From positions 310,001-374,000 of the forward strand of contig JAPEIS010000006.1 in assembly GCA_029531795.1 (NCBI GenBank): a stretch of DNA of 64,000 nucleotides, in the 5' to 3' direction. The stretch is from Sclerotinia nivalis (Eukaryota > Ascomycota > Leotiomycetes > Helotiales > Sclerotiniaceae). Shown piece after piece: positions 1 through 64,000 of the stretch (position 1 is its first letter; the number at the start of each line of letters is the position of its first letter). The notes under the pieces were generated by a model. The model ran no database searches. It saw only the letters and a program-made list of their open reading frames with translations, and was not told the origin of the DNA. The translations under genes and the position numbers were made by a program.

Positions 1-427
1 GGTTATAAGGGCCAGGTTTATTCAAATATTTCCGATGGTAATTCTAGATTAGTTTTCGAGTATTGTTTAGATAATTAGTAGGTTCTTTGGTTGGTTCGTT
101 GTAGTTGATTTATCGGATGGTATATTTCAGGTGGGGGCTATTGCAATTGCAGCGTTTTTAGCGGGAATTCAGAACTTCCTTCATCTCGAATTGTTCGATT
201 TCTTTGACTTCAATAGGAGGAGGGGGCGGATTGCATTGACCAGGGATAGGATTGTTATGAGCGGGGTATAATAAGTTTATATAGAATATAGAATGATTTC
301 TTATCGAGGTAGGTAATTCGAGCTTGTAAGCGTATACACCTATAGTTTGTAGGATCTGGAACAGATCTAGATTCTTCTAATCTAGTTTCTTTTAAAGTCT
401 TAGAATCTTGATGTTTTTGGTGTTCAA
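1..427. other. AT-rich RIP-degraded flank
   Basis: No open reading frame or recognisable gene is visible. The stretch is probably the 3' continuation of the gypsy element whose integrase remnant follows on the minus strand, but I could not align it to a known domain. Confidence 0.4.
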
Positions 428-1190
428 TCAAATTAGATCATTAGGATTGTAATAACGAGTAAAAGTATAATAAGCGTTGATATTCTTCGTATAGTAAGCT
501 TGATTAACAATCAATTCGATCTTCAAATGCTTAACGATTAGGGATATTTTCTTGATAAACTCTTCGATATCCCGGATACTAAAATAGTTAATAACAATGA
601 ACAATTCAAACCTTATATACGAATGATAACCGTAATTCGCAAAGAACAAGATTAGATGGAAACTTTCAGACTAAACAGAATTGATTGAAAATTCAGCAAT
701 CGACAATTACTCGAATCAATCGTTCTGTAGGTACAAGATATATAATCGGAGATATTATTCGAGTATAACATTTGCTCTTTCAATTTACCCATCGGTTTCT
801 GGATAATAGATTGTCGATAATTTCGATACTGTATTTAGACGTTTACAGATGTGTTTCTAGAAATCAGATATGAATTGAACATTATAATCGAATATAATTG
901 TCAATGGTAGGTTATATAGCTTTCAGATATACTTTAGGAATAAACGAACTACTTTTTCGGAATTACAAATATCATAATAAAGTAGGAAATACTTTATTTT
1001 AATCAATCGATCGATTACTACGAATATCATATCATAATCAAAACTTTTCGGGAGATGTATTATAAAATCGATCGATATATCCCTTTATACTTATTAAGGG
1101 ATTGAGAACGGGTAGAGGACACCTTCTTGTTTTCTACGGTTCGGTGCTGCTCGGTAGTAGTTATAACAATTATGTATCCAATTATCACGG
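428..1190 (-). pseudogene. Ty3/gypsy integrase remnant (gypsy-1)
   Basis: Read on the minus strand, this AT-rich stretch gives pieces of a retroviral-type integrase. Around 1,010-880 there is VVIDRLIK, matching the family's VVIDRLTKM core. Further on is YYPETDGQIERAN, the HPETDGQTERAN motif of the catalytic core. The longest open piece (649-428) holds FFANYGYHS, the usual FFANYGYHP near the integrase end. Many stops interrupt it and they look like G-to-A or C-to-T changes. It cannot make protein. The upstream reverse transcriptase is missing: the sequence ends near 1,190 at an unrelated repeat. Confidence 0.75.
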
Positions 1191-1194
1191 TAAG

Positions 1195-1341
1195 GGAAAA
1201 GGTATGTGTAGGTTTGATCTATTGTTGTACTACGAGGAGGAGAAGAAGGTCAAGGAGGTGATCTGACTATATAGAAGTGAGTGTATGCATATGTGCCTAA
1301 GGTATATATGATCATGTGCAGGTGAAGGGAGATGAATCCGT
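1195..1341 (-). repeat. Inverted-repeat partner 1 (LTR-like end TGTTACGG)
   Basis: About 150 bp are nearly identical, in inverted orientation, to 3,654-3,812. Both copies begin (outward reading) with TGTTACGGRTTCATCTCCC and contain the segment around CTACGAGGAGGAGAAGAAGG. A TGTTAC end is typical of fungal gypsy LTRs, so this may be an LTR edge. No matching ...GTAACA end was located. Confidence 0.6.
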
Positions 1342-2168
1342 AACAGTACCCCCTTCTGAAGAAACCCATTTGACCCCAAATGGGTATTAAAAAATAAAGA
1401 AAAATAAAGAAAAAATACAGATCTCTTTCTTCAATTAGATCTCTGAACAAAAAATATATGATATCCTCTAATGATGTTATATCCCTTATTGTTATAATAT
1501 GTAATATACCTTTAAACAAAGCGAATAATCTTGGTGCGAATGGATTTTCGTAGAGTAGGTGTAGCAATCACGCTGTATAACTCCGATTGCAAATTCTATG
1601 GTTCCGGTTGCAATATAGTAGTGTCGGGGTGCTTTAGGACCCAAGTTGACGATTCTGGCTTTTTTGGATGAAGACAATGATATTCGATAAAAACCTTCTC
1701 GTTATTCTTTAAATTATTAATTGGTTGTCAAGTTGGTGTGTAGTATCTTCATTTGATCAAATAATGATGGCCATTCTCATTATGATTATCTAGAACTCCT
1801 TCAAATATCCATTTCTGAACAGACTCATCTTCATCGTTGTCCCGCTTCAAAATTCTATCCCATGTAATCAGGGATTCTGATTTATTAATCGTTGTTTGAA
1901 TCGGAAAGTAAGGATTAGTATAAGCTGAAAGTAAAAGAGAATAATAAAAAATAGAGAAGATTTTAACATTCTCAGACAATTGAATAAGATAAATATAAAG
2001 ATAAATTTTGATAATCTCGTAAGAATCGATCTATTTATTATTTAGCTTTTTTGCTTTATATGAAATCTTCATATTCTTGATATTAATAAAGACTTTCTGG
2101 TTAGCTGTGTAGCAAGGTGAATCAGAGCAATGGCGGTTAGCATAGTCCTTATAAGTAGCAACTGTTTG
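1342..2168. other. No gene seen; contains a perfect hairpin
   Basis: AT-rich spacer between two gypsy remnants. At 1,365-1,384 there is a perfect 8-bp stem with a 4-nt loop (CCCATTTG-ACCC-CAAATGGG). Small open frames here have no recognisable similarity. Confidence 0.4.
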
Positions 2169-3650
2169 TTATACAAGAGTACGAAGTTGCTTCAAGATAT
2201 GTTCCATACGATCTGTGGTCCTATTACCTTTAAAGAATTCCCGTTTTTGTACTAGAGTTATATTCAATGAGTAAGGTTTACTAGACTCAATATCTAAGTA
2301 TAGATTAAAACTGTAATTGGTAAAGAAAGGCAAACAACTAATTATTTCAGAGACCAAATTATTAGATACAAATTCAACTAAAGATAGCCAATCCAATCAA
2401 TCGTCTTGATGATAGTTAACAAAAGCTCGTAAATACTACTCCAGAACCGAATTAATATATTCAATCTGATTATCTATTTGAGAATGAAAAGCTAAAGAAT
2501 ATTTTAAGGTAACTCCCAACCGCTCCGAAAGCTATAACCAGAATCCTAATACGAACTGCATTCCCCGATCGGAAATGATATTGTCCGGAAGTCTATGAAG
2601 CGTATAGACGCAATTGATAAAAGTATCGATTAACTCCTCTATCGTTAGTATATATTGTGAGAAAGTTGGATTGCTAGGGCCACATACGTAGCTAGTTCAT
2701 AGGCATTAGGTCACATGATCCTTCGTAGTTAAATATAAGGAGAAGGCTTTGCCTTCCCTTCTAGAATAATCAATCGTTTTCACTAGTCTTTTTGCATACC
2801 CACTGTATACAACCCCCAACCCATTGTTATTCACATTAGTTCTACTATTCGAAGTTTATACAATGTAGTCTGATCAGTTCGTATCCTATTCCCCCTCGCA
2901 GCGTGCTATCGGGACGCACGTATCTCGACCTACCTCTTTCACAATATATATCAATGAAATGTCTCATTTTAATTAACCTACAAATTACCATCAAAATATA
3001 TTTATAAATAGAATTATAACAAATGCAATCCGGAAGCGGTGTAATATAATCGATTAAAATATCAGATTATATGCGAAAAGGGATAGGCAGCGGTTTCAAA
3101 AATCCGGAAAACGCCGATTTGGATGATTTGGTACGAATACAAAGTTCGCAGGCCTTTACGTAGAATGCGATCTCCAAATGCATGTTAGGCCATTAGTATG
3201 TACAAGAGACAAAATCGATTGTTTTAATTCGACCAGGATGACCGGCAGGACTAGAAGAATGAATTCGATAGATAATTTGAAATTTGAATTTATCGTTTGA
3301 TGAAATTCAAATCTTATCCCGATAATAAATTCTATTATTTTGGATCGAACAATCTTGTATAACGATTCGGAGGATTTTACGATACTTTTTTGGCTATTTA
3401 GTTATCGATAAATCGTTAAAAACAGAAATAAATTGATCTGCGATATCGGATCTAGTATACGCTGTATCGATTAAGGTATCAATTGATTGATCGTAAAGTA
3501 GTACTATTGTCTTCACTGATATCAAATTGATATACCCAATCAAATCCTTATAAAGATCATCGTCAAAACGATTCTAAGGGAGGATAATGTGTTTTCGATT
3601 CTTTAAACACTCATTGTTTGGATTAGAGCGATACAGTCGATCTTTATATT
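2169..3650 (-). pseudogene. Ty3/gypsy pol remnant, RNase H/integrase (gypsy-2)
   Basis: On the minus strand the order is: a C-terminal RNase H linker near 3,640; a zinc-binding H2C2 region (MHLEIAFYVKACELCIRTKS, about 3,200-3,120); the integrase core with ITPLP and MRHFID; then, after an inserted solo LTR, LPDNIISDRG, LAFHSQIDNQIEYINS and a final open piece (2,396-2,169) with FVSNNLVSE. These match Ty3/gypsy integrase blocks in the expected order. Stops are frequent and several replace Trp or Gln. It is a dead element, a different family from the one at 428-1,190. Confidence 0.8.
2656..2943 (+). mobile_element. Solo LTR nested in gypsy-2 integrase
   Basis: A 288-bp block starts TGTGAGAAAG and ends CTCTTTCACA, so its ends are short inverted repeats with TG..CA. 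It interrupts the gypsy-2 integrase frame: the coding similarity stops at MRHFID and resumes just after the block. The flanks are TATAT/ATATA, compatible with a 4-5 bp duplication. Its first ~110 bp recur in reverse orientation at 51,370-51,486, which supports a real repeat family. Confidence 0.75.
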
Positions 3651-3653
3651 TTT

Positions 3654-3812
3654 GTTACGGGTTCATCTCCCTTCACCTGCATGTGATCATATGTGCCTTA
3701 GACACATATGCATACACTCACTTCTATATAGTCAGGTTACCTCCTTGACCTTCTTCTCCTCCTCGTAGTACAACAATAGATCAAACCTATATATACCTTT
3801 TCCTTTACTGTG
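3654..3812 (+). repeat. Inverted-repeat partner 2 (LTR-like end TGTTACGG)
   Basis: Reverse-complement copy of 1,195-1,341 with a few transitions. It abuts the truncated RNase H end of gypsy-2 and may be an LTR edge that cut the element. Confidence 0.6.
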
Positions 3813-3839
3813 ATAGTTTGTATTATTCTTTTAAAGGCT

Positions 3840-4106
3840 TCGTCATTTTACGAAGTGATCTGGCCTTGCCAAATCATTTGTAGGCTTTTATGTCTGTTTT
3901 CGATTGCTTTTGTGTTGTTGTAATTTGTTTGCTTTTGTGCGGTTGTGTTTTTTATCTGCTTTTGTGTAGCTTTTGATCTTTGATTGCTTTTGTACGATTG
4001 TATTTATTTGTAGACTTCTGTGTTTGTTTTTGATTGCTTTTGTGCAATCGCAAATTCTCTATCGATTACTTTGTGTAATTGTAATTCTTTTTACAATGGC
4101 TTCCGG
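3840..4106. repeat. Low-complexity region with repeated GCTTTTGTG
   Basis: The motif GCTTTTGTG (often ATTGCTTTTGTG) recurs about seven times with irregular spacing. It is a degenerate direct-repeat tract with no open frame, lying just outside the 3' end of LINE-A. Confidence 0.5.
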
Positions 4107-6837
4107 TTGATTGATTGATTGATTGATTGAATTAACGTCTACACTGAGTCTAAGACTATCTAAGACGGCTAGAAGCTTTGTAGGCTCCTAACAAATAACA
4201 ACTGGTGAAATGCTGGCCGTATTAGGCTGTAGCTAGTACAATTTGGAGAGATTGAGATAGCCTCAATCTACTAATTTTGAATAAAGGAAGTGAAAATTAA
4301 TCCTGGGGAATAAAGCCCACTTTACAAATACTCTCGTATATAATAAAGAAAATAACAAATGAAATATGATATAAATCGAAATTGGAACGATTTACCCTGC
4401 ATAGAGGGGTAAATTGATCAAAATAATTAAATTGATTAAATTGATTCAATTAATTATTTTCTCCTAGTTCATCCTTTTCTTCTTTGTCTTCTTGTTCTAT
4501 ATCCTCTTGCATTCTAGCAAGATGCTATAGTCTGATGGCTATTTTTGTTGTTTCGATAAATTCGAGGGTTTTGATGATTCCTATTTTGATATAAAGTAGA
4601 TATTTCATAGAAAGTCGAGAGGTAGGATTGTTTGCTTTGAGTATTCTTCTAGTTGATTTGTATAAAGAGCAATTGAGAAGAAGATGATCTGGGGATTCTT
4701 TCTTTTCATATCTATAATTATCATTTGATGAGATTCCGAATCGTTGTAAGTAGGATTTGAAGTATCTGTGATTGATTTTAAGTTGAAACAAAGTGCTAAT
4801 AGAACTTCTTTTGGTGTTTTCTGGAATTCCGATTTTTGAATTAGTTTTCCAGGAGTATATTTTCGAATAGGCTGATTTGGATGAATTAAGAAGGGATTTC
4901 CATTTCTCGGATTTCGTCCTTTTGATATCCATTCTCAATAAAGCAAAGCTAGTTTCGTTTAATAATGATCTTTGTTTTGTAGCTTCTTTTGCTAAAGCAT
5001 CAACCAATTCGTTTTCTTCAACAAAGGTATACCCTGGAATTCAATTAAGAGAGATTTCAGCTCCTTTTCTAAGGAGAGTTTCTGTGGCTTTGATTACTCT
5101 AATTTGGCATATCTGGCCAGAAGTATCAGAGGATGTTTTCAATCAGTATAATCCGGCTTGATTGTCTAAGTAGATTTTGAATTTTTCGCCTAGTTGAACA
5201 ATGGAACTAGCATATTCGATTGCTCTAATGACTCCAAGAAATTCACCATTATAGATAAACTGATTCACCCCAATATTGATGGTTTCCTGATATGAAACCT
5301 GACCATTCGACAGAATAACTACAATCCCGATTCCAATTCCGATTCCATTTAAAATAGATGAAGCATCAATATATATTGTAATAATATTCTTGCATCTGTA
5401 TTTGAATACAAGATTATAAGCAATTACAGCATCCTCCTTTGCTAGCTTGCTAATATTGACTTTGTATAGAATATCCCTTTTCCAAAAAGGGAAATGAAAA
5501 TGATCGATTTTCTTTAGAATCAAAGGATCGACATCTTCTTCGATTGAATTTATAATCTTCTCAAGCTGAATAAATTTAGATAGTTTTCTTCAAAAGATTA
5601 TTATCGAGCTCTGATCTCCTTTTTCGGCAATCAATCTTTTGGAAATTAGATTAACAGAATGGGAAAATGAGATTTTCAATAATCTGAAAGCATATTGTCT
5701 GATTCCAATATTTAATCTGACTTCCGGAGGGCACAAAGCAGCTTCCACTTCCATTGGTTTTATTAAAGAAGTTTTGAATACTCCCAGTATCTTTCGAAGA
5801 GCGAGATTCTGAAGTAATTGAAGAATCTTTTTGAATTGGACTTGATCTTTCCACCAAATGATTGATCCGTAATCAGCTATATTAATAACACATACTATAT
5901 AGAATTGTTTTAAAGCTTTGGGACTAAATCCTTTCTCAGTATTGACTAATCTGGTCATTCGATAGAAAAAGGCTTTAGCTTAAGTAGCTCGGATTGTGAC
6001 ATGTTGTTTGAAATTGAAACCGGAGTCGAACCAAATATCTAGCTATCTAATTAATAATGAGGGTTGTATAATCTCAGAATTTGGGAGCTTGATTGAAGCG
6101 TCTTTTGTGTATTTGGAGATGGAGAAGTGCATTAGCTTCGTTTTTGCTAAATCGAATTGAATAGCGTTTTTCTCATCAAAAGCATAGATCTGTTTCGCTG
6201 CTCTTTCGAGGAAGATGATATTCTTTTTCCAACTTGAGGAATGAGTGATCAAGGCTATATCATCAATATACGAGAGATATTCAACCGAATTCGATTGGAA
6301 GAGATCTCGAATATAGATTAGGAAGAGGATTGGTGAGATTGGACTTCCTTGAGGGATTCCGGTGTTGATTGGTTTAAAGGCTTCGGTTTGATCATCAAAC
6401 GAAAGTTTGAGTAATCTTTCTTCCAAAAATGACGAGATCTATATAATAAGACTAATTGGGAGATTGAGGTTTTTGTAGATATCTAAAAGTCGATTCTTGG
6501 ATACATAATTGAAGGCCCCTTTAATATTTAGGAAAAGGGTTGAGGTTTTCTTTTTGATTCTTGTATTTCTTTCGATTTCGGTGGTAAGCAGGATTGCTGT
6601 ATCGATGGTTGATTTCTTTTGTTTTTTGCCCATTTGGGAATGATGCAATAGATTTGTAGTTTCGGTTAGAAAGCTAAGCCTTTGAGCTAGAATTCTTTCA
6701 CTAATTTTGCCTAAACAATTGAGAAGGGCAATAACCCTATAAGTTTTTGGAATAGTATAATCTGGTTTCGAAGGCTTCTTGAGTATCGCTTCTGTAGCTT
6801 GTTTCCAACAAGAAGGATGGTAACCAAGATTAATCAG
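4107..6837 (-). mobile_element. LINE-A, Tad-like non-LTR retrotransposon (5'-truncated, part 1)
   Basis: The minus-strand 3' end has the tail (TCAA)n at 4,107-4,130, next to the 3' block with AGACTATCTAAGACGGCTAG that is common to all LINE-1 copies here. Broken ORF2 pieces follow in order: Cys/His tail (5,007-4,525), RNase H (5,523-5,143), RT thumb (5,958-5,590), RT with YIDD (6,426-6,043) and RT N-part (6,648-6,439). It is colinear with LINE-B but has many RIP stops. Element E1 interrupts it at 6,837; the rest resumes at 7,951. Confidence 0.85.
4525..6648 (-). pseudogene. LINE-A ORF2 remnant: RT and RNase H
   Basis: The remains encode the C-terminal two thirds of a Tad-type ORF2: reverse transcriptase (GIPQGSPISPILFLIYI and YIDDIAL), RNase H (TIYIDASS; the glutamate in YNGEFLG; LDNQAGLY; VDALAKEA) and a terminal C/H-rich tail of the HLLLNCSLY type. 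At least five open pieces are separated by stops and shifts. Compared with LINE-B, the catalytic Asp in TDAS is kept but several His/Cys are lost (CRCGKR has become YRYEKK). It is not functional. Confidence 0.85.
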
Positions 6838-6923
6838 GGAGGGCGAAGACTCAACACCTGTACGTGGTGCCCTCTACGAACCTCCAGCTCTCTATTGAGA
6901 GTCTGCAGAGCTAAGATTGAGTC
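6838..6923 (+). ncRNA. Candidate HDV-like self-cleaving ribozyme at the 5' end of E1
   Basis: A nested double pseudoknot can be drawn. P1 is 7 bp (6,838-6,844 with 6,869-6,875), starting at the first base of the element with a G-U wobble. P2 is 7 bp (GACTCAA 6,848-6,854 with TTGAGTC 6,917-6,923). P3 is ACC/GGT (6,856-6,858 with 6,866-6,868) with a 7-nt loop. P4 is CTCT/AGAG (6,888-6,891 with 6,907-6,910). The joining strand CTAAGA starts with C6911, where the catalytic cytosine of HDV ribozymes lies. HDV-like ribozymes are known at the 5' ends of several non-LTR elements. Cleavage here is inferred. Confidence 0.72.
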
Positions 6924-7902
6924 ATTTGATGGAATCGGATACATTGGAAGAGAGAGAGAGGGTTTCCCGATTACGATATTCACGATAGAGGGGTTATTAC
7001 GATTTTACAGTATCAATATCTTCGAAAGGATGAACGAACATCAATCCAAAATACGGACGATGGCTACAGAAGCCCTGGTTAGATTCAACATCTGCTATCG
7101 ACTATTACCTCAATACGAGGTATGATACGCCTAGTAAGTCCCTTCTATTCCAGAAGGGTCTTTTCGATACGGAATTTGCTACTGTTTTATTCGCATTTTA
7201 TACCTTTTTTCGACAATCGATTATCGAAAACACATTCATTTTAACACTACGATTATTACGAAACAGAGAATACCATCATCTATCAACTAATACTATGCTC
7301 TGGGCATCGATACGATATTACGCCTTTTCCTCGATTTTACGAAAATATTTTTTGTGTGTGTGTGGGTAAGGTTAGGGCCACGCCCTACTATTATTACATT
7401 CAAATGACCGATATTCCATTCGGCGGTTTCGATTATTTACATTCAAACAAAGCTGAAGATCATCACACCTAGGAAGGCATGCAAAGGAGCTAATGAATGA
7501 GTTCAAGCTGAGGAGAGTGGTGCCTTCCAGTTGCTTTTCACTAGTATGAGGACCCTTTTGCTGTGCTGGAGGTAATCTTGACGGAGATGACTTTTGACCT
7601 TTGTGGGAAGTGGATATCGGAATAGCAGATTGGATCGAAGAAGAAGATTATATCAATAGGATGCTTTAATTAGCAAGGGGTAGGGGGAAAGCGAAGAAGG
7701 AAAAATCTTAGAGGATGAAGATATCGGGCTTTGTTCCCCAGTATTAGTTTTCACTTGCCCTCAATCAACATTTCAAGGGTTGAAAAGAAACCCAAACTAT
7801 ACAAACTGTATGTTAGCTAGCATACAACTCCCTATAGCATCAACTAGGAGCTCATAGAGCCCCTAGCCGTCCTAGATAGTCTTAGACTCAGTGTGGACGT
7901 TA

Positions 7903-7937
<35 letters not shown>
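6838..7937 (+). mobile_element. E1: ~1.1-kb non-autonomous retroelement inserted in LINE-A
   Basis: The insertion splits LINE-A and is flanked by a 13-bp target duplication CAAGATTAATCAG (6,825-6,837 and 7,938-7,950). It has no long conserved ORF. Its 5' end starts at G6838 with an HDV-like ribozyme fold. Its 3' end carries the same block as the LINEs (GGGCTTTGTTCCCCAGTATTAG, then TAGATAGTCTTAGACTCAGT and GACGTTAA) and an (ATCA)n tail. The shared 3' end and TSD indicate target-primed reverse transcription by the LINE-1 machinery. A second copy, E2, is at 19,721-20,595. Confidence 0.85.
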
Positions 7938-7940
<3 letters not shown>

Positions 7941-7950
7941 GATTAATCAG

Positions 7951-8110
7951 ATTGCTGAAAAGGGTAAAGAAAGCTTTTGGGATTGCTTTATAAGCTCGAA
8001 TAATGATCTCCTGGGTGATTCCATCTGGACCCGGACTCTTTCCTTTGATTTTAGTTGAACAAGCATTAAAGAGTTCATTTTCCGTGAGTTTAGGCCAATC
8101 CATTTCAAGT
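7951..8110 (-). mobile_element. LINE-A, part 2 (upstream of RT)
   Basis: Continuation of LINE-A beyond E1. The minus strand reads the region just before the RT fingers (WPKLTENEL, then KSPGPDGI), colinear with 10,908-11,060 of LINE-B. Similarity to LINE-B stops near 8,105-8,110, so the copy seems 5'-truncated there. No convincing TSD was found for LINE-A. Confidence 0.7.
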
Positions 8111-8190
8111 ATTGAATCTTGGAGAGAAAAATGAGGACAGTATGATCGACGATTTTCTCGAAGATATAATAGCAGATCAATTATGCAAGA
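8111..8190 (+). pseudogene. EST1-like pseudogene, upstream fragment left of LINE-B
   Basis: Read on the plus strand, this piece is open (…SMIDDFLEDIIADQLCK). It joins, across the LINE-B insertion and its 14-bp TSD (8,177-8,190 = 14,161-14,174), in the same frame to 14,175-14,275 and then 15,318-17,303. Its own sequence has no recognisable domain. The assignment rests on frame continuity. Confidence 0.55.
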
Positions 8191-8516
8191 TTGATTGATT
8201 GATTGATTGATTAAATTAACGTCTACACTGAGTCTAAGACTATCTAAGACGGCTAGGAGCTTTATAGGCTTCTAACAAGTAACAAATGGAGAATTGCTGG
8301 CCATATTCGGCTGTAGCTAATACAATTTGGGAAGATTGAAGTGGCCTCAATCTACTAATTTTTGAATGGGGGAAGTGAAAACTAATCTTGGGGAACAAAG
8401 CCCACCTTACAAATACTCTCGTATATAATAAGGAAAATAACAAATGAAATATGATATAATTCGAAATTGGAACGATTTACCCCACATAGAGGGGTAAATT
8501 GATCAAATTGACCCAA

Positions 8517-11500
8517 TTAACCATTTTCTCTCAGTTCACCCTCTTCACCTTCGCCTTCTTGTTCTACATTCTCTTGCATCCTAATTAGATGCCATGATCT
8601 GGTGGCTATTTTTGTTTCCTCGATAAATTCAAGGGTCTTAATGATTCCTGCTTTGGTGTGAAGTAGGTATTTCATAGTAAGTCGGGAGGTAGGGTTATTT
8701 TTCTTGAATATTCTTCTTATTGATTTGTATAACGGGCAACTGAGTAGGAGATGATTAGGAGATTCTCTCTTTCCACATCTACAATTATCATTTGCTGAGA
8801 TTCCGAATCGTTGTAGGTAAGATTTGAAATATCCATGACCGATTTTAAGCTGAAACAAAGCACTAATAGAGCTTCTCTTGGTGTTTTCTGGAATTCCGAT
8901 CTTTGAGCTAGTCTTCCAGGGGTATATTTTCGAATAGGCCGAATTAGATGAATAGAGAAGAGTATTCCATTCTTCGGATTTCGTCCTTTTGATATCCATT
9001 CCTAAGGAGGCAAAGCTGGTTTCGTTTGATGATGATCTTTGTTTTGTAGCTTCTTTTGCCAAAGCATCGGCCAATTCGTTTCCTTCAACGGAGGTATGCC
9101 CTGGAACCCAATTAAGGGAGATTTCAGCTCCTTTTCTAAGGAGAGTTTCTGTGGCCTTGATTGCTCTAATTTGGCATATCTGGCCAGGAGCATCAGAGGG
9201 TATTTTCAATCGGTATAATCCGGCTTGATTATCTGAGTAGATTTTGAATTTCTCGCCTGGTTGAGCAATGGAGCTAGCATATTCGATTGCTCTAGTGACT
9301 CCAAGAAGTTCACCATTGTAGACAAGCTGATTCACTCCAATATTGATGGTTTCCTGGTGTGAAACCTGACCATTCGATAGAATAACTGTAATCCCGATAC
9401 CAATTCCGATTCCGTCCAAAGTGGATGAAGCATCAGTATATATTGTAATAGTGTTTTTGCATCTGTATTTGAATGCAAGGTTATGGACAATTGCGGTATC
9501 CTCTTTTGCTAGCTTGCTGATATTGACTTTGTATGGAGTATTCCTTTTCCAAGGAGGGAAATGAAAGTGATCGATCTTTTCTAGGGTTAAAGGATCGAAA
9601 TCTTCTTCGATTGAATTCATGATCTTTTCAAGCTGAGTAAGTTTCGATAGTTTCCTTTGAGGGGTTGCTATTGTATTTAGAGCTTCCCTTTCGGTAGCTA
9701 GCTTATCCATAATTGTATTGACGGGATGGGAAGACGAGATTTTCAACAATCTGAAAGCATATTGTCTGATTCCAGCGTTTAATCTGATCTCCGGAGGGCA
9801 TAAAGCGGCTTCCACTTCCATTGGCTTTATTGGTGAGGTTTTGAAGACTCCTAGAATCTTACGTAGAGCAAGATTCTGGAGTAATTGAAGAGTCTTTTTG
9901 AACGAGGCTTGATCTTTCCACCAGATGATTGATCCGTAATCAGCTATGCTAGTGACACATGCTATGTAGAGCTGTCTTAGTGCTTTAGGGCTTAGCCCTT
10001 TCTCAGTATTAGCTAACCTGGCCATTCGATAAAATGAAGCCTTAGCTTGAGTTGCTCGAATAGCAACATGCTGTTTGAAGTTGAGGCCGGGATCGAACCA
10101 TATTCCTAACCATCTGACCAATGATGAAGGTTGTACAATCTCAGAATTTGGGAGCTTGATTGAAGCATCTTTAGCGTATTTGGATGTGGAGAAATGCATT
10201 AATTCCGTCTTTGCTAAATCGAATTGGATAGCGTTTTTCTCACCGAGAGCATAAATTTGTTTGGCTGCTCTTTCGAGGGAAAGGATGTTCTTTTTCCAGC
10301 TTGAAGAATGAGTGATTATAGCTATATCATCAATATACGAGAGATATTCAACCGAATTCGATTGAAAGAGATCTCGAATATAGATTAGGAAAAGGATTGG
10401 TGAGATTGGACTTCCTTGAGGGATTCCGGTGTTGATTGGTTTAAAAGCTTCGGTCTGACCATCGAACGAAAGTTTGAGTAATCTTTCTTCCAAAAATGAC
10501 GAGATCCATACAATAAGACTAATTGGAAGATTGAGGTTCTTGCAGATATCTAAGAGTCGATTCTTGGATACATAATCGAAGGCCCCTTTGACATCTAGGA
10601 AAAGAGCTGAGGTTTTCTTTTTGTTTCTTGAATTCCTTTCGATTTCGGTGGTAAGCAGGATTGCTGTATCGATGGCTGATTTCTTTTGTCTTCCACCCAT
10701 TTGGGAATGATGAAGTAGTTTTGTTGTTTCAGCAAGGTAGCTAAGCCTTTGAGCTAGTATCCTTTCACTTATCTTGCCTAAACAATTCAAAAGAGCGATA
10801 ACTCTATATGCTTTTGGAATAGAATAATCTGGTTTCGAAGGTTTTTTGAGTATAGCTCCAGTAGCTTGTTTCCAGCAAGAAGGATGATAACCGAGATTAA
10901 TCAAATTGCTGAAAAGAGTAAAGAAAGCTTTTGGGATCGCTTTGTAAGCTCGAATAATGATCTCCTGAGTAATTCCGTCTGGGCCAGGGGTCTTTCCTTT
11001 GATTTTAGCCGAGCAAGCATTGAGAAGTTCATTTTCAGTGAGATCAGGCCATTCCCATTTTTTTGATTGTTTATACCCTTCCTATTCAGATACAATTGTA
11101 TATAGGGGGGGAGGGAAAAGGGTAGATTTGAAGGCCAAACATTTTCCTTCGAATAAGCTTTCAAACTGAGAGAAACTAGATTGAATATTCGGGATTTTTT
11201 CGGTTCGAAGATCTTTCGTATATAATATTGCTTTGAAGATCGTTTGAGTATCCTCTTTTTCAAGGAATTCGTTCTAATGATTCTTTTTTGCTGTTTTAAT
11301 AACTTGAAAGTAATGATTCCTTGCTGATTGGTAGATTTTCTTGAACATATCGTCTTCAAAGTATCGTTTAGTATTCTCATATACTGATGAAAGCTGTTTA
11401 CAAAGGGCTTTCAATTCTGGAGACCACCAAGGCTTTGCTTTTTTGATCGATTTGGATCTAGGTATACTAGTGTTTACTGAATTGGTGATAATTCGAGTGA

Positions 11501-12427
11501 ATTCCATTGCGGCTTTATCTAGTATTTGTATATACAGGTTTTTGTTAAGAAGAGAATCGAAAGAATCGGATTCTAGAATGAGGAGATTGAGGTATTCGCT
11601 CGAGTTGAGGATTGTTGATATAGCTATCTCAATTTCGAGGGTTAATACAAATTTGTTCCAATCCGTTAGTTTTGTATTGAACTTTGCTAATGGAGCAATA
11701 TTCGTAGTATAAAATGAAATACCTTTCACTTCAAACAGGATCCCTAAATGATCTGAACCAAGATCAGGAAGAACTTGCCAATCAATAATATTGGAGGATA
11801 TTGTTTCAATAGCTAATGTAAGATCTAAAACACTTGGATTTATCATATTAGTTCGATAGAAAGTACTAATCCCTGGTTCATTGAGAAGGGTAAGGTTTTG
11901 GTCTTCGAATCATTCGGCTAATTGATCAGCATTCGAGCTTTTGTTTGAAAAAGGGTCCTATCAAGGATGGTGAGAGTTGAAGTCCCCTGTAAGAATAGTA
12001 TGATGAGAGAGAGAGTATTGAAAAGGCATCTTTCAATAGTATACCCTTTCTCTTTAGCTTGATCAGCTTCATTGTATATATTGAATAATTGAATCGTGTG
12101 ATTTCCCTGAGTGATATCGATAATTTGAATATCTGTATCTTTGGGAGAGTTGGGGGCTAGGGCTACTAGCGGTTTGAATTCTTTCGAGATGTAGGCCATT
12201 GTATGGAGACGAAGGTTCGAAGGATAATTTGGAAGGAGTTGGGAAAAGCTAGAATGAGCAATCGATCTAGTTGAAGAGTAATCTTTCTCAGGGTTTGAAA
12301 GGACCCAAGGTTCTTGAATGATTATAAGATCGATATCGAATTCTAAAGCAAGTTGAAGAGCACTTTCGATAGCTTGAGGGCTTTTGTTTAGGTTGATTTG
12401 AAGAATGCGAATATTGTTGTATAACAT
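8517..12427 (-). pseudogene. LINE-B ORF2: AP endonuclease, reverse transcriptase, RNase H
   Basis: ORF2 starts with the ATG at 12,427. The endonuclease begins ILQINLNKSPQAIE, has the catalytic Glu in IIIQEPWVL, and later GDFNSHHP and LGSDHLG (the SDH motif). The RT region has TPGPDGI, GIPQGSPISPILFLIYI and YIDD. RNase H keeps all four acids: TDASS, YNGELLG, YSDNQAG, ELADALAK. The tail has CRCGKRESPNHLLLSC. From 10,904 to 8,517 the frame is open for 795 codons. Upstream it is broken by stops in Trp positions (about 11,276, 11,900, two in a row near 11,960), a TAG near 11,083 and a frameshift near 12,000 in a TC repeat. Confidence 0.9.
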
Positions 12428-13907
12428 TAATTGGATTTCCGAATGGTTGTTTGGTATATTTCGTATGCTTTAGAGCTAGCTTTATGCTCTCTTTTGCAAT
12501 TAGTGTATTTGATTATTAAATGCTGACAAGGTTTGCTTTTAGTTTGACAAATTAGACAAAAATGATCAGCTGTAGTATGATTATTGCTACAAAGTCCACA
12601 AGCTGGAGGTTTTTTGCAATATGATTCGTTATGGCCGAATCCTTGACATTTATTGCATTGAAAGGAAGGAATGGAAGGATAGAATCTTTCAACTCTGATA
12701 TTAATACCAGTGATATATAGTCTTTTTCGAATAGCTAATTCTGCTTCCTTTTGTATAGCAAACGCAATCACAATTGTTCCTTTTTGTTGAGTAGCTCTTT
12801 TAGAAGCATTAGTAAGCCAATAAGGGGTACCCATTATAATGAGCCCTGAATTGAAGGTTTTAATTTCGTCTTTAATCAAATCTATTCCTTTTGGATTAGA
12901 GAATTCCTTGATTGGGATCTTGTGTATAATCACTTTGTGTTATGGTTTGTCGATTTGAAGTCTTTCTGATTCGAGGATACGATTCCAGACTTCTTTTTTT
13001 TCTATAAGGAATTGTGTATTGAAGGGGCTATTAATGGTTAGGATGATATTGTTGCTTCTGATTGTAGTAATGGCCGAGATAACTAGTCCGTTGATACTAG
13101 CTTTTTGAAAGCTTCATTGATCTTGTTTCTTGTATATAATGGTATAAAGGAATTGGGTTGATGAAGAAGTGGATTGATAAGGATTAATCGTTTACTAGGA
13201 ACATCATTCTTTTGTTCTACAGACTTTTGTTTTGTAAAGTTCCCTTTGGAAACTACTTTCCATTCCCCTACTGATTTGGTAACAATAGTATAGCTTGCTT
13301 TGTTAATTGATGAAGCGTTTGTTGAAGGAGTAATTGATTGATTAGGAAGATTGGAAAGATGATTAGTTTGATTTTCAATCCTTTTGATAGCCTTTTCGAG
13401 ATGGGAGATTTGTAATGTGATAATATTCGAAGTTTTTGTCAATTTTCCTTTTTCGAGGTATTCACGGAATATTTCGATTAGATCTAGGATCTTCGATTGT
13501 TCTTCGGTTTCCTTTTCCAAAAAGGCAGCTAGAATAAGAAGATCTCTAGCTTTTTGGATAGTTTCTTTTGGTTTTGTAAAGTTAGATCCTGATTGACTAA
13601 ATTGTTTGATTCCGGAGTTGATTGATTGTCGACGACGTTTGTTATTGATTTTAAAAGGAATCGATCTATTAGGGGATCGGAATGGATCATCTGAATTGAG
13701 AATATCCAATTGGTTTTGCGAATTGAAAGATTGGGCTGGGGTAGGACTCAAGAGATTGGGTGATCTTTGTATTGTGAAGGGGTTTCTGGATGGGGGGATT
13801 GGATCAATGGTGGAGGGGCTGGATGTTGGAGAGCCTAGCATCACTATTACTCGTGGGGGAGTAGGTTCAGGGGATGATCCAAGGGATCCTTTCATCGGAG
13901 AGTCCAT
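12427..13907 (-). pseudogene. LINE-B ORF1: gag-like RNA-binding protein with CCHC knuckle
   Basis: Starts at the ATG at 13,907, with a proline/serine-rich N-terminus and a basic stretch NNKRRRQ. The C-terminal part has a CCHC zinc knuckle (CNKCQGFGHNESYC) and more Cys pairs (CGLC, CLIC). Such proteins coat LINE RNA. A one-base shift near 13,085 and a TAA in the middle of KP*HKV (a former Trp) split the frame. The stop overlaps the ORF2 start as TAATG. Confidence 0.85.
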
Positions 13908-14122
13908 TATTGGACTTGATAAACCTATCAGAGCCTTATACGTTCAAATAAGGAGAAAAGTTGAGGGAAGTTGGAAAGAGTTTTTACGCGAATTTTCGTG
14001 TAAGTTTCGTGTTTTGAGCGACGACGACAGTATCACAACAACTACTGAACCGATTCACTTGGGAACAATTGGAATGAATTTTGGGAGTATTTCTTTATTA
14101 AATAAAGGGAAGAACTGGTTGT

Positions 14123-14150
14123 ATTTCGAAGAAATTTTGTTCTTCGAAAT
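14123..14150 (-). promoter_or_regulatory. 5'-UTR hairpin of LINE-B
   Basis: A perfect 11-bp stem (ATTTCGAAGAA / TTCTTCGAAAT) with a 6-nt loop starts 10 nt from the 5' terminus of the element. Its role is unknown. Confidence 0.6.
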
Positions 14151-14174
14151 TTGTTGTGTGTCAATTATGCAAGA

Positions 14175-14275
14175 GAGCAGCCGTCGGTGATGGGATATCT
14201 GTAGGTTTGGTGTTTCGGGAGGCTTTAGGATCGTCGCCGTTTCGAAGATCCAAAGCTCAACCATTACAGTCTCCT
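14175..14275 (+). pseudogene. EST1-like pseudogene, segment between LINE-B and LINE-C
   Basis: The plus frame reads RAAVGDGISVGLVFREALGS and continues, after LINE-C and its TSD are removed, into the ATG at 15,318 in the same frame. No stop occurs in it. No domain is recognisable on its own. Confidence 0.6.
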
Positions 14276-14286
14276 ATGAATGCAGA

Positions 14287-15317
14287 TTGATTGATTGATT
14301 AAATTAACGTCTACACTGAGTCTAAGACTATCTAAGACGGCTAGAGGCTCTTACGAACCCCTAACAGATAACATAATGAAGGTAAGCTGGCTTATAGGCC
14401 TGGCTAAGTACATGATTTAAATGATTGAGGTAAACTCAATCTTTTGAGTTGAATGGGGGAAGTGAAAACTAATCCTGAGGAATAATCCCGCCCTACAAAC
14501 GCTAAAGCATACTATAGAGATAACAAAAGAAATAATATTTATTTAAAATTGTAGAAGGATTTACACCCTTCTTTCAATTTCATCATTCGTCTCTTCCCCT
14601 GCTCCTTTTGCTCCTTCTGCTTCTCTTGCTTCTACCTCTCCTCCTTCTCCTTGTGTTCGTTTGAGATACCATGATCTAGTAGCTATTCTTGTTGTATCGA
14701 TGAACTCGAGGGTTTTGATTGTTCCTGCTTTGGTATGAAGTAGGTATTTCATAGTGAGTCTGGACGATGAGTTATTTTCTTTGAGTTTTCTTCTTGCTTT
14801 CTTATATAAAGGGCAGCTGAGTAATAAATGATCAGGAGTTTCTCTTTTTCCACATCTACATTTATCATTTGCCGAGATTCCAAAGCGTTGTAAATATGAT
14901 TTGAAGTATCCGTGATCAATCTTTAATTGGAAAAGGGCACTGATGATATTTCTTTTGATATTCCCTGGGATACCGATTTTTGAGCTGGTTTTCCAAGGGT
15001 AAGTTTTTGCATATGATGATGATGATTGTCGGGGGTTGTTTGTATTGAGAAGAATAATCCAATCTTCAGATTTCGTTCTTTTGATATCCATTCCTAATGA
15101 GGCAAAGCTGGTTTCGTTCGACGATGATCTTAGTCTTGTAGTTTCTTTTGCAAGGGCATCGGCTAGTTCGTTTCCTTCCACCGAGGTATGCCCAGGGACC
15201 CAATTGAGGGAGATCTCGGCTCCTTTCCTTATGAGAGTTTCTGTGGCCTTGATTGCTCTGATTTGGCATGTTTGACCAGGAGCATCCGAAGGTGTTTTCA
15301 ATCGGTAAAGTCCGGCC
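14287..15317 (-). mobile_element. LINE-C: 5'-truncated Tad-like LINE
   Basis: A 1,031-bp insertion between perfect 11-bp duplications ATGAATGCAGA (14,276-14,286 and 15,318-15,328). It carries only the 3' third of ORF2 and the 3' UTR with the common end block and (AATC)n tail. 5' truncation with a variable-length TSD is typical of LINE integration. It belongs to a subfamily related to LINE-B but diverged. Confidence 0.92.
14561..15317 (-). pseudogene. LINE-C ORF2 fragment: RNase H end and Cys/His tail
   Basis: An open frame without internal stops codes for the last ~250 residues of ORF2. It includes the final RNase H block (NWVPGHTSVEGNELADALAK) and the tail CRCGKRETPDHLLLSC. It lacks the RT and the first three RNase H acids because the insertion was truncated. 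The C-terminus is Glu/Gly/Ala-rich. Few RIP changes suggest a young insertion. Confidence 0.88.
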
Positions 15318-17303
15318 ATGAATGCAGACTCTCGGTGCCAAATTACTATTTTTCAAAGACCGAAAGGTCAATTATGGATGCCGGATCAAGATTTGCTATT
15401 CACAAGAGTATCATTCGATCTGTCAAACATCGTTTCTATTCAAGCAAATAAAATACGGGCTCAGGCGATGAAGCCAGGCATATGCAGATCACTCAAATCT
15501 TCCCCTTAGGTTATGCCAAGATCAACGTTTCATTCAAGTTAGTATAATTATTATAATAGCCAATCGGTTATATCATCTACTTCTTTATATACGAGAAATA
15601 CTTCAGATCACGAATCGAAGTCTTAGGGCGAAGAGTATATCATCATTCTTCAGTTAGAGATTAGATCGATATCATAGGAGCAGCTCGTGGCTGAAGTGAA
15701 AGGTATCTATGCGGGACTCGTTATGGTAGAAGTAAAGTGTATAGAAGTTGACAACAAGCAAGCTAGCCTGGGACAAGGTGATTCCTTTTCGTAGTTGAAG
15801 CTTAATAATGAGCAATGGCAAGTACTGATTGCGCTACATCGTACTTCACTTCACGAGCACCACGATTTCTTTTTGGCGTCCCAGCATCCATCAGCGAGTC
15901 TAGCTCTACATCGCCTTGCTTCAAAATATGCGATGCCGGCAAGGATGTGGCGCTATAGTATCCATTCATTCCTAGAGGTTTTAAGACATAGATTACCAGT
16001 ATCGCTCGATCATATACTCGCCTTCATCTATTTAGTCTATTCGATGATGGCATTATTATACGAAACTGTTCCTACATTCGAAGATATTTGGATCGAATGC
16101 CTTGGAGACCTTGCACGATACCGGATGGCGATCGAGGACGATGATATCAGAGATCGAGAGATATGGACTGGAGTATCTCGCTAGTGGTACTCTAAAGCTT
16201 CTAATAAAGTCTCTACGATTGGTCGCCTCTACCATCATCTTGCGATCTTGGCAAGACCGAATGCTTTACAGCAGCTATACTACTATGCAAAATCACTCTG
16301 TACTGTACTACCATTTACCTCTGCGCGCGAATCGATTCTTACATTGTTTGACTCTGTGCTCAATGCCGAAAATGGGCAAGGCCAATATCGATTACCTCCT
16401 CTCGATACTGCTTTTATTAGAGCTTATGCTCATCTGTTTACGAATAGAACAATGGATAGGTTTGATATAGCAGTTAAAAAGTTCCTTATGCTCCTCGATA
16501 GTCAGATTGGTTGTGTAACCAAGAAATTTCTGGAGCAAGGGTATCAGATCTTTATTTCTAATACTGTTGCGGTTCTAAGTTTCGGTTCAAAAGACAATTC
16601 TGTTATGAAAGTTATAGTACCAGCTGTGGCCGACAAAACTGATGTTCAAAGGGAGGGGACCGAGGATGAAACTTCTCCTTCTATGGTTGCTTTTAGGTAT
16701 ACGGAGAGGCTTAACAATTCAGCATTTGATATTGTTCTTCGACGAATAGGCGATCTAAATTGTTTTAGTTACATTTATTGCTTTTTTGTTTTTATATATT
16801 GTATATCTCATTTCTCAGGTGCGATGGATATTTTGGCATCGGTGTTCCCTTGGAAGAGTTTGGCAATTTACTTGAATATCCTCTTCGGATTAGGTATCAA
16901 TCTTGATTGTATTCAGAACGACAATTTCCCCTTACCAGAGAAGGATGATATACGCCCTTTTCCGGAAGACTATGTAATGTGGGGTTTACTCTATGCTGAA
17001 AAGTTGTATCCTGGGAAATGATTTCTTGGCGAGAAGCGGGACGAAGAGGAGAGGTATTACGAATTGCCATCAATGGTGGAGCAACGCAAGGAGCGTATAC
17101 TGTGGCTTGTTTGCCGTATTGCTGATGCCAGTCTGTGGATTCGCTTTGACAGATCAAGGCCCAAATTTTCAGTCGATGGTAAAGACATAGACTTGGAGTC
17201 ATTGAAGTCTCGTTCGACCATTATTGCTTTTGTTATAGCTTTATCCAAGGCAGAGACGGGTATCAATCTTGAGATTGACGATATATCGCTGGTGTTCGAT
17301 TAA
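15318..17303 (+). pseudogene. EST1/SMG7-like DNA/RNA-binding protein, nonsense-ridden
   Basis: One plus-strand frame runs from 15,318 to the TAA at 17,301-17,303 without an indel. It contains KGIYAGLVMVE and KCIEVDNKQA, then LHEHHDFFLASQHPSAS, WYSKAS and GRLYHHLAILARPNALQQL, the signature of the EST1 DNA/RNA-binding domain (Pfam EST1_DNA_bind) of fungal Est1/SMG7-like proteins. These are 14-3-3/TPR-fold proteins linked to telomerase or mRNA decay. Premature stops lie at 15,507, 15,540, 15,624, 15,675, 15,792 and 16,182 (all TAG) and 17,019 (TGA, where the family has Trp). CAG-to-TAG and TGG-to-TGA changes point to RIP. LINE-B and LINE-C sit further upstream in the same frame. Confidence 0.85.
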
Positions 17304-17578
17304 TTGCCAAACACTTATTTAGGTTCTGCATTATCATTTCAGGAGTCTGAATTATCGCTAAGGATTGTTGTGATGGAAGTGTATAAAGAAGAAAGGATTG
17401 GCATACTTCATTAGGGTAAATCTTTGGTTTTGGAAGGGTTTTAGGTCATCAATTTATTTATAGGTCACTTACCTATCGAGTTAGGTTCGTAATCTAGTTC
17501 CCTTTTCACCTCACAGGGAAAAAAAGTACTGAAGTATCCCCTGAAACTTTATCACTGACTTTGAAAATGATAACAGAT
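17304..17578. other. Spacer, no gene seen
   Basis: AT-rich sequence after the EST1-like stop codon; no supported feature. Confidence 0.4.
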
Positions 17579-18377
17579 CTTCATATCCATATACCCTCCT
17601 TTGATTCAAGCTTGAAATTGAGATTGATGATATAACGTCTCTATCTAACAACCATCTCCCTTCGACAACTCTCCAATCTCTATTCTATCCTCCATCATAC
17701 GACCGCGATACCCCGTTCCCAAGTATCGAACCTTCTTCACCTATATAGACCTATAACTTATCTTCCGTCTCTCTAATTACAACATCAAGCCCAACTAGTC
17801 TTATATTTGCAGGTATTACATCATCTAGAACTCCATCGCCAATCTTCAATAAGAGAACAGATAACGCTGTAGACTCTGATGCTGCTTCTATCTCTGCGAT
17901 CCTTACGACAACATCACCTCTCGTTATAGAGAACTCACAAGGTCTCGAGCAGACTTTAAGTCTCCCTTAGCCAGTAATTTGAACAGGTATGAAAGGAAGA
18001 TAAGACGATTGAGGGACTGGAAATCTAGAAGCAGCATCAGAGTTTGTGGTGTTATCTATTGTCTTGTTGAGGGTTGGCGATGGAGTTCTCGGAGATATAA
18101 TACTTGCAAATATAAAACTAGTTGGGCTTGATGTTGTGATTAGAGAGACGGAAGATAAGTTATAGGTTTATGTGGGTGAAGAAGGTTTGATGTTTGGGAG
18201 TAGGGTATCGCGGTTATAGGGTATAGAAAGGAACTGATTAAAAAAAAGTTGTTGAAGATTGAAGAGTTATCGAATAAAGATGGTTGTTAGGTAGAGGCGT
18301 TGTGTTATCAATCTCAATTTTAAGCTTAAAATCATATTATATCTTTAGACCAAAGGAGGAGGTATTGATATGAAGTA
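17579..18377. repeat. Large imperfect inverted repeat (~315-350-bp arms)
   Basis: The left arm (17,579-17,892) is the reverse complement of the right arm (18,026-18,377), with about 135 bp between. Landmarks pair across it: GCTTGAAATTGAGATTGAT with its counterpart near 18,325, GAACTCCATCGCCAA with TTGGCGATGGAGTTC (18,073-18,087), and CTCTGATGCTGCTTC with GAAGCAGCATCAGAG. Differences are mostly transitions. No flanking duplication was found. It could be a MITE-like foldback element or an inverted duplication. A transcript would form a long hairpin. Confidence 0.8.
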
Positions 18378-18520
18378 GCTATTATATTATGTGATAATTA
18401 GGTATTAAGGTTTTTGGCAATTTGTAGGTACCCAATAAGAACAATCGAAGAAATAAGGTTGCCTGTACAAGACTGTCGCCATCCCACCTAGTATATACCT
18501 GGAAGCACTTAGTTTTCGAT

Positions 18521-18625
18521 GCCTACTTGCACTTCAGGCCCACTTGCACTTCAGGCCTTCAGGCCTACTCGTACTTGGAGCCTACTCGTACTTGAAGCTT
18601 ACTTGCACTTAAGCCTACTTGCAAT
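18521..18625. repeat. Short tandem repeat, unit about 17-19 bp (CCTACTTGCACTTCAGG)
   Basis: Five to six imperfect copies of CCTACTTGCACTTCAGG follow each other, with CTTGCACTT/CTCGTACTT variants that differ by C-to-T changes. Confidence 0.7.
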
Positions 18626-18785
18626 TGTGACCTTCTATTTAAAGAACATATATCATTTTTATTTCTAATTTAAACATCAACTTATTATTGCAGTACTTAA
18701 AGAAGCCTTACGAATTAAACCCTATTATCTTTTTTTTCTAAGATTGAGAGCGATATACTTGCTAACTTAACTTCTATTTCCGCAA

Positions 18786-18977
18786 ATGAAAATCGAAAAC
18801 GAAAACAATCCTTCTTTTTCTTCTACTTCATCTCCCTCAGAAACGACAATGTTTATCCTTTATCACGATAACCTCAAGGATCTAATTGATCATAAAACTA
18901 GACCTGGATCAAAGATGACCGTCCGCTTTACAGCCCGATCGCCAACAAGCTCTCCATCGCAAGTAGATTGCTTATAG
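18786..18977 (+). CDS. Small hypothetical ORF
   Basis: A 63-codon ORF rich in Ser/Thr/Asn with no recognisable domain. It follows a TATA-poor, AT-rich region. Nothing but its openness supports it. It may be the start of a degraded gene that runs on with stops to about 19,250. Confidence 0.2.
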   Translation: MKIENENNPSFSSTSSPSETTMFILYHDNLKDLIDHKTRPGSKMTVRFTARSPTSSPSQVDCL

Positions 18978-19291
18978 ATAGGTTAGTTCCAGTCAAAGAG
19001 ATCGTTACAAACAGAACCACGTTCTACATATGCTATATAAGTATATAGGCCTAGTTGGATTCGAATATACTGTCGAACATAGAGTCGAATATGGAGTCGA
19101 CGGAACTATTTGATCATCACCGATATCAATATACCCGGTCGTTCAGAAGGCGTTGTCGAAGATGTATCCTCTCATTTGGAGAAGGATCGTGAATCATATC
19201 GGATATCTACAGCCGAGCCTATATATCTCTGATGACGATGTGATGCCTATCTTCTCATTTTTATCATGGGACTTCTTGAATCACATACTTA

Positions 19292-19720
19292 TTGCTCACA
19301 ACAGTATATGACTTAACGTCAATTGGGTTTCGAACGATTATAAGAATTCTCCAGATCCCTATCCTTTTTTCCAATTCACCTTTACTTCCTTTTCTTCAAC
19401 CAGAATTCACTCATCTGCACATAACCGTATCGAAAAAACTCTCTACCAATTACAAACTCCGATTACCTTCGAAAGAAGAAAATGGCCAAAAGAAACACAG
19501 GCAATCAATATGTACAGATAACCCTCTTGCTTGGGTATATAGAAAACTGAAACTGACATCTCATATACGTAGACTAATTCCAATCGATATTCATGACTCT
19601 GACTCCGAAGACGACATCGTAGAAATCATCACTCCTGATGCATGTAGACAACAGCAACAACAACAGCAACAACAACATACTCAAGGAACCCGAGCTCAGG
19701 CCGTTCAAAGAAACTTTCGC
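19292..19720 (+). pseudogene. Hypothetical ORF with acidic patch and polyglutamine, cut by E2
   Basis: The frame ends with an acidic stretch (DIHDSDSEDDIVEI) and nine Gln from a CAA/CAG repeat (about 19,650-19,678). It then runs into element E2 at 19,721, where the reading frame becomes element sequence. Acidic plus polyQ tracts suggest the disordered part of a nuclear protein, but I recognise no family. Probably a gene end lost through the insertion. Confidence 0.35.
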
Positions 19721-19813
19721 GGAGGACAAGACTCAACACCTGTACGCGGTGTCCTCTACGAACCTCCAGCTCTTTTATTTAATTATTAGAGTCTGCAGAG
19801 CTAAGTTTGAGTC
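19721..19813 (+). ncRNA. Candidate HDV-like ribozyme at the 5' end of E2
   Basis: The same fold as in E1. P1 is GGAGGAC (19,721-19,727) with GTCCTCT (19,751-19,757). P2 is GACTCAA (19,730-19,736) with TTGAGTC (19,807-19,813). P3 is ACC/GGT with loop TGTACGC. P4 is CTCT (19,770-19,773) with AGAG (19,797-19,800). CTAAGT starts at C19801. P1 pair 6 is A-T here but G-C in E1, a compensatory change. The P4 loop differs in length between copies, as expected for a tolerant peripheral loop. Confidence 0.72.
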
Positions 19814-20595
19814 ATTTGATGGAGTCGTGGTGATTGGAAGAGGAAGAGGTATCCGATCGCGACGTTTTTTGCCTCCGAGTTGGCTGATGGCAAAGGCCAG
19901 ATCTCGGTTTTTTGATAGTTGCATTATCGGATTGTGCTTTCTACAACATTACTTTTATTACGAAACAGAGGACAACACCATCATTTACGACAATATACCA
20001 CAAAATCATCTCCAAGATCCCTCTGGGGTATCGGGCGCGATTTATCAAATTCGGTTTTAAGGTTCAGGCTTTACCTCCTTCGATTCGAATCGAAACAACA
20101 ACAATTTATATACTCAAAGGAGCTGCGTAGAACGACCCGAGCTAATGATATATCCGCTATAGAATTCGGCGGAGGATATACTATATATAGAATTAAGGCA
20201 CCTCGTAGGATCAATATCCCTATGGTTTGGAAAGTTCTATAAAATCGATATTAGGCAAAGCATAACCGCTGGGAAGTTACGAACAGGACAAAGAGTTGAT
20301 GTGAAGGAAGGTTGTTTGGATTTGATTGATGAAGGGATCGGATTTGGAAAATTATGAGTGTAATGCTTTGATTGGTATTTTTATCTTTATATGCGATGCT
20401 GTATAGAGGTCGGGCTTTGCTCTCCAGTATTAGTTTTCACTTCCCTCATCAAAAATATATATAAACCTGTATGCTATTTAGATAGCACTACCCATAGCCA
20501 TCTGTTAAGAGCTCGATTGAGCTCTTAACCGTCCTAGATAGTCTTTGACTCAGTGTGGACGTTAATTAAATCAATCAATCAATCAATCAATCAAT
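19721..20595 (+). mobile_element. E2: second copy of the non-autonomous retroelement
   Basis: Its first ~100 bp align with the 5' head of E1. Part of the middle aligns (ATTACGAAACAGAG and following), and the 3' end matches (GGGCTTTGCTCTCCAGTATTAG; GACTCAGTGTGGACGTTAA; (ATCA)n tail). It is about 875 bp, shorter than E1. No clear TSD is visible because LINE-D follows the tail directly. Small ORFs across it are not conserved in E1, so it looks non-coding. Confidence 0.8.
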
Positions 20596-22736
20596 CACTC
20601 ATTCCTTAAGCTAGAAAAAGAATATCATCTTTCTCGAAAGAACAATGAAATAGATCTATACTTTTGATGAAAAAAATGCTATTCAATTCGATTTAGCAAA
20701 AACGAAGTTAATACATTTCTTCATCTTTAAATACACAAAAGATACTTCAATCAAGCTTTTAAATTCTAAGATTATACAACCCTCATTACTAATTAGATAA
20801 TTAAATATTTAATTCGATTCTGGTTTCAATTTCAAACAACATATCACAATCCAAATTACTCAAATTAAAGTCTTTTTCTATTGAATAATCAGATTAGTCA
20901 ATATTAAGAAAGGATTTAGTTTCAAAGCTTTAAAACAATTTTATATAATATATATTACTAGTATAGCTGATTACAGATTAATCATTTGATGAAAAGATCA
21001 AATCCAATTCAAAAAGATTTTTCAATTATTTCAGAATCTCGTTTTTCGAAAGATATTAGAAATATTCAAAATTTCTTTAATAAAACCAATGAAAGTAGAA
21101 ACTGCTTTATGCTTTTTGGAAATCAGATTAAATATTGAAATCAGACAATATACTTTCAGATTATTGAAAATCTCACCTTCCCACCCTATTAATCTAATTT
21201 CCAAAAGATTGATTACCGAAAAAGAAGATCAGAACTCGATAATAACCCTTTGAAGAAAACTATCTAAATCTACTCAACTTGAAAAGATCACAAATTCAAT
21301 CGAAGAAGATATCGATCCTTTGATTTTAAAGAAAATCGATCATTTTCATTTCCTTTTTTGGAAAAGAGATACTTTATACAAAATCAATATCAACAAATTA
21401 GCAAAGGAGGATACTGCAATTGTTTATAACCTTACATTCAAATACAAATACAAGAATACCATTACAATATATACTGATACTTTATTCATTTTGAATAAAA
21501 TCGGAATTGGAATCGGGATTGCAGTTATTCTATCGAATGGTCAGGTTTCATATCAGGAAACCATCAATATTGGAATGAATCAGTTTATCTATAATAGTGA
21601 ACTTTTTGGAGTTACTAAAGCAATCGAATATACTAGCTCTATTGCTCAACTAAGCGAAAAATTCAAAATCTATTCAAATAATCAAGCCGGATTATACCGA
21701 TTGAAAACACCCTTTGATGTTCTTAGCTAGATATACCAAATTAGAACAATCAAAGCTATAGAAACTCTCCTTAGAAAAGAAACTGAAATCTCCTTTAATT
21801 GAATTCCAGGGTATACCTCTATTGAAGGAAACGAATTAGTTGATATTTTAACAAAAGAAGTTACAAAACAAAAATCATCATCAAACGAAACCAACTTTGC
21901 TTTATTGAAAATGAATATCAAAAGAACGAAATCCGAGAAATGGAAATCCCTTTTTAATTCATCCAAATCAGTTTATTCGAAAATATACTTCTGGAAAACT
22001 AACTCAAAGATCGGAATTCCAGAAAACACCAAGAGAAATTCTATTAACACTTTATTTCAATTTAAAATCGGTTACGGATACTTCAAATCCTACTTACAAC
22101 GATTCGGAATTTTATCAAATGATAATTGTAGATATAGAAAGAAAGAATCTTTAGATTATCTTCTTTTCAATTGTTTTTTATACAAATCAGTTAAAAGAAT
22201 ATTCAAAACAAACAATTCTATCTCTCGACTTTCTATGAAATATCTACTTTACACCAAAATAGGAATCATCAAAATTCTCGAATTTATCGAAACAACAAAA
22301 ATAGCTATTAGATTATGGTATCTTGTTAGAATGTAAAAGGATATAGAACAAAAAGACGAAGGAGAAAAAGATGAACTAGGAGAAAATGGTTAATTGGATC
22401 AATTTGATCAATTTGGTTATTTTGATCAATTTACCCTTCTATACAAGGTAAATCATTCCAATTTCGATTTATATCATATTTCATTTGTTATTTTCTTTAT
22501 TATATACAAGAGTATTTATAAAGCGGGCTTTATTCCTCAAGATTAGTTTTTATTTCCTCTATTCAAAATTAGTAGATTGAGGCTATCTCAATCTCTCCAA
22601 ATTGTACTAGCTACAGCCTAATACGGCCAGCATTTCACCAATTGTTATTTGTTAGGAGCCTACAAAGCTTCTAGCTGTCTTAGATAGTCTTAGACTCAGT
22701 GTAGACGTTAATTCAATCAATCAATCAATCAATCAA
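20596..22736 (+). mobile_element. LINE-D: heavily RIP-mutated Tad-like LINE, plus strand
   Basis: It starts inside the RT (…ITHS, then KKNIIFLER) directly after the E2 tail. It ends with TAGATAGTCTTAGACTCAGT, GACGTTAA and a (TCAA)n tail at 22,736. Two open pieces (21,320-21,730 and 21,905-22,336) give RNase H (TIYTDT, YNSELFG, YSNNQAGLY) and the C-terminal tail. Catalytic positions are damaged (SNN in place of SDN). Its AT content is far higher than that of LINE-B or LINE-C, so it is older or more strongly mutated. Confidence 0.85.
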
Positions 22737-23510
22737 ACCTTGAAGTAAAGGTTCTGGTTATTTGCTTCAACAACCTTCTATATATTAGGCCCTCGACTTT
22801 TTGTAGATATCCTTTGTATTATTTGTTCAGGATTTTCCCTTAAAGTATCGTTTGTAGAAGCCTCTGACATTATAATAGATTCGCCCAGTAAACTCCTCGA
22901 GTATTCGCTGATCAATTTCATCATGTATTTATTCAATCCCCCTTTGAGAAGCCGAGCTGGATCGAAGCGGCGTATCGAGGACGGCTTTCTCGAAGGCAGT
23001 CGGAGGTGTAATATCATTTGTGCTTGTCCGTGCAACCAGGTCAAATACAGCATTCCATATCTCAACATCTGACACAAAGTTGATAACTCGTTCCACTAGA
23101 GGTATAGCCGATATAATGTCGAAATTGTTTGATTCGAGAAGAGGAAGAGTGATCTGACTAGAGAGATCTCTGAGGAGAGCTCCATGACCATTTCGTGAAG
23201 GAAGGATACGGGCTGCTGGTTCGTTTTGCAAAGCTAGAATAAGGTCGAGCACCAAATCTTTGGCAACTGTGTTTGTTAGTAATAAGACAGCCACGATAAT
23301 TCGGACCATACCTATACCCGTTGCTGCTGAAAGGACAGCTTGCACAGTATTAGAAGATTCAACGACGCCGAGATTGATACGTATTGATTCGAAGCGTCGA
23401 CGAAAAGCGCAGAGTCCGTCCTTAATTGGGTGGCTGCTGATAATATCTAGATTGGAGATATTGGCCATTAGAAAATAGCTCTGAGCAAAGGCGGAGGACT
23501 GAAAGGACAT
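22737..23510 (-). pseudogene. FunK1-type fungal kinase, N-terminal fragment
   Basis: From the ATG at 23,510 the minus frame reads a helical region with PTAFEKAVLDTPLRSSSASQ, followed across stops by HDEIDQRILEEFTGRIYYNV and, at the left edge, PEPLLQG. This block is typical of the N-terminal extension of fungal FunK1-like kinase proteins. The fragment ends exactly where LINE-D begins; the kinase domain itself is absent. Stops occur at Gln or Trp positions. Confidence 0.65.
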
Positions 23511-26113
23511 AGAAACAGACCCTTATGTGCAAAAGTAGGATTTTAGGACTTATCGCACAATGCGATGGTTACTGACTGGTTGGGTGGTGGTGTATTTAGG
23601 TAAGATGTCGGAGCTTAGAAATCCCGCTTCTAAATTTAACTTCACAAGTTTTTGAAAAAAACATTTCTCAAAGCTCAATAAAAATTTTGGAAACCAATTC
23701 CTGAAAACATATCAGACCTAAAGTTTCTAACGCGTAGAAGCTATACCCAGCCTCCGGGGTATTGCCCTGTACTCTGGAAACAGCGATGGGATCCTCAACG
23801 TAGCCTTGACTTACTTGGGTTATAGTCAGACCTAATTGAAGAGCATATAAACAAACTCAAGGATGATATAAAGGGCTTTGACAGCTTTAATGCGTACAAC
23901 AGAGAATCTATACCGACCTACACGTACAGAACTCTCATAAAGAGTATTAGTACGCTTTGCAACAAGATCCTGTGACAACCTACCTCTACTCAACTCTATC
24001 AAAGTATCAAGAATATCAGAATTCTACTCCAAGGAATTCAAAATACATATCTAAAACTTACAAATCTGTTCAAGAGATACAAAACAACAACCTCTATTAA
24101 CACTGCAACAGATAGTATTTCAACAACCACCAAAACATATACCTTTACTACAACCTCCCGAACCTCTACCTCTGCCCTCCAAACAACATATATTGACTTC
24201 TAAAAATCGAAATCAGCACAACAATTTTTGTTCCATCTGCGAATTCAGATGCTTGAACTTTGTCCTCAGGAAATCGTTTTGCTGTACAGATACTCCTCCG
24301 GTACAATATCGAATAACTTTGGTTCAAATCGATATTCGATATGAAGGATTTCTGAATATATGTAAAGAGGGAAAAGACAATACTATAAATAAAACAAAAG
24401 ACACCAATCGGGAAAAGAAAAAAATGATTGATTAAAATCAGGGATTGGAGGTAGTAAGTATTGTCTGGGAACTCTAGCTAGCGTTGCTTTAGCTCGACAA
24501 CAAATTCTCGAATTTGAAATAGAATTGTTTTGTTATAAACAGGATTTGAAAGAAGGGGAGGGAAAGGAAAAGATTATACACTACACCCTACAGCTTGTAC
24601 ACCATTTCGCATTACCTTGCCGGATCTCTCCTACACAACAAAACCGACCATATCTTGCAAGCTTTGCTGTATCTTAACCCCTAACCAGGTAGCATAGAAC
24701 ACAGCGTTTCCAGCTCACTAACCAAAGTGTCCTTGTACAAGCCTTCTTCCCAATGTATAGTTCGTAACCATGTAAAGAATCAACTCGAAACGCATCGGAT
24801 ACACCGAATCAGAATCGAAAGGTGCCGTAGCCCCTAGTAAGAGCATTCTAATCCCGTATTATCGTCCTTGGGCCTGTCTCTACAACAACGCTTCTCTGGA
24901 ATCCGCAGAAACCTTTATACTATATCCCTCTATATATACTACAATATTTATTAGACCTCCCATAAACCCTTTATAATCGCTCTCCTTCCCTTTGCATCCT
25001 CTACTGGACTCAAAAAGACACTACCTAATCCGCTCCCCTATACCACTACTCCCCTCAATCATCTATAAACTTCCGGCAAGGTATATCTACAAACCATATA
25101 TATTGTTGGATTCCGGTCTCTACTCACAACATCCCAGAGGTATCCTATCGACCTCCATCTACGAAAGCTTCCTTCGCAGACTCTACATCCCACTACAGAC
25201 TCATAAGAGCTGGTTCCGCTTAGAGGACTTACGAAATACAAGTCACCCATCAGGCTCTGTACCCCACCGTAGACTCGAAAGGGCCGGTACCGCTTTGAAT
25301 TCGTTATTCGTATCTTCGACCGTCGGATAGTTTTTATCTCCGTTTCGCTAGTAGTCCTCTGTTCCGGGCTCATCGCGAGCGCCTCAGCGATACTCAGCTA
25401 CGCATACCTTCGCTCCAAGTACTGCCTCCGATTAATATACGACCACCACCCAGCTCCAGCGACTCTACTTAGCTCTCCAATAACAAGATCGAAGGTTCGT
25501 AGGATGCACCACGTACAGGTGAGAGTCATCGCATCCCTATATTTTATATAAATAATATTATCTTTATTTAAATTTAATTTAATTTGGAAAGAATTAAATT
25601 TAAAGTTATTTTGTTTTCTTTATAAAATTATTTTCTTAATTTTTATATAAATTTAATATCGATTATAAAGAAAAGAAACTATTTTAAGCTCTAATCATTA
25701 TAATTATTTATTTGTTTATTTGTTTTATTTATAAACCAATATAAGGCCAAGGGCCTCCATACAACGAATCTATATCTAAGGCACTATAGCTAACTAGATA
25801 GTGCATATAATTTCATTTGTTATATATTATGCTCAGCCACATACGACAGCCTTTTGAAATAGACCTTCTTACAATCAATCTGTGCAGTATTTAATCGCCT
25901 TTCAGATATTATTTCTCTCTCCACCTGCTCCCACCTTGGCAACTCTCACAGATACAAGTTATTAAAGTCAGTAGTCGTTGTTCAGTATTATATATCAGCG
26001 ACAGATCTCTTAAACATAGCTAGACGCTTTGATTTCTGGACTGTCTAGAGTCTCCCATATCGTTAGTGGTACTAACTTTGACCCCGCACCGCGTTCTTTA
26101 TCTCACGGCTCAG
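23511..26113. other. AT-rich intergenic stretch, no supported gene
   Basis: Only short ORFs without recognisable similarity occur (for example 24,193-24,435 and 24,992-25,330). The part at 25,540-25,740 is almost pure A/T. A degenerate segment near 24,990-25,080 resembles 38,340-38,450. The stretch probably holds old RIP-erased repeats. Confidence 0.45.
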
Positions 26114-28484
26114 ATGGCACACGCCTTACAAGAAGAAACCCGAAATCATCAAGGGTCGACGCAAAGCAGCAACCAGGTTGGTACACCGATCTTTCATAGT
26201 ATGAAAGCATGTTGACACTGTCACAGGAACTTGACAGCCAAAAACTTCTCAAGGCTCCAGCAATTTCGGTTGATCCCGATGCCTGTGATCAGCACAATGC
26301 AGTCGCCTCTTTCTCAGGATGGATAAGCGAGTGCGAAGCTTGCCAAAACATCTGGCGTTGTTTTTCGCGGCCAGATTCGGCAAATCCGGTCAAGCTGGGC
26401 TATATTACGGAGGCTCTCGCCACACAGTGCCGCACACATAAGCCTTAGTACAAGCTTTTGTTGACTATGCGCGCCTATGGAAAGAACCCGCCAGGTTATC
26501 AAAGCAAGAACCGGGTGACCTTGGCATCATCCCTGGAGGTTTAAAGGAGAGCGTCATGATTACAGAGTCGATCTCAAAGTTGGGTTTGTGCTGGAGTCTG
26601 TTGCTAGTGAAGAAGGAGTCTGTACCACACCATCCTGGTATTGGTCGCATTCTAAACCCTGATTGGGTTGAGGTAGGTATGCTGAAGCGATGGAAAAAGC
26701 AGTGTCTTTCGACACATGGTGCGGAATGCGAGAATCCGTGGAAGATTTGGCCGAAAAGGCCAGCTTTTCTGATCGACCTGAAGAACAAGTGCCTTGTCGC
26801 GGGCTGTATCTCTGGCGCTTTTGTGACACTCAGTTACAGGTACGGGAGATCACCTATTCCTACAATTGACGCCGTGATGCTTGAAAGGCTGCAGGAGCCG
26901 TATGCTCTGGATGCCCTGGAGTTTGAAGAATTTTTGTCGCCAGTGATCCGACATGCCATGTTTTTGACCTCGGTCATAAGCGAGCGGTATCTCTGGGTAG
27001 ATGCACTCTGTATCCCTCACGCAAACGAGGAACTCAGAGCTGAGGAATTGAACATGATGGGCGCTATCTACGGCAACGCAGTCGTCACAATTATTGCTGC
27101 AGATGGCGACGCACAAGATGGGCTTCGTGGTCTGGAAGGTGTTTCTCAATCCAGAGACATAAACCAACGCATTATCCTCTTCGGTGATGAGCAAATTACT
27201 GTGAGGAATACAGATATTTTCGATTTATCGGGTGGGGACGATTATCATAGCAGAGGTTGGACATTTCAGGAATACCGTATGTCAAGAAGAATGATAATAT
27301 TCAAGAATGATGAGCTGCACTGGCAGTGTCAGTGTAGCGTTTGGCACGAAGAGATGATCCCCGATGCGGAAATTGACAAATACATCGACCTGCGGCAGAC
27401 TGTCATCACGGCTGGCTTTCCCGACTTGGGTTCTCTGAGCCATATCCTCTCAAACTTCAATACAACAGAACTTCGGTACGACGAGGACGCTTTGCCCGCT
27501 ATCTCTGGGTTGCTGTCAGTCCTGAGTCGTACATTCACTGGCGGATTCTTGTACGGCATCCCGGAGATGTTCTTCGAACGAGGATTAGGCTGGAGTCCCT
27601 ACTGGAACCACACGAACACCCGACGACGTAATTTTTCAGAACGATTTGGAAAGGACCGTCCGTCTCAGGCAGGCTTACCATCGTGGTCTTGGGTCGGCTG
27701 GCACGGTCTCCTTAACCTCTTCGGGTACGGCGAGGCGGCTCGAATCAACGACATACAAAATTGGATCGAAGAAACAATTCCGATCACAGAGTGGTACACG
27801 AGCAAGTCTTCCAGCGACTTGCCGGAAAATAGAAGGAGAATCAGGTCCACGTGGTTTGAAAATCGCGATAAGTACAAGGATTTTGCGAAGCCATTGCCTT
27901 CTGGCTGGTCTTGCCACGACGCCCCCGACACAGGATCGTTCCGGGGCGAGCCTCACTTACACCCGGATGAGTGTGGGAAATACATTTTCAAACATGTGGA
28001 CATGCCCGATCCTGACATGGGATCGTGGTACTATCCATTCCCGGTCTCCGACATCCATAACTCGACGCCGCCAGTCACGCCTGAGCAGACATCCTATTTG
28101 TTTTGCAAGACTTGGAGGGCGCGCCTCTGGGGACGACAGGCTAGCGAAGGAAACACTGCTAGGATTTTTAATAGCTCTGGGGAAGACGTTGGCTCTCTGC
28201 AATTACACAACGAAGCTGCCCTGTCCCTCTTCCCAGGCATAGATTCCGAGGTTATTCACGGGTTGCCGGTGGACCTAATAGCCCTGTACAAGTCACGAGT
28301 ATATTCGAAGACGTGGAATGCAGGTCAAGAGAAATATGATCATCTATTGCAGAGAAAAGATAGATATAAAGTATTATGGGTGGAATGGAAGGATGGTATT
28401 GCGTATCGTCTTGCTAGCGGGCAGGTGAAGGCAAGAGAATGGGAAAAGTTAGTTCCGGAGAATATCGAGCTAATTCTAGGTTAG
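26114..28484 (+). pseudogene. HET-domain heterokaryon-incompatibility protein, one-base frameshift
   Basis: Exon 1 (26,114-26,176) is joined through a 50-bp intron (26,177-26,226, GT..CAG) to exon 2. After CRTHKP, near 26,448, the frame stops at TAG. One missing base would continue it as …QAFVDYARLWKE and the long frame to 28,484. HET motifs are present: GAFVTLSYRYG, RYLWVDALCIPH, GNAVVTIIAADGD and RGWTFQEY, then WHEEM. An N-terminal pair CEAC lies upstream. HET proteins trigger cell death on non-self fusion. An alternative start at 26,556 would still give 642 residues with the whole HET domain, so a shortened protein is possible. Confidence 0.85.
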
Positions 28485-28516
28485 AGAGTATAAAATTATA
28501 GTTAACTCGAACTTGT

Positions 28517-28951
28517 TGTTACGAACTGTAAGGCCTGAGGAACTATAGGTTTAGATACCTATGTGGGGTAACAGTAGAACCTCAGGTAGGAAGGCATTCC
28601 CGGCTCAGTAACGATCAGTTGGATCAGTACTGAGCCAGTACTGAGCCAACTGAGCTATAGAGAACGAAGGTCTATATAACTAGATAGTTTCCTTAGTATA
28701 TAGAGCTTCGTGCTCAACTCAAATAGTATCTCCGATTACTAGTTACTACTTATATCCAACCTTTGTTCGAATCTTGACTATGTCGTTTATCAACTATAAA
28801 CCCTACGATAGTACCGTCGCCTTCACAAGCCTCAGTACTCGCCAATCGGATATCGCTTCCATGTGATATCTAAGATAAGCACCCGTAACACCTCAGTACT
28901 CGCCGATCGGATATCGCTTCCACGTGATATCCAAGACAAGCACCCGTAACA
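28517..28951 (+). mobile_element. Probable solo LTR (TGTTAC…GTAACA)
   Basis: A 435-bp block has LTR-type ends (TGTTAC at 28,517, GTAACA at 28,946-28,951) and an inner TATATAA. The last ~122 bp are a 61-bp unit present twice (about 28,831-28,891 and 28,892-28,951), each ending CACCCGTAACA. The flanks (CTTGT/CTTTA) are not a clean duplication. Confidence 0.55.
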
Positions 28952-29672
28952 CTTTATAGAAAATGGGCGAACCTCCGAAAATCGGTGGGCCTGCGGACGG
29001 ATAGTAAAAATCTGCGGACGATTAGCAAAACTCTAATAATATTTAGTACTAGTTACATCTAAACCTTTGTTACTCCAAGTTATCTCAATGTGCACAGACC
29101 ACTTCCCTAGCCGGTTAGTCCTTGCTCAACGATTAGCTAATCATGCTGCCTAGACGACGGGTGCACTTTGTCTTGGGCTCTCCACCTCTCTGCCATTATC
29201 ACCACCGTCGCAGACGACACTCCATCAACACCGCTTCTTATTCTATCCCGGCCGGCCCCAAAGTAGTTCCAAGGTATCTGCCGCGACAGCAGGTAACCGT
29301 GTACCGCTTGCCTACAGCCCACGACACTCCCGGCGACCAGTGTCTCGCGGCCAGCACCGACTTTTGACAGGCTTCTACCCGTCGCTCTACGGACGGCGGA
29401 AGACCCTGGGTGCTGGTGCATCTTGCAGTACTGGAGCTCGTCATATAAAGTGTATTGTGGTTAGGCTGGGCGTGCAGGAATGAAAGCGACCGAAGCCTCG
29501 ATCCCATCACCGTTTGGTTAATCTACAAACAAAGCCGATTCCCATCACTTAGCCCAGCTCTATCGCGAGACAAGGCTGGCCTAGCGGGACCGTCTTGACG
29601 GGTTTACCACGCCCAAGTTTGCTGTAAGTGGTCGTTCGAACTGACAGTTGATAGTACAAGAAACCGGTCACT
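28952..29672. other. Spacer upstream of the orphan gene
   Basis: GC-richer than its surroundings. Short overlapping ORFs on both strands have no recognisable similarity. It probably carries the promoter of the gene at 29,673. Confidence 0.35.
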
Positions 29673-30986
29673 ATGGTCGCCAGTACTGCAGAATGCTCCT
29701 CTCCCGCCGATCCTACGTCCTCACCCTCCCCTCGATCGATTACGTTTGGCACCACGACGAATCCGAACACGCCTAGGCTCAACCCAGAGCCCGACATCGA
29801 ACAGGAAAGCCAGACCGCGCAAGGTCCTGACCAAGCAAGCCTCGATCGATCCCCGACGCGAGACGAAAACATCGAGGCTGCGTCTCCCAGTACTCGTGCT
29901 TCCCCGTCTCTGTCGCCCAAAAGTAGCAGCTCTGGTGCGCTCTCTCTGGGACACATCGAACCAACATGGCCTAAGAAAATCGACGTGACCAAGATCTCTG
30001 CTCTTGCGTCGTGGGGGAAAGGGCAGCGCTTGCCTGGCTTGCTCTTCGACTTTCACTGGGTGCTGTCTTCCAACAAGGCCTTCTTCAAATTGCGCGCCTC
30101 TGTCCAGCTCAAGCAGGCACCTGGTCCGCGTCGCGACGGCAGGACCAACGTCTTCATCCATATCTACCCTGAGCGCATTCAGCAGCTGTCTTTTGAAGCA
30201 GAGCCCGTAGACAAGATGTTGGGAAATGATACTATAGCACTGGTATTTACGCTGTCTAGGCCGCCGGCCCTGGTGCTGCCACCTACGCCACTCGAACCCA
30301 GGAACAAAGCGTCAGGGACTATCATCACCTCCTTGTTTCATTTGGCTAGACAGATGTCGTGGACCGTGTACGCTGCCGTACCGCCACGGACTCTGTCTGC
30401 TGCACGGATACGACAGTTCTGCGCAGCTGTCTCCGAGCCGTTAGCTGGTAGCATCGCTGCGTTCGCGAGTGCGGCTACATTGTACCAGGGTCAAGGGGGC
30501 AAGATAATTGAGGGAGACAGCCTGGAATCTAGCACTGCGGGCGACGGCGATGATATTGGCAATGAAGTGCACGATCATCCTCCAGAATACGAAGCGTCAG
30601 GCTCTGCCCCTGTCTACCCTGACCTCGACAAAGGCAAAAAGCGTCTTCGTCAAGGCAGCAGTCCCGAGATATGCCAAGAGCAGAAATCACGACGCCCAGC
30701 CGACATAGAGGATTTTCTGCAGTCGCGCCTGTCAGCCCTTGAACAGCGTTTCGACGATGCACTTGCGGCCCACAAGAAGGAGATAGTGGAACTCGTTGGG
30801 CAGGCCGAGTCACGAATAATGGACACGCTCCGTAGAGAGATGGGCGAGCAGTCGGCTGATTTCGAGGAGTCGTTGGACAGGAGGGTCAAGGAGGAGATAG
30901 CAGAGCTGGAAGAGACGGTGATGCGGAACATTAGCGAGGCGCCACTACAGGCCACTCTGACCTTTCCTGCACATCCTTGGTACTGA
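29673..30986 (+). CDS. Orphan accessory protein with C-terminal coiled coil
   Basis: An intact 437-codon ORF with high GC and no RIP signs. Residues 1-95 are a Ser/Thr/Pro-rich disordered region. A globular part follows (about 100-280) with WGKGQRLPGLLFDFHWVLSS and TNVFIHIYPERI. Then come an acidic linker, a basic KGKKRLRQ and, from about residue 340, a heptad-like coiled coil (LSALEQRFDDALAAHKKEI). I recall similar uncharacterised proteins in other ascomycetes but know no function. It lies between LTR-like sequences in opposite orientation, so it may be mobile cargo. The start ATG is the first in frame. Confidence 0.75.
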   Translation: MVASTAECSSPADPTSSPSPRSITFGTTTNPNTPRLNPEPDIEQESQTAQGPDQASLDRSPTRDENIEAASPSTRASPSLSPKSSSSGALSLGHIEPTWPKKIDVTKISALASWGKGQRLPGLLFDFHWVLSSNKAFFKLRASVQLKQAPGPRRDGRTNVFIHIYPERIQQLSFEAEPVDKMLGNDTIALVFTLSRPPALVLPPTPLEPRNKASGTIITSLFHLARQMSWTVYAAVPPRTLSAARIRQFCAAVSEPLAGSIAAFASAATLYQGQGGKIIEGDSLESSTAGDGDDIGNEVHDHPPEYEASGSAPVYPDLDKGKKRLRQGSSPEICQEQKSRRPADIEDFLQSRLSALEQRFDDALAAHKKEIVELVGQAESRIMDTLRREMGEQSADFEESLDRRVKEEIAELEETVMRNISEAPLQATLTFPAHPWY

Positions 30987-31163
30987 ACCATTCCCTATTT
31001 TCTGGGCCCATCTTCTCCGGGGCAGACTTGTTCTTAGCATTATTGAAAGGATCAAGTCCAGGTTCTACGAATGGTCAATTTGTATAGAAGCAAATGGGTC
31101 TATACCATTGAGCACTGAATTTCTAGAGGAATAACCAATCTTGAGAACTGAAAGAGACTAATT

Positions 31164-31365
31164 GTTACGTCGTCGGTCTTCTAGTCACGTGGAAGTGATA
31201 GAAGGACGTTGGGGTTATATATTGAAGCAGTCAAGCAGGAGATTGGATAATTGGTTCATACCGAGTAGTAACTAAGTAATTGAATTACTATTTGAGTTGA
31301 GCACGAAGCTCCATATACAAAGGAAATACATTATTGCTTATATAGACCTTCGCTCTTATTGCTTC
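31164..31365 (-). mobile_element. LTR-like sequence, inverted relative to 28,517-28,951
   Basis: On the minus strand about 90 bp (31,360-31,263) match 28,664-28,755, including GAAGGTCTATATAA and GAGCTTCGTGCTCAACTCAA. The block ends at 31,164 in CGTAACA, an LTR-type terminus. The upstream half differs from the left copy, and its outer edge could not be fixed. Confidence 0.5.
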
Positions 31366-31369
31366 ATTA

Positions 31370-31740
31370 CCCACCTTTTGCGTTGCCATTACGCTTCTAT
31401 CATTTTTTTGCTTTCTTCCAAGAGGCTGGATGAGCTTCTCAAACCAGCGGTATTTTGGCGTTGGTATTTTGGAGTCCCGCTTTCATTTTGGCGGGGGACA
31501 GAATGGCTCACCGTCCGGTATTTTGGAGAAAATACTGCGGGCCTGGTGGTTAGGGGTTAACTTCAATTATATAACTGCGATAGGTTTTTCCTAATATTTT
31601 CTCCTGATGTTTCTTCGGACCCTTTCTCCTAATTCTTTCTTCTAATCCGTTCTAGTTTTCTGATGTTTTCTTCTGATTTTTATCTGATCCGATTTTCTTT
31701 TGATTTTCTTCTCATCCTTTCGTAAACTATTGATCATGAA
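31370..31740. other. GTATTTTGG-rich and pyrimidine-rich tracts
   Basis: GGTATTTTGG occurs three times (31,450-31,520), followed by a tract of TTTTCTTCTGAT-like repeats (31,600-31,720). No gene is visible. Probably the edge of an inserted repeat that cut the downstream gene fragment. Confidence 0.4.
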
Positions 31741-31756
31741 AATGAAACTCACTCAC

Positions 31757-32460
31757 CTGTAGCTTCCTTCCAATCTTCACCCGATATAGTCCGCATTATG
31801 TAACAAATAAACTCCTCGAAAAATACACTATACTTGTCAATGGTTTGTGCATTCTGGGGTACTTCAAATAGGCGTTGGCTGACGGCTTCATTCTTCGGCG
31901 ACGCCCACCATTTCAACACATCTCGATAATCAATCCCTTCCAACATATCCAAACAACGACTTATAATCCCTTTCCACACTTGCAATAATCGGGTCAATTG
32001 GGGCTCCGCTGGGTCCAGCATCCGGGTGAAATGAAATATATCCACAAAATTGTACTGCGATTGATTCAATACAGTATTCTACTGGGTATACTGTAACCAT
32101 GGATCAATCTCGGATACAGGGGCCTTTTCCAACAATTGCAATCGGCGTTCCTGGGCATCGGCTTTCCACTTCTCAATCTCCCGTACAATCCCGTCGTCGT
32201 GAATCTCGTCCCTCGCACCATCGTGAATCTCATCATCCATCTCGCCGTCCCTGGCACTATAGGGGCGGGGGTCATCGTCTTCGCTGTCGGGGATCTCTTC
32301 CCCTATATCCCGGGTGTCATCTCGACGGGCTCGACGGGCTTGCTGTTGCCCTTTGGCTTCATCCACCACCCAATATCAGGCACGTCGATCGTCAAACCAT
32401 GATTGCAATCGTACGACCCGGAATACCTCTTGATCGGCGACCCCGTTTCTTGTTATGTTC
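31757..32460 (-). pseudogene. TLH/OrsD-like protein fragment (exon with stops)
   Basis: The minus frame reads LQSWFDDRRA, then AKGQQQARRARRDD, an acidic segment, EIDPWLQYTQ and, after a TAG that replaces Trp, LNQSQYNFVDIFHFTR, LKWWASPKNE and SGEDWKEAT. I relate it to the region after the zinc-finger part of fungal TLH/OrsD-like (DUF3505) proteins fused to RecQ helicase. The exon ends at a good donor (GTGAGT, 31,757), but no next exon follows because an unrelated repeat begins. CGA-to-TGA and TGG-to-TAG changes mark RIP. The family call is from memory and moderate. Confidence 0.5.
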
Positions 32461-32863
32461 TCTGTGGCTGCTAAAGTGTGGCTGCGATGTTTGCGGCTAC
32501 GCGCACCTTGCCGGAAAATTCCCGTTTCCCAACATTCTCCGACTAGAGCTTACAGCACGGATCAGCACACCAATAGGGAAAGACTCGTGATTAACCTGAT
32601 TAATTTTAGCGCATTACCGCCATAGTCAGCCACAGTCTGTAAGTCACTTCCCACAAAGTTGAAATATGCATTACATGACTTGACTGGCCAAGAACAATAT
32701 AAGTTAGAAAAGTTAGAAAGGCATAGAAGAATCGAGTATAATCCACGATAATATATAAGTATAGCTCTCCCTATACCTCTTTTCTGGCTCAGTTATAAAA
32801 TAAATATTAAGGAGAAGATGTTCATATATACAGTAGCTGTCTCTGAAAGCAAGCTAACTTTCA
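32461..32863. other. Spacer, no gene seen
   Basis: Mixed sequence between the TLH-like fragment and the NLR stop codon. No supported feature. Confidence 0.35.
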
Positions 32864-35805
32864 CTAAAGAATATTACTATATGGATTATTTGTTCCGATA
32901 ATAAAAACCTTCCCAGATTGACATCCAATGGCGAGTGTCGAGCCGGTATACGAGATAACAGAGGTTGTAGCCCGGAAGTCGGGTGGTAACCAAAGCAGGT
33001 TCTGGCCATTCCATATAACCCAAGACCCACTAACACCCAACCCTTGACAGTGGCTTCTACTATTTATTTCTCGAGAAGATGAAGGCAAAGGGAGGTTCGT
33101 GGTTACATTTAACCTAAAACAGCCAATATCTGTAATTAAGGTTGAGTTTGTGACATCAAATAATAAATTCTTAATGTAGCCGTGCTCCTCGAGCGTCTGC
33201 TGTAGTATACCCGTAGCCGTGTCCCAGACCTTGATCGTCTCGTCGTCCGATGCCGACGCTAGCAGCTTCGAGTCGGCCGAGAAGACAACCGAGTTGACCC
33301 AATCGCTATGCCCCTCGAGTATCTGCTGCAGTATACCCGTAGCCGTGTCCCAGACCTTGATCGTCTCGTCGTTCGATGCCGACGCCAGCAGCTTCGAGTC
33401 GACCGAGAAGGCAACCGAGTTGACCCAACTGCTATGCCCCTCGAGCGTCTGAAGAACTGCATTCCATTCCAGATCTGTATTAGGCTCCTGTAGGATCTAA
33501 TCAGGGATATAATTATGGAATGTATTTCGAATAATGCTTTTCTTTGGAGCGAAGGTAAGTGCAGAGGAGTAGAGTTGGAGGGGCGACGAGTTAGCTATAG
33601 AGTAGTAGCTAAGGATAAAGCGTTTTGCATCGTAAAGGAACCTAGATATTTGCTTGCTTTTTATTGGCTTAAAAATTATATTTAGTAAATACTTGCAGCT
33701 AAGAGTAGTGGGTGATATACGTCTATTATAGCCATCAAGCTGTCTACCATCCCAATGCTTTCTCGTAGCCTTCCAATCAAGCTCAATGATTCAAGCCAGT
33801 GGAGAAAGTGACACTTGAGAAAATTGTGGACTTGGTCGCCATCGTGTATACTATTTCCGCTTTCCTTCAAGTGGTACACCCAATACTGGCAAGCATATTG
33901 AATTTCGGATGGTAGGTGAGAATCTATCGTTTGTTTATCAATATCTGCTCGTAGCAATTCTGGTGTCCGAAGATTGCAAATATCTTTCTTGAGATTTTCG
34001 CCTGTCGATAAGAGTTTCAGGCATCGGGTTGCTAACTTCTTATGGGCATCTTTCTCGTCAACCCAAAAGGGGTTCGTCTCGCGTTTCTCAGTATCAGTGA
34101 GAAAGTCCCGGAACGACAGATGGAGCAGTCGTATAAGGTGATCAGGACGAGAGGGGATGCTTAGAACGGAGTGGAGGAGATCTGTTCTACTGTCAACTGT
34201 ACCTTCAGGGACTCCAAGGAGTCGATCGAGAGAAGTAGCGGAAAGAGGGCTAGCGAGAATAACGATCGACCCAACGGCTTGCTGGAAGTCTTCTAATAGA
34301 CCTCTTCTCTCTAAAATAGTAACTCCGACGAGTAGCTGGTCTAGGACTGGGAGATATGTTGCGTCAAGTTTAGACGCTTGGCTTCTACTCTGATATTTCA
34401 GGACCTTAGCAAGCTGATCCTTCGGTTGGCCGCATTTTCGGTCATTGATGAATCGGCAGACGGTTATAGCAAAAATAAACAATGGGATAGCCATTCCGAC
34501 TAAACTTTGAACGATTGTGTGGTCCGGCCAATCCGCGGGTAATTGCCGGTTTTGTGTGACTGATTTGTTATAATCTTCTCGGATTATTGCTAGTTCATGT
34601 TCTAGGAATGAAGAGATGTCCGCCTTAACAATTGGCTCGGGAATTTGATGGAGAATCAATCTTTCATACTTACCTCTTATATCCTCAAAGCCTAGGCGAA
34701 TCGGAAGCTCTGGCCTGCTTGTCAAAAAGAACTTGAGTTGTGCTGATGCGATATGCTGCACTTGTGAGAACAGGCGAATAATAGTTCTAACGTCCTCTTC
34801 TCGGTCACACTCGTCAAGGGCATCAACCACAATCACTATACTGGAAGACTTCTGAGGATCGGTTCGTATCTTCCCTAACGGTTGCAAGACAAGTATGTCG
34901 AATTGTTGCTTCAAAGCCTTCCTAGAGATTCCCGGGTCAGCTTCGATCGCATGCTGGACATATGGCGCTAAGGAAGGTAGTTTTTGGACGAGCTGAGTAA
35001 CAATCGTTGCAAAAAACATTCCTGCGTGGCCACGGTCGCCTTCACCCCTCTTAAAGAAGAAACTGGCGCCGAGCTCTCCCATGTCGACAAAGTTTTGGGC
35101 CACGGTGCGGGAGATTGTAGATTTGCCAGTACCCGCCATACCATTTAGCCAGAATATGCGTTCGCTGCCTCGATCGCCAGCCCAGCTATATATCTGCCGA
35201 AGGAGTTCCGCTCGTGTGCCTTGGTAGCATCGGGCATTGTGTTCTTCGTCGTGGGAGTCAAACGCAGCGTTTTCAGCAGACCGCAGTTTATCAAGTACAA
35301 TTTTTTGATGGATGTTAAGAATTTGTACCCTATAGGCATCATCGTCAGCTTCTACTATTTGAAATACGAACGAAATCACGTACTCTTGGTCGACTTGGAG
35401 ATTGAGAGATATGTTGACCTTGCAATTTCCGAGTTTCTCTATGAGACTATCCATCTCTTTGCTCTTGAAAGGCCATTTCAAGGCGCGTATCCCACAGCGA
35501 CTCATTAATTTGTTTCTCCCTCGAGGCTCGAGCTTTGCCTCCAGCTGGGCGAGCTGCTTCTGGCAGTCCTCGACTCCCTTACGCAAGCCCTGGGAATCCT
35601 GGAGTCTCACACCATTTGGACCATCGCATAGTGAATGGATCCTCTCAAGTATTACTTTTAATCCTTGGGCCTCCCGTTGAAGGCGTTCGATATCGTCTCG
35701 AGCATTCTTGACATTCGTGTAGTACTCGGAGCACCGTGAGGCAACTTTTACAGATAAATCGATAACTGCGATAACGCTGGAGGCAATTCCGAGAGCCTTT
35801 GCCAT
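32864..35805 (-). pseudogene. NACHT-WD40 NLR (STAND) protein, frameshifted before the WD repeats
   Basis: The likely start is the ATG at 35,805 (MAKALGIASSVIAVIDL), 12 codons inside the longest ORF. Residues ~1-140 resemble the HeLo-like fungal STAND N-terminal domain. The NACHT has Walker A GMAGTGKST and Walker B IVIVVDALDECD. The frame is open to 33,682. A shift there and a TAG at 33,497-33,499 (IPD*I, a former Trp) separate it from the C-terminal part, which reads FLYDAKRFIL, two WD40 repeats (SKLLASAS, DETIKVWD, twice) and the tail to IGTNNPYSNIL. Such NLRs act in non-self recognition. A truncated protein without sensor repeats could still be made. Confidence 0.88.
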
Positions 35806-35841
35806 TGTTATTGCGATAAAGCAGACGAAGAGAGCGTGCAA

Positions 35842-36315
35842 TAGACATCTTTGTTCGTACGGCTGAGGTTCGAGTTGGGACGAGGCTGCAGACGTGGCTG
35901 AGGACTAAGGTTAAATCTAAAAATAGATATGGGTTCATAATACCTGGATTTCGGGCGACCAGATCTTCAGGATTATGAAAATTGTATTCCCCCAGTACCC
36001 TCAGAGCTGTCATAGTGGTGAGGTATCATTGGCTCTGGGCCTTCTCTTCTATCGAGCGTCATCCGTGAGCACGATGAGAGAATGCAGAATGAAGGACGTT
36101 GCCATGATCTGCAAGAGCACAGTACGCCAGGAGGTACGCCTTGCGCAAGGACTTGACTGGCTCTGTCCATCGCGATAGTGATGGAGAATGACGGCGCTCC
36201 ACTCTTGCGCCACACGTATGACCTTTGTACGCCATACTCGTTCGTGACTATTCCTTCAATACACAAACCCTACGGCACTCTACCACATCCACATGACTAG
36301 AGAATTGATGATATA
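35842..36315. other. NLR upstream region with short unassigned ORFs
   Basis: Minus-strand open pieces (36,266-35,973 and 36,013-35,645) do not match a family I know. They may be a degraded exon or the NLR promoter. Confidence 0.3.
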
Positions 36316-38167
36316 ACGTGGTTTATCAGTGTGCGGGTCATATCAGTGTGTGGGTCACTTTCACCTCAATTCAATCTCTTCTCTTTCAACACGCGTTTTA
36401 TCAACAATCTACAATGAATTCGAATAACCAAGAAGCCCGTATACTCCTCGCTATCGAAGCTATTCAAAAAGACAAAAAAATAAGCATTCGAAAAGTTGCG
36501 AAGATGTATAATATCTCGAATACAACACTACAACGTAGAATTAATAGTTTTACTCCTCGCTCCGAATATCGATCTAAATCTTATAATCTTTCAGAACTAG
36601 AAGAGAATATCATTTCTAAGTATATACTCGATATGGATATGAAAGGATTTCCATCTAAATTCAGAAATGTAGAAGATATAATGAATCATATTCTTGAATC
36701 GAGGGGTGCAAAGTGTGTTGGGAAGCTCTGGGTGTATCGATTTGTAAAGCATCGAATCGAATTAAAGATGTGTTTTAGTTGTATTTATGATTTTCAAAGA
36801 GCTCTTTGCGAAGATCCTAAGCTTATTGAAGAGTGGTTTCGATTGGTTTCGAATATGCGAGCGAAATATGGTATTCTCGATAGCGATTTCTACAATTTCG
36901 ACGAAACAGACTTTATGATGGGGATTATATGTGTTGTAATGGTTGTCACTAGTGCTGAGAGATGCGGTAGAAGTAAATCAGTACAATCAGACAATCGAGA
37001 ATGGGCTACAGCAATAATATGTGAAAATGGGGAGGGTGAAACCATACCTTCATTTCTAGTGGTTCAAGGACAGGTTCATCTTTCCAATTGGTATACCGAA
37101 ACCGATTTTCTTGTGGAATGGGTTATTAAATCTACATCTAATGGATAGACAAACAATGAGACAGGTTTAGAATAGTTGAAATACTTCAATAAGCATACTA
37201 AGAATCGAAGAAAGGGCAAATATCGAATATTGATACTAGATGGATATGAAAGCTATGAATCAGTACCTTTTCAATCGTATTGCAAAGAGAATGATATTAT
37301 TTGTTTAAAATTACCATTATATTCAAGTCATTTAACTCAACCATTTGATGTTGGCTGTTTTAGCAGCTTGAAACGTTCATATGGTACTCAAATTGATAGG
37401 TTTATCAAGGTACATATCAATCATATTTCGAAAGTTGAATTCTTTATAGTTTTCAAAGCTGCATATCAAGAATCAATTACGATTCAGAATATGAAATCAG
37501 AGTTTCGAGGAACAGGTTTAATACCATTTGATTCTGAAGCTGTACTTTCGAAACTAGATATTCGAATTCGTACACCTACTCCTCCTTCTTTCGATCAAGA
37601 TTTATGGACTTCTCAAACCTCTTACAACCCAACTGAAGCTCTTTCACAATCGACTTTAGTAAGATCTCGAATGGCTCGTTATCAATCAAGCTCTCCTATA
37701 TCTATATTCGAGACTATATTAGCTTTATCTAAGGGTACAAAGAGATTAGTATATGAAAATACATTTTTAAATGTAGAGATTCGTATACTTCGGGTAGCAA
37801 ATGAAGCATTAAGCAAGCGTCGACGCGTAAAAAAAACTCAATTATGTCAAGGAGGAGTGCTTACTGGACAAGAGGCTATCGATATATTATCTCAGCAAGA
37901 GATTGATATTCAGATTCAATACGACGAGCGTCAAAAAGGGGGGAATTCTAATAGGGAAGCATCTTCTAGTCGATGCTGTAGTAAGTGTGGAAAGACTGGG
38001 TATAATACAAGGACTTGTCAAAATAATGTAATAGATCCTAGATTATTAGAATCTTTATAGTTTTAATCAATTGATTTAATTGTTGTTGAATAATATGGGT
38101 TTGAAAGAGTGAATTGAGGTGAAAGTGACCCACACACTGATATGACCCGCACACTGATAAACCACGT
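36316..38167 (+). mobile_element. Pogo/Fot-type DNA transposon with perfect 58-bp TIRs
   Basis: An 1,852-bp element flanked by the dinucleotide TA (36,314-36,315 and 38,168-38,169). The first 58 bp (36,316-36,373) and the reverse complement of the last 58 bp (38,110-38,167) are identical and begin ACGTGGTTTATCAG. Each TIR holds two near-copies of ATCAGTGTGYGGGTCA. One transposase gene fills the element. Confidence 0.93.
36414..38060 (+). pseudogene. Pogo/Fot-family DDE transposase with RIP stops
   Basis: I choose the ATG at 36,414 (MNSNNQEARILLAIEAI). An earlier in-frame start at 36,318 lies in the TIR. The order is psq-type HTH (~5-55), CENP-B-like HTH (~70-140), DDE core with YNFDETDF, ILDGYESYES and LTQPFDVGCF, and a C-terminal knuckle CCSKCGKTGYNTRTC. 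The frame is one, with stops at 37,146 (TAG) and near 37,170 (TAG), both at Trp positions. The CCHC histidine is Tyr, and the usual DGHES/DGHGS histidine is Tyr (C-to-T). It cannot be made whole but could be mobilised in trans. Confidence 0.9.
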
Positions 38168-39018
38168 TAACACTTATCCTGAATTAAGCTCAATAACTTT
38201 TTTTTATACGCCAAGGTATCTCTCTAATCGTTATTCGGTTTCATTCTCACTCAATTGCTGCTTTAAATTTCGCAACTGTTTTTTTATCAAATATCCCCTA
38301 TATATCTATTTTTAGTAATATACAAGCATTTCTTAATACCCAAAAAGCCACTCCCTTATCCTACTACTCTTCACCAGTCCCAAAAGGACACTCTCGCATC
38401 TCTATATTCTTATAAACTACTCCCCTAACTATCTGTAAACTTCCATCTCTAGTATACCCACGCCAGCAACGACTCACAACGACCTAGCGTAACTCAATCG
38501 TCGACTATCTAAAAGAAATCACTTAGCCACCAACACCTCTTAATGAATATAGTACTTGATCGAAAAGTACCATCGCACAAGGTATAATGAGTATAAATCA
38601 ACCATCCTCCCTATTTGTAATGACGAGTTGAAGTAACCTTTATATATCAATTGTTCACTTATACTATCCAATTTGTGATCTCTTTCAATAATTCAGAACA
38701 TACTAAACATTACTAATCCGTACTGCGATAATACACATTAAATCATTTATCCGTATTGATGAACAAAGTAAGAAACATCTAAAATAATATATTATCTAAT
38801 ATCCCCATGATATATCTTGGATAAATTTATATATTTGTATTGTCTATCCCAACTCACAATTCTGAATAGATGATAGATTAAATTGGCTTGAATGAAGTAT
38901 AATCTATCACTTAAAAGTTGGCTAGCCTTAGAAAAGGTACACTACTGATTTCCTCTCACGAAGAAACGATAATACAAGATAATATACTAATGAGGATAAA
39001 TATTCTCAAGATCAAAAC
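38168..39018. other. AT-rich spacer, degenerate repeat
   Basis: No gene is visible. The segment 38,340-38,450 resembles 24,990-25,080 (shared CTCCCCTAACTATCTGTAAAC-like core), probably an old dispersed repeat. Confidence 0.4.
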
Positions 39019-41370
39019 TCAAGGTCGAAACTCAATCCCATGGGTTTTGGTTACATAGCTCTTAAAATGTATCAAATTGTTGAAAACCAGCCCCTTAGCT
39101 TTGCATATAGGATGGTGGCAAATAAAAATTCCATTCACTACTTGATCGCGCAAATGAACATTCTCAACATGATCCCACATATGAGCAACACGACGAAAGG
39201 ACCGCGTCCGTTGTTCGTACGAAAGACGGTCGTTCCCGATGCAAATGATACATTAGGTCTTCGCACAGATCACAGGAAATTCATTAGGTGATGAAGGGGA
39301 AACCGGAGCAGGAGACTCCTTTTTGTCTATATCCTTAAGGATTAAAGCAGACCGTGGCTTGCGAGTTTGGAGCTCTTGTCGAGACACGAAAGCGACCATA
39401 AAATTGATAGCAGAAATCTTTCGAGAGACAATATCTTGTTGATTTAAGTCCTTGGAGAAATCACATAGAACCTGCTATAGTTGATATCGCTCATTAAGTT
39501 GATATTGGATAATAAGCGTATCCTCCTCCTTATCCTCTATAGTCTTGCTGGATAGTCTATACAATTGCTTTTTCATCATCTCGTTATGAACACGAAAGAA
39601 ATAATCCTTTCGGAATTCCTTCTCAATCTCGTCTTTCAGGTTTTTCTTAGTATTCGTAAGGTTCTTTCGAAGATCTTCGTACTGCTTTCGAATCGTTTGC
39701 GACACGTATCTGATGAACTTAAAATCCCGCTTGATCTGAGTATATAGCTTCTTGAACTGTCGCTCAAGGTCGACGATATCTGGATCTGCAACCAAAAGTG
39801 ATTTTATCATTTCGGTCGGAACTTCCTTGGGTACATCTGAATTGCATCGAATGCTTATATATGTAAAAGCTCGAGTAAGCCCATCATCGGAAATCTCACT
39901 TTCAAGAAAAGCATCCTGTACATTGAATCTGACGATATTGTTTATATAGGCCCCATTGAAGACTCCAGTGAATAGATCATGTCTCATAACCTAATCACGA
40001 ACAACGTCTGAGACGACACCTAAAATAACTGTTAGCCTAGAGAATTAGATAAAAATATCAAAAAATACATACCATCGACTGCATTGGCAGTTCCTCGGCG
40101 AAAGCAATAGCTCGTTAACTTATCTTCAAAGCCAGCGTCTTTTCCCAAACGATCGATGTAAAAGGCATAAGTCGAATAAGTCATAGGCTCCATCATTGAC
40201 TTTACCCAGCCGTTATCAGAACAAATAGACCTTCGGAAGATAGGTGTTTTGAGCCATTCTACCTTCCAATGTACTTTCATAGCTTTCATACCCTGATCTC
40301 GAAGGTCTGTTGTAAAGAAGGGCTCGGCGGATACATAGCCATCGACGAGAATAGCATCATCACGGATCGCGCATGTCAAGATGTAAGAGATCGGACAAAG
40401 AATCGGTAGAGGATTTTCCCGGAATAAAAAGATCGTACTGAGATGAGTTAGCTAGAACTTCGAAGGTAGGAAGAAGTAACATACGGTTTGGGCTTATTAT
40501 CGATTCCTTTATGATGCTGTAAGTGAACTTCCATCGCAAGAAGGTCTCTCCCTTCGGGCCTCGGATTCTGTACTATCCAGAGGCAAATATCCTCATAGCA
40601 CAGTGCTTTGTATTGTCGTATCGCCTCACCAAACTCGTCGTATTTAGCACCAGTGGAAGTTTGTGGAACTGAACCTTCGTCTATCTCGAGAACAGAAGTA
40701 TTGCGCGTATCCTTTGTCATGGTAATATCTGTCCCATCGGTACCGTAACCGCTGTCAGGGTCACCTTTGTGATTGGCATCGCTGTCGAGCTCGCCATGCT
40801 CAGAATTGTCGACATCTTCGGCGTTACTCATATCGCAGTCATTATGTATTGATTCGAGATATCGCATATTTTTATCGTCCTCTGCCTCGCCGAGAGGATC
40901 TTCGCCGGCTATTCCCTTTGATGAATGAACAAACTCCGCAGGTCGACCGCCAGTATAGGATTGAAATAGCATGATCGTAGCTACATCATGTCGATCGTCC
41001 TCGATAGGAAAAACGGATTCATCGCGAGCCCAATGCTGAACAAGTAATAAAAGTAGATCGTCCGGTCCGGCTACTGGTTTGGGTTTGGACGAGGTGTCCA
41101 GTCCAAACTTGACTTTCAGTGTGCCGTTGATATACTTCGAATCTTATTAGCATGAAATACTGCGAAAAGAACGTTCTAAGATACCTTAACAACTTCATTT
41201 GAATCATTCGCATTCACAAAACTACCATTAATTCGGCGATAAAGCATTTTAAAATCCCGCCAGTATTGATTGACAGACTTTCTTTTTCCTTTCTTTTGCT
41301 TCTTTGCCAAATAGGTCTCGCAGACCCAGTGGAGAAATAGCATCATTATTCCTTTGTTGCAATTTTGCAT
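39019..41370 (-). pseudogene. DUF3435 tyrosine recombinase (Starship-captain superfamily), nonsense-mutated
   Basis: Exons 41,370-41,185, 41,134-40,485, 40,437-40,073 and 40,019-39,019 are joined by 47-53-bp introns with GT..AG ends. Summed, they stay in frame (734 codons). The start is unclear, possibly upstream of 41,370. Core blocks: GGRPAEFVHSSK (first catalytic Arg), YKALCYEDICLWIVQNP, TSYCFRRGTANAVDG (second Arg region) and FNGAYINNIVRFNVQDAFL (candidate Tyr). The tail has zinc-finger-like Cys/His (CIICIGN, HMWDHVENVH). Such proteins are often annotated FluG-domain or DUF3435. Stops at 39,991 and 39,475 (TAG) and one TAA near 39,270 are former Gln codons, so it is inactive. Confidence 0.85.
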
Positions 41371-41399
41371 GAGGATAGCTGTTCGCCAATGACCGATAC

Positions 41400-42210
41400 C
41401 AATATAATCATAATATCTATATATTCTTTAATCTGATCAAACCACAAAAATAAAAGATTTTATATACCTGATAAATTTCTATTTGATGTAGTAAATACTG
41501 GCTTTCATATTCTTGATATCAAATGGCTGCAAAAACTATATATTATTCAAATCAACCTACAAAAATCGATAATCTTTTTCGCTAAGTATCTTCTTCTTTC
41601 TTTTCTTGAGTATTTTGTTATTATCGTTACATCGTCGTAAAACATTCTGAAGCGTTTTGAGAATATCTTCTGCTGGAATTTGAATGATAAATGTTATAAT
41701 TGGTTAAGATTGGGATTGGATAAGAATAACAGATTTGTACTCGAAGGAGGTTTGTAGATTATCGGAAATGAACAATAGTAAGGAACACTCGTGAGCTATT
41801 GGAAATAAAGAGAAGAAGATATAAGGAAAGAAAACGAAGTAGGATTTCGAAGACAAAACTGGAAAGAAATAGAACACAATGAAAGTAGATTCTATGATTG
41901 TAAATAGTTATAATAAGTAAATGGGCACTGCGAATATTTATAACATAGACAACCATCAAGACAGAAAGGATAGGCAAGAGTTCCCATAATGAAAAAGAGA
42001 AGAGATACCAAAATAGGACTTTGGGTTAACAACATATTGGAGGGGCGCTTTTTGGGATACAGGTTTCTGGGATGCGGGTTTCTGGCATGGGGGGAAATTT
42101 AGTGTAATCACGTGCTATGTGGGCAGGCTTAGCGAGCGGTTGAGGCTGCGTAAAACAGCGACAAAACCCGCCAAATGCAGCAGCTCAAACCGCCGTACTT
42201 AGACATACGA
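41400..42210. other. Spacer upstream of the recombinase; GC-rich patch at 42,040-42,180
   Basis: AT-rich to 42,030, then a clearly GC-richer patch with two copies of GGTTTCTGGSATGS, next to the (TAAAA)n tract. A recombinase-element edge would be expected near here, but no terminal repeat was identified. Confidence 0.35.
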
Positions 42211-42629
42211 TAAAATAAAATAAAATAAAATAAAATAAAATAAAATAAAATAAAATAAAATAAAATAAAATAAAATAAAATAAAATAAAATAAAATAAAA
42301 TAAAATAAAATAAAATAAAATAAAATAAAATAAAATAAAATAAAATAAAATAAAATAAAATAAAATAAAATAAAATAAAATAAAATAAAATAAAATAAAA
42401 TAAAATAAAATAAAATAAAATAAAATAAAATAAAATAAAATAAAATAAAATAAAATAAAATAAAATAAAATAAAATAAAATAAAATAAAATAAAATAAAA
42501 TAAAATAAAATAAAATAAAATAAAATAAAATAAAATAAAATAAAATAAAATAAAATAAAATAAAATAAAATAAAATAAAATAAAATAAAATAAAATAAAA
42601 TAAAATAAAATAAAATAAAATAAAATAAA
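42211..42629. repeat. (TAAAA)n microsatellite, about 84 uninterrupted copies
   Basis: 419 bp of TAAAA without a single interruption. It abuts the 3' end of LINE-2a (minus strand) and is therefore its expanded tail. The sister copy LINE-2b has only about five units (44,149-44,173). Confidence 0.97.
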
Positions 42630-43742
42630 TTGTATAGGGAATCAAGGACATATATTTTGATAGAATCTTGTAGATTTGAATCAAGCTGTTAGTTTCGTTG
42701 CTCCTTTTGTGGTTTCCAAAAGATAAGGGATGGCTTTAGATAACGATAACTTTGAAAGGGTTTTTTGAGTATTTCCAATTTTACAAAAGTAAAAATAAAA
42801 AAGGGATTTTCTTTTCCTGTATAAGTATAGTATATAAGCATCTTCGTGATTGAAGCGATCGTGATACGCTGCGAAATCGCTGTGTTGAGATTTAGCTGCT
42901 AGGATATATTTTAGTATCGTTTGATCAAAAGAAAGTATAATCGATTTGTTATTATAAATTATAAAAAGATTATTATAGTTTAATAGTATTGTAATCATTC
43001 ATAATTTAGCTTTTATTGATTTGGCATTCGTTTTAACAATTCTTTTCAAGGAAATAAGGGTGCAAATAGAATTGAATGAGAAAGGGAGTATTGTTTCTTT
43101 CTTGGCTATTACATCTACTACTTCGTTTTTAGGGATATCTAAATGATCAGGGATCCATCGAATTCGAATTGAGCTAGGACGGGTATATAGCAAACAAGGT
43201 TTGAAAGACTAAACGGTAATTAAAGTATAGAAGTCTTCGAATATAGCTTACAAGGATTCTATCGAATGAAAGCATAATTGTATAATGACTTCCAGGTTAT
43301 TCAAAAAGATCCAAAGATTTATAGCGAATTTGTTTGAGAATAGTAGTATTATAGCTTGTGTATTTCTTAGAGTTGCAACTGTTTCAACATCGAAGACCTC
43401 TGTATTACAGCCGAGTAAGAAAACCTATCGATCTATTTGCAGATTATATTGATAAATCATTGAATCATCTTCTGTAGAATCATCCAAAGCTTCACTTTTC
43501 GAATCATTAAAGAAAACCTACAAATCGTTTACTAGGATTGTAAATAGGAATCTTACAAAGTCCTTGGCTGCTTGCACTTTTGAACAACCAAAAAGATTAT
43601 TAATCCGGATTTCTGTAGCAATATATAATTCTTTGATTCTCCAAGAAAAAAGAACAATTAGATTGATGTATTCTACTTTTGGGAAAGCTAAAATTGACCT
43701 TGAGAACCTTGATTCAATAATCCTAGTTCCTTTAGTCAGGAT
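42630..43742 (-). mobile_element. LINE-2a: 5'-truncated non-LTR element of a second family
   Basis: On the minus strand it encodes a broken RNase H end (RIRWIPDHLDIPKNEVVDVI) and a C/H tail (FNHEDAYILYLYRKRK). It aligns along its length with LINE-2b (44,171-44,927 and 46,753-47,120). Similarity ends near 43,742, a 5' truncation. The 3' tail is the TAAAA tract. No TSD was recognised. Confidence 0.8.
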
Positions 43743-43790
43743 ATTTCAAGAAGGGAAGGTATGTGTATATGTGTGTGATATTTTTCGTCC

Positions 43791-43816
43791 GAGGCTCTGT
43801 GCGAAGCACAGGCCTC
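43791..43816. other. GC-rich hairpin (GAGGC…GCCTC)
   Basis: An 11-bp stem with one bulged T and a GAA loop, in an otherwise AT-rich spacer (43,743-44,148) that contains no gene. Confidence 0.6.
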
Positions 43817-44225
43817 AAATTCCTAATTGGGATAAAGGACGCCAGGGAAGAAAGACCCCTAGGTTTCTAACTAGCTAATCTAAATTTACTAATATTATAT
43901 ATATTAAATGCTTCAGCAGAGTTTACATAATTACCATTACATATTAAGTTAATCCCTTGAATAGATATTTCAGCTATCCTCCACAATACAATTAGATCCT
44001 TCGATTCCTAATCTCCTCTCCTTCATCATCGCAATCGAGTTTTTTAGTATATTTTGTTAATATAAAGTTTTTTTTTTTTTTAAAAACTTATACAAACTCA
44101 ATCTTTCCGAACCAAAACCCAATGCCTTATACAAAGAAAACCCAAACATAAAATAAAATAAAATAAAATAAAATCAAAGTAATCCTTTAATCTATAAATT
44201 GCACAGGGAATCGAAGACATATATC

Positions 44226-44762
44226 CTAATAGAACCTTATAGATTTAAACCAAACTGCTAATTTCGCTGCTCCTTCTATACTTCCCAAAAGATAAAGAAT
44301 AACTTCAAATAATAATAACTTTAAAAGGGTTTTTTGAGTATTTCCAATTTTACAAAAGTAAAAATAAAAAGGGGATTTTCTTTTCCTATATAAACATAGC
44401 ATATAAACATCTTCGCAATTGAAACGATCGTAATACACTACGAAATCGCCGTATTGAGATCTGACTGCTAAGATATATCTTAGTATCGTTCGATCAAAAA
44501 AAAGCATAATCGATTTGTTACTATAGATTATAAAAAGATCATTATAGCTTAATGGAGCTATAGTCGCCCATAACTTAGCTCTTGCTGATTTGGCATTCGT
44601 CTTAGCAATTCTTTTCAAGGAGATAAAGGTGCAAATAGGATTGGATAGAAAAAGGAGTATTGCTCCTTCCTTGGCTGCTACATCTGTTGCTTCGTTCCCA
44701 GGGATATCTAAATGACCAGGGACCCATCGAATTTGAATTGAACCAGAACAGATATATGACAA
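44226..44762 (-). pseudogene. LINE-2b ORF2, RNase H end and Cys/His tail
   Basis: The open piece holds IQIRWVPGHLDIPGNEATDVAA, with the last catalytic Asp of RNase H, and a C-terminal segment FNCEDVYMLCLYRKRKSPFY that corresponds to the terminal zinc-binding tail. It lacks the rest of ORF2, which lies beyond LINE-F. Confidence 0.8.
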
Positions 44763-44941
44763 ACAAGGTCTGAAAGGCCAAACAATAGTTAGAATACAGA
44801 AATCTTCGAATATAATTTACAAGGATCCTATCGAATAAAAACACAATTGTATAACGATCTCCAGATTATCCAAAAAGATCTAAAGATCTATAGCGAACCT
44901 GCTTAAAGGTAATAATATTGCAATTTGTACACCTCTTAGAA

Positions 44942-46738
44942 TTGATTGATTGATTAAATTAACGTCTACACTGAGTCTAAGACTATCTAAGACAGCTAGA
45001 AACTTTATAGGCTTCTAACAAGTAACAAATGGAGAATTGCTGGCCATATTCGGCTGTAGCTAATACAATTTGGGAAAATTGAAGTAGCCTCAATCTATTA
45101 ATTTTTGAATGGGGGAAGTGAAAACTAATCTTGGGGAACAAAGCCTACCTTACAAATACTCTCGTATATAATAAGAAAAATAACAAATGAAATATAATAT
45201 AATTCGAAATTAGAACGATTTACTCTACATAGAGGGGTAAATTGACCAAATTGACCAAATTGACCAAATTGATCCAATTAACCATTTTCTTTCAATTCAC
45301 CCTCTTCACCTTCGCCTTCTTGTTTTATATCCTTTTGTATCCTAATTAGATGCCATGATTTGGTGGCTATTTTTGTTTCCTCAATAAATTCAAGAGTTTT
45401 AATGATTCCTGCTTTGGTATAAAGTAGATATTTCATAGTAAGTCGGGAGGTAGGGTTGTTTTTCTTGAATATTCTTCTTGTTGATTTATATAACAGATAA
45501 CTGAATAGAAGATGATTAGGAGATTCTCTTTTTCCATATCTACAATTATCATTTGCTGAGATTCCGAATCGTTATAAATAAGATTTGAAATATCCATAAC
45601 CGATTTTAAGTTGAAACAAAACATTAATAGAGCTTCTTTTGATGTTTTCTGGAATTCCAATCTTTGAGTTAATCTTCCAGAGGTATATTTTCGAATAAAC
45701 CGAATTAAATGAATAAAGAAGAATATTCTATTCTTCGAATTTCGTTCTTTTGATATTCATTCCTAAGAAGACAAAGTTGGTTTCGTTTGATAATGATTTT
45801 TGTTTTGTAGCTTTTTTTATCAAAACATCAGTTAATTCGTTTCCTTCAACGAAGATATATTTTAGAATTCAATTAAGGGAGATTTCAGCTTCTTTTTTAA
45901 GGAGAGTTTCTGTAGTTTTGATTGTTTTAATTTGGTATATTTGGTTAAAAGTATTAGAGGGTATTTTCAATCGGTATAATCCGGTTTGATTATCTAAATA
46001 GATTTTGAATTTTTCGCTTGATTGAACAATAGAACTAGTATATTCGATTGCTTTAGTGATTCCAAAAAGTTTATCATTATAGACAAATTGATTCACTTCA
46101 ATATTGATGGTTTCCTAATATGAAACCTGATTATTCGATAGAATAATTGTAATCCCGATATCAATTCCGATTTCATCCAAAGTGAATAAAGTATCAATAT
46201 ATATTGTAATGATGTTTTTGCATCTGTATTTGAATACAAGATTATAGATAATTGCAACATCCTCTTTTACTAGTTTACTAATATTGATTTTATATAGAGT
46301 ATTCCTTTTCCAAAGAGAAAAATGAAAGTGATCGATCTTTTCTAGGTTAAAGGATCGAAATCTTCTTCGATTGATTTCATGATCTTTTCAAACTAAGTAA
46401 GTTTCGATAGTTTCCTTTAAGGAATTGCTATTGTATTTAGAGCTTCCCTTTCGGTAACTAACTTATCCATAATTGTATTGACGGGATAGGAAGACAAGAT
46501 TTTCAACAATCTGAAAGCATATTGTCTGATTCCAGCATTTAATCTGATCTCCGGAGGGCATAAAGCGGCTTCCATTTCCATTGGCTTTATTGGTGAGGTT
46601 TTGAAGACTCCTAGAATCTTACGTAGAGCAAGATTCTGGAGTAATTGAAGAGTCTTTTTGAACGAGGCTTGATCTTTCCACCAGATGATTGATCCGTAAT
46701 CAGCTATGCTAGTGACACATGCTATATAGAGCTGTCTT
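44942..46738 (-). mobile_element. LINE-F: 5'-truncated Tad-like LINE nested in LINE-2b
   Basis: Flanked by a perfect 14-bp duplication TACACCTCTTAGAA (44,928-44,941 and 46,739-46,752). It contains the 3' end block and (AATC)n tail and a RIP-broken ORF2 segment (RT end, RNase H, C/H tail) colinear with LINE-B 8,191-9,975. Its right part (about 46,500-46,738) is almost free of mutations, while the left is AT-shifted. Confidence 0.92.
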
Positions 46739-47119
46739 TACACCTCTTAGAACTACAACTGCTTCAACATCGAAAACCTCCGCATTACAACCGAATAAAA
46801 AAACCTATCGATCTATTTGCAGATTGTATTAATAAATCACTGAACCACCTCCTGTAGAACCATCCAAAGCTTCACTTTTCGAACCATCAGAAAAAACCTA
46901 CAGATTGCTTACTGGGATTATAGATAGGAATCTTACGAAGTCCTTAACTGCTTATACTTTTGAACAACCAAAAGAACTATTAATCCAGGTTTCTATAACA
47001 ATATATAATTCTTTGATTCTCCAAAAAAGGAAGAATAATTGGATTGATATATTTTGCTTTTGGGAAAGCTAAAATTGACCTTGAGAATCTTGATTCAATA
47101 ATCCTAGTTCCTTTAGTCA

Positions 47120-49782
47120 GAATGTTTTTGGTTCGAATTCGAAAAGGATGATTAGGATCAAGCCGAGCGGTTCGGGCAGCGAAGTTTTATAAGATCAAAT
47201 TGAGTTCAATCTTAGAAGGTATTAGATTTGATTCTTTGAGCAGGATTGCAATGTTGGTTGTACAGAATACTGGGAGGATTGCTCGAGCACTGATCAATAC
47301 AATCTTGTTTAAGAGTTTCAAATGTCCCTTTACTTAGTTCGATATTGTAGAATATAAACTATGTTTTCTGGTTCGATCAAATCACCAGATTTCGACTGCA
47401 AAATAGCACTTTTTGAGAATACAGATTATTATTGCTTGTTGAAACAAGATTAAAAGAATACCTCGAGTAATTTTTCCAAGCGAATATAGAACATTTGTAA
47501 TTATAAAAACTTTAATCGACAATATCTAAACATAAAATTTGAAATCAAGCTTTTTATTGAAGTAAACTCTTAATTATCTTAATAGCCCTGATTTTTCTGT
47601 AATGGAAAGATTCTCTGTATAGATATTAGGGTTTTCAATGTTTTTTTTGGGATCTCTAAAAAAATGGATTAATTTAGATTTCTTTGGGTCAAAAGTAATA
47701 CCTTCTGATTTCCCCCAGTTCAAAGCTTCCAGCATTTTCGATTGTAGTTGATTACAGTTCGATTGTAAACTTGAAAAGAACACTATTAAAACGATATCAT
47801 TTATATATCCAAATCTTCGGATAGAATTGCTTAATTAAAACAAAGGGGTTATATAAAATATAAAAAGAATAAACGAAATTGAAAAGCCTTATAGTAAACC
47901 ATATTCAATGTTAATATTAAATCCAATTTCGCCATCGAATCTAATACAGATCGATCGTTTTGTAGAAAACGATTGAATCCAACGAACTAGATTATCAAAT
48001 TATTTTTGTTCTCTAAACCGAAGAATTAAACGTCTTGAGAAAACGGTATCAAAAACATCTTTGATATTCATAATTAGTAATATAACTTTGGAATCTGAAT
48101 TCAAAATCATTTCTATATTATGTGTAAGGCAGGTTATAAGATCGATAGATAACCGAAAGAGGAAGTGCTCCAAATTGTTGCTTGATTAATACTTTAAGGA
48201 TTATAATAATCCAAGATATCTTTTTAACAATCAAATATTCGAAACCTTTTCCTAATACCGAAAATAAAACTATTGATCTGTAGGATCTGGGGTTTGTATA
48301 ATCTGATTTGTTCGGTTTTGGAATGATAACTACAATTGCTGATCGAAAGCATTCAGGGTGATGGCTTATTTCAAGACATTTTTGGAAGAGTTATAGGATA
48401 CTAGATTCAATTTGTAGTTACATTAGTTGTAATATTTTGATTGGGATTTTGTTTATATCAGAAGCTGTGTTACTTGTACAAAGGATAGCAGTCTGTATAT
48501 CTTGAATTGTAATTTCCGAGAATAGAATAGAATAAATAAAGACTATAAAAGAATCGAAAAGAATATCACCAATTTCAATTATATTAGTCAATAGATTATT
48601 AATAAATAGATCTCTTTTAATTTAGATTATTATAATAAGAGAATAATCTAAAGGATTTGTTAAAAAAGGAATTCGATATATTCCAATTGATTAATATCAT
48701 TTTGTTATTTTAAAGATATCTTTTATTTCCTTAATTGAATCAAGTTTAGAAAGTTAGAATTCCTTTTTCGTTTTCTTAATAATCTTTCGAAGATTCTGTT
48801 TAGATTCTGGAAAGTTATTCATCCGGTTTTCCTAAATAACCATTCGACAGGTTTCATTTTATCATGATTGATTTGTATTTCGGCTGAATAATCTTTGAGT
48901 TGATTCTGTATATACTAATTGTATCGATTGAATGATATTCAGAGTTAGATTATCAAGATCAGAAGTTATAGATAAAGTTTGAAGATCCAAATTCGCTAAA
49001 TTTTCTGATAATAGATTTGAGAAGAATTTTTCGTCAAGTATATCAATTCGCAATCTTTGAATTGAATCCTGGAATTTTATATTCTAATTCAAAGTTGTTA
49101 ATAAGGATTTGTAATCAGAAATTATATCAAGATGAGGAACCAATATTATATTAGTTGTATATAGTCCTAATAGAAATGCAAGATCAAGAACCCTATCTAG
49201 ATCGTGAATAGCTTTGCTGATTATGGAAAGAAGATTGAAAAAATAATCATTTAATTAATTTATAAAAAGCTTTGTAAAACTTGAATTTTTATAATAAAGA
49301 GGATTCCATCTTGAATAATATAAATTCAAATCTTCTATAAAAAGTATAGAATTAAAAAAGGAAAAAGGTAAATTAAATAAATCTTTTATTGTTTGATTTT
49401 CATTTTGATTGCTTTTGGGAGTATTATATATATTGATGATTATAAAGGTAGAATCAGTAATAGATTAAAGATGTAAAAATAATAAATCTCAAAAAGAGAT
49501 AGACCGGAACTGGTTAGCTCGAATACCTGTTTCCTTGCAAGTATAGATTATTACTCGGGGATGGATTTCTCAATTGTCGAGAAAAGTGAAAGTTTTGTAG
49601 ACCGAATAGGATTTTGTAATTCGATGTAAGATGTTTGAGAATATATAAGGTTCTTGAATCAAAACTATATCAATATAAGAATTATTAGTTAAAGAAAATA
49701 CTAATTTATAAAAGCTAACACTTTTGATTATATTAGCTTGTAAAATGGTTAGGGGTTTTGAAATTGTTCTAGGATTATTCAT
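47120..49782 (-). pseudogene. LINE-2b ORF2 remnant: endonuclease and RT
   Basis: The N-terminal endonuclease starts at the ATG at 49,782 with LTILQANIIKSVSFY and the catalytic Glu in IVLIQEPYIFS. The RT palm/thumb piece (47,783-47,574) reads MLEALNWGKSEGITFDPKKS. Between them the frame is lost in stops and A/T-rich changes. Same gene as the RNase H piece at 44,226-44,762. Confidence 0.75.
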
Positions 49783-51200
49783 TAAACAGGATCGAAAAAG
49801 AGGTAGATTCTAATATAATGAAACGATTAGTATAATTAAAGGAAGGTGGAATTAGCAAAGATAGTATCGGAAAAGTTCGGATTGGAATTGAAGGAACAAT
49901 AGGTTCTTCCATTGAGGAATCAACTTTTGAGACTTTAGAACACTTTACATTGATACAAACTTTGATTCTAGTTGCTTTTGATATTTTCTGGATAGCTTGC
50001 TTTTCTGTTTTGAATTTGGGGTCTTTAATTGTAAGACGAAAAGAGTAACCAAGATCATTTGCTAAATGAGGTCCTCTATAATATAGGCATCTTGTTAAAC
50101 AATCATGAATTGTATCACATCTAGTAAAATGATTCTTTTTGGTATGATTGGTTGTGTTATAGATTCGGTATCTTTCTGGACAAAAGCAAGCTCGAGTATT
50201 GTGCCATTGAAAGTATCGGGTGCATTGGATTGTCTTGGATTTGAAGACGATTCGAGAAGTATTAATTGTGATTTCTAGAATTCGAAGGTTCTTAGGGAAG
50301 GCTATGTATTGCGAAGTTGGGAAGCTCAAAAACCAAATAGAATTATACAATCCGGATTCTTTGCTTTGTATAGATTCGATTACTTGAATCGCTTGTTGTC
50401 CTATATTATCGCTAATAACATCGAATATAGTTTTCGATTCGATTAGAACGATGATCAATTGTTATGAATCTCCCAGAGTTATGATAATTTATAGAATGTA
50501 ATTCAATCGATAGATAATCTATAATTGTTGTCGTTCGATTTTGCAGATTTTGAATACTTTTTCGATTATATTTGAAAGGTTTTCCAAAGTTATTAAATCC
50601 TTTAAAGAATTTGTATATAATACAAACCCAGTATTTATTGATTGAACTTTTTTTAAAAGTTTTGCATTATTTCCTAATTGTCCTTTCAATACATTAAGAA
50701 CAACGAAAGAGTCAGCTTTTCGGACTAGATGATCGAATCCGATGCAAACAAAGAAACGAGTATCAGTTTTGTTCGAGATTTTGGATTGAGCTTTGAATTG
50801 GCCTTCAGCTTTTGAAATTATAGATTGTATAATTGGTAAAGGAATTGTAGCTTTCTAAGTATAAGTAGAATCCTTGAGATATTGAATTATAGGGGTTTTT
50901 GCTTTTTATTGAATAGATTTAGGATCTGATTGAACGGAGAAAACAATAAGGAGCTTATTAACTCGAAAAGAATGAAATCTATTGATATATATATCGAAAT
51001 GTTTGTTTGCAATAGAAAAGATATCGGTATAAAATGCAATCAGAGATTTACGAAGTCGAGCAGAGAGGATTCGAATTGCTTCAGTATTCAGGTATTCGTC
51101 CCATAATAGAACAATGGGATTGAAGATCTGTTGACCTTCACTTGCTCTATTAATAGCAGCATTGATTATATTAACCAGAGACTAGGAGAGAGAAGGGATC
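49775..51200 (-). pseudogene. LINE-2b ORF1 remnant (gag-like, Cys/His knuckles)
   Basis: From about 51,200 the minus strand reads NPIVLLWDEYLNTEAIRILS and RLRKSLIAFYTD, then the open part 50,458-49,775 with degraded knuckles (CTRYFQWHNTRACFCPER; HFTRCDTIHDCLTRC). Several Cys are Tyr (G-to-A on this strand). Its stop overlaps the ORF2 start as ATGAATAA. Confidence 0.75.
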
Positions 51201-51369
51201 GGGGGAGCGGAAGATATAATAGCGGAAACGCATCCGTACAGCGCCTGCCGAGACTGAAAAGTTTCGTTTTTAAATCCTATGGATAATAAGAATGATCGAT
51301 TGATCAATAAAACGCGATAATAAACGCGATTTTCGAAAAATTCAATTCTTCGATAATGTTGTATTAACC

Positions 51370-51486
51370 TGGATGCAAGAAGGGAAGGGCGAAGCCCTTT
51401 CCTTATATCTAACTACGAAGGATCATATGACTTATTGTCTATGAATTAGCTACGTATTTGGCTTCAATAACCCAACTTTCTCACAA
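51370..51486 (-). mobile_element. Partial LTR, same family as 2,656-2,943
   Basis: On the minus strand it begins TGTGAGAAAGTTGG and follows the solo LTR for about 115 bp (CTTCGTAGTTAGATATAAGG; CTTCGCCCTTCCCTTCT), then diverges. The other end is missing. Confidence 0.7.
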
Positions 51487-51494
51487 TATATACC

Positions 51495-51519
51495 GCCCTC
51501 GATTCATATAATCGAGGGC
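51495..51519. other. Perfect 10-bp palindrome hairpin
   Basis: GCCCTCGATT, 5-nt loop, AATCGAGGGC, 8 bp from the LTR terminus. Confidence 0.75.
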
Positions 51520-52865
51520 AAGTTATTCAATTCTACTTTACTCTACCAATTACGTATACCACTTTTTCCCCGATCCCTGAAAGTGCTCTGTAATCATACT
51601 ATCCCGTGATAAGTAATAGTAAACACGTTGGAAATGGGTGAGAATTGAAGATTTTGATGTTGCGCATTTTATTCTAAACTAGGTTGAATCGAAGTGGTTT
51701 TATAGACCTTTTTTGAGTTACGTTACTGGCTTCTTGATTAGTATGGTAATAGTAATATATCTTTAACTTTTGTAGTATAAGAGTGATTTGTCGAAAAAAT
51801 TAATATCGGACTTGGAATTTTAATGATAGTCTAGTAAATATATATACTTATTTTCTGAACTTAGAACTAATCTAATCATTTTTAAAAACGAATATATATT
51901 AATAATAGAGATAATATAAAAGAATTAAAGTACTATAATCTGATATTTTCGAGCTTGGAATAAATCTACGAATATCGAATCCAAAGAAGGAAAGATTTTC
52001 AAGTTAATACTTCGGAAAGTTAATATAAAGAAAACAACTTTACTAAAGTTTTTCTGTTATAATTAAACGATAGTTTAATTTACTATTGTTCAAGTTTAAG
52101 ATCAAAAATAAATATTAATCTTTATAGAAATTTAGATAATATATCTTAAAATTATAAATAAAAATAGTAGAAGTAAGTACTATAGTCTAATACTTAAAAT
52201 TACTTGAACGAAATTCTTTATAAACTAATTTGGAGAATAAATAATATTATTCTTAAAATTAGACGATATTCTATAAAATATATCAATTCAGTCTCTAAAG
52301 ATAAGACTAAGTTATCTATTACTTAAGATGAGTATACTTAAGTTCTTAGAATAAAATAATAAAATATAAGTAAGAAAAGACTATCTAAAAAATAATATTA
52401 TAATAATCAGACGATAGTCTACGAATATATCTATTCAACTCTATAATAAATCAAACTACTCGTTCTAATACTTAGATAAGTATCTCTAGTTCTCAAATAT
52501 TATATTATAAAATCGAAGTACTATCGTCTAATATTTTTATCTCGCAAATGAAGATGAAATACTTGACTTAGAGAAAAAATAGCTTCAAATGAAGACTTGA
52601 AAAGTTGCCTTGAAGAAAATATTTTATTGAAAATGATTATCTAATTATTGAGCCCTGTAAATACAGGCTATTTATGGGGCTAAAAACCTGTGTCTATAGG
52701 CCTATACGCTGTAGTTATTGGCTTTAAATGAAGAGTGGAAATACTTGAATGAGGGAGTTTCCTCGATTGAAATGAACATTTTATAGATTTAGAAGTCATT
52801 CACAAGGAAAATCCTATCGTTTAATGAAGATATGGAGTCATTCAAGAGAGTAAAGAACAGTGTTA
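51520..52865. other. AT-rich degenerate repeat tract at the island edge
   Basis: No gene. Short variants of AGTACTATMRTCTRATA and their complement GAYAGTCTA recur about seven times (near 51,821, 51,928, 52,066, 52,173, 52,256, 52,410, 52,510), so this is probably an old, RIP-erased tandem or inverted repeat. Confidence 0.45.
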
Positions 52866-53495
52866 TTATCTATCTAAACCAACTAAAACCAGGGCAAATC
52901 CAATAGCCCCAGCATTTGCGTACCAATCTACCCATGAAAACCTCAAATAGACACCGAAAAACACCCAGGAAACCTGGTCATCTTGTTCATCAATGTCTAT
53001 TACATCTTCCGATTCGCTCTCTGAAGTATCCGATCTGTAATGCGAACTCAGTGGCTCAAAGTCTAGGCATGTTGACATGGCCTCGCCTTCATTATTCTCC
53101 ACCAGAATAAAATTACCGCCATTTATGGGGATGGAGTAAATGAATCGTTGTAGGGGAAGATTTGGTGTTGATTTAGCGGCATAATTGGCAGCAGGAGCAA
53201 CGGAATGAGCTATATCAGCGATGGCAACGGTGGTGGTAGCAGGGACTGCAGCAGAGTCGACAGAAGTTGCAGCGGCAGGAGAGGAAGACGTGGCCGCAGC
53301 CGGAGCAGTATAAGCAGGGGTAGATCTCTCACTTGGTTGAAGTGAGAGGGCGCGCATTGCCGGGGTTGGTGGAGTGGCGTGAGGGGAGAGAGGAGGGGAG
53401 GTGTTGAGAGCCTTGGCCTTCTTGGGTGCGGCACCGACAGCTTCGCTGCTAGCTTTGTGCTTCAAAGCTCCAGGCTTCTTTGCAGGACCGGCCAT
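52866..53495 (-). CDS. Hypothetical nuclear-type protein, low complexity
   Basis: I take the inner ATG at 53,495 (MAGPAKKPGALKHKASSEAV) as the start. The upstream 97 codons of the open frame look non-coding. The protein is 209 residues, rich in Ala/Pro/Ser/Thr, with a basic patch (APKKAKAL) and an acidic, phospho-acceptor-rich stretch (SDTSESESEDVIDIDEQDD). The last ~30 codons after DDQ may be intron, because a GT follows directly. No known family. Confidence 0.5.
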   Translation of the reverse strand: MAGPAKKPGALKHKASSEAVGAAPKKAKALNTSPPLSPHATPPTPAMRALSLQPSERSTPAYTAPAAATSSSPAAATSVDSAAVPATTTVAIADIAHSVAPAANYAAKSTPNLPLQRFIYSIPINGGNFILVENNEGEAMSTCLDFEPLSSHYRSDTSESESEDVIDIDEQDDQVSWVFFGVYLRFSWVDWYANAGAIGFALVLVGLDR

Positions 53496-53786
53496 TGTAT
53501 TGATTAAGACGGTGCAAGTGAAGTTTTGTTGATTGTGGGGGCGAGGAGTGCGCTGAAGCGAGGCAGTGTATGAAGAGGACGCGATATCAAGGAGCAGTGG
53601 GTTACAGCGAGGCAGGAGAGCTTTTGCGGGCTGCAGAATGTGTATGGAGGGAAAATGAGGTGTGTTGGCTGCAGAACGTGCAGATGAGGCAGATCGTGGT
53701 AGCAAGGGAGTCGGCAGAGATCGTAATACTGTTGTTAAGAGGTTTCGAGGCGCAAAATGTACCGAATTTGACGTCGAAAGCAACAA

Positions 53787-55207
53787 TAAAGCAAAGATCG
53801 TGAGCAGTTTAAGGTTTATGTAAACTCAATAAGATAGAGCAATTACGTTGTTCTGCACCGGCCAGAAGACTGAGCGAGATTGTTATTGCTGAGAAGAAGA
53901 AACTGATCAAAATTCGAGATTGGAAAAGCAATTAAGCAGTTAATTCCGCGCTAGTTCCCAACACTTTTCTCCCTACCTTGTGGGGTAGGGCTGAGGACCG
54001 CGTATCAGCGGTTTATGGACGGAGAGAACCGGAATTGGGCTTGATGTATGATCTGTTGGGGTTTAATTTCACTCAGATATGGCGTGATTATGATTTTAGG
54101 TCTATTATTGTGCTCAATCTTCCGTCCAATGAATTCTGGATGATGGGTAATTCCCTTAGTGAGGTACTCGAGGTATCTGGCAGAGCAGAATGTTTTCTGC
54201 TTCTTTATGGCCTTTATAGAAGCCTTAATAGATCATTCAACTACTATTCCAAATCAGAGTCACATAGATTCTATCAAATTAATACTCTTGCAGTAAGAGA
54301 TATATACACAATGAAATTGACAACACACCAATTTCCAAAACTGAACAAAAACACTGAAAATTTGATAGTAACAAACAATCGCAACCGCACCTTAAACTAC
54401 ATTTTCAAGATAATCATTCCTTTCATCAAGACTACTAAGGTATTTCTAGTCACCAATTTGTTTTCTTCAAATGGTTTTCTAAAAGTGCTGTTGGTGAGTC
54501 TCTTGACCAGCCCCTGAATTACCCGAGCGGAGAAGTGAATAGGGTTCGGAAAAAGCTTACCCACCCACTTCACCAAACTGACTTACTGAATAACAAGCCA
54601 TTTAAATTGGAAAAGGCACTCTTATTGTTCTACAGAATTTTTGTTTCATACAGTTATTCATTTGTAATGCATGTTTCTTGCTATTGTAGTCTTTTAATTG
54701 TTGTTGATGATAAGGGATTTAGTGAGGTGGGAATTGGTGATTTAAGACTTCTAATTGAAGGTGAGAAATTGGTGTAAAATAATCAATACAGATAATGATG
54801 TAGATTAAATGCTTTAATTTCAAATAAGGCTGGCTGGTACAGCTCTCCTTGACCTTGTAAAGAGAGAGATTATCAGCAGCTCAAAGTATCAAATCATGAA
54901 CTTTACTATATGATTACCTAGCACATAAGATGCACTACTTGTGAGGTTTCCTAATCTAATAATGTATTGTAGACCTCAATTTTGACATGGAATACGCTTT
55001 TGAACTCTGGAATGACTGGATTTGCTTATCTGCCGTTGTTTACTCACTTCAGAAACTAATAATACTGGCTCACCCACCTCAAACACCCATTTCTCACATG
55101 CAACATGTGAAATTGAGATAGGTAATGAGAATGATGTGATTGGAACCTTAGGTAGGCTGATATTTGGGGCTTAGATGTGTACGTCATGACATACCTGAGA
55201 TACTGAT
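53787..55207. other. Intergenic; open frames without support
   Basis: A 179-codon ORF (53,978-54,517) and an 80-codon ORF (54,535-54,777) on the plus strand show no recognisable domain and read like translated UTR. A diverged or intron-split gene cannot be excluded. Confidence 0.35.
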
Positions 55208-55382
55208 CTGTTGCATATCGTACCATCTCCCCACGTGTCTATTTGCCATCCCGCCCCCCATGGACAGGACCAATCTATCTGTTGCATATCGTATGTTTAT
55301 CGCACGTGCGTCCTTCCCCCCTGGTCCACCATTGAATATTTGGACCATTGAGCTGTTGCACATCGTATTTTCCCCTCACGTG
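55208..55382 (+). promoter_or_regulatory. Triple composite element CTGTTGCAYATCGTA-N9-CACGTG
   Basis: CTGTTGCAYATCGTA occurs at 55,208, 55,279 and 55,353. Each copy is followed, exactly 24 nt from its start, by the E-box CACGTG (55,232, 55,303, 55,377). The last lies ~280 bp upstream of the ATG at 55,666. CACGTG is the usual site of bHLH activators. The constant internal spacing and 71-74-bp period suggest a cooperative array. Confidence 0.65.
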
Positions 55383-55665
55383 TCAGCCAACCAGACTTCT
55401 GCTGTTCTTTTCCCTGTTCAGCATTTTTGTCTTAAGGCGCAATTCTACCGTACCTTGTGTAAACACCAAGTCGCAATTGATCAACATCATCGAATAAAGA
55501 AGAACTTATTCTAGGACTACAATCTACAGCAGCTCTGTTAGTCTTCTTTTAGTAGCAACCGTATCATTCAAAAATCTTATTTAAGGGGACGCCGCCTCCC
55601 ATAAAACTCATTCTTTGTTTCTCAATCACAATCAAGAATAACAACTCTTCATACACAAACCTACC

Positions 55666-56745
55666 ATGCCTTCGCAAACCTCGTGTACTCTGTACACATT
55701 TCCACGAGAGCTTAGAGATCCTATTTACGGATTCGCGCAGGAAGAATGGGTGAAGGATCCTATCGTTTGGTCAGAGGATCAATTTTCATATGGGATAGAG
55801 AATGGAAAGCCATGGCGAAAGTCCGAACCTATTACATACTTCAACAGCTCCCCTTTAGAAATCGCACTTATCCCGGATAGACAGCTTTATCGCGAGGCAT
55901 TGGAAAGTAGATTGAAAAAGTCTACCTTGGTCCTTGCGTATGGAGGGAAAGTTGATGCAAACTTCACAGACTATGACCTCTCGAAGTTGGCGAGAAAATG
56001 CATTGCGTCTGTGGTTCTGCAAATTCCTGAGTACGTTCGAACTTCTTAAACCCAAGAGGAGAACTTTCAGCATGATTGTCTCTTCATTTTCCTCACTTTC
56101 ATTGAATTCAAAGCTAATTATGCATCAAGAAAGTTCAGGAGATGGCTATCGCGAGACCGTTACATTGGTAATTTTTGGAGGAACTCGAATATTGATAATG
56201 CGGATAGAAACGCCGTACAGCTATTACCAAGCCACATCCTTCCTGTAAGTCTTCAATTCAAATTCCATGTAAACATTCTTCTCACTATTCTACAGACCTT
56301 GACACATCTTCCCGAACTACGAAGTCTAACTATCGAATTTAAGCAAGAAGACATCATTCTTCACAACCGAAGAGACAGAAGCCCGCTGTTCTTTGCTGGA
56401 TTCATGAATAAATTGTCCCAGTATTCCAATATTGTGACGCAACTTAAGCACTTATTGAAGCTAACAACGTTTGAATTAAAAGTTAAAGTTTCATATGCAA
56501 GTAGTGATGGTAGGGGAAATCTTGGCAATTTTATAAAGGGGTGTAATTGTTCATGCAATGGAAACCCCTAATGTCGAAATAGCTGGCGTCCGAGCTGGAT
56601 GTTGAAAGGTCTCGATTCTTTGTTCGATGTCAAAGCCGTACCAGAAGTTGAGGATCCTGATCAAGATTTGTCGGAGCTTCGACCTGAGTATGTGATCAGA
56701 ACTTGGCATTCAAACAAGGGAGAAAATTTGTTCAAGGGACAATAA
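55666..56745 (+). pseudogene. F-box/2EXR-like hypothetical protein, single in-frame stop
   Basis: Exons 55,666-56,244, 56,296-56,540 and 56,583-56,745 with introns of 51 bp (GTAAGT..TACAG) and 42 bp (GTGTAA..ATAG). The sum is 987 bp, in frame. The N-terminus LYTFPRELRDPIYGFAQ resembles the LPRELRDxIY opening of fungal F-box/2EXR-type proteins. The rest (LTHLPELRSLTIEF; PEYVIRTWHSN) fits such proteins loosely. One TAA at 56,047-56,049 after YVRTS interrupts it. It may be a nonsense mutation, a sequencing error or an unrecognised splice. Function unknown. Confidence 0.55.
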
Positions 56746-57489
56746 TTGCATGCTCCAAAGCTAGATCGTCCAGAAGTTGCAATGGGAAGACTGGAGACGT
56801 AATTGATCTACTTATGGAAATGGGAAAGGGCACTTCTGCTTGGAAGCTAGCTTCCAATGTTTTATTTGCGCGTAGTGGGGAATTCGGATCATGAGAATGA
56901 CAGTCAGGGATTTTAGCATCAGGGAAGCTAGTGTGTATACCTAGTGGGAAATAACTATTCGTTGCACTGAGGCTACCGATAGGGAGATGTAATAAAAATC
57001 CATGGTAGAATGAAGGTTCAGACCTGAACCTTAAGGAACATCTAGGATGTTTATTTCAGAACCTTAGGGAGAATACAAACATGTTCATCACAAAACCAAA
57101 CGACCATAAAAAAAAAGAAGAGAAAATAAATTGATATCCTGCAAAAATATCTTATTTCAATCAATCTCATCAAGATATTTTCAAATTACTCCTATCCCCA
57201 TCTACCTCCCTTGTCAAAGAAAGAAAAATAACTTGCAAATCATGAACCATACCATACCATACCATGCTATGCTATGCTATGTAATGCAATGCAATGCACG
57301 CTAACAGAATAGGTATCTCAACTCATAGAACTGAAGAAAGCAAGTAAGAAAGCAAGTGAGCAAACCACAAGAAAATATTTCATCTCCATCTCCGTCTCCA
57401 TCTCCATCTTTAGTACCATTCCGGTTTAATTCCATTTCCAAGTCCAATCCATCCACATCTCCATTTCTCCCACCATAATTCAGCGAAAC
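56746..57489. other. Intergenic between convergent genes
   Basis: Holds a pentamer tract near 57,247-57,297 ((CATAC)n, then (TATGC)n and (AATGC)n variants) and a CATCTC/CGTCTC tract (57,385-57,415). Otherwise it is the 3' region of the receptor gene. Confidence 0.5.
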
Positions 57490-59758
57490 TTAAGAACTAC
57501 TCGCACGACCAATATCTCTTTCCTCCACAACCTCAAATGTCCTCTTAACATTTAAGCCCTCCCCATTCCCATTCCCCTTCCCCACTCCATTTCCATCACC
57601 CATCCTCTCCTTCTCAAAGTTTTCCATCTTTACCCTCTCTCTTTCCCTCTTCCTCTCTTCCCTCTCGGAAACCATTTCCCTTCTTTCCCTCTCCCTGTAA
57701 GCTCTTGTCCCCGGTTTGGGAGATGCGAGAATGTCATCTTGATCATATTTCTCCTCTTCTTCATGATCATTTGTAACCCCGTTTCCATTTACAGGTATGA
57801 GTAAACCTGCATTCGAACCCTTGTGTATATTTGCATCATCGGTATCATTTTCAGAGGACCAGATCTGCGTTGTTAATGTTGCTGTGTTGTTTGTGTTTGC
57901 GAAGGGTTCTCCGGGCACGGTATGTTTCTCATTTGTGGTACTGAGGCTTTCTTGGTTCTTAGAGTGTGTGACAGATTTCGATTTCGAGTGATGTGGTAAA
58001 GAAGACAAACTCTCCGATCCCTTTCCATGAGTAGAAAAAGCATTAAGAGGAAGTGGATTTAAATGTGTTCTAAACATTCCCCACATACCCCCAGAAGTAG
58101 GCGGAGGCGCCGTAATTTCCCTGGCACCAGTCATCTCGGGAACATGCGAGTATACATTATTCGGGGAAAGAGTTCGCGGAACAGGTGAAATAACATCTTG
58201 ATCCGCAAATGTAGGAGCTGATGAGGAGAATGAAATATCCTGCTCGTTGATACTTTGTGTGGCTGTGGCGATGGAGGGTTTGTGGGCTGAGGGACTGGAA
58301 TTGTAGGTAGTTGTGTTGCCGGAGTTGTAGGTTGAGTTTGTGGTAGTGGAGGTGGAGATGTGGGTCCGGTGGGAGGGTTTACGGGTTGAGGTGTGAGTTC
58401 TTTGGTGATGTTAGAATCGATACTCAAAAGAAGATACACATAATAAAATGAAGAAAAGAAAAAGCAAGCTTACAAATCATCACCCAAAGTAGTCGTCGTC
58501 CCCACACTCTGTTTCCTACTCTTCGCCTCCTGACCCTCAAAATAATTCACCGTCCTACTAATCAAATCAAATTTTCCCTTCCAACTCCCTACCGTACCCG
58601 TAGCACTCAACCCCATCCTACTATCCCTCTCCATCTTCTCAATCCTCCTCTCGTGCAGCGTCATCCTCAATCTCGGCCAACACCTCGCAAATCCCAATCT
58701 AACCGCACCCCTCCTATATACCTCCACCCCCTCACTATTACATCCCCAAAACACCACAATCATAAAAGCCAGCGACACCCAATTCCACGCATCATATTGC
58801 ATACCCGCTGGTGCATCTTCGAGGCGCCAAAAGACGATGAGATGCCAAAATAGTGGATCGTGGACCTGAGACCAGGAATATGCATGTAGGGGCCAGCTGA
58901 CGTTGAGATAGAAGTACCATATTACGACGGGAAAATAGACAATGAGGAGAATGAGGGACATAGAGAAGAGTTTGAAGAAGCGGCGGGGACTGAGGCCTGA
59001 ACTTGAAGAGGAGAGTGTACTGGTAAAGTTTGTACGGTGACGACGGAGTCGGTAGATTACTAGGACTTTTGTTTTGTTAGTTTTTTTTTCTTTCTCATTG
59101 AAAATAGTGCGTCTTTTCATGAAAAATAGGCAGGAATATGAAGAGAAAAATACACACCCGAAAAATAAAAATTAAAACAAGCAAAGATCGGCGGCCAAAT
59201 ATGACAAATAACAATACTCATCCAACTCAAATCTGTAGCATCCACACACCCATAAATTGTCATGACCGTATACCTATTCAACTGAATCGTATAATGAAGC
59301 GCTATCTGTAGTACAGGAATCGTAAAACAAAATGCACAATCCTTCAGCATTCTTCTTCTCTTCATCGCTGTCGATTCATGCATACATGCATTGTCCGTAT
59401 CGACAGCCCGAGCTAGAAACATGGTGATGCAACATGTTGTTGAGGTCATTGCTGTGTAGAGGGCTTGACGGATGAGGACTTGGATATCGCAGAGGATATG
59501 ACCGGACCAGCGGTGGGAAAGGGAGTCGGTGGGCCAGACTAGGGTGTTTGTGGTGACGAAGAGTAGGGATATGATGTTTATTATTACGAGAGAGCAGGCG
59601 GCGATATTGTTGACGCGGTAGAGGAGGCGGAAGGGGACGAGAAGGAGAAATATGAAGATTATGGAGAAAATTGGGAGAGTGATGGCATTAGCGGAGACGG
59701 GATAGTTGGTTCCTGGGGGATCGGGCCCCGTGGATATGATGTTAGACTCGACAGACAT
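57490..59758 (-). CDS. STE3-type a-factor pheromone receptor (GPCR)
   Basis: Exons 59,758-59,158, 59,065-58,474 and 58,399-57,490 (introns 92 and 74 bp, GT..AG) give 2,103 bp, 700 residues. The N-terminal ~330 residues hold the seven membrane helices (for example ITLPIFSIIFIFLLLVPFRL and LILLIVYFPVVIWYFYL). STE3 features: NTLVWPTDSLSHRWSG, CDIQVLIRQALYTAM, RRRMLKDCAFCFTIPV, LNRYTVMTIYGCVDAT and SWMSIVICHIWPP. The long polar tail (~370 residues, Ser/Thr/Asn and then Arg/Glu-rich) is a typical cytoplasmic tail. It senses the lipopeptide a-type pheromone and signals through a G protein. The gene is intact. Confidence 0.9.
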
Positions 59759-60130
59759 GATGTTGCTGAGAAATATCCTTTGGGAGTATAGAGTAAAGTA
59801 GAGAAAGTATCAGCATATGAGAGGTAAATAACTGAGTACCCCCTCTCACAAAAATGAAATTCCTCTCAATATGGAAAAGTAAGACGAAACACGGGTGTGT
59901 GGAAATAAATGAGGTGAAATGAGATGAAGTCAACTAGAAACAAGAGAAGTGGATTGAACAAAGACTCGTCCTATTTCGATGGTGAAGGTAGGTAGCAATG
60001 GGGAGATTTTCACGAAGCTTGTTTGTGATGGAAAATTCGATGTTCAAGTAAAGTTCTGAAAATAGTTTGAAGCAAGGGCAATGGTTCTTCTTACTATGAA
60101 GATACTTATGAACCTCGTATCCATCGTCTC

Positions 60131-60483
60131 CTCAATAGATATGTACTTTCTATTGAGAAACTCGCAACCCTATTAACGACTCCTCAATAGAAATAAACAT
60201 CAAAAACAGCACACAAAACCACCACTGCACCTCAGAATCAGCGCATAAATACAAGCAAGCCATAATCCACAGTCTCATCCCTCAACCCCAAACCCTCAAT
60301 AAGAAAAGAAACCAAATCAAAATACTGAGATACTTCTCAGCAACGTATTCACATAACCCATTTTTGTCTATTGAGGAATCGCACACAGCAATGTGGTTGG
60401 ACGCAAGTCTCTAAAAAAATCCTATTGAGCAACCCATTAGGAATAGCGAGAAAGGGGAACCGAGACGCTAAAATCCTCAATAA
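60131..60483. promoter_or_regulatory. CTATTGAG/CTCAATAG motif cluster upstream of the receptor
   Basis: Five exact copies (60,131, 60,150, 60,183, 60,368, 60,422) and two CTCAATAA variants (60,295, 60,476) occur in 353 bp, 370-730 bp upstream of the receptor ATG, in both orientations. The core ATTG resembles HMG-box (mating-type protein) sites, but I know of no exact match. Confidence 0.55.
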
Positions 60484-60600
60484 GAAATTTGGCGAGAGGC
60501 GGCGGACGGCAAGAAAACCTAAGGTGAAAGTCGCGGTGAAAATAAAACAAAATAGAGGAGAAAGGGGAAAATGATTAATGTTCAATCCATCATTCATCAT

Positions 60601-62408
60601 CTGCTGTACTAAAAATAAAAATGCCGGTTAGATCAAATTTTCAAGAGTCGAAGAAAGAACAGTGGTGATATATCGTAACCGCAGTGCCTACATCATCACC
60701 AAAACGGGTACATGAATATCCCTGTACACCATATACTAATATAAGTGACATCTCAACGGGTGTCACGTTTCTCTCCAGCAACACATGCACCGTCAAACTC
60801 CTTACTCACACATTGACATGCAGAGTCCCATACCAATGACTCAGCTGTGCTTGTAAGATTTTTATTCTTATTTTTCTCGAACATGAATTGATTGGCCATT
60901 CACCAATACATGTGCATCATGAACATTCCATTTATCCAAAGCGTCGTGAAAGATACGCTTATGGGCTTCTTGTTCCTATATTTGGGTTGGGTATTCCCCA
61001 TTTTAGTAGCTGCGTATATTTTTATTGATATTAAGGATCAGGCTCATGATCAACTTCAATTTCATTTTAACTCTAATTCCACAGCAGACAATTCTAACTT
61101 TATTAAATATTTTGCCAGTGACATATCCCTAGTAAACTCATCATCCAAATAAGTATTAAAATCCTCATTAAAGAAGCGTGTTCTTTGGTCTACAGAGTCT
61201 AGGCGTAGTCTTTAGTCCGAAGAGTCCGAAGAGTCCGAAGAGTCCGAAACAGATAAGATAAGAGGAAGAAAAAAGAGTAAGTAATCAAAGGGTAAGTGGT
61301 AAGATAGTAAAGCTAGTGAGTGAGTGATATATATAGAATACCGTGTAAAATCCAAAAGGAAATCCGTACAGCTCTCCCCCTTTTGAGAATCTCCTCTTCT
61401 AATTTCAACAAAACCTTGCATTGCATCACCGTTGCTGTCGCCGTCACAATCACAATCACACTCCCAACAAACAACCAACAACAAAACAGCAAACGACATA
61501 CTTATACTCAAACACATCAACCAACAAAAACTACAACAACCAACCAACCGCCGTTATCAAAATTTCATGTAAATTTACTTATACACTGATAGCTTCCTCA
61601 GTCATATCATAATTATATCATATAGATATCGATATAGATATGATACAGCAATCTAAACCACGTCCATCTCTCCACGTGATACACCATACATGAATCCCCT
61701 CATACCTTAGACTTCGTCTGCTGTGGAACTCAGATGGGGATCCCGCTTCAATATTGATACGGAACTATTGAGTAATGTACTATATACACACTGTCATCTA
61801 TCAAAATCAAAACCAAAACCAAAATTCCACTACGAAGAAATATGATCACCGCAATATCTTTAAGCAATGTATCATCATCATCATCATCATCATCAAGTTA
61901 AGTTAAGTTACTATTCGATATTCGATATTCAAAAGTCAAAAAATCAAATTCAATTACACCACATCAAACCAGACCAAACCAAACCAGTGCCTAAACCACA
62001 ACCCTTTTCTCCATTGTCACCAATGAACCACCATTTTTCCGCTCTTTCTTTCCCCCCAATGACCAATTTCAAAGCCCAGAAGCTAAAACAAATCAAACCG
62101 AACCAGTAATATGACGCAAACACCCTTTATCCGTTATTATAAATGAAACCTCATTTCTCTACCCTTTTTATTCCCCTTATTACTGAACCCAAAAGCCAGA
62201 ACCCAGATTCAACCATATCAAAACCAAAATCAAACTATCAATGGTACCCCGAACCTTGCCTTCATCATTACAAAAGAAACTCCATTCCTCTTCCCTTTCC
62301 ATTACCCTTCTAAGAAAGCCCAAAAAGCACGCCTTATGTTGAACATCCATCCCATCTCTAACAAAAGTGCTCCTTGCTCCCCCCTCTCCCTAACGCCGCC
62401 AACGCACC
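60601..62408. other. Long intergenic region with microsatellites
   Basis: AGTCCGAAG is repeated four times at 61,214-61,248 and ATC about eight times at 61,871-61,894. Short ORFs (60,892-61,152 and 61,320-61,589) show nothing recognisable. The stretch probably contains the 3' region of the hydrolase gene and the far promoter of the receptor. Confidence 0.45.
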
Positions 62409-63546
62409 TCACAACTTCGCCATACAATCCTTAATATAAGTCTTCGTATCCTCCCGCGCATCATTCGCCTCTTTCGACAAATCCCCCAACGAAATAAACG
62501 CATGCGGAGCCCCAGTATAAATTTTAATAACCGCCTCCCCACCAGTCATCATCCATTTTGTAGCCATTGTGACCGAATCATCTAATAATGGATCTTCAGT
62601 ACCACATGTAAAGAGAGCACTTGGAAGTCTACCACGGAATTTCTCCAGATCTTCGTAGTATGGGGAGATGAGGGGCGATTTTTTCTGCTCGTCACTCATG
62701 TCGGGGAGAAATGCGTCGAAGAATCTGCGCATGAGGGTATGGTCGAGAACTAGGTCGGGTCGACCGAAGTTTCGACAGTGAGGGAGCATTGTTAAATCGT
62801 AGATACCGCAATTGAGAACTAGTCCAGAGAGCTTGAAGTTAGGTAGGTTTCTGAGAAGATGGAAGGCGACGAGTATGGCTAAGTGTGCACCAGCACTCTA
62901 TTAAATACTGTCAGCAGGAGAATGGTATAAGAGTGATAAATTTGACATACCTCTCCCCCAATAAATCTTAATGAGCCACCAAACACCTTTTCACCATTTT
63001 TAACCAAATATTCTCCCACATCAATACAGTCACTTGGACCGCATGGAAAAGGATATTCAGGAGCAAGTCTATATCCAACCGATATAACAGCAAAATCTCC
63101 AGCATCAGCGTAGAACTGGAGTAAAGTATCAGCAGAATGTTGGTCGCCGAGAACCCATCCGCCACCATGTATGAGGCATCCAATTGCTTTCGTTTTCCTT
63201 CTTTCATCGGTGGTTTTGCGCCAAGATGGATATACTAGACGACAAGGAATCGTTCGAGTACAATCACGAGAAGGAATCTCTATGTCCAGAGCCTCCGGCA
63301 AAGGTTTAGGCTTAGGCATAGGAGTTTTCCCTGCATTTCTCATCTCGCGATATTCAGACGCGCCAATCTGTAATTGAGCAATTAGTCATGAGCTAGACAA
63401 ACATAGCTTGGAGGATAAACCTCAAACCATTTTGGACCATCTTTCAATTTATTACTCAACTCCTCATTAGCTTTAATCGTTTCCTTTGGCGTATTTTGAG
63501 GCTCAAATTTTGAAGCATCAATTAAGATATCTGACTTAAGTGGCAT
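62409..63546 (-). CDS. Alpha/beta hydrolase, HSL (AB_hydrolase_3) family
   Basis: Exons 63,546-63,421, 63,367-62,951 and 62,897-62,409, with two 53-bp introns (GT..AG; branch-like GACTAAT in the first), sum to 1,032 bp: 343 residues. The oxyanion-hole motif IHGGGWVLGD is present, followed by RLAPEYPFP. The nucleophile elbow GGESAGAHL spans the second intron. The acid is in GTEDPLLDDS and the histidine in GAPHAF. All three catalytic residues are there. These enzymes hydrolyse carboxylic esters, and the natural substrate cannot be inferred. There is no signal peptide, so it is probably cytosolic. Confidence 0.9.
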
Positions 63547-64000
63547 TTTCGTTATGACAAAGCTGAAGAAGGTTCAAGTATCGAAATATGAAATGAAGTT
63601 AAAAGAGAAATGTAAGGTATCATAACTGAGGAACATTGAGCATTCTTAAGCTGCGATATCTGGATTGTCAAAAACATGTTAACCATGCTGACTCACGTTA
63701 TTTGCGCATTGTAACAAGCGCTCCTGGATATATGAACAAACTCCAGATCTCTGCGACGCCCGCCATGCTTTCTCAAGGGTGTTTGAGTCGAAAAGCTACA
63801 ATAAGGTTGGTTTTGTATGCGTTACACCCGCATAACAATAGACTATCTGTGACGTCCCTTGATTGAAAGGTCCCCTATGATGCGTTTCTCACAGCCAGTG
63901 TAACGACCCATACCCTTGGAAACCAATCACAAAGTCTTTAAGGCGACAGATGTTTCAAAGGGCTTGGGGAAAAAACCCTTCTTTAGTTATTCCGTTGAAA
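63547..64000. other. Upstream region of the hydrolase, no gene seen
   Basis: A 76-codon plus-strand ORF (63,636-63,866) has no recognisable similarity. Most likely the promoter of the hydrolase gene and the start of the next intergenic region. Confidence 0.4.

What the first reader, a model, noticed from the sequence alone, without database searches (positions are those of the whole stretch)
6838..6923. HDV-like ribozyme starting at the first base of element E1
Seen: the element begins right after its 13-bp TSD with a 7-bp P1 whose first pair is G-U, then P2 (7 bp), P3 with a 7-nt loop, P4, and a CTAAGA joining strand beginning with C6911. This is the order and geometry of the HDV ribozyme nested pseudoknot. 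Known: HDV-like ribozymes release the 5' ends of several non-LTR elements (R2, L1Tc and others). Inference: E1 RNA is freed from host transcripts by self-cleavage exactly at the TSD boundary, in a fungal non-autonomous element.
Basis: partly seen in the sequence, partly recalled or inferred. Interest (0 to 1): 0.9.

Follow-up and report, generated by a model that had tools for sequence, protein, structure and literature searches.

The report
Self-cutting RNA heads fungal jumping genes
In a fungus related to grey mould, several families of short parasitic jumping genes begin, to the exact base, with an RNA shape that looks able to cut itself free from host transcripts, while the larger element that seems to copy some of them lacks it.

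Summary
Window 6838-6923 folds as a complete HDV-like double pseudoknot whose first base is the first base of a 1.1-kb non-autonomous element (E1) with a 13-bp duplication; a paralogous empty site confirms the boundary. The core matches 224 places in the genome, reversed control 0. In 33 of 33 testable E1/E2 copies duplications flank the element, flush with the ribozyme in 27. P1 and P2 covary; a search with P1 left open found new families, 13 of 14 copies with the predicted P1 strand.
E1, E2 and E6 have unrelated bodies; E1/E2 share a LINE-like AATC tail, E6 ends in (CA)n. The AATC-tailed LINE itself starts without the ribozyme (9 of 9). Family E4 (~1.2 kb) is fused to 5'-truncated LINEs at varying points, like Magnaporthe MINE (WEIRD+MGL). 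Fungal HDV variants are known (PMC5640933); my searches found no paper tying them to retrotransposons. Cleavage is inferred, not measured; Rfam HDV models stay below cut-off, and the fold alone is not rare by chance.

The parts
6825..6837 (.). 5' copy of the 13-bp target site duplication (CAAGATTAATCAG)
   Evidence: read directly; empty paralogous site
6838..7937 (+). element E1: non-autonomous retroposon with ribozyme head, own body, LINE-like 3' tail
   Evidence: no stop-to-stop ORF of 150 aa or more there
6838..6923 (+). HDV-like ribozyme of E1; predicted cleavage between 6837 and 6838
6838..6844 (+). P1 5' strand (pairs with 6869-6875)
   Evidence: covariation
6848..6854 (+). P2 5' strand (pairs with 6917-6923)
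   Evidence: covariation (P2 was not in the model used for alignment)
6855..6855 (+). extra C between P2 and P3, as in the fungal HDV variants of PMC5640933
6856..6858 (+). P3 5' strand (pairs with 6866-6868); loop L3 is 6859-6865
6866..6868 (+). P3 3' strand
6869..6875 (+). P1 3' strand
6876..6877 (+). P1.1 3' side (A6876-U6861, C6877-G6860)
   Evidence: helix 4, 98.5% paired (its columns lie inside the search pattern)
6882..6910 (+). P4 hairpin with bulges
6911..6916 (+). J4/2 CUAAGA with the presumed catalytic C6911
   Evidence: this C is kept in 55 of 58 aligned matches
6917..6923 (+). P2 3' strand
7724..7937 (+). 3' part shared with E2 and, in two blocks, with LINE 3' ends; AATC repeats at 7903-7940
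7938..7950 (.). 3' copy of the target site duplication
19721..19813 (+). ribozyme of an E2 copy (P1 GGAGGAC/GUCCUCU)
19721..20601 (+). element E2 copy, ~0.88 kb (no duplication seen by eye around this copy)
25461..25537 (-). ribozyme of an E3 copy (P1 GGGAUGC/GCAUCCU, P2 GACUCU/AGAGUC)
24573..25537 (-). E3 copy, related to family E4; similarity ends near 24573
8189..14160 (-). candidate partner LINE (RT, RNase H, weak endonuclease match), AATC tail, 5' end without ribozyme
   Evidence: its duplication TTGCATAATTGA read by eye

Best explanation
The first ~86 nt of E1 are an HDV-like self-cleaving ribozyme. E1 is read from an upstream promoter as part of a longer transcript; the ribozyme folds, cuts 5' of G6838 and leaves an E1 RNA whose 5' end (5'-OH) is the element's first base. 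The RNA's 3' tail, shared with an AATC-tailed LINE, lets that LINE's reverse transcriptase copy it at a nicked target; the enzyme runs off at the ribozyme-made 5' end and joins the target, giving full-length insertions with duplications of about 12-16 bp. The same kind of head starts several passenger families with unrelated bodies (E1, E2, E4, E6). E4 is found as the 5' partner of 5'-truncated LINEs, best explained by the reverse transcriptase jumping from LINE RNA to the 3' end of E4 RNA and copying it to its ribozyme-made 5' end. Shown here: anatomy, boundaries, covariation, LINE-like tail, chimeras. Inferred: cleavage, host-promoter transcription, mobilisation in trans, template jump.
For: Fold at the exact boundary; empty site; 33 of 33 testable E1/E2 copies with duplications of 12 nt or more, 27 of 33 flush with G1 (6 of 39 element starts had no recognised tail and were not tested). 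Of 40 E1 copies chosen by their body (best 40 of 91 candidates), 31 have a listed ribozyme at exactly the window's distance and 5 of the 8 others fetched have it: 36 of 39 assessable. P1 (4 pairs) and P2 (2 pairs) change on both sides, 97.6% of cells paired. Open-P1 search: 13 of 14 fetched copies have a 7/7 matching P1 strand. J4/2, outside the search patterns: C 55/58, A 57/58, A 58/58. E4 chimeras join the window LINE at 8 different positions; duplications flush with G1 in 4 of 6 fetched (2 perfect; 2 with one mismatch, read by eye). The LINE's 5' end lacks the motif in 9 of 9. G at position -1 in 6 of 75 (p = 0.007 if 19% is expected).
Against: No cleavage data. Rfam HDV models are absent from the whole-window and four-locus scans and score 22.6 against a cut-off of 44 locally; a genome search with RF02682 gave only one unrelated weak match. 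The structure descriptor finds 1.1 hits per shuffled window and passes only 54 of 67 heads in loci L001-L067 (five of these loci are duplicates). Two of five covariation measures do not exceed shuffles; independent P1 types are few (about three in A3, plus the E6-like ones). A pseudoknot-free fold is about as stable as P1+P3+P4 (-25.1 against -24.6). Three of 39 body-selected copies lack the ribozyme; 1 of 6 E4 chimeras shows no duplication and 1 was not resolved. L3 and J1/4 conservation is partly built in by the search pattern.
Confidence: 0.88

Rival explanations
1. The head is a structured 5' RNA, or a DNA promoter as also described for trypanosomatid Pr77, whose pseudoknot serves reverse-transcriptase run-off or another recognition, not cleavage; transcription starts at G1.
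For: Pr77 of L1Tc is both promoter and ribozyme (PMC4035085 Background), so a promoter role is possible; no cleavage was measured.
Against: Unpaired positions that an HDV active site needs are kept outside the search patterns: C at the start of J4/2 in 55 of 58 and the following AA. A mere start site needs no covarying pseudoknot.
Confidence: 0.08
2. An ancestral ribozyme inherited by the families but no longer active in most copies; boundaries reflect old master copies.
For: Copies carry many C>T/G>A changes; 3 of 58 matches lost the presumed catalytic C; some show mispairs; 13 of 67 heads fail the strict descriptor.
Against: 34 of the 40 best-scoring copies are identical over 93 nt (a list sorted by score, so biased). 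Outside the search pattern the head of 13 E1 copies differs from the majority at 11 of 767 sites against 465 of 9939 in the body.
Confidence: 0.1
3. Chance fold at the start of a repeat family.
For: The structure descriptor gives about one hit per shuffled window.
Against: Same fold with different helix sequences at the first base of several element families; predicted P1 partners found in new families.
Confidence: 0.01
4. E4 chimeras are DNA recombinants or nested insertions rather than template jumps.
For: 1 of 6 fetched chimeras lacks a duplication; for 11 of 21 copies the sequence after E4 had no match to the window LINE's protein.
Against: Sense orientation, constant E4 3' end in 21 of 28, 8 different LINE joining points, and duplications bracketing the whole chimera in 4 of 6.
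Confidence: 0.1

Closest known systems
HDV self-cleaving ribozyme variants of fungi (Li & Breaker 2017, PMC5640933; section 7 and search passages read)
   Same: Fungal, HDV-like, extra nucleotide (most commonly C) between P2 and P3; two members cleaved in bimolecular assays.
   Different: They report a C-G pair at the cleavage site and a loop E in P4; here the pair is G-U and P4 reads as a bulged hairpin. Their main text has 0 words starting with 'transpos' or 'retro' and calls the gene associations widely variable.
[quoted passage not shown]
   Same: Non-autonomous element = HDV-like ribozyme head + LINE-derived 3' end; the hybrids use a LINE (R1) other than the ribozyme's source and have TSDs.
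   Different: In rRNA genes and not common; here dispersed, numerous, with several unrelated bodies, and no ribozyme-bearing LINE was found (one LINE family examined).
L1Tc/NARTc, ingi/RIME, SIDER (Pr77) of trypanosomatids (PMC4035085, abstract and Background read)
   Same: LINE-dependent short elements starting with an HDV-like ribozyme.
   Different: There the LINE and the short elements share Pr77; here the LINE with the same tail starts differently (9 of 9).
MINE (WEIRD + MGL) of Magnaporthe grisea (PMC2104539, parts 1-4 of 5 read)
   Same: ~1.1-kb non-coding 5' part fused in sense to variably 5'-truncated LINE, flanked by duplications.
   Different: The parts read report no ribozyme in WEIRD; its sequence is not in them and could not be compared (only WEIRD/MINE primers were seen, PMC3978060 passages).
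Rfam RF02682 HDV-F-prausnitzii
   Same: Aligns over its whole length exactly at 6838-6924.
   Different: 22.6 bits against a cut-off of 44.

Membership tests
HDV-like ribozymes (structural class) | Nested double pseudoknot P1, P2, P3, P1.1, P4 in HDV order | tested here: met
   layout rule recalled
HDV-like ribozymes (structural class) | 7-bp P1 beginning with a purine-pyrimidine pair at the cleavage site | tested here: met
   R-Y rule as stated in PMC5640933
HDV-like ribozymes (structural class) | Catalytic C at the start of J4/2 followed by N-R-A | tested here: met
   motif rule recalled
HDV-like ribozymes (structural class) | Self-cleavage 5' of P1 | not testable with these tools
   needs a bench assay
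Rfam RF02682 | Gathering score 44 bits | tested here: not met
   22.6 bits; genome search with RF02682: 0 over cut-off, one weak match, L039
Fungal HDV variants of Li & Breaker | Extra nucleotide between P2 and P3 | tested here: met
   C6855
Fungal HDV variants of Li & Breaker | C-G pair at the cleavage site | tested here: not met
   G-U in 31 of 32 distinct rows with letters, A-U in 1
Fungal HDV variants of Li & Breaker | Loop E in P4 | tested here: inconclusive
   P4 read as a bulged hairpin; no loop-E test made
Ribozyme-headed SIDE | Ribozyme at 5' end, LINE-like 3' end, TSDs | tested here: met
Ribozyme-headed SIDE | 5' end derived from the partner LINE | tested here: not met
   LINE 5' end differs in 9 of 9; other LINE families not examined
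MINE-like chimera (family E4) | Constant ~1.1-kb 5' part fused in sense to variably truncated LINE | tested here: met
   21 of 28 copies show the constant 3' end; 10 of these 21 match the window LINE's protein
MINE-like chimera (family E4) | Duplications around the whole chimera | tested here: met
   4 of 6 fetched, 2 of them with one mismatch; 1 without, 1 not resolved
MINE-like chimera (family E4) | Homology to WEIRD | not testable with these tools
   WEIRD sequence not available here
Classical SINE | RNA polymerase III promoter from tRNA, 5S or 7SL | tested here: inconclusive
   ARAGORN finds no tRNA in the window; A/B boxes not searched

The most novel reading that the evidence does not exclude
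E4, and by analogy Magnaporthe's WEIRD, is a new kind of RNA parasite: it carries no LINE tail of its own, but a ribozyme-made 5' end and a fixed 3' end, and spreads by being jumped onto at the 5' end of LINE cDNA, so that its copies are LINE chimeras; E1 and E2 are chimeras that became independent by keeping a short LINE tail. The fungal HDV variants would then be mainly retroposon heads.
Probability: 0.35. Interest if true: 0.82.

Novelty: new variant of a known kind. Interest (0 to 1): 0.68.

Why it matters
Fungal HDV-like ribozyme variants were reported in 2017 with widely variable gene associations and no stated job; this genome offers one: defining the 5' end of LINE-dependent passengers. 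It shows a ribozyme head combined with unrelated bodies and two kinds of 3' tail, while the LINE with the matching tail goes without. It also gives the puzzle of WEIRD/MINE (a highly expressed non-coding RNA seen only fused to LINEs, no solo copy) a testable answer: look for an HDV fold at WEIRD's first base.

Tried and rejected
Not used as evidence: the descriptor count by itself. Rejected: the AATC-tailed LINE as source of the ribozyme. E1 as a tRNA-derived SINE was only touched (no tRNA in the window). The two viral-contig hits to the core pattern are the same coding sequence in two phage-like contigs, with at best 6/7 pairing at a wrong distance: taken as chance; genome contigs gave 0. The RF02682 genome search gave one weak match, L039, E 2.8, not followed. 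A protein search with a piece downstream of E4 gave nothing; Pfam matched 1 of 7 such pieces, below its cut-off. scan_promoters_terminators looks for bacterial signals and says nothing here. Rows dropped: A3 was made from the window and 53 of the 67 loci then held; left out were L001-L008 (chosen by identity over 93 nt), L009, L016, L029, L035, L062 (same places as other loci) and L039. In one search, 6 of 39 element starts had no recognised tail (L009, L016, L018, L026, L029, L035). One search used 13 E1 copies (L001-L008 left out); its position -1 count left out L059 and counted duplicate loci once.

Full report
What is there. The window lies in a 50.3-Mb, 31-contig genome (G000:C6:310001-374000). 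At 6838-6923 all HDV helices are present: P1, P2, P3, a 7-nt L3, P1.1, P4, and a J4/2 starting with C6911. P1+P3+P4 alone evaluates at -24.6 kcal/mol, about the same as the best pseudoknot-free fold (-25.1); P2 would add seven pairs. Rfam's HDV-F-prausnitzii model aligns end to end at 6838-6924 with 22.6 bits against a cut-off of 44. No Rfam family reaches its cut-off in the window, and no HDV model appears in the permissive scans of the window or of L042, L019, L018 and L054.

The element boundary. E1 runs 6838-7937 between two copies of CAAGATTAATCAG. Joined, the flanks align without a gap at the junction to the LINE paralogue at 8186-14172 (87%). The core pattern matches 224 places in the genome with up to 3 mismatches, its reversed control none. 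Among 38 loci from two searches I examined 39 element starts (L038 has two); 33 had a recognised E1/E2 tail, and in all 33 the longest string shared by the 40 nt before G1 and the 120 nt after the tail start is 12-16 nt (21 in L038's second copy, which includes tail repeats); it is flush with G1 in 27 and followed by 1-6 extra nt in 6. Those loci were chosen by the ribozyme, so I also selected E1 copies by their body (best 40 of 91 candidates): 31 have a listed ribozyme at exactly the window's distance; of the other 9, one is cut by a contig end, and of 8 fetched 5 have it and 3 do not: 36 of 39 assessable.

Is it a conserved RNA fold? A covariance model from E1 and E3 (P1, P3 and the base of P4 only) found E2 in the window at 80.7 bits; the next match has 10.6. 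On the 33 distinct rows of 58 matches (A3), 97.6% of 676 cells pair, against 30-44% when partners are slid; four P1 pairs and two P2 pairs change on both sides, and P2 was not in the model. Two of the tool's five measures do not exceed shuffles (pairs with double changes 70/500, further types 500/500); independent lineages are few. As a test I left the P1 3' strand open in a pattern and required a base absent from the known families: 16 exact places came up, 14 of them reading GCTGGCT, one GCTGACT, one GCTGGTT. I fetched 13 of these 16 and one from a second pattern. In 13 of 14 a 7-mer fully complementary to P1's 3' strand stands at the start of the conserved sequence (the best of 14 offsets tried); in L103 it is 6 of 7. 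They comprise 12 copies of one family (E6) and two divergent types (L095, L096), so about three independent confirmations. P2 of E6 (UCUCUC/GAGAGA) is my reading by eye; in L095 I saw no convincing P2.

Is it more than chance? My own structure descriptor hits the window only at the three elements but gives 219 hits in 200 shuffled windows; in loci L001-L067 it passes 54 of 67 heads (five loci are duplicates), one further E6-like head in L059 and 5 other places. The fold alone proves little; its coincidence with the first base of the element, repeatedly and with changed helices, is what matters.

The passengers. E1 (1.1 kb) and E2 (~0.87 kb) share only nt 1-121 and about the last 200 nt; that 3' part resembles LINE 3' ends in the window in two blocks and ends in AATC repeats. 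E6 (~0.9 kb) matched the other elements only in the ribozyme, ends in GGACGAAAAATATC(AC)n, and has duplications in 4 of 4 copies (7, 12, 11 and 15 nt, chosen by eye and located), so it probably uses another LINE. E4: 28 places match its head with up to 3 mismatches, control 0; 2 of them (L062, L063) look like E1/E2 beyond P1. In 21 of 28 a constant 3' end (...ATAATATTATNNCTG, by regular expression) is seen; 8 join the window LINE in sense at 8 different positions, and 10 of 21 match the LINE's protein downstream, 8 at 68% or more and 2 at 32-34%. Of the other 11, some look like a second LINE by eye (L053 has an endonuclease match, E 0.0018, below Pfam's cut-off); the rest are unidentified. Of six 3' ends fetched, two have perfect duplications flush with G1 (13 and 11 nt), two have one mismatch by eye, one has none, and one was not reached.

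The partner. The LINE at about 14160-8189 (-) has RT and RNase H domains and an endonuclease match just below cut-off. The 40 scored relatives of its 5' end (of 143 candidates) all start at query base 1-3 (the query begins there, so this is partly by construction). In the 8 of these I fetched and in the window the start reads CAACAAATTTCGAAG after unrelated flanks: no HDV head. Other LINE families were not examined.

Mechanism. Best reading: co-transcription, self-cleavage at G1, target-primed reverse transcription by the LINE through the shared tail, run-off at the ribozyme-made end. Hints: in 13 E1 copies the head outside the search pattern differs from the majority at 11 of 767 sites, the body at 465 of 9939, the LINE-like tail at 37 of 2132 (most changes are C>T/G>A, so sequence context may contribute). 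G precedes G1 in 6 of 75, where HDV ribozymes cleave poorly (recalled); A is the commonest (34). E4's chimeras fit the template jumping proposed for MINE in Magnaporthe (PMC2104539, parts 1-4 of 5 read).

Known or new. HDV-like heads on LINEs and their short partners are known in insects and trypanosomatids (PMC3414825, PMC4035085; parts read), HDV variants in fungi since 2017 (PMC5640933; section 7 and passages read). Nine searches of the held library (listings seen, five papers opened) showed no paper tying the fungal ribozymes, or WEIRD, to retrotransposon 5' ends; the library lacks most subscription journals. I therefore call it a new variant of a known kind: HDV-like by structure, activity untested, not a member of RF02682 by its cut-off, and not identical to the published fungal variant.

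Noticed in passing
L038 (G000:C4:623000-626026): Two E1 copies head to tail, separated only by the shared target sequence AAGTATATTTTTGT (site, element, site, element, site): re-use of the same site or a dimer.
   Followed up: partly
L046, L090, L091, L099, L103: One E4 and four E6 copies sit at nearly the same nucleotide of one repeat (CTCGTTTGTTCCTACGACCACCTT); an unfilled copy of the repeat lies in L105. Possible insertion hot spot.
   Followed up: partly
L002, just before locus position 1501: Six extra nucleotides (TTTTTA) between the duplication and G1, like untemplated 5' additions of non-LTR elements; five other copies have one extra base by the script's reckoning.
   Followed up: no
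L040-L067, E4 3' junctions: CC or C commonly lies at the E4/LINE junction, recalling the GCC*A/U template-switch motif reported for Magnaporthe (PMC2104539).
   Followed up: no
window 14272-14210 (-): An imperfect GGAG...CTCC pairing near an AATC-tailed LINE end looked ribozyme-like by eye; a mismatch, and the LINE's own duplication further in (about 14172-14161), argue against it.
   Followed up: partly
window 26442-28484 (+), 33682-35904 (-): HET-domain and NACHT/NPHP3-type proteins, typical fungal self/non-self genes.
   Followed up: no
window 36312-38060 (+): Neighbouring ORFs with HTH_psq and DDE_1 domains, probably one DNA transposon split by a stop.
   Followed up: no
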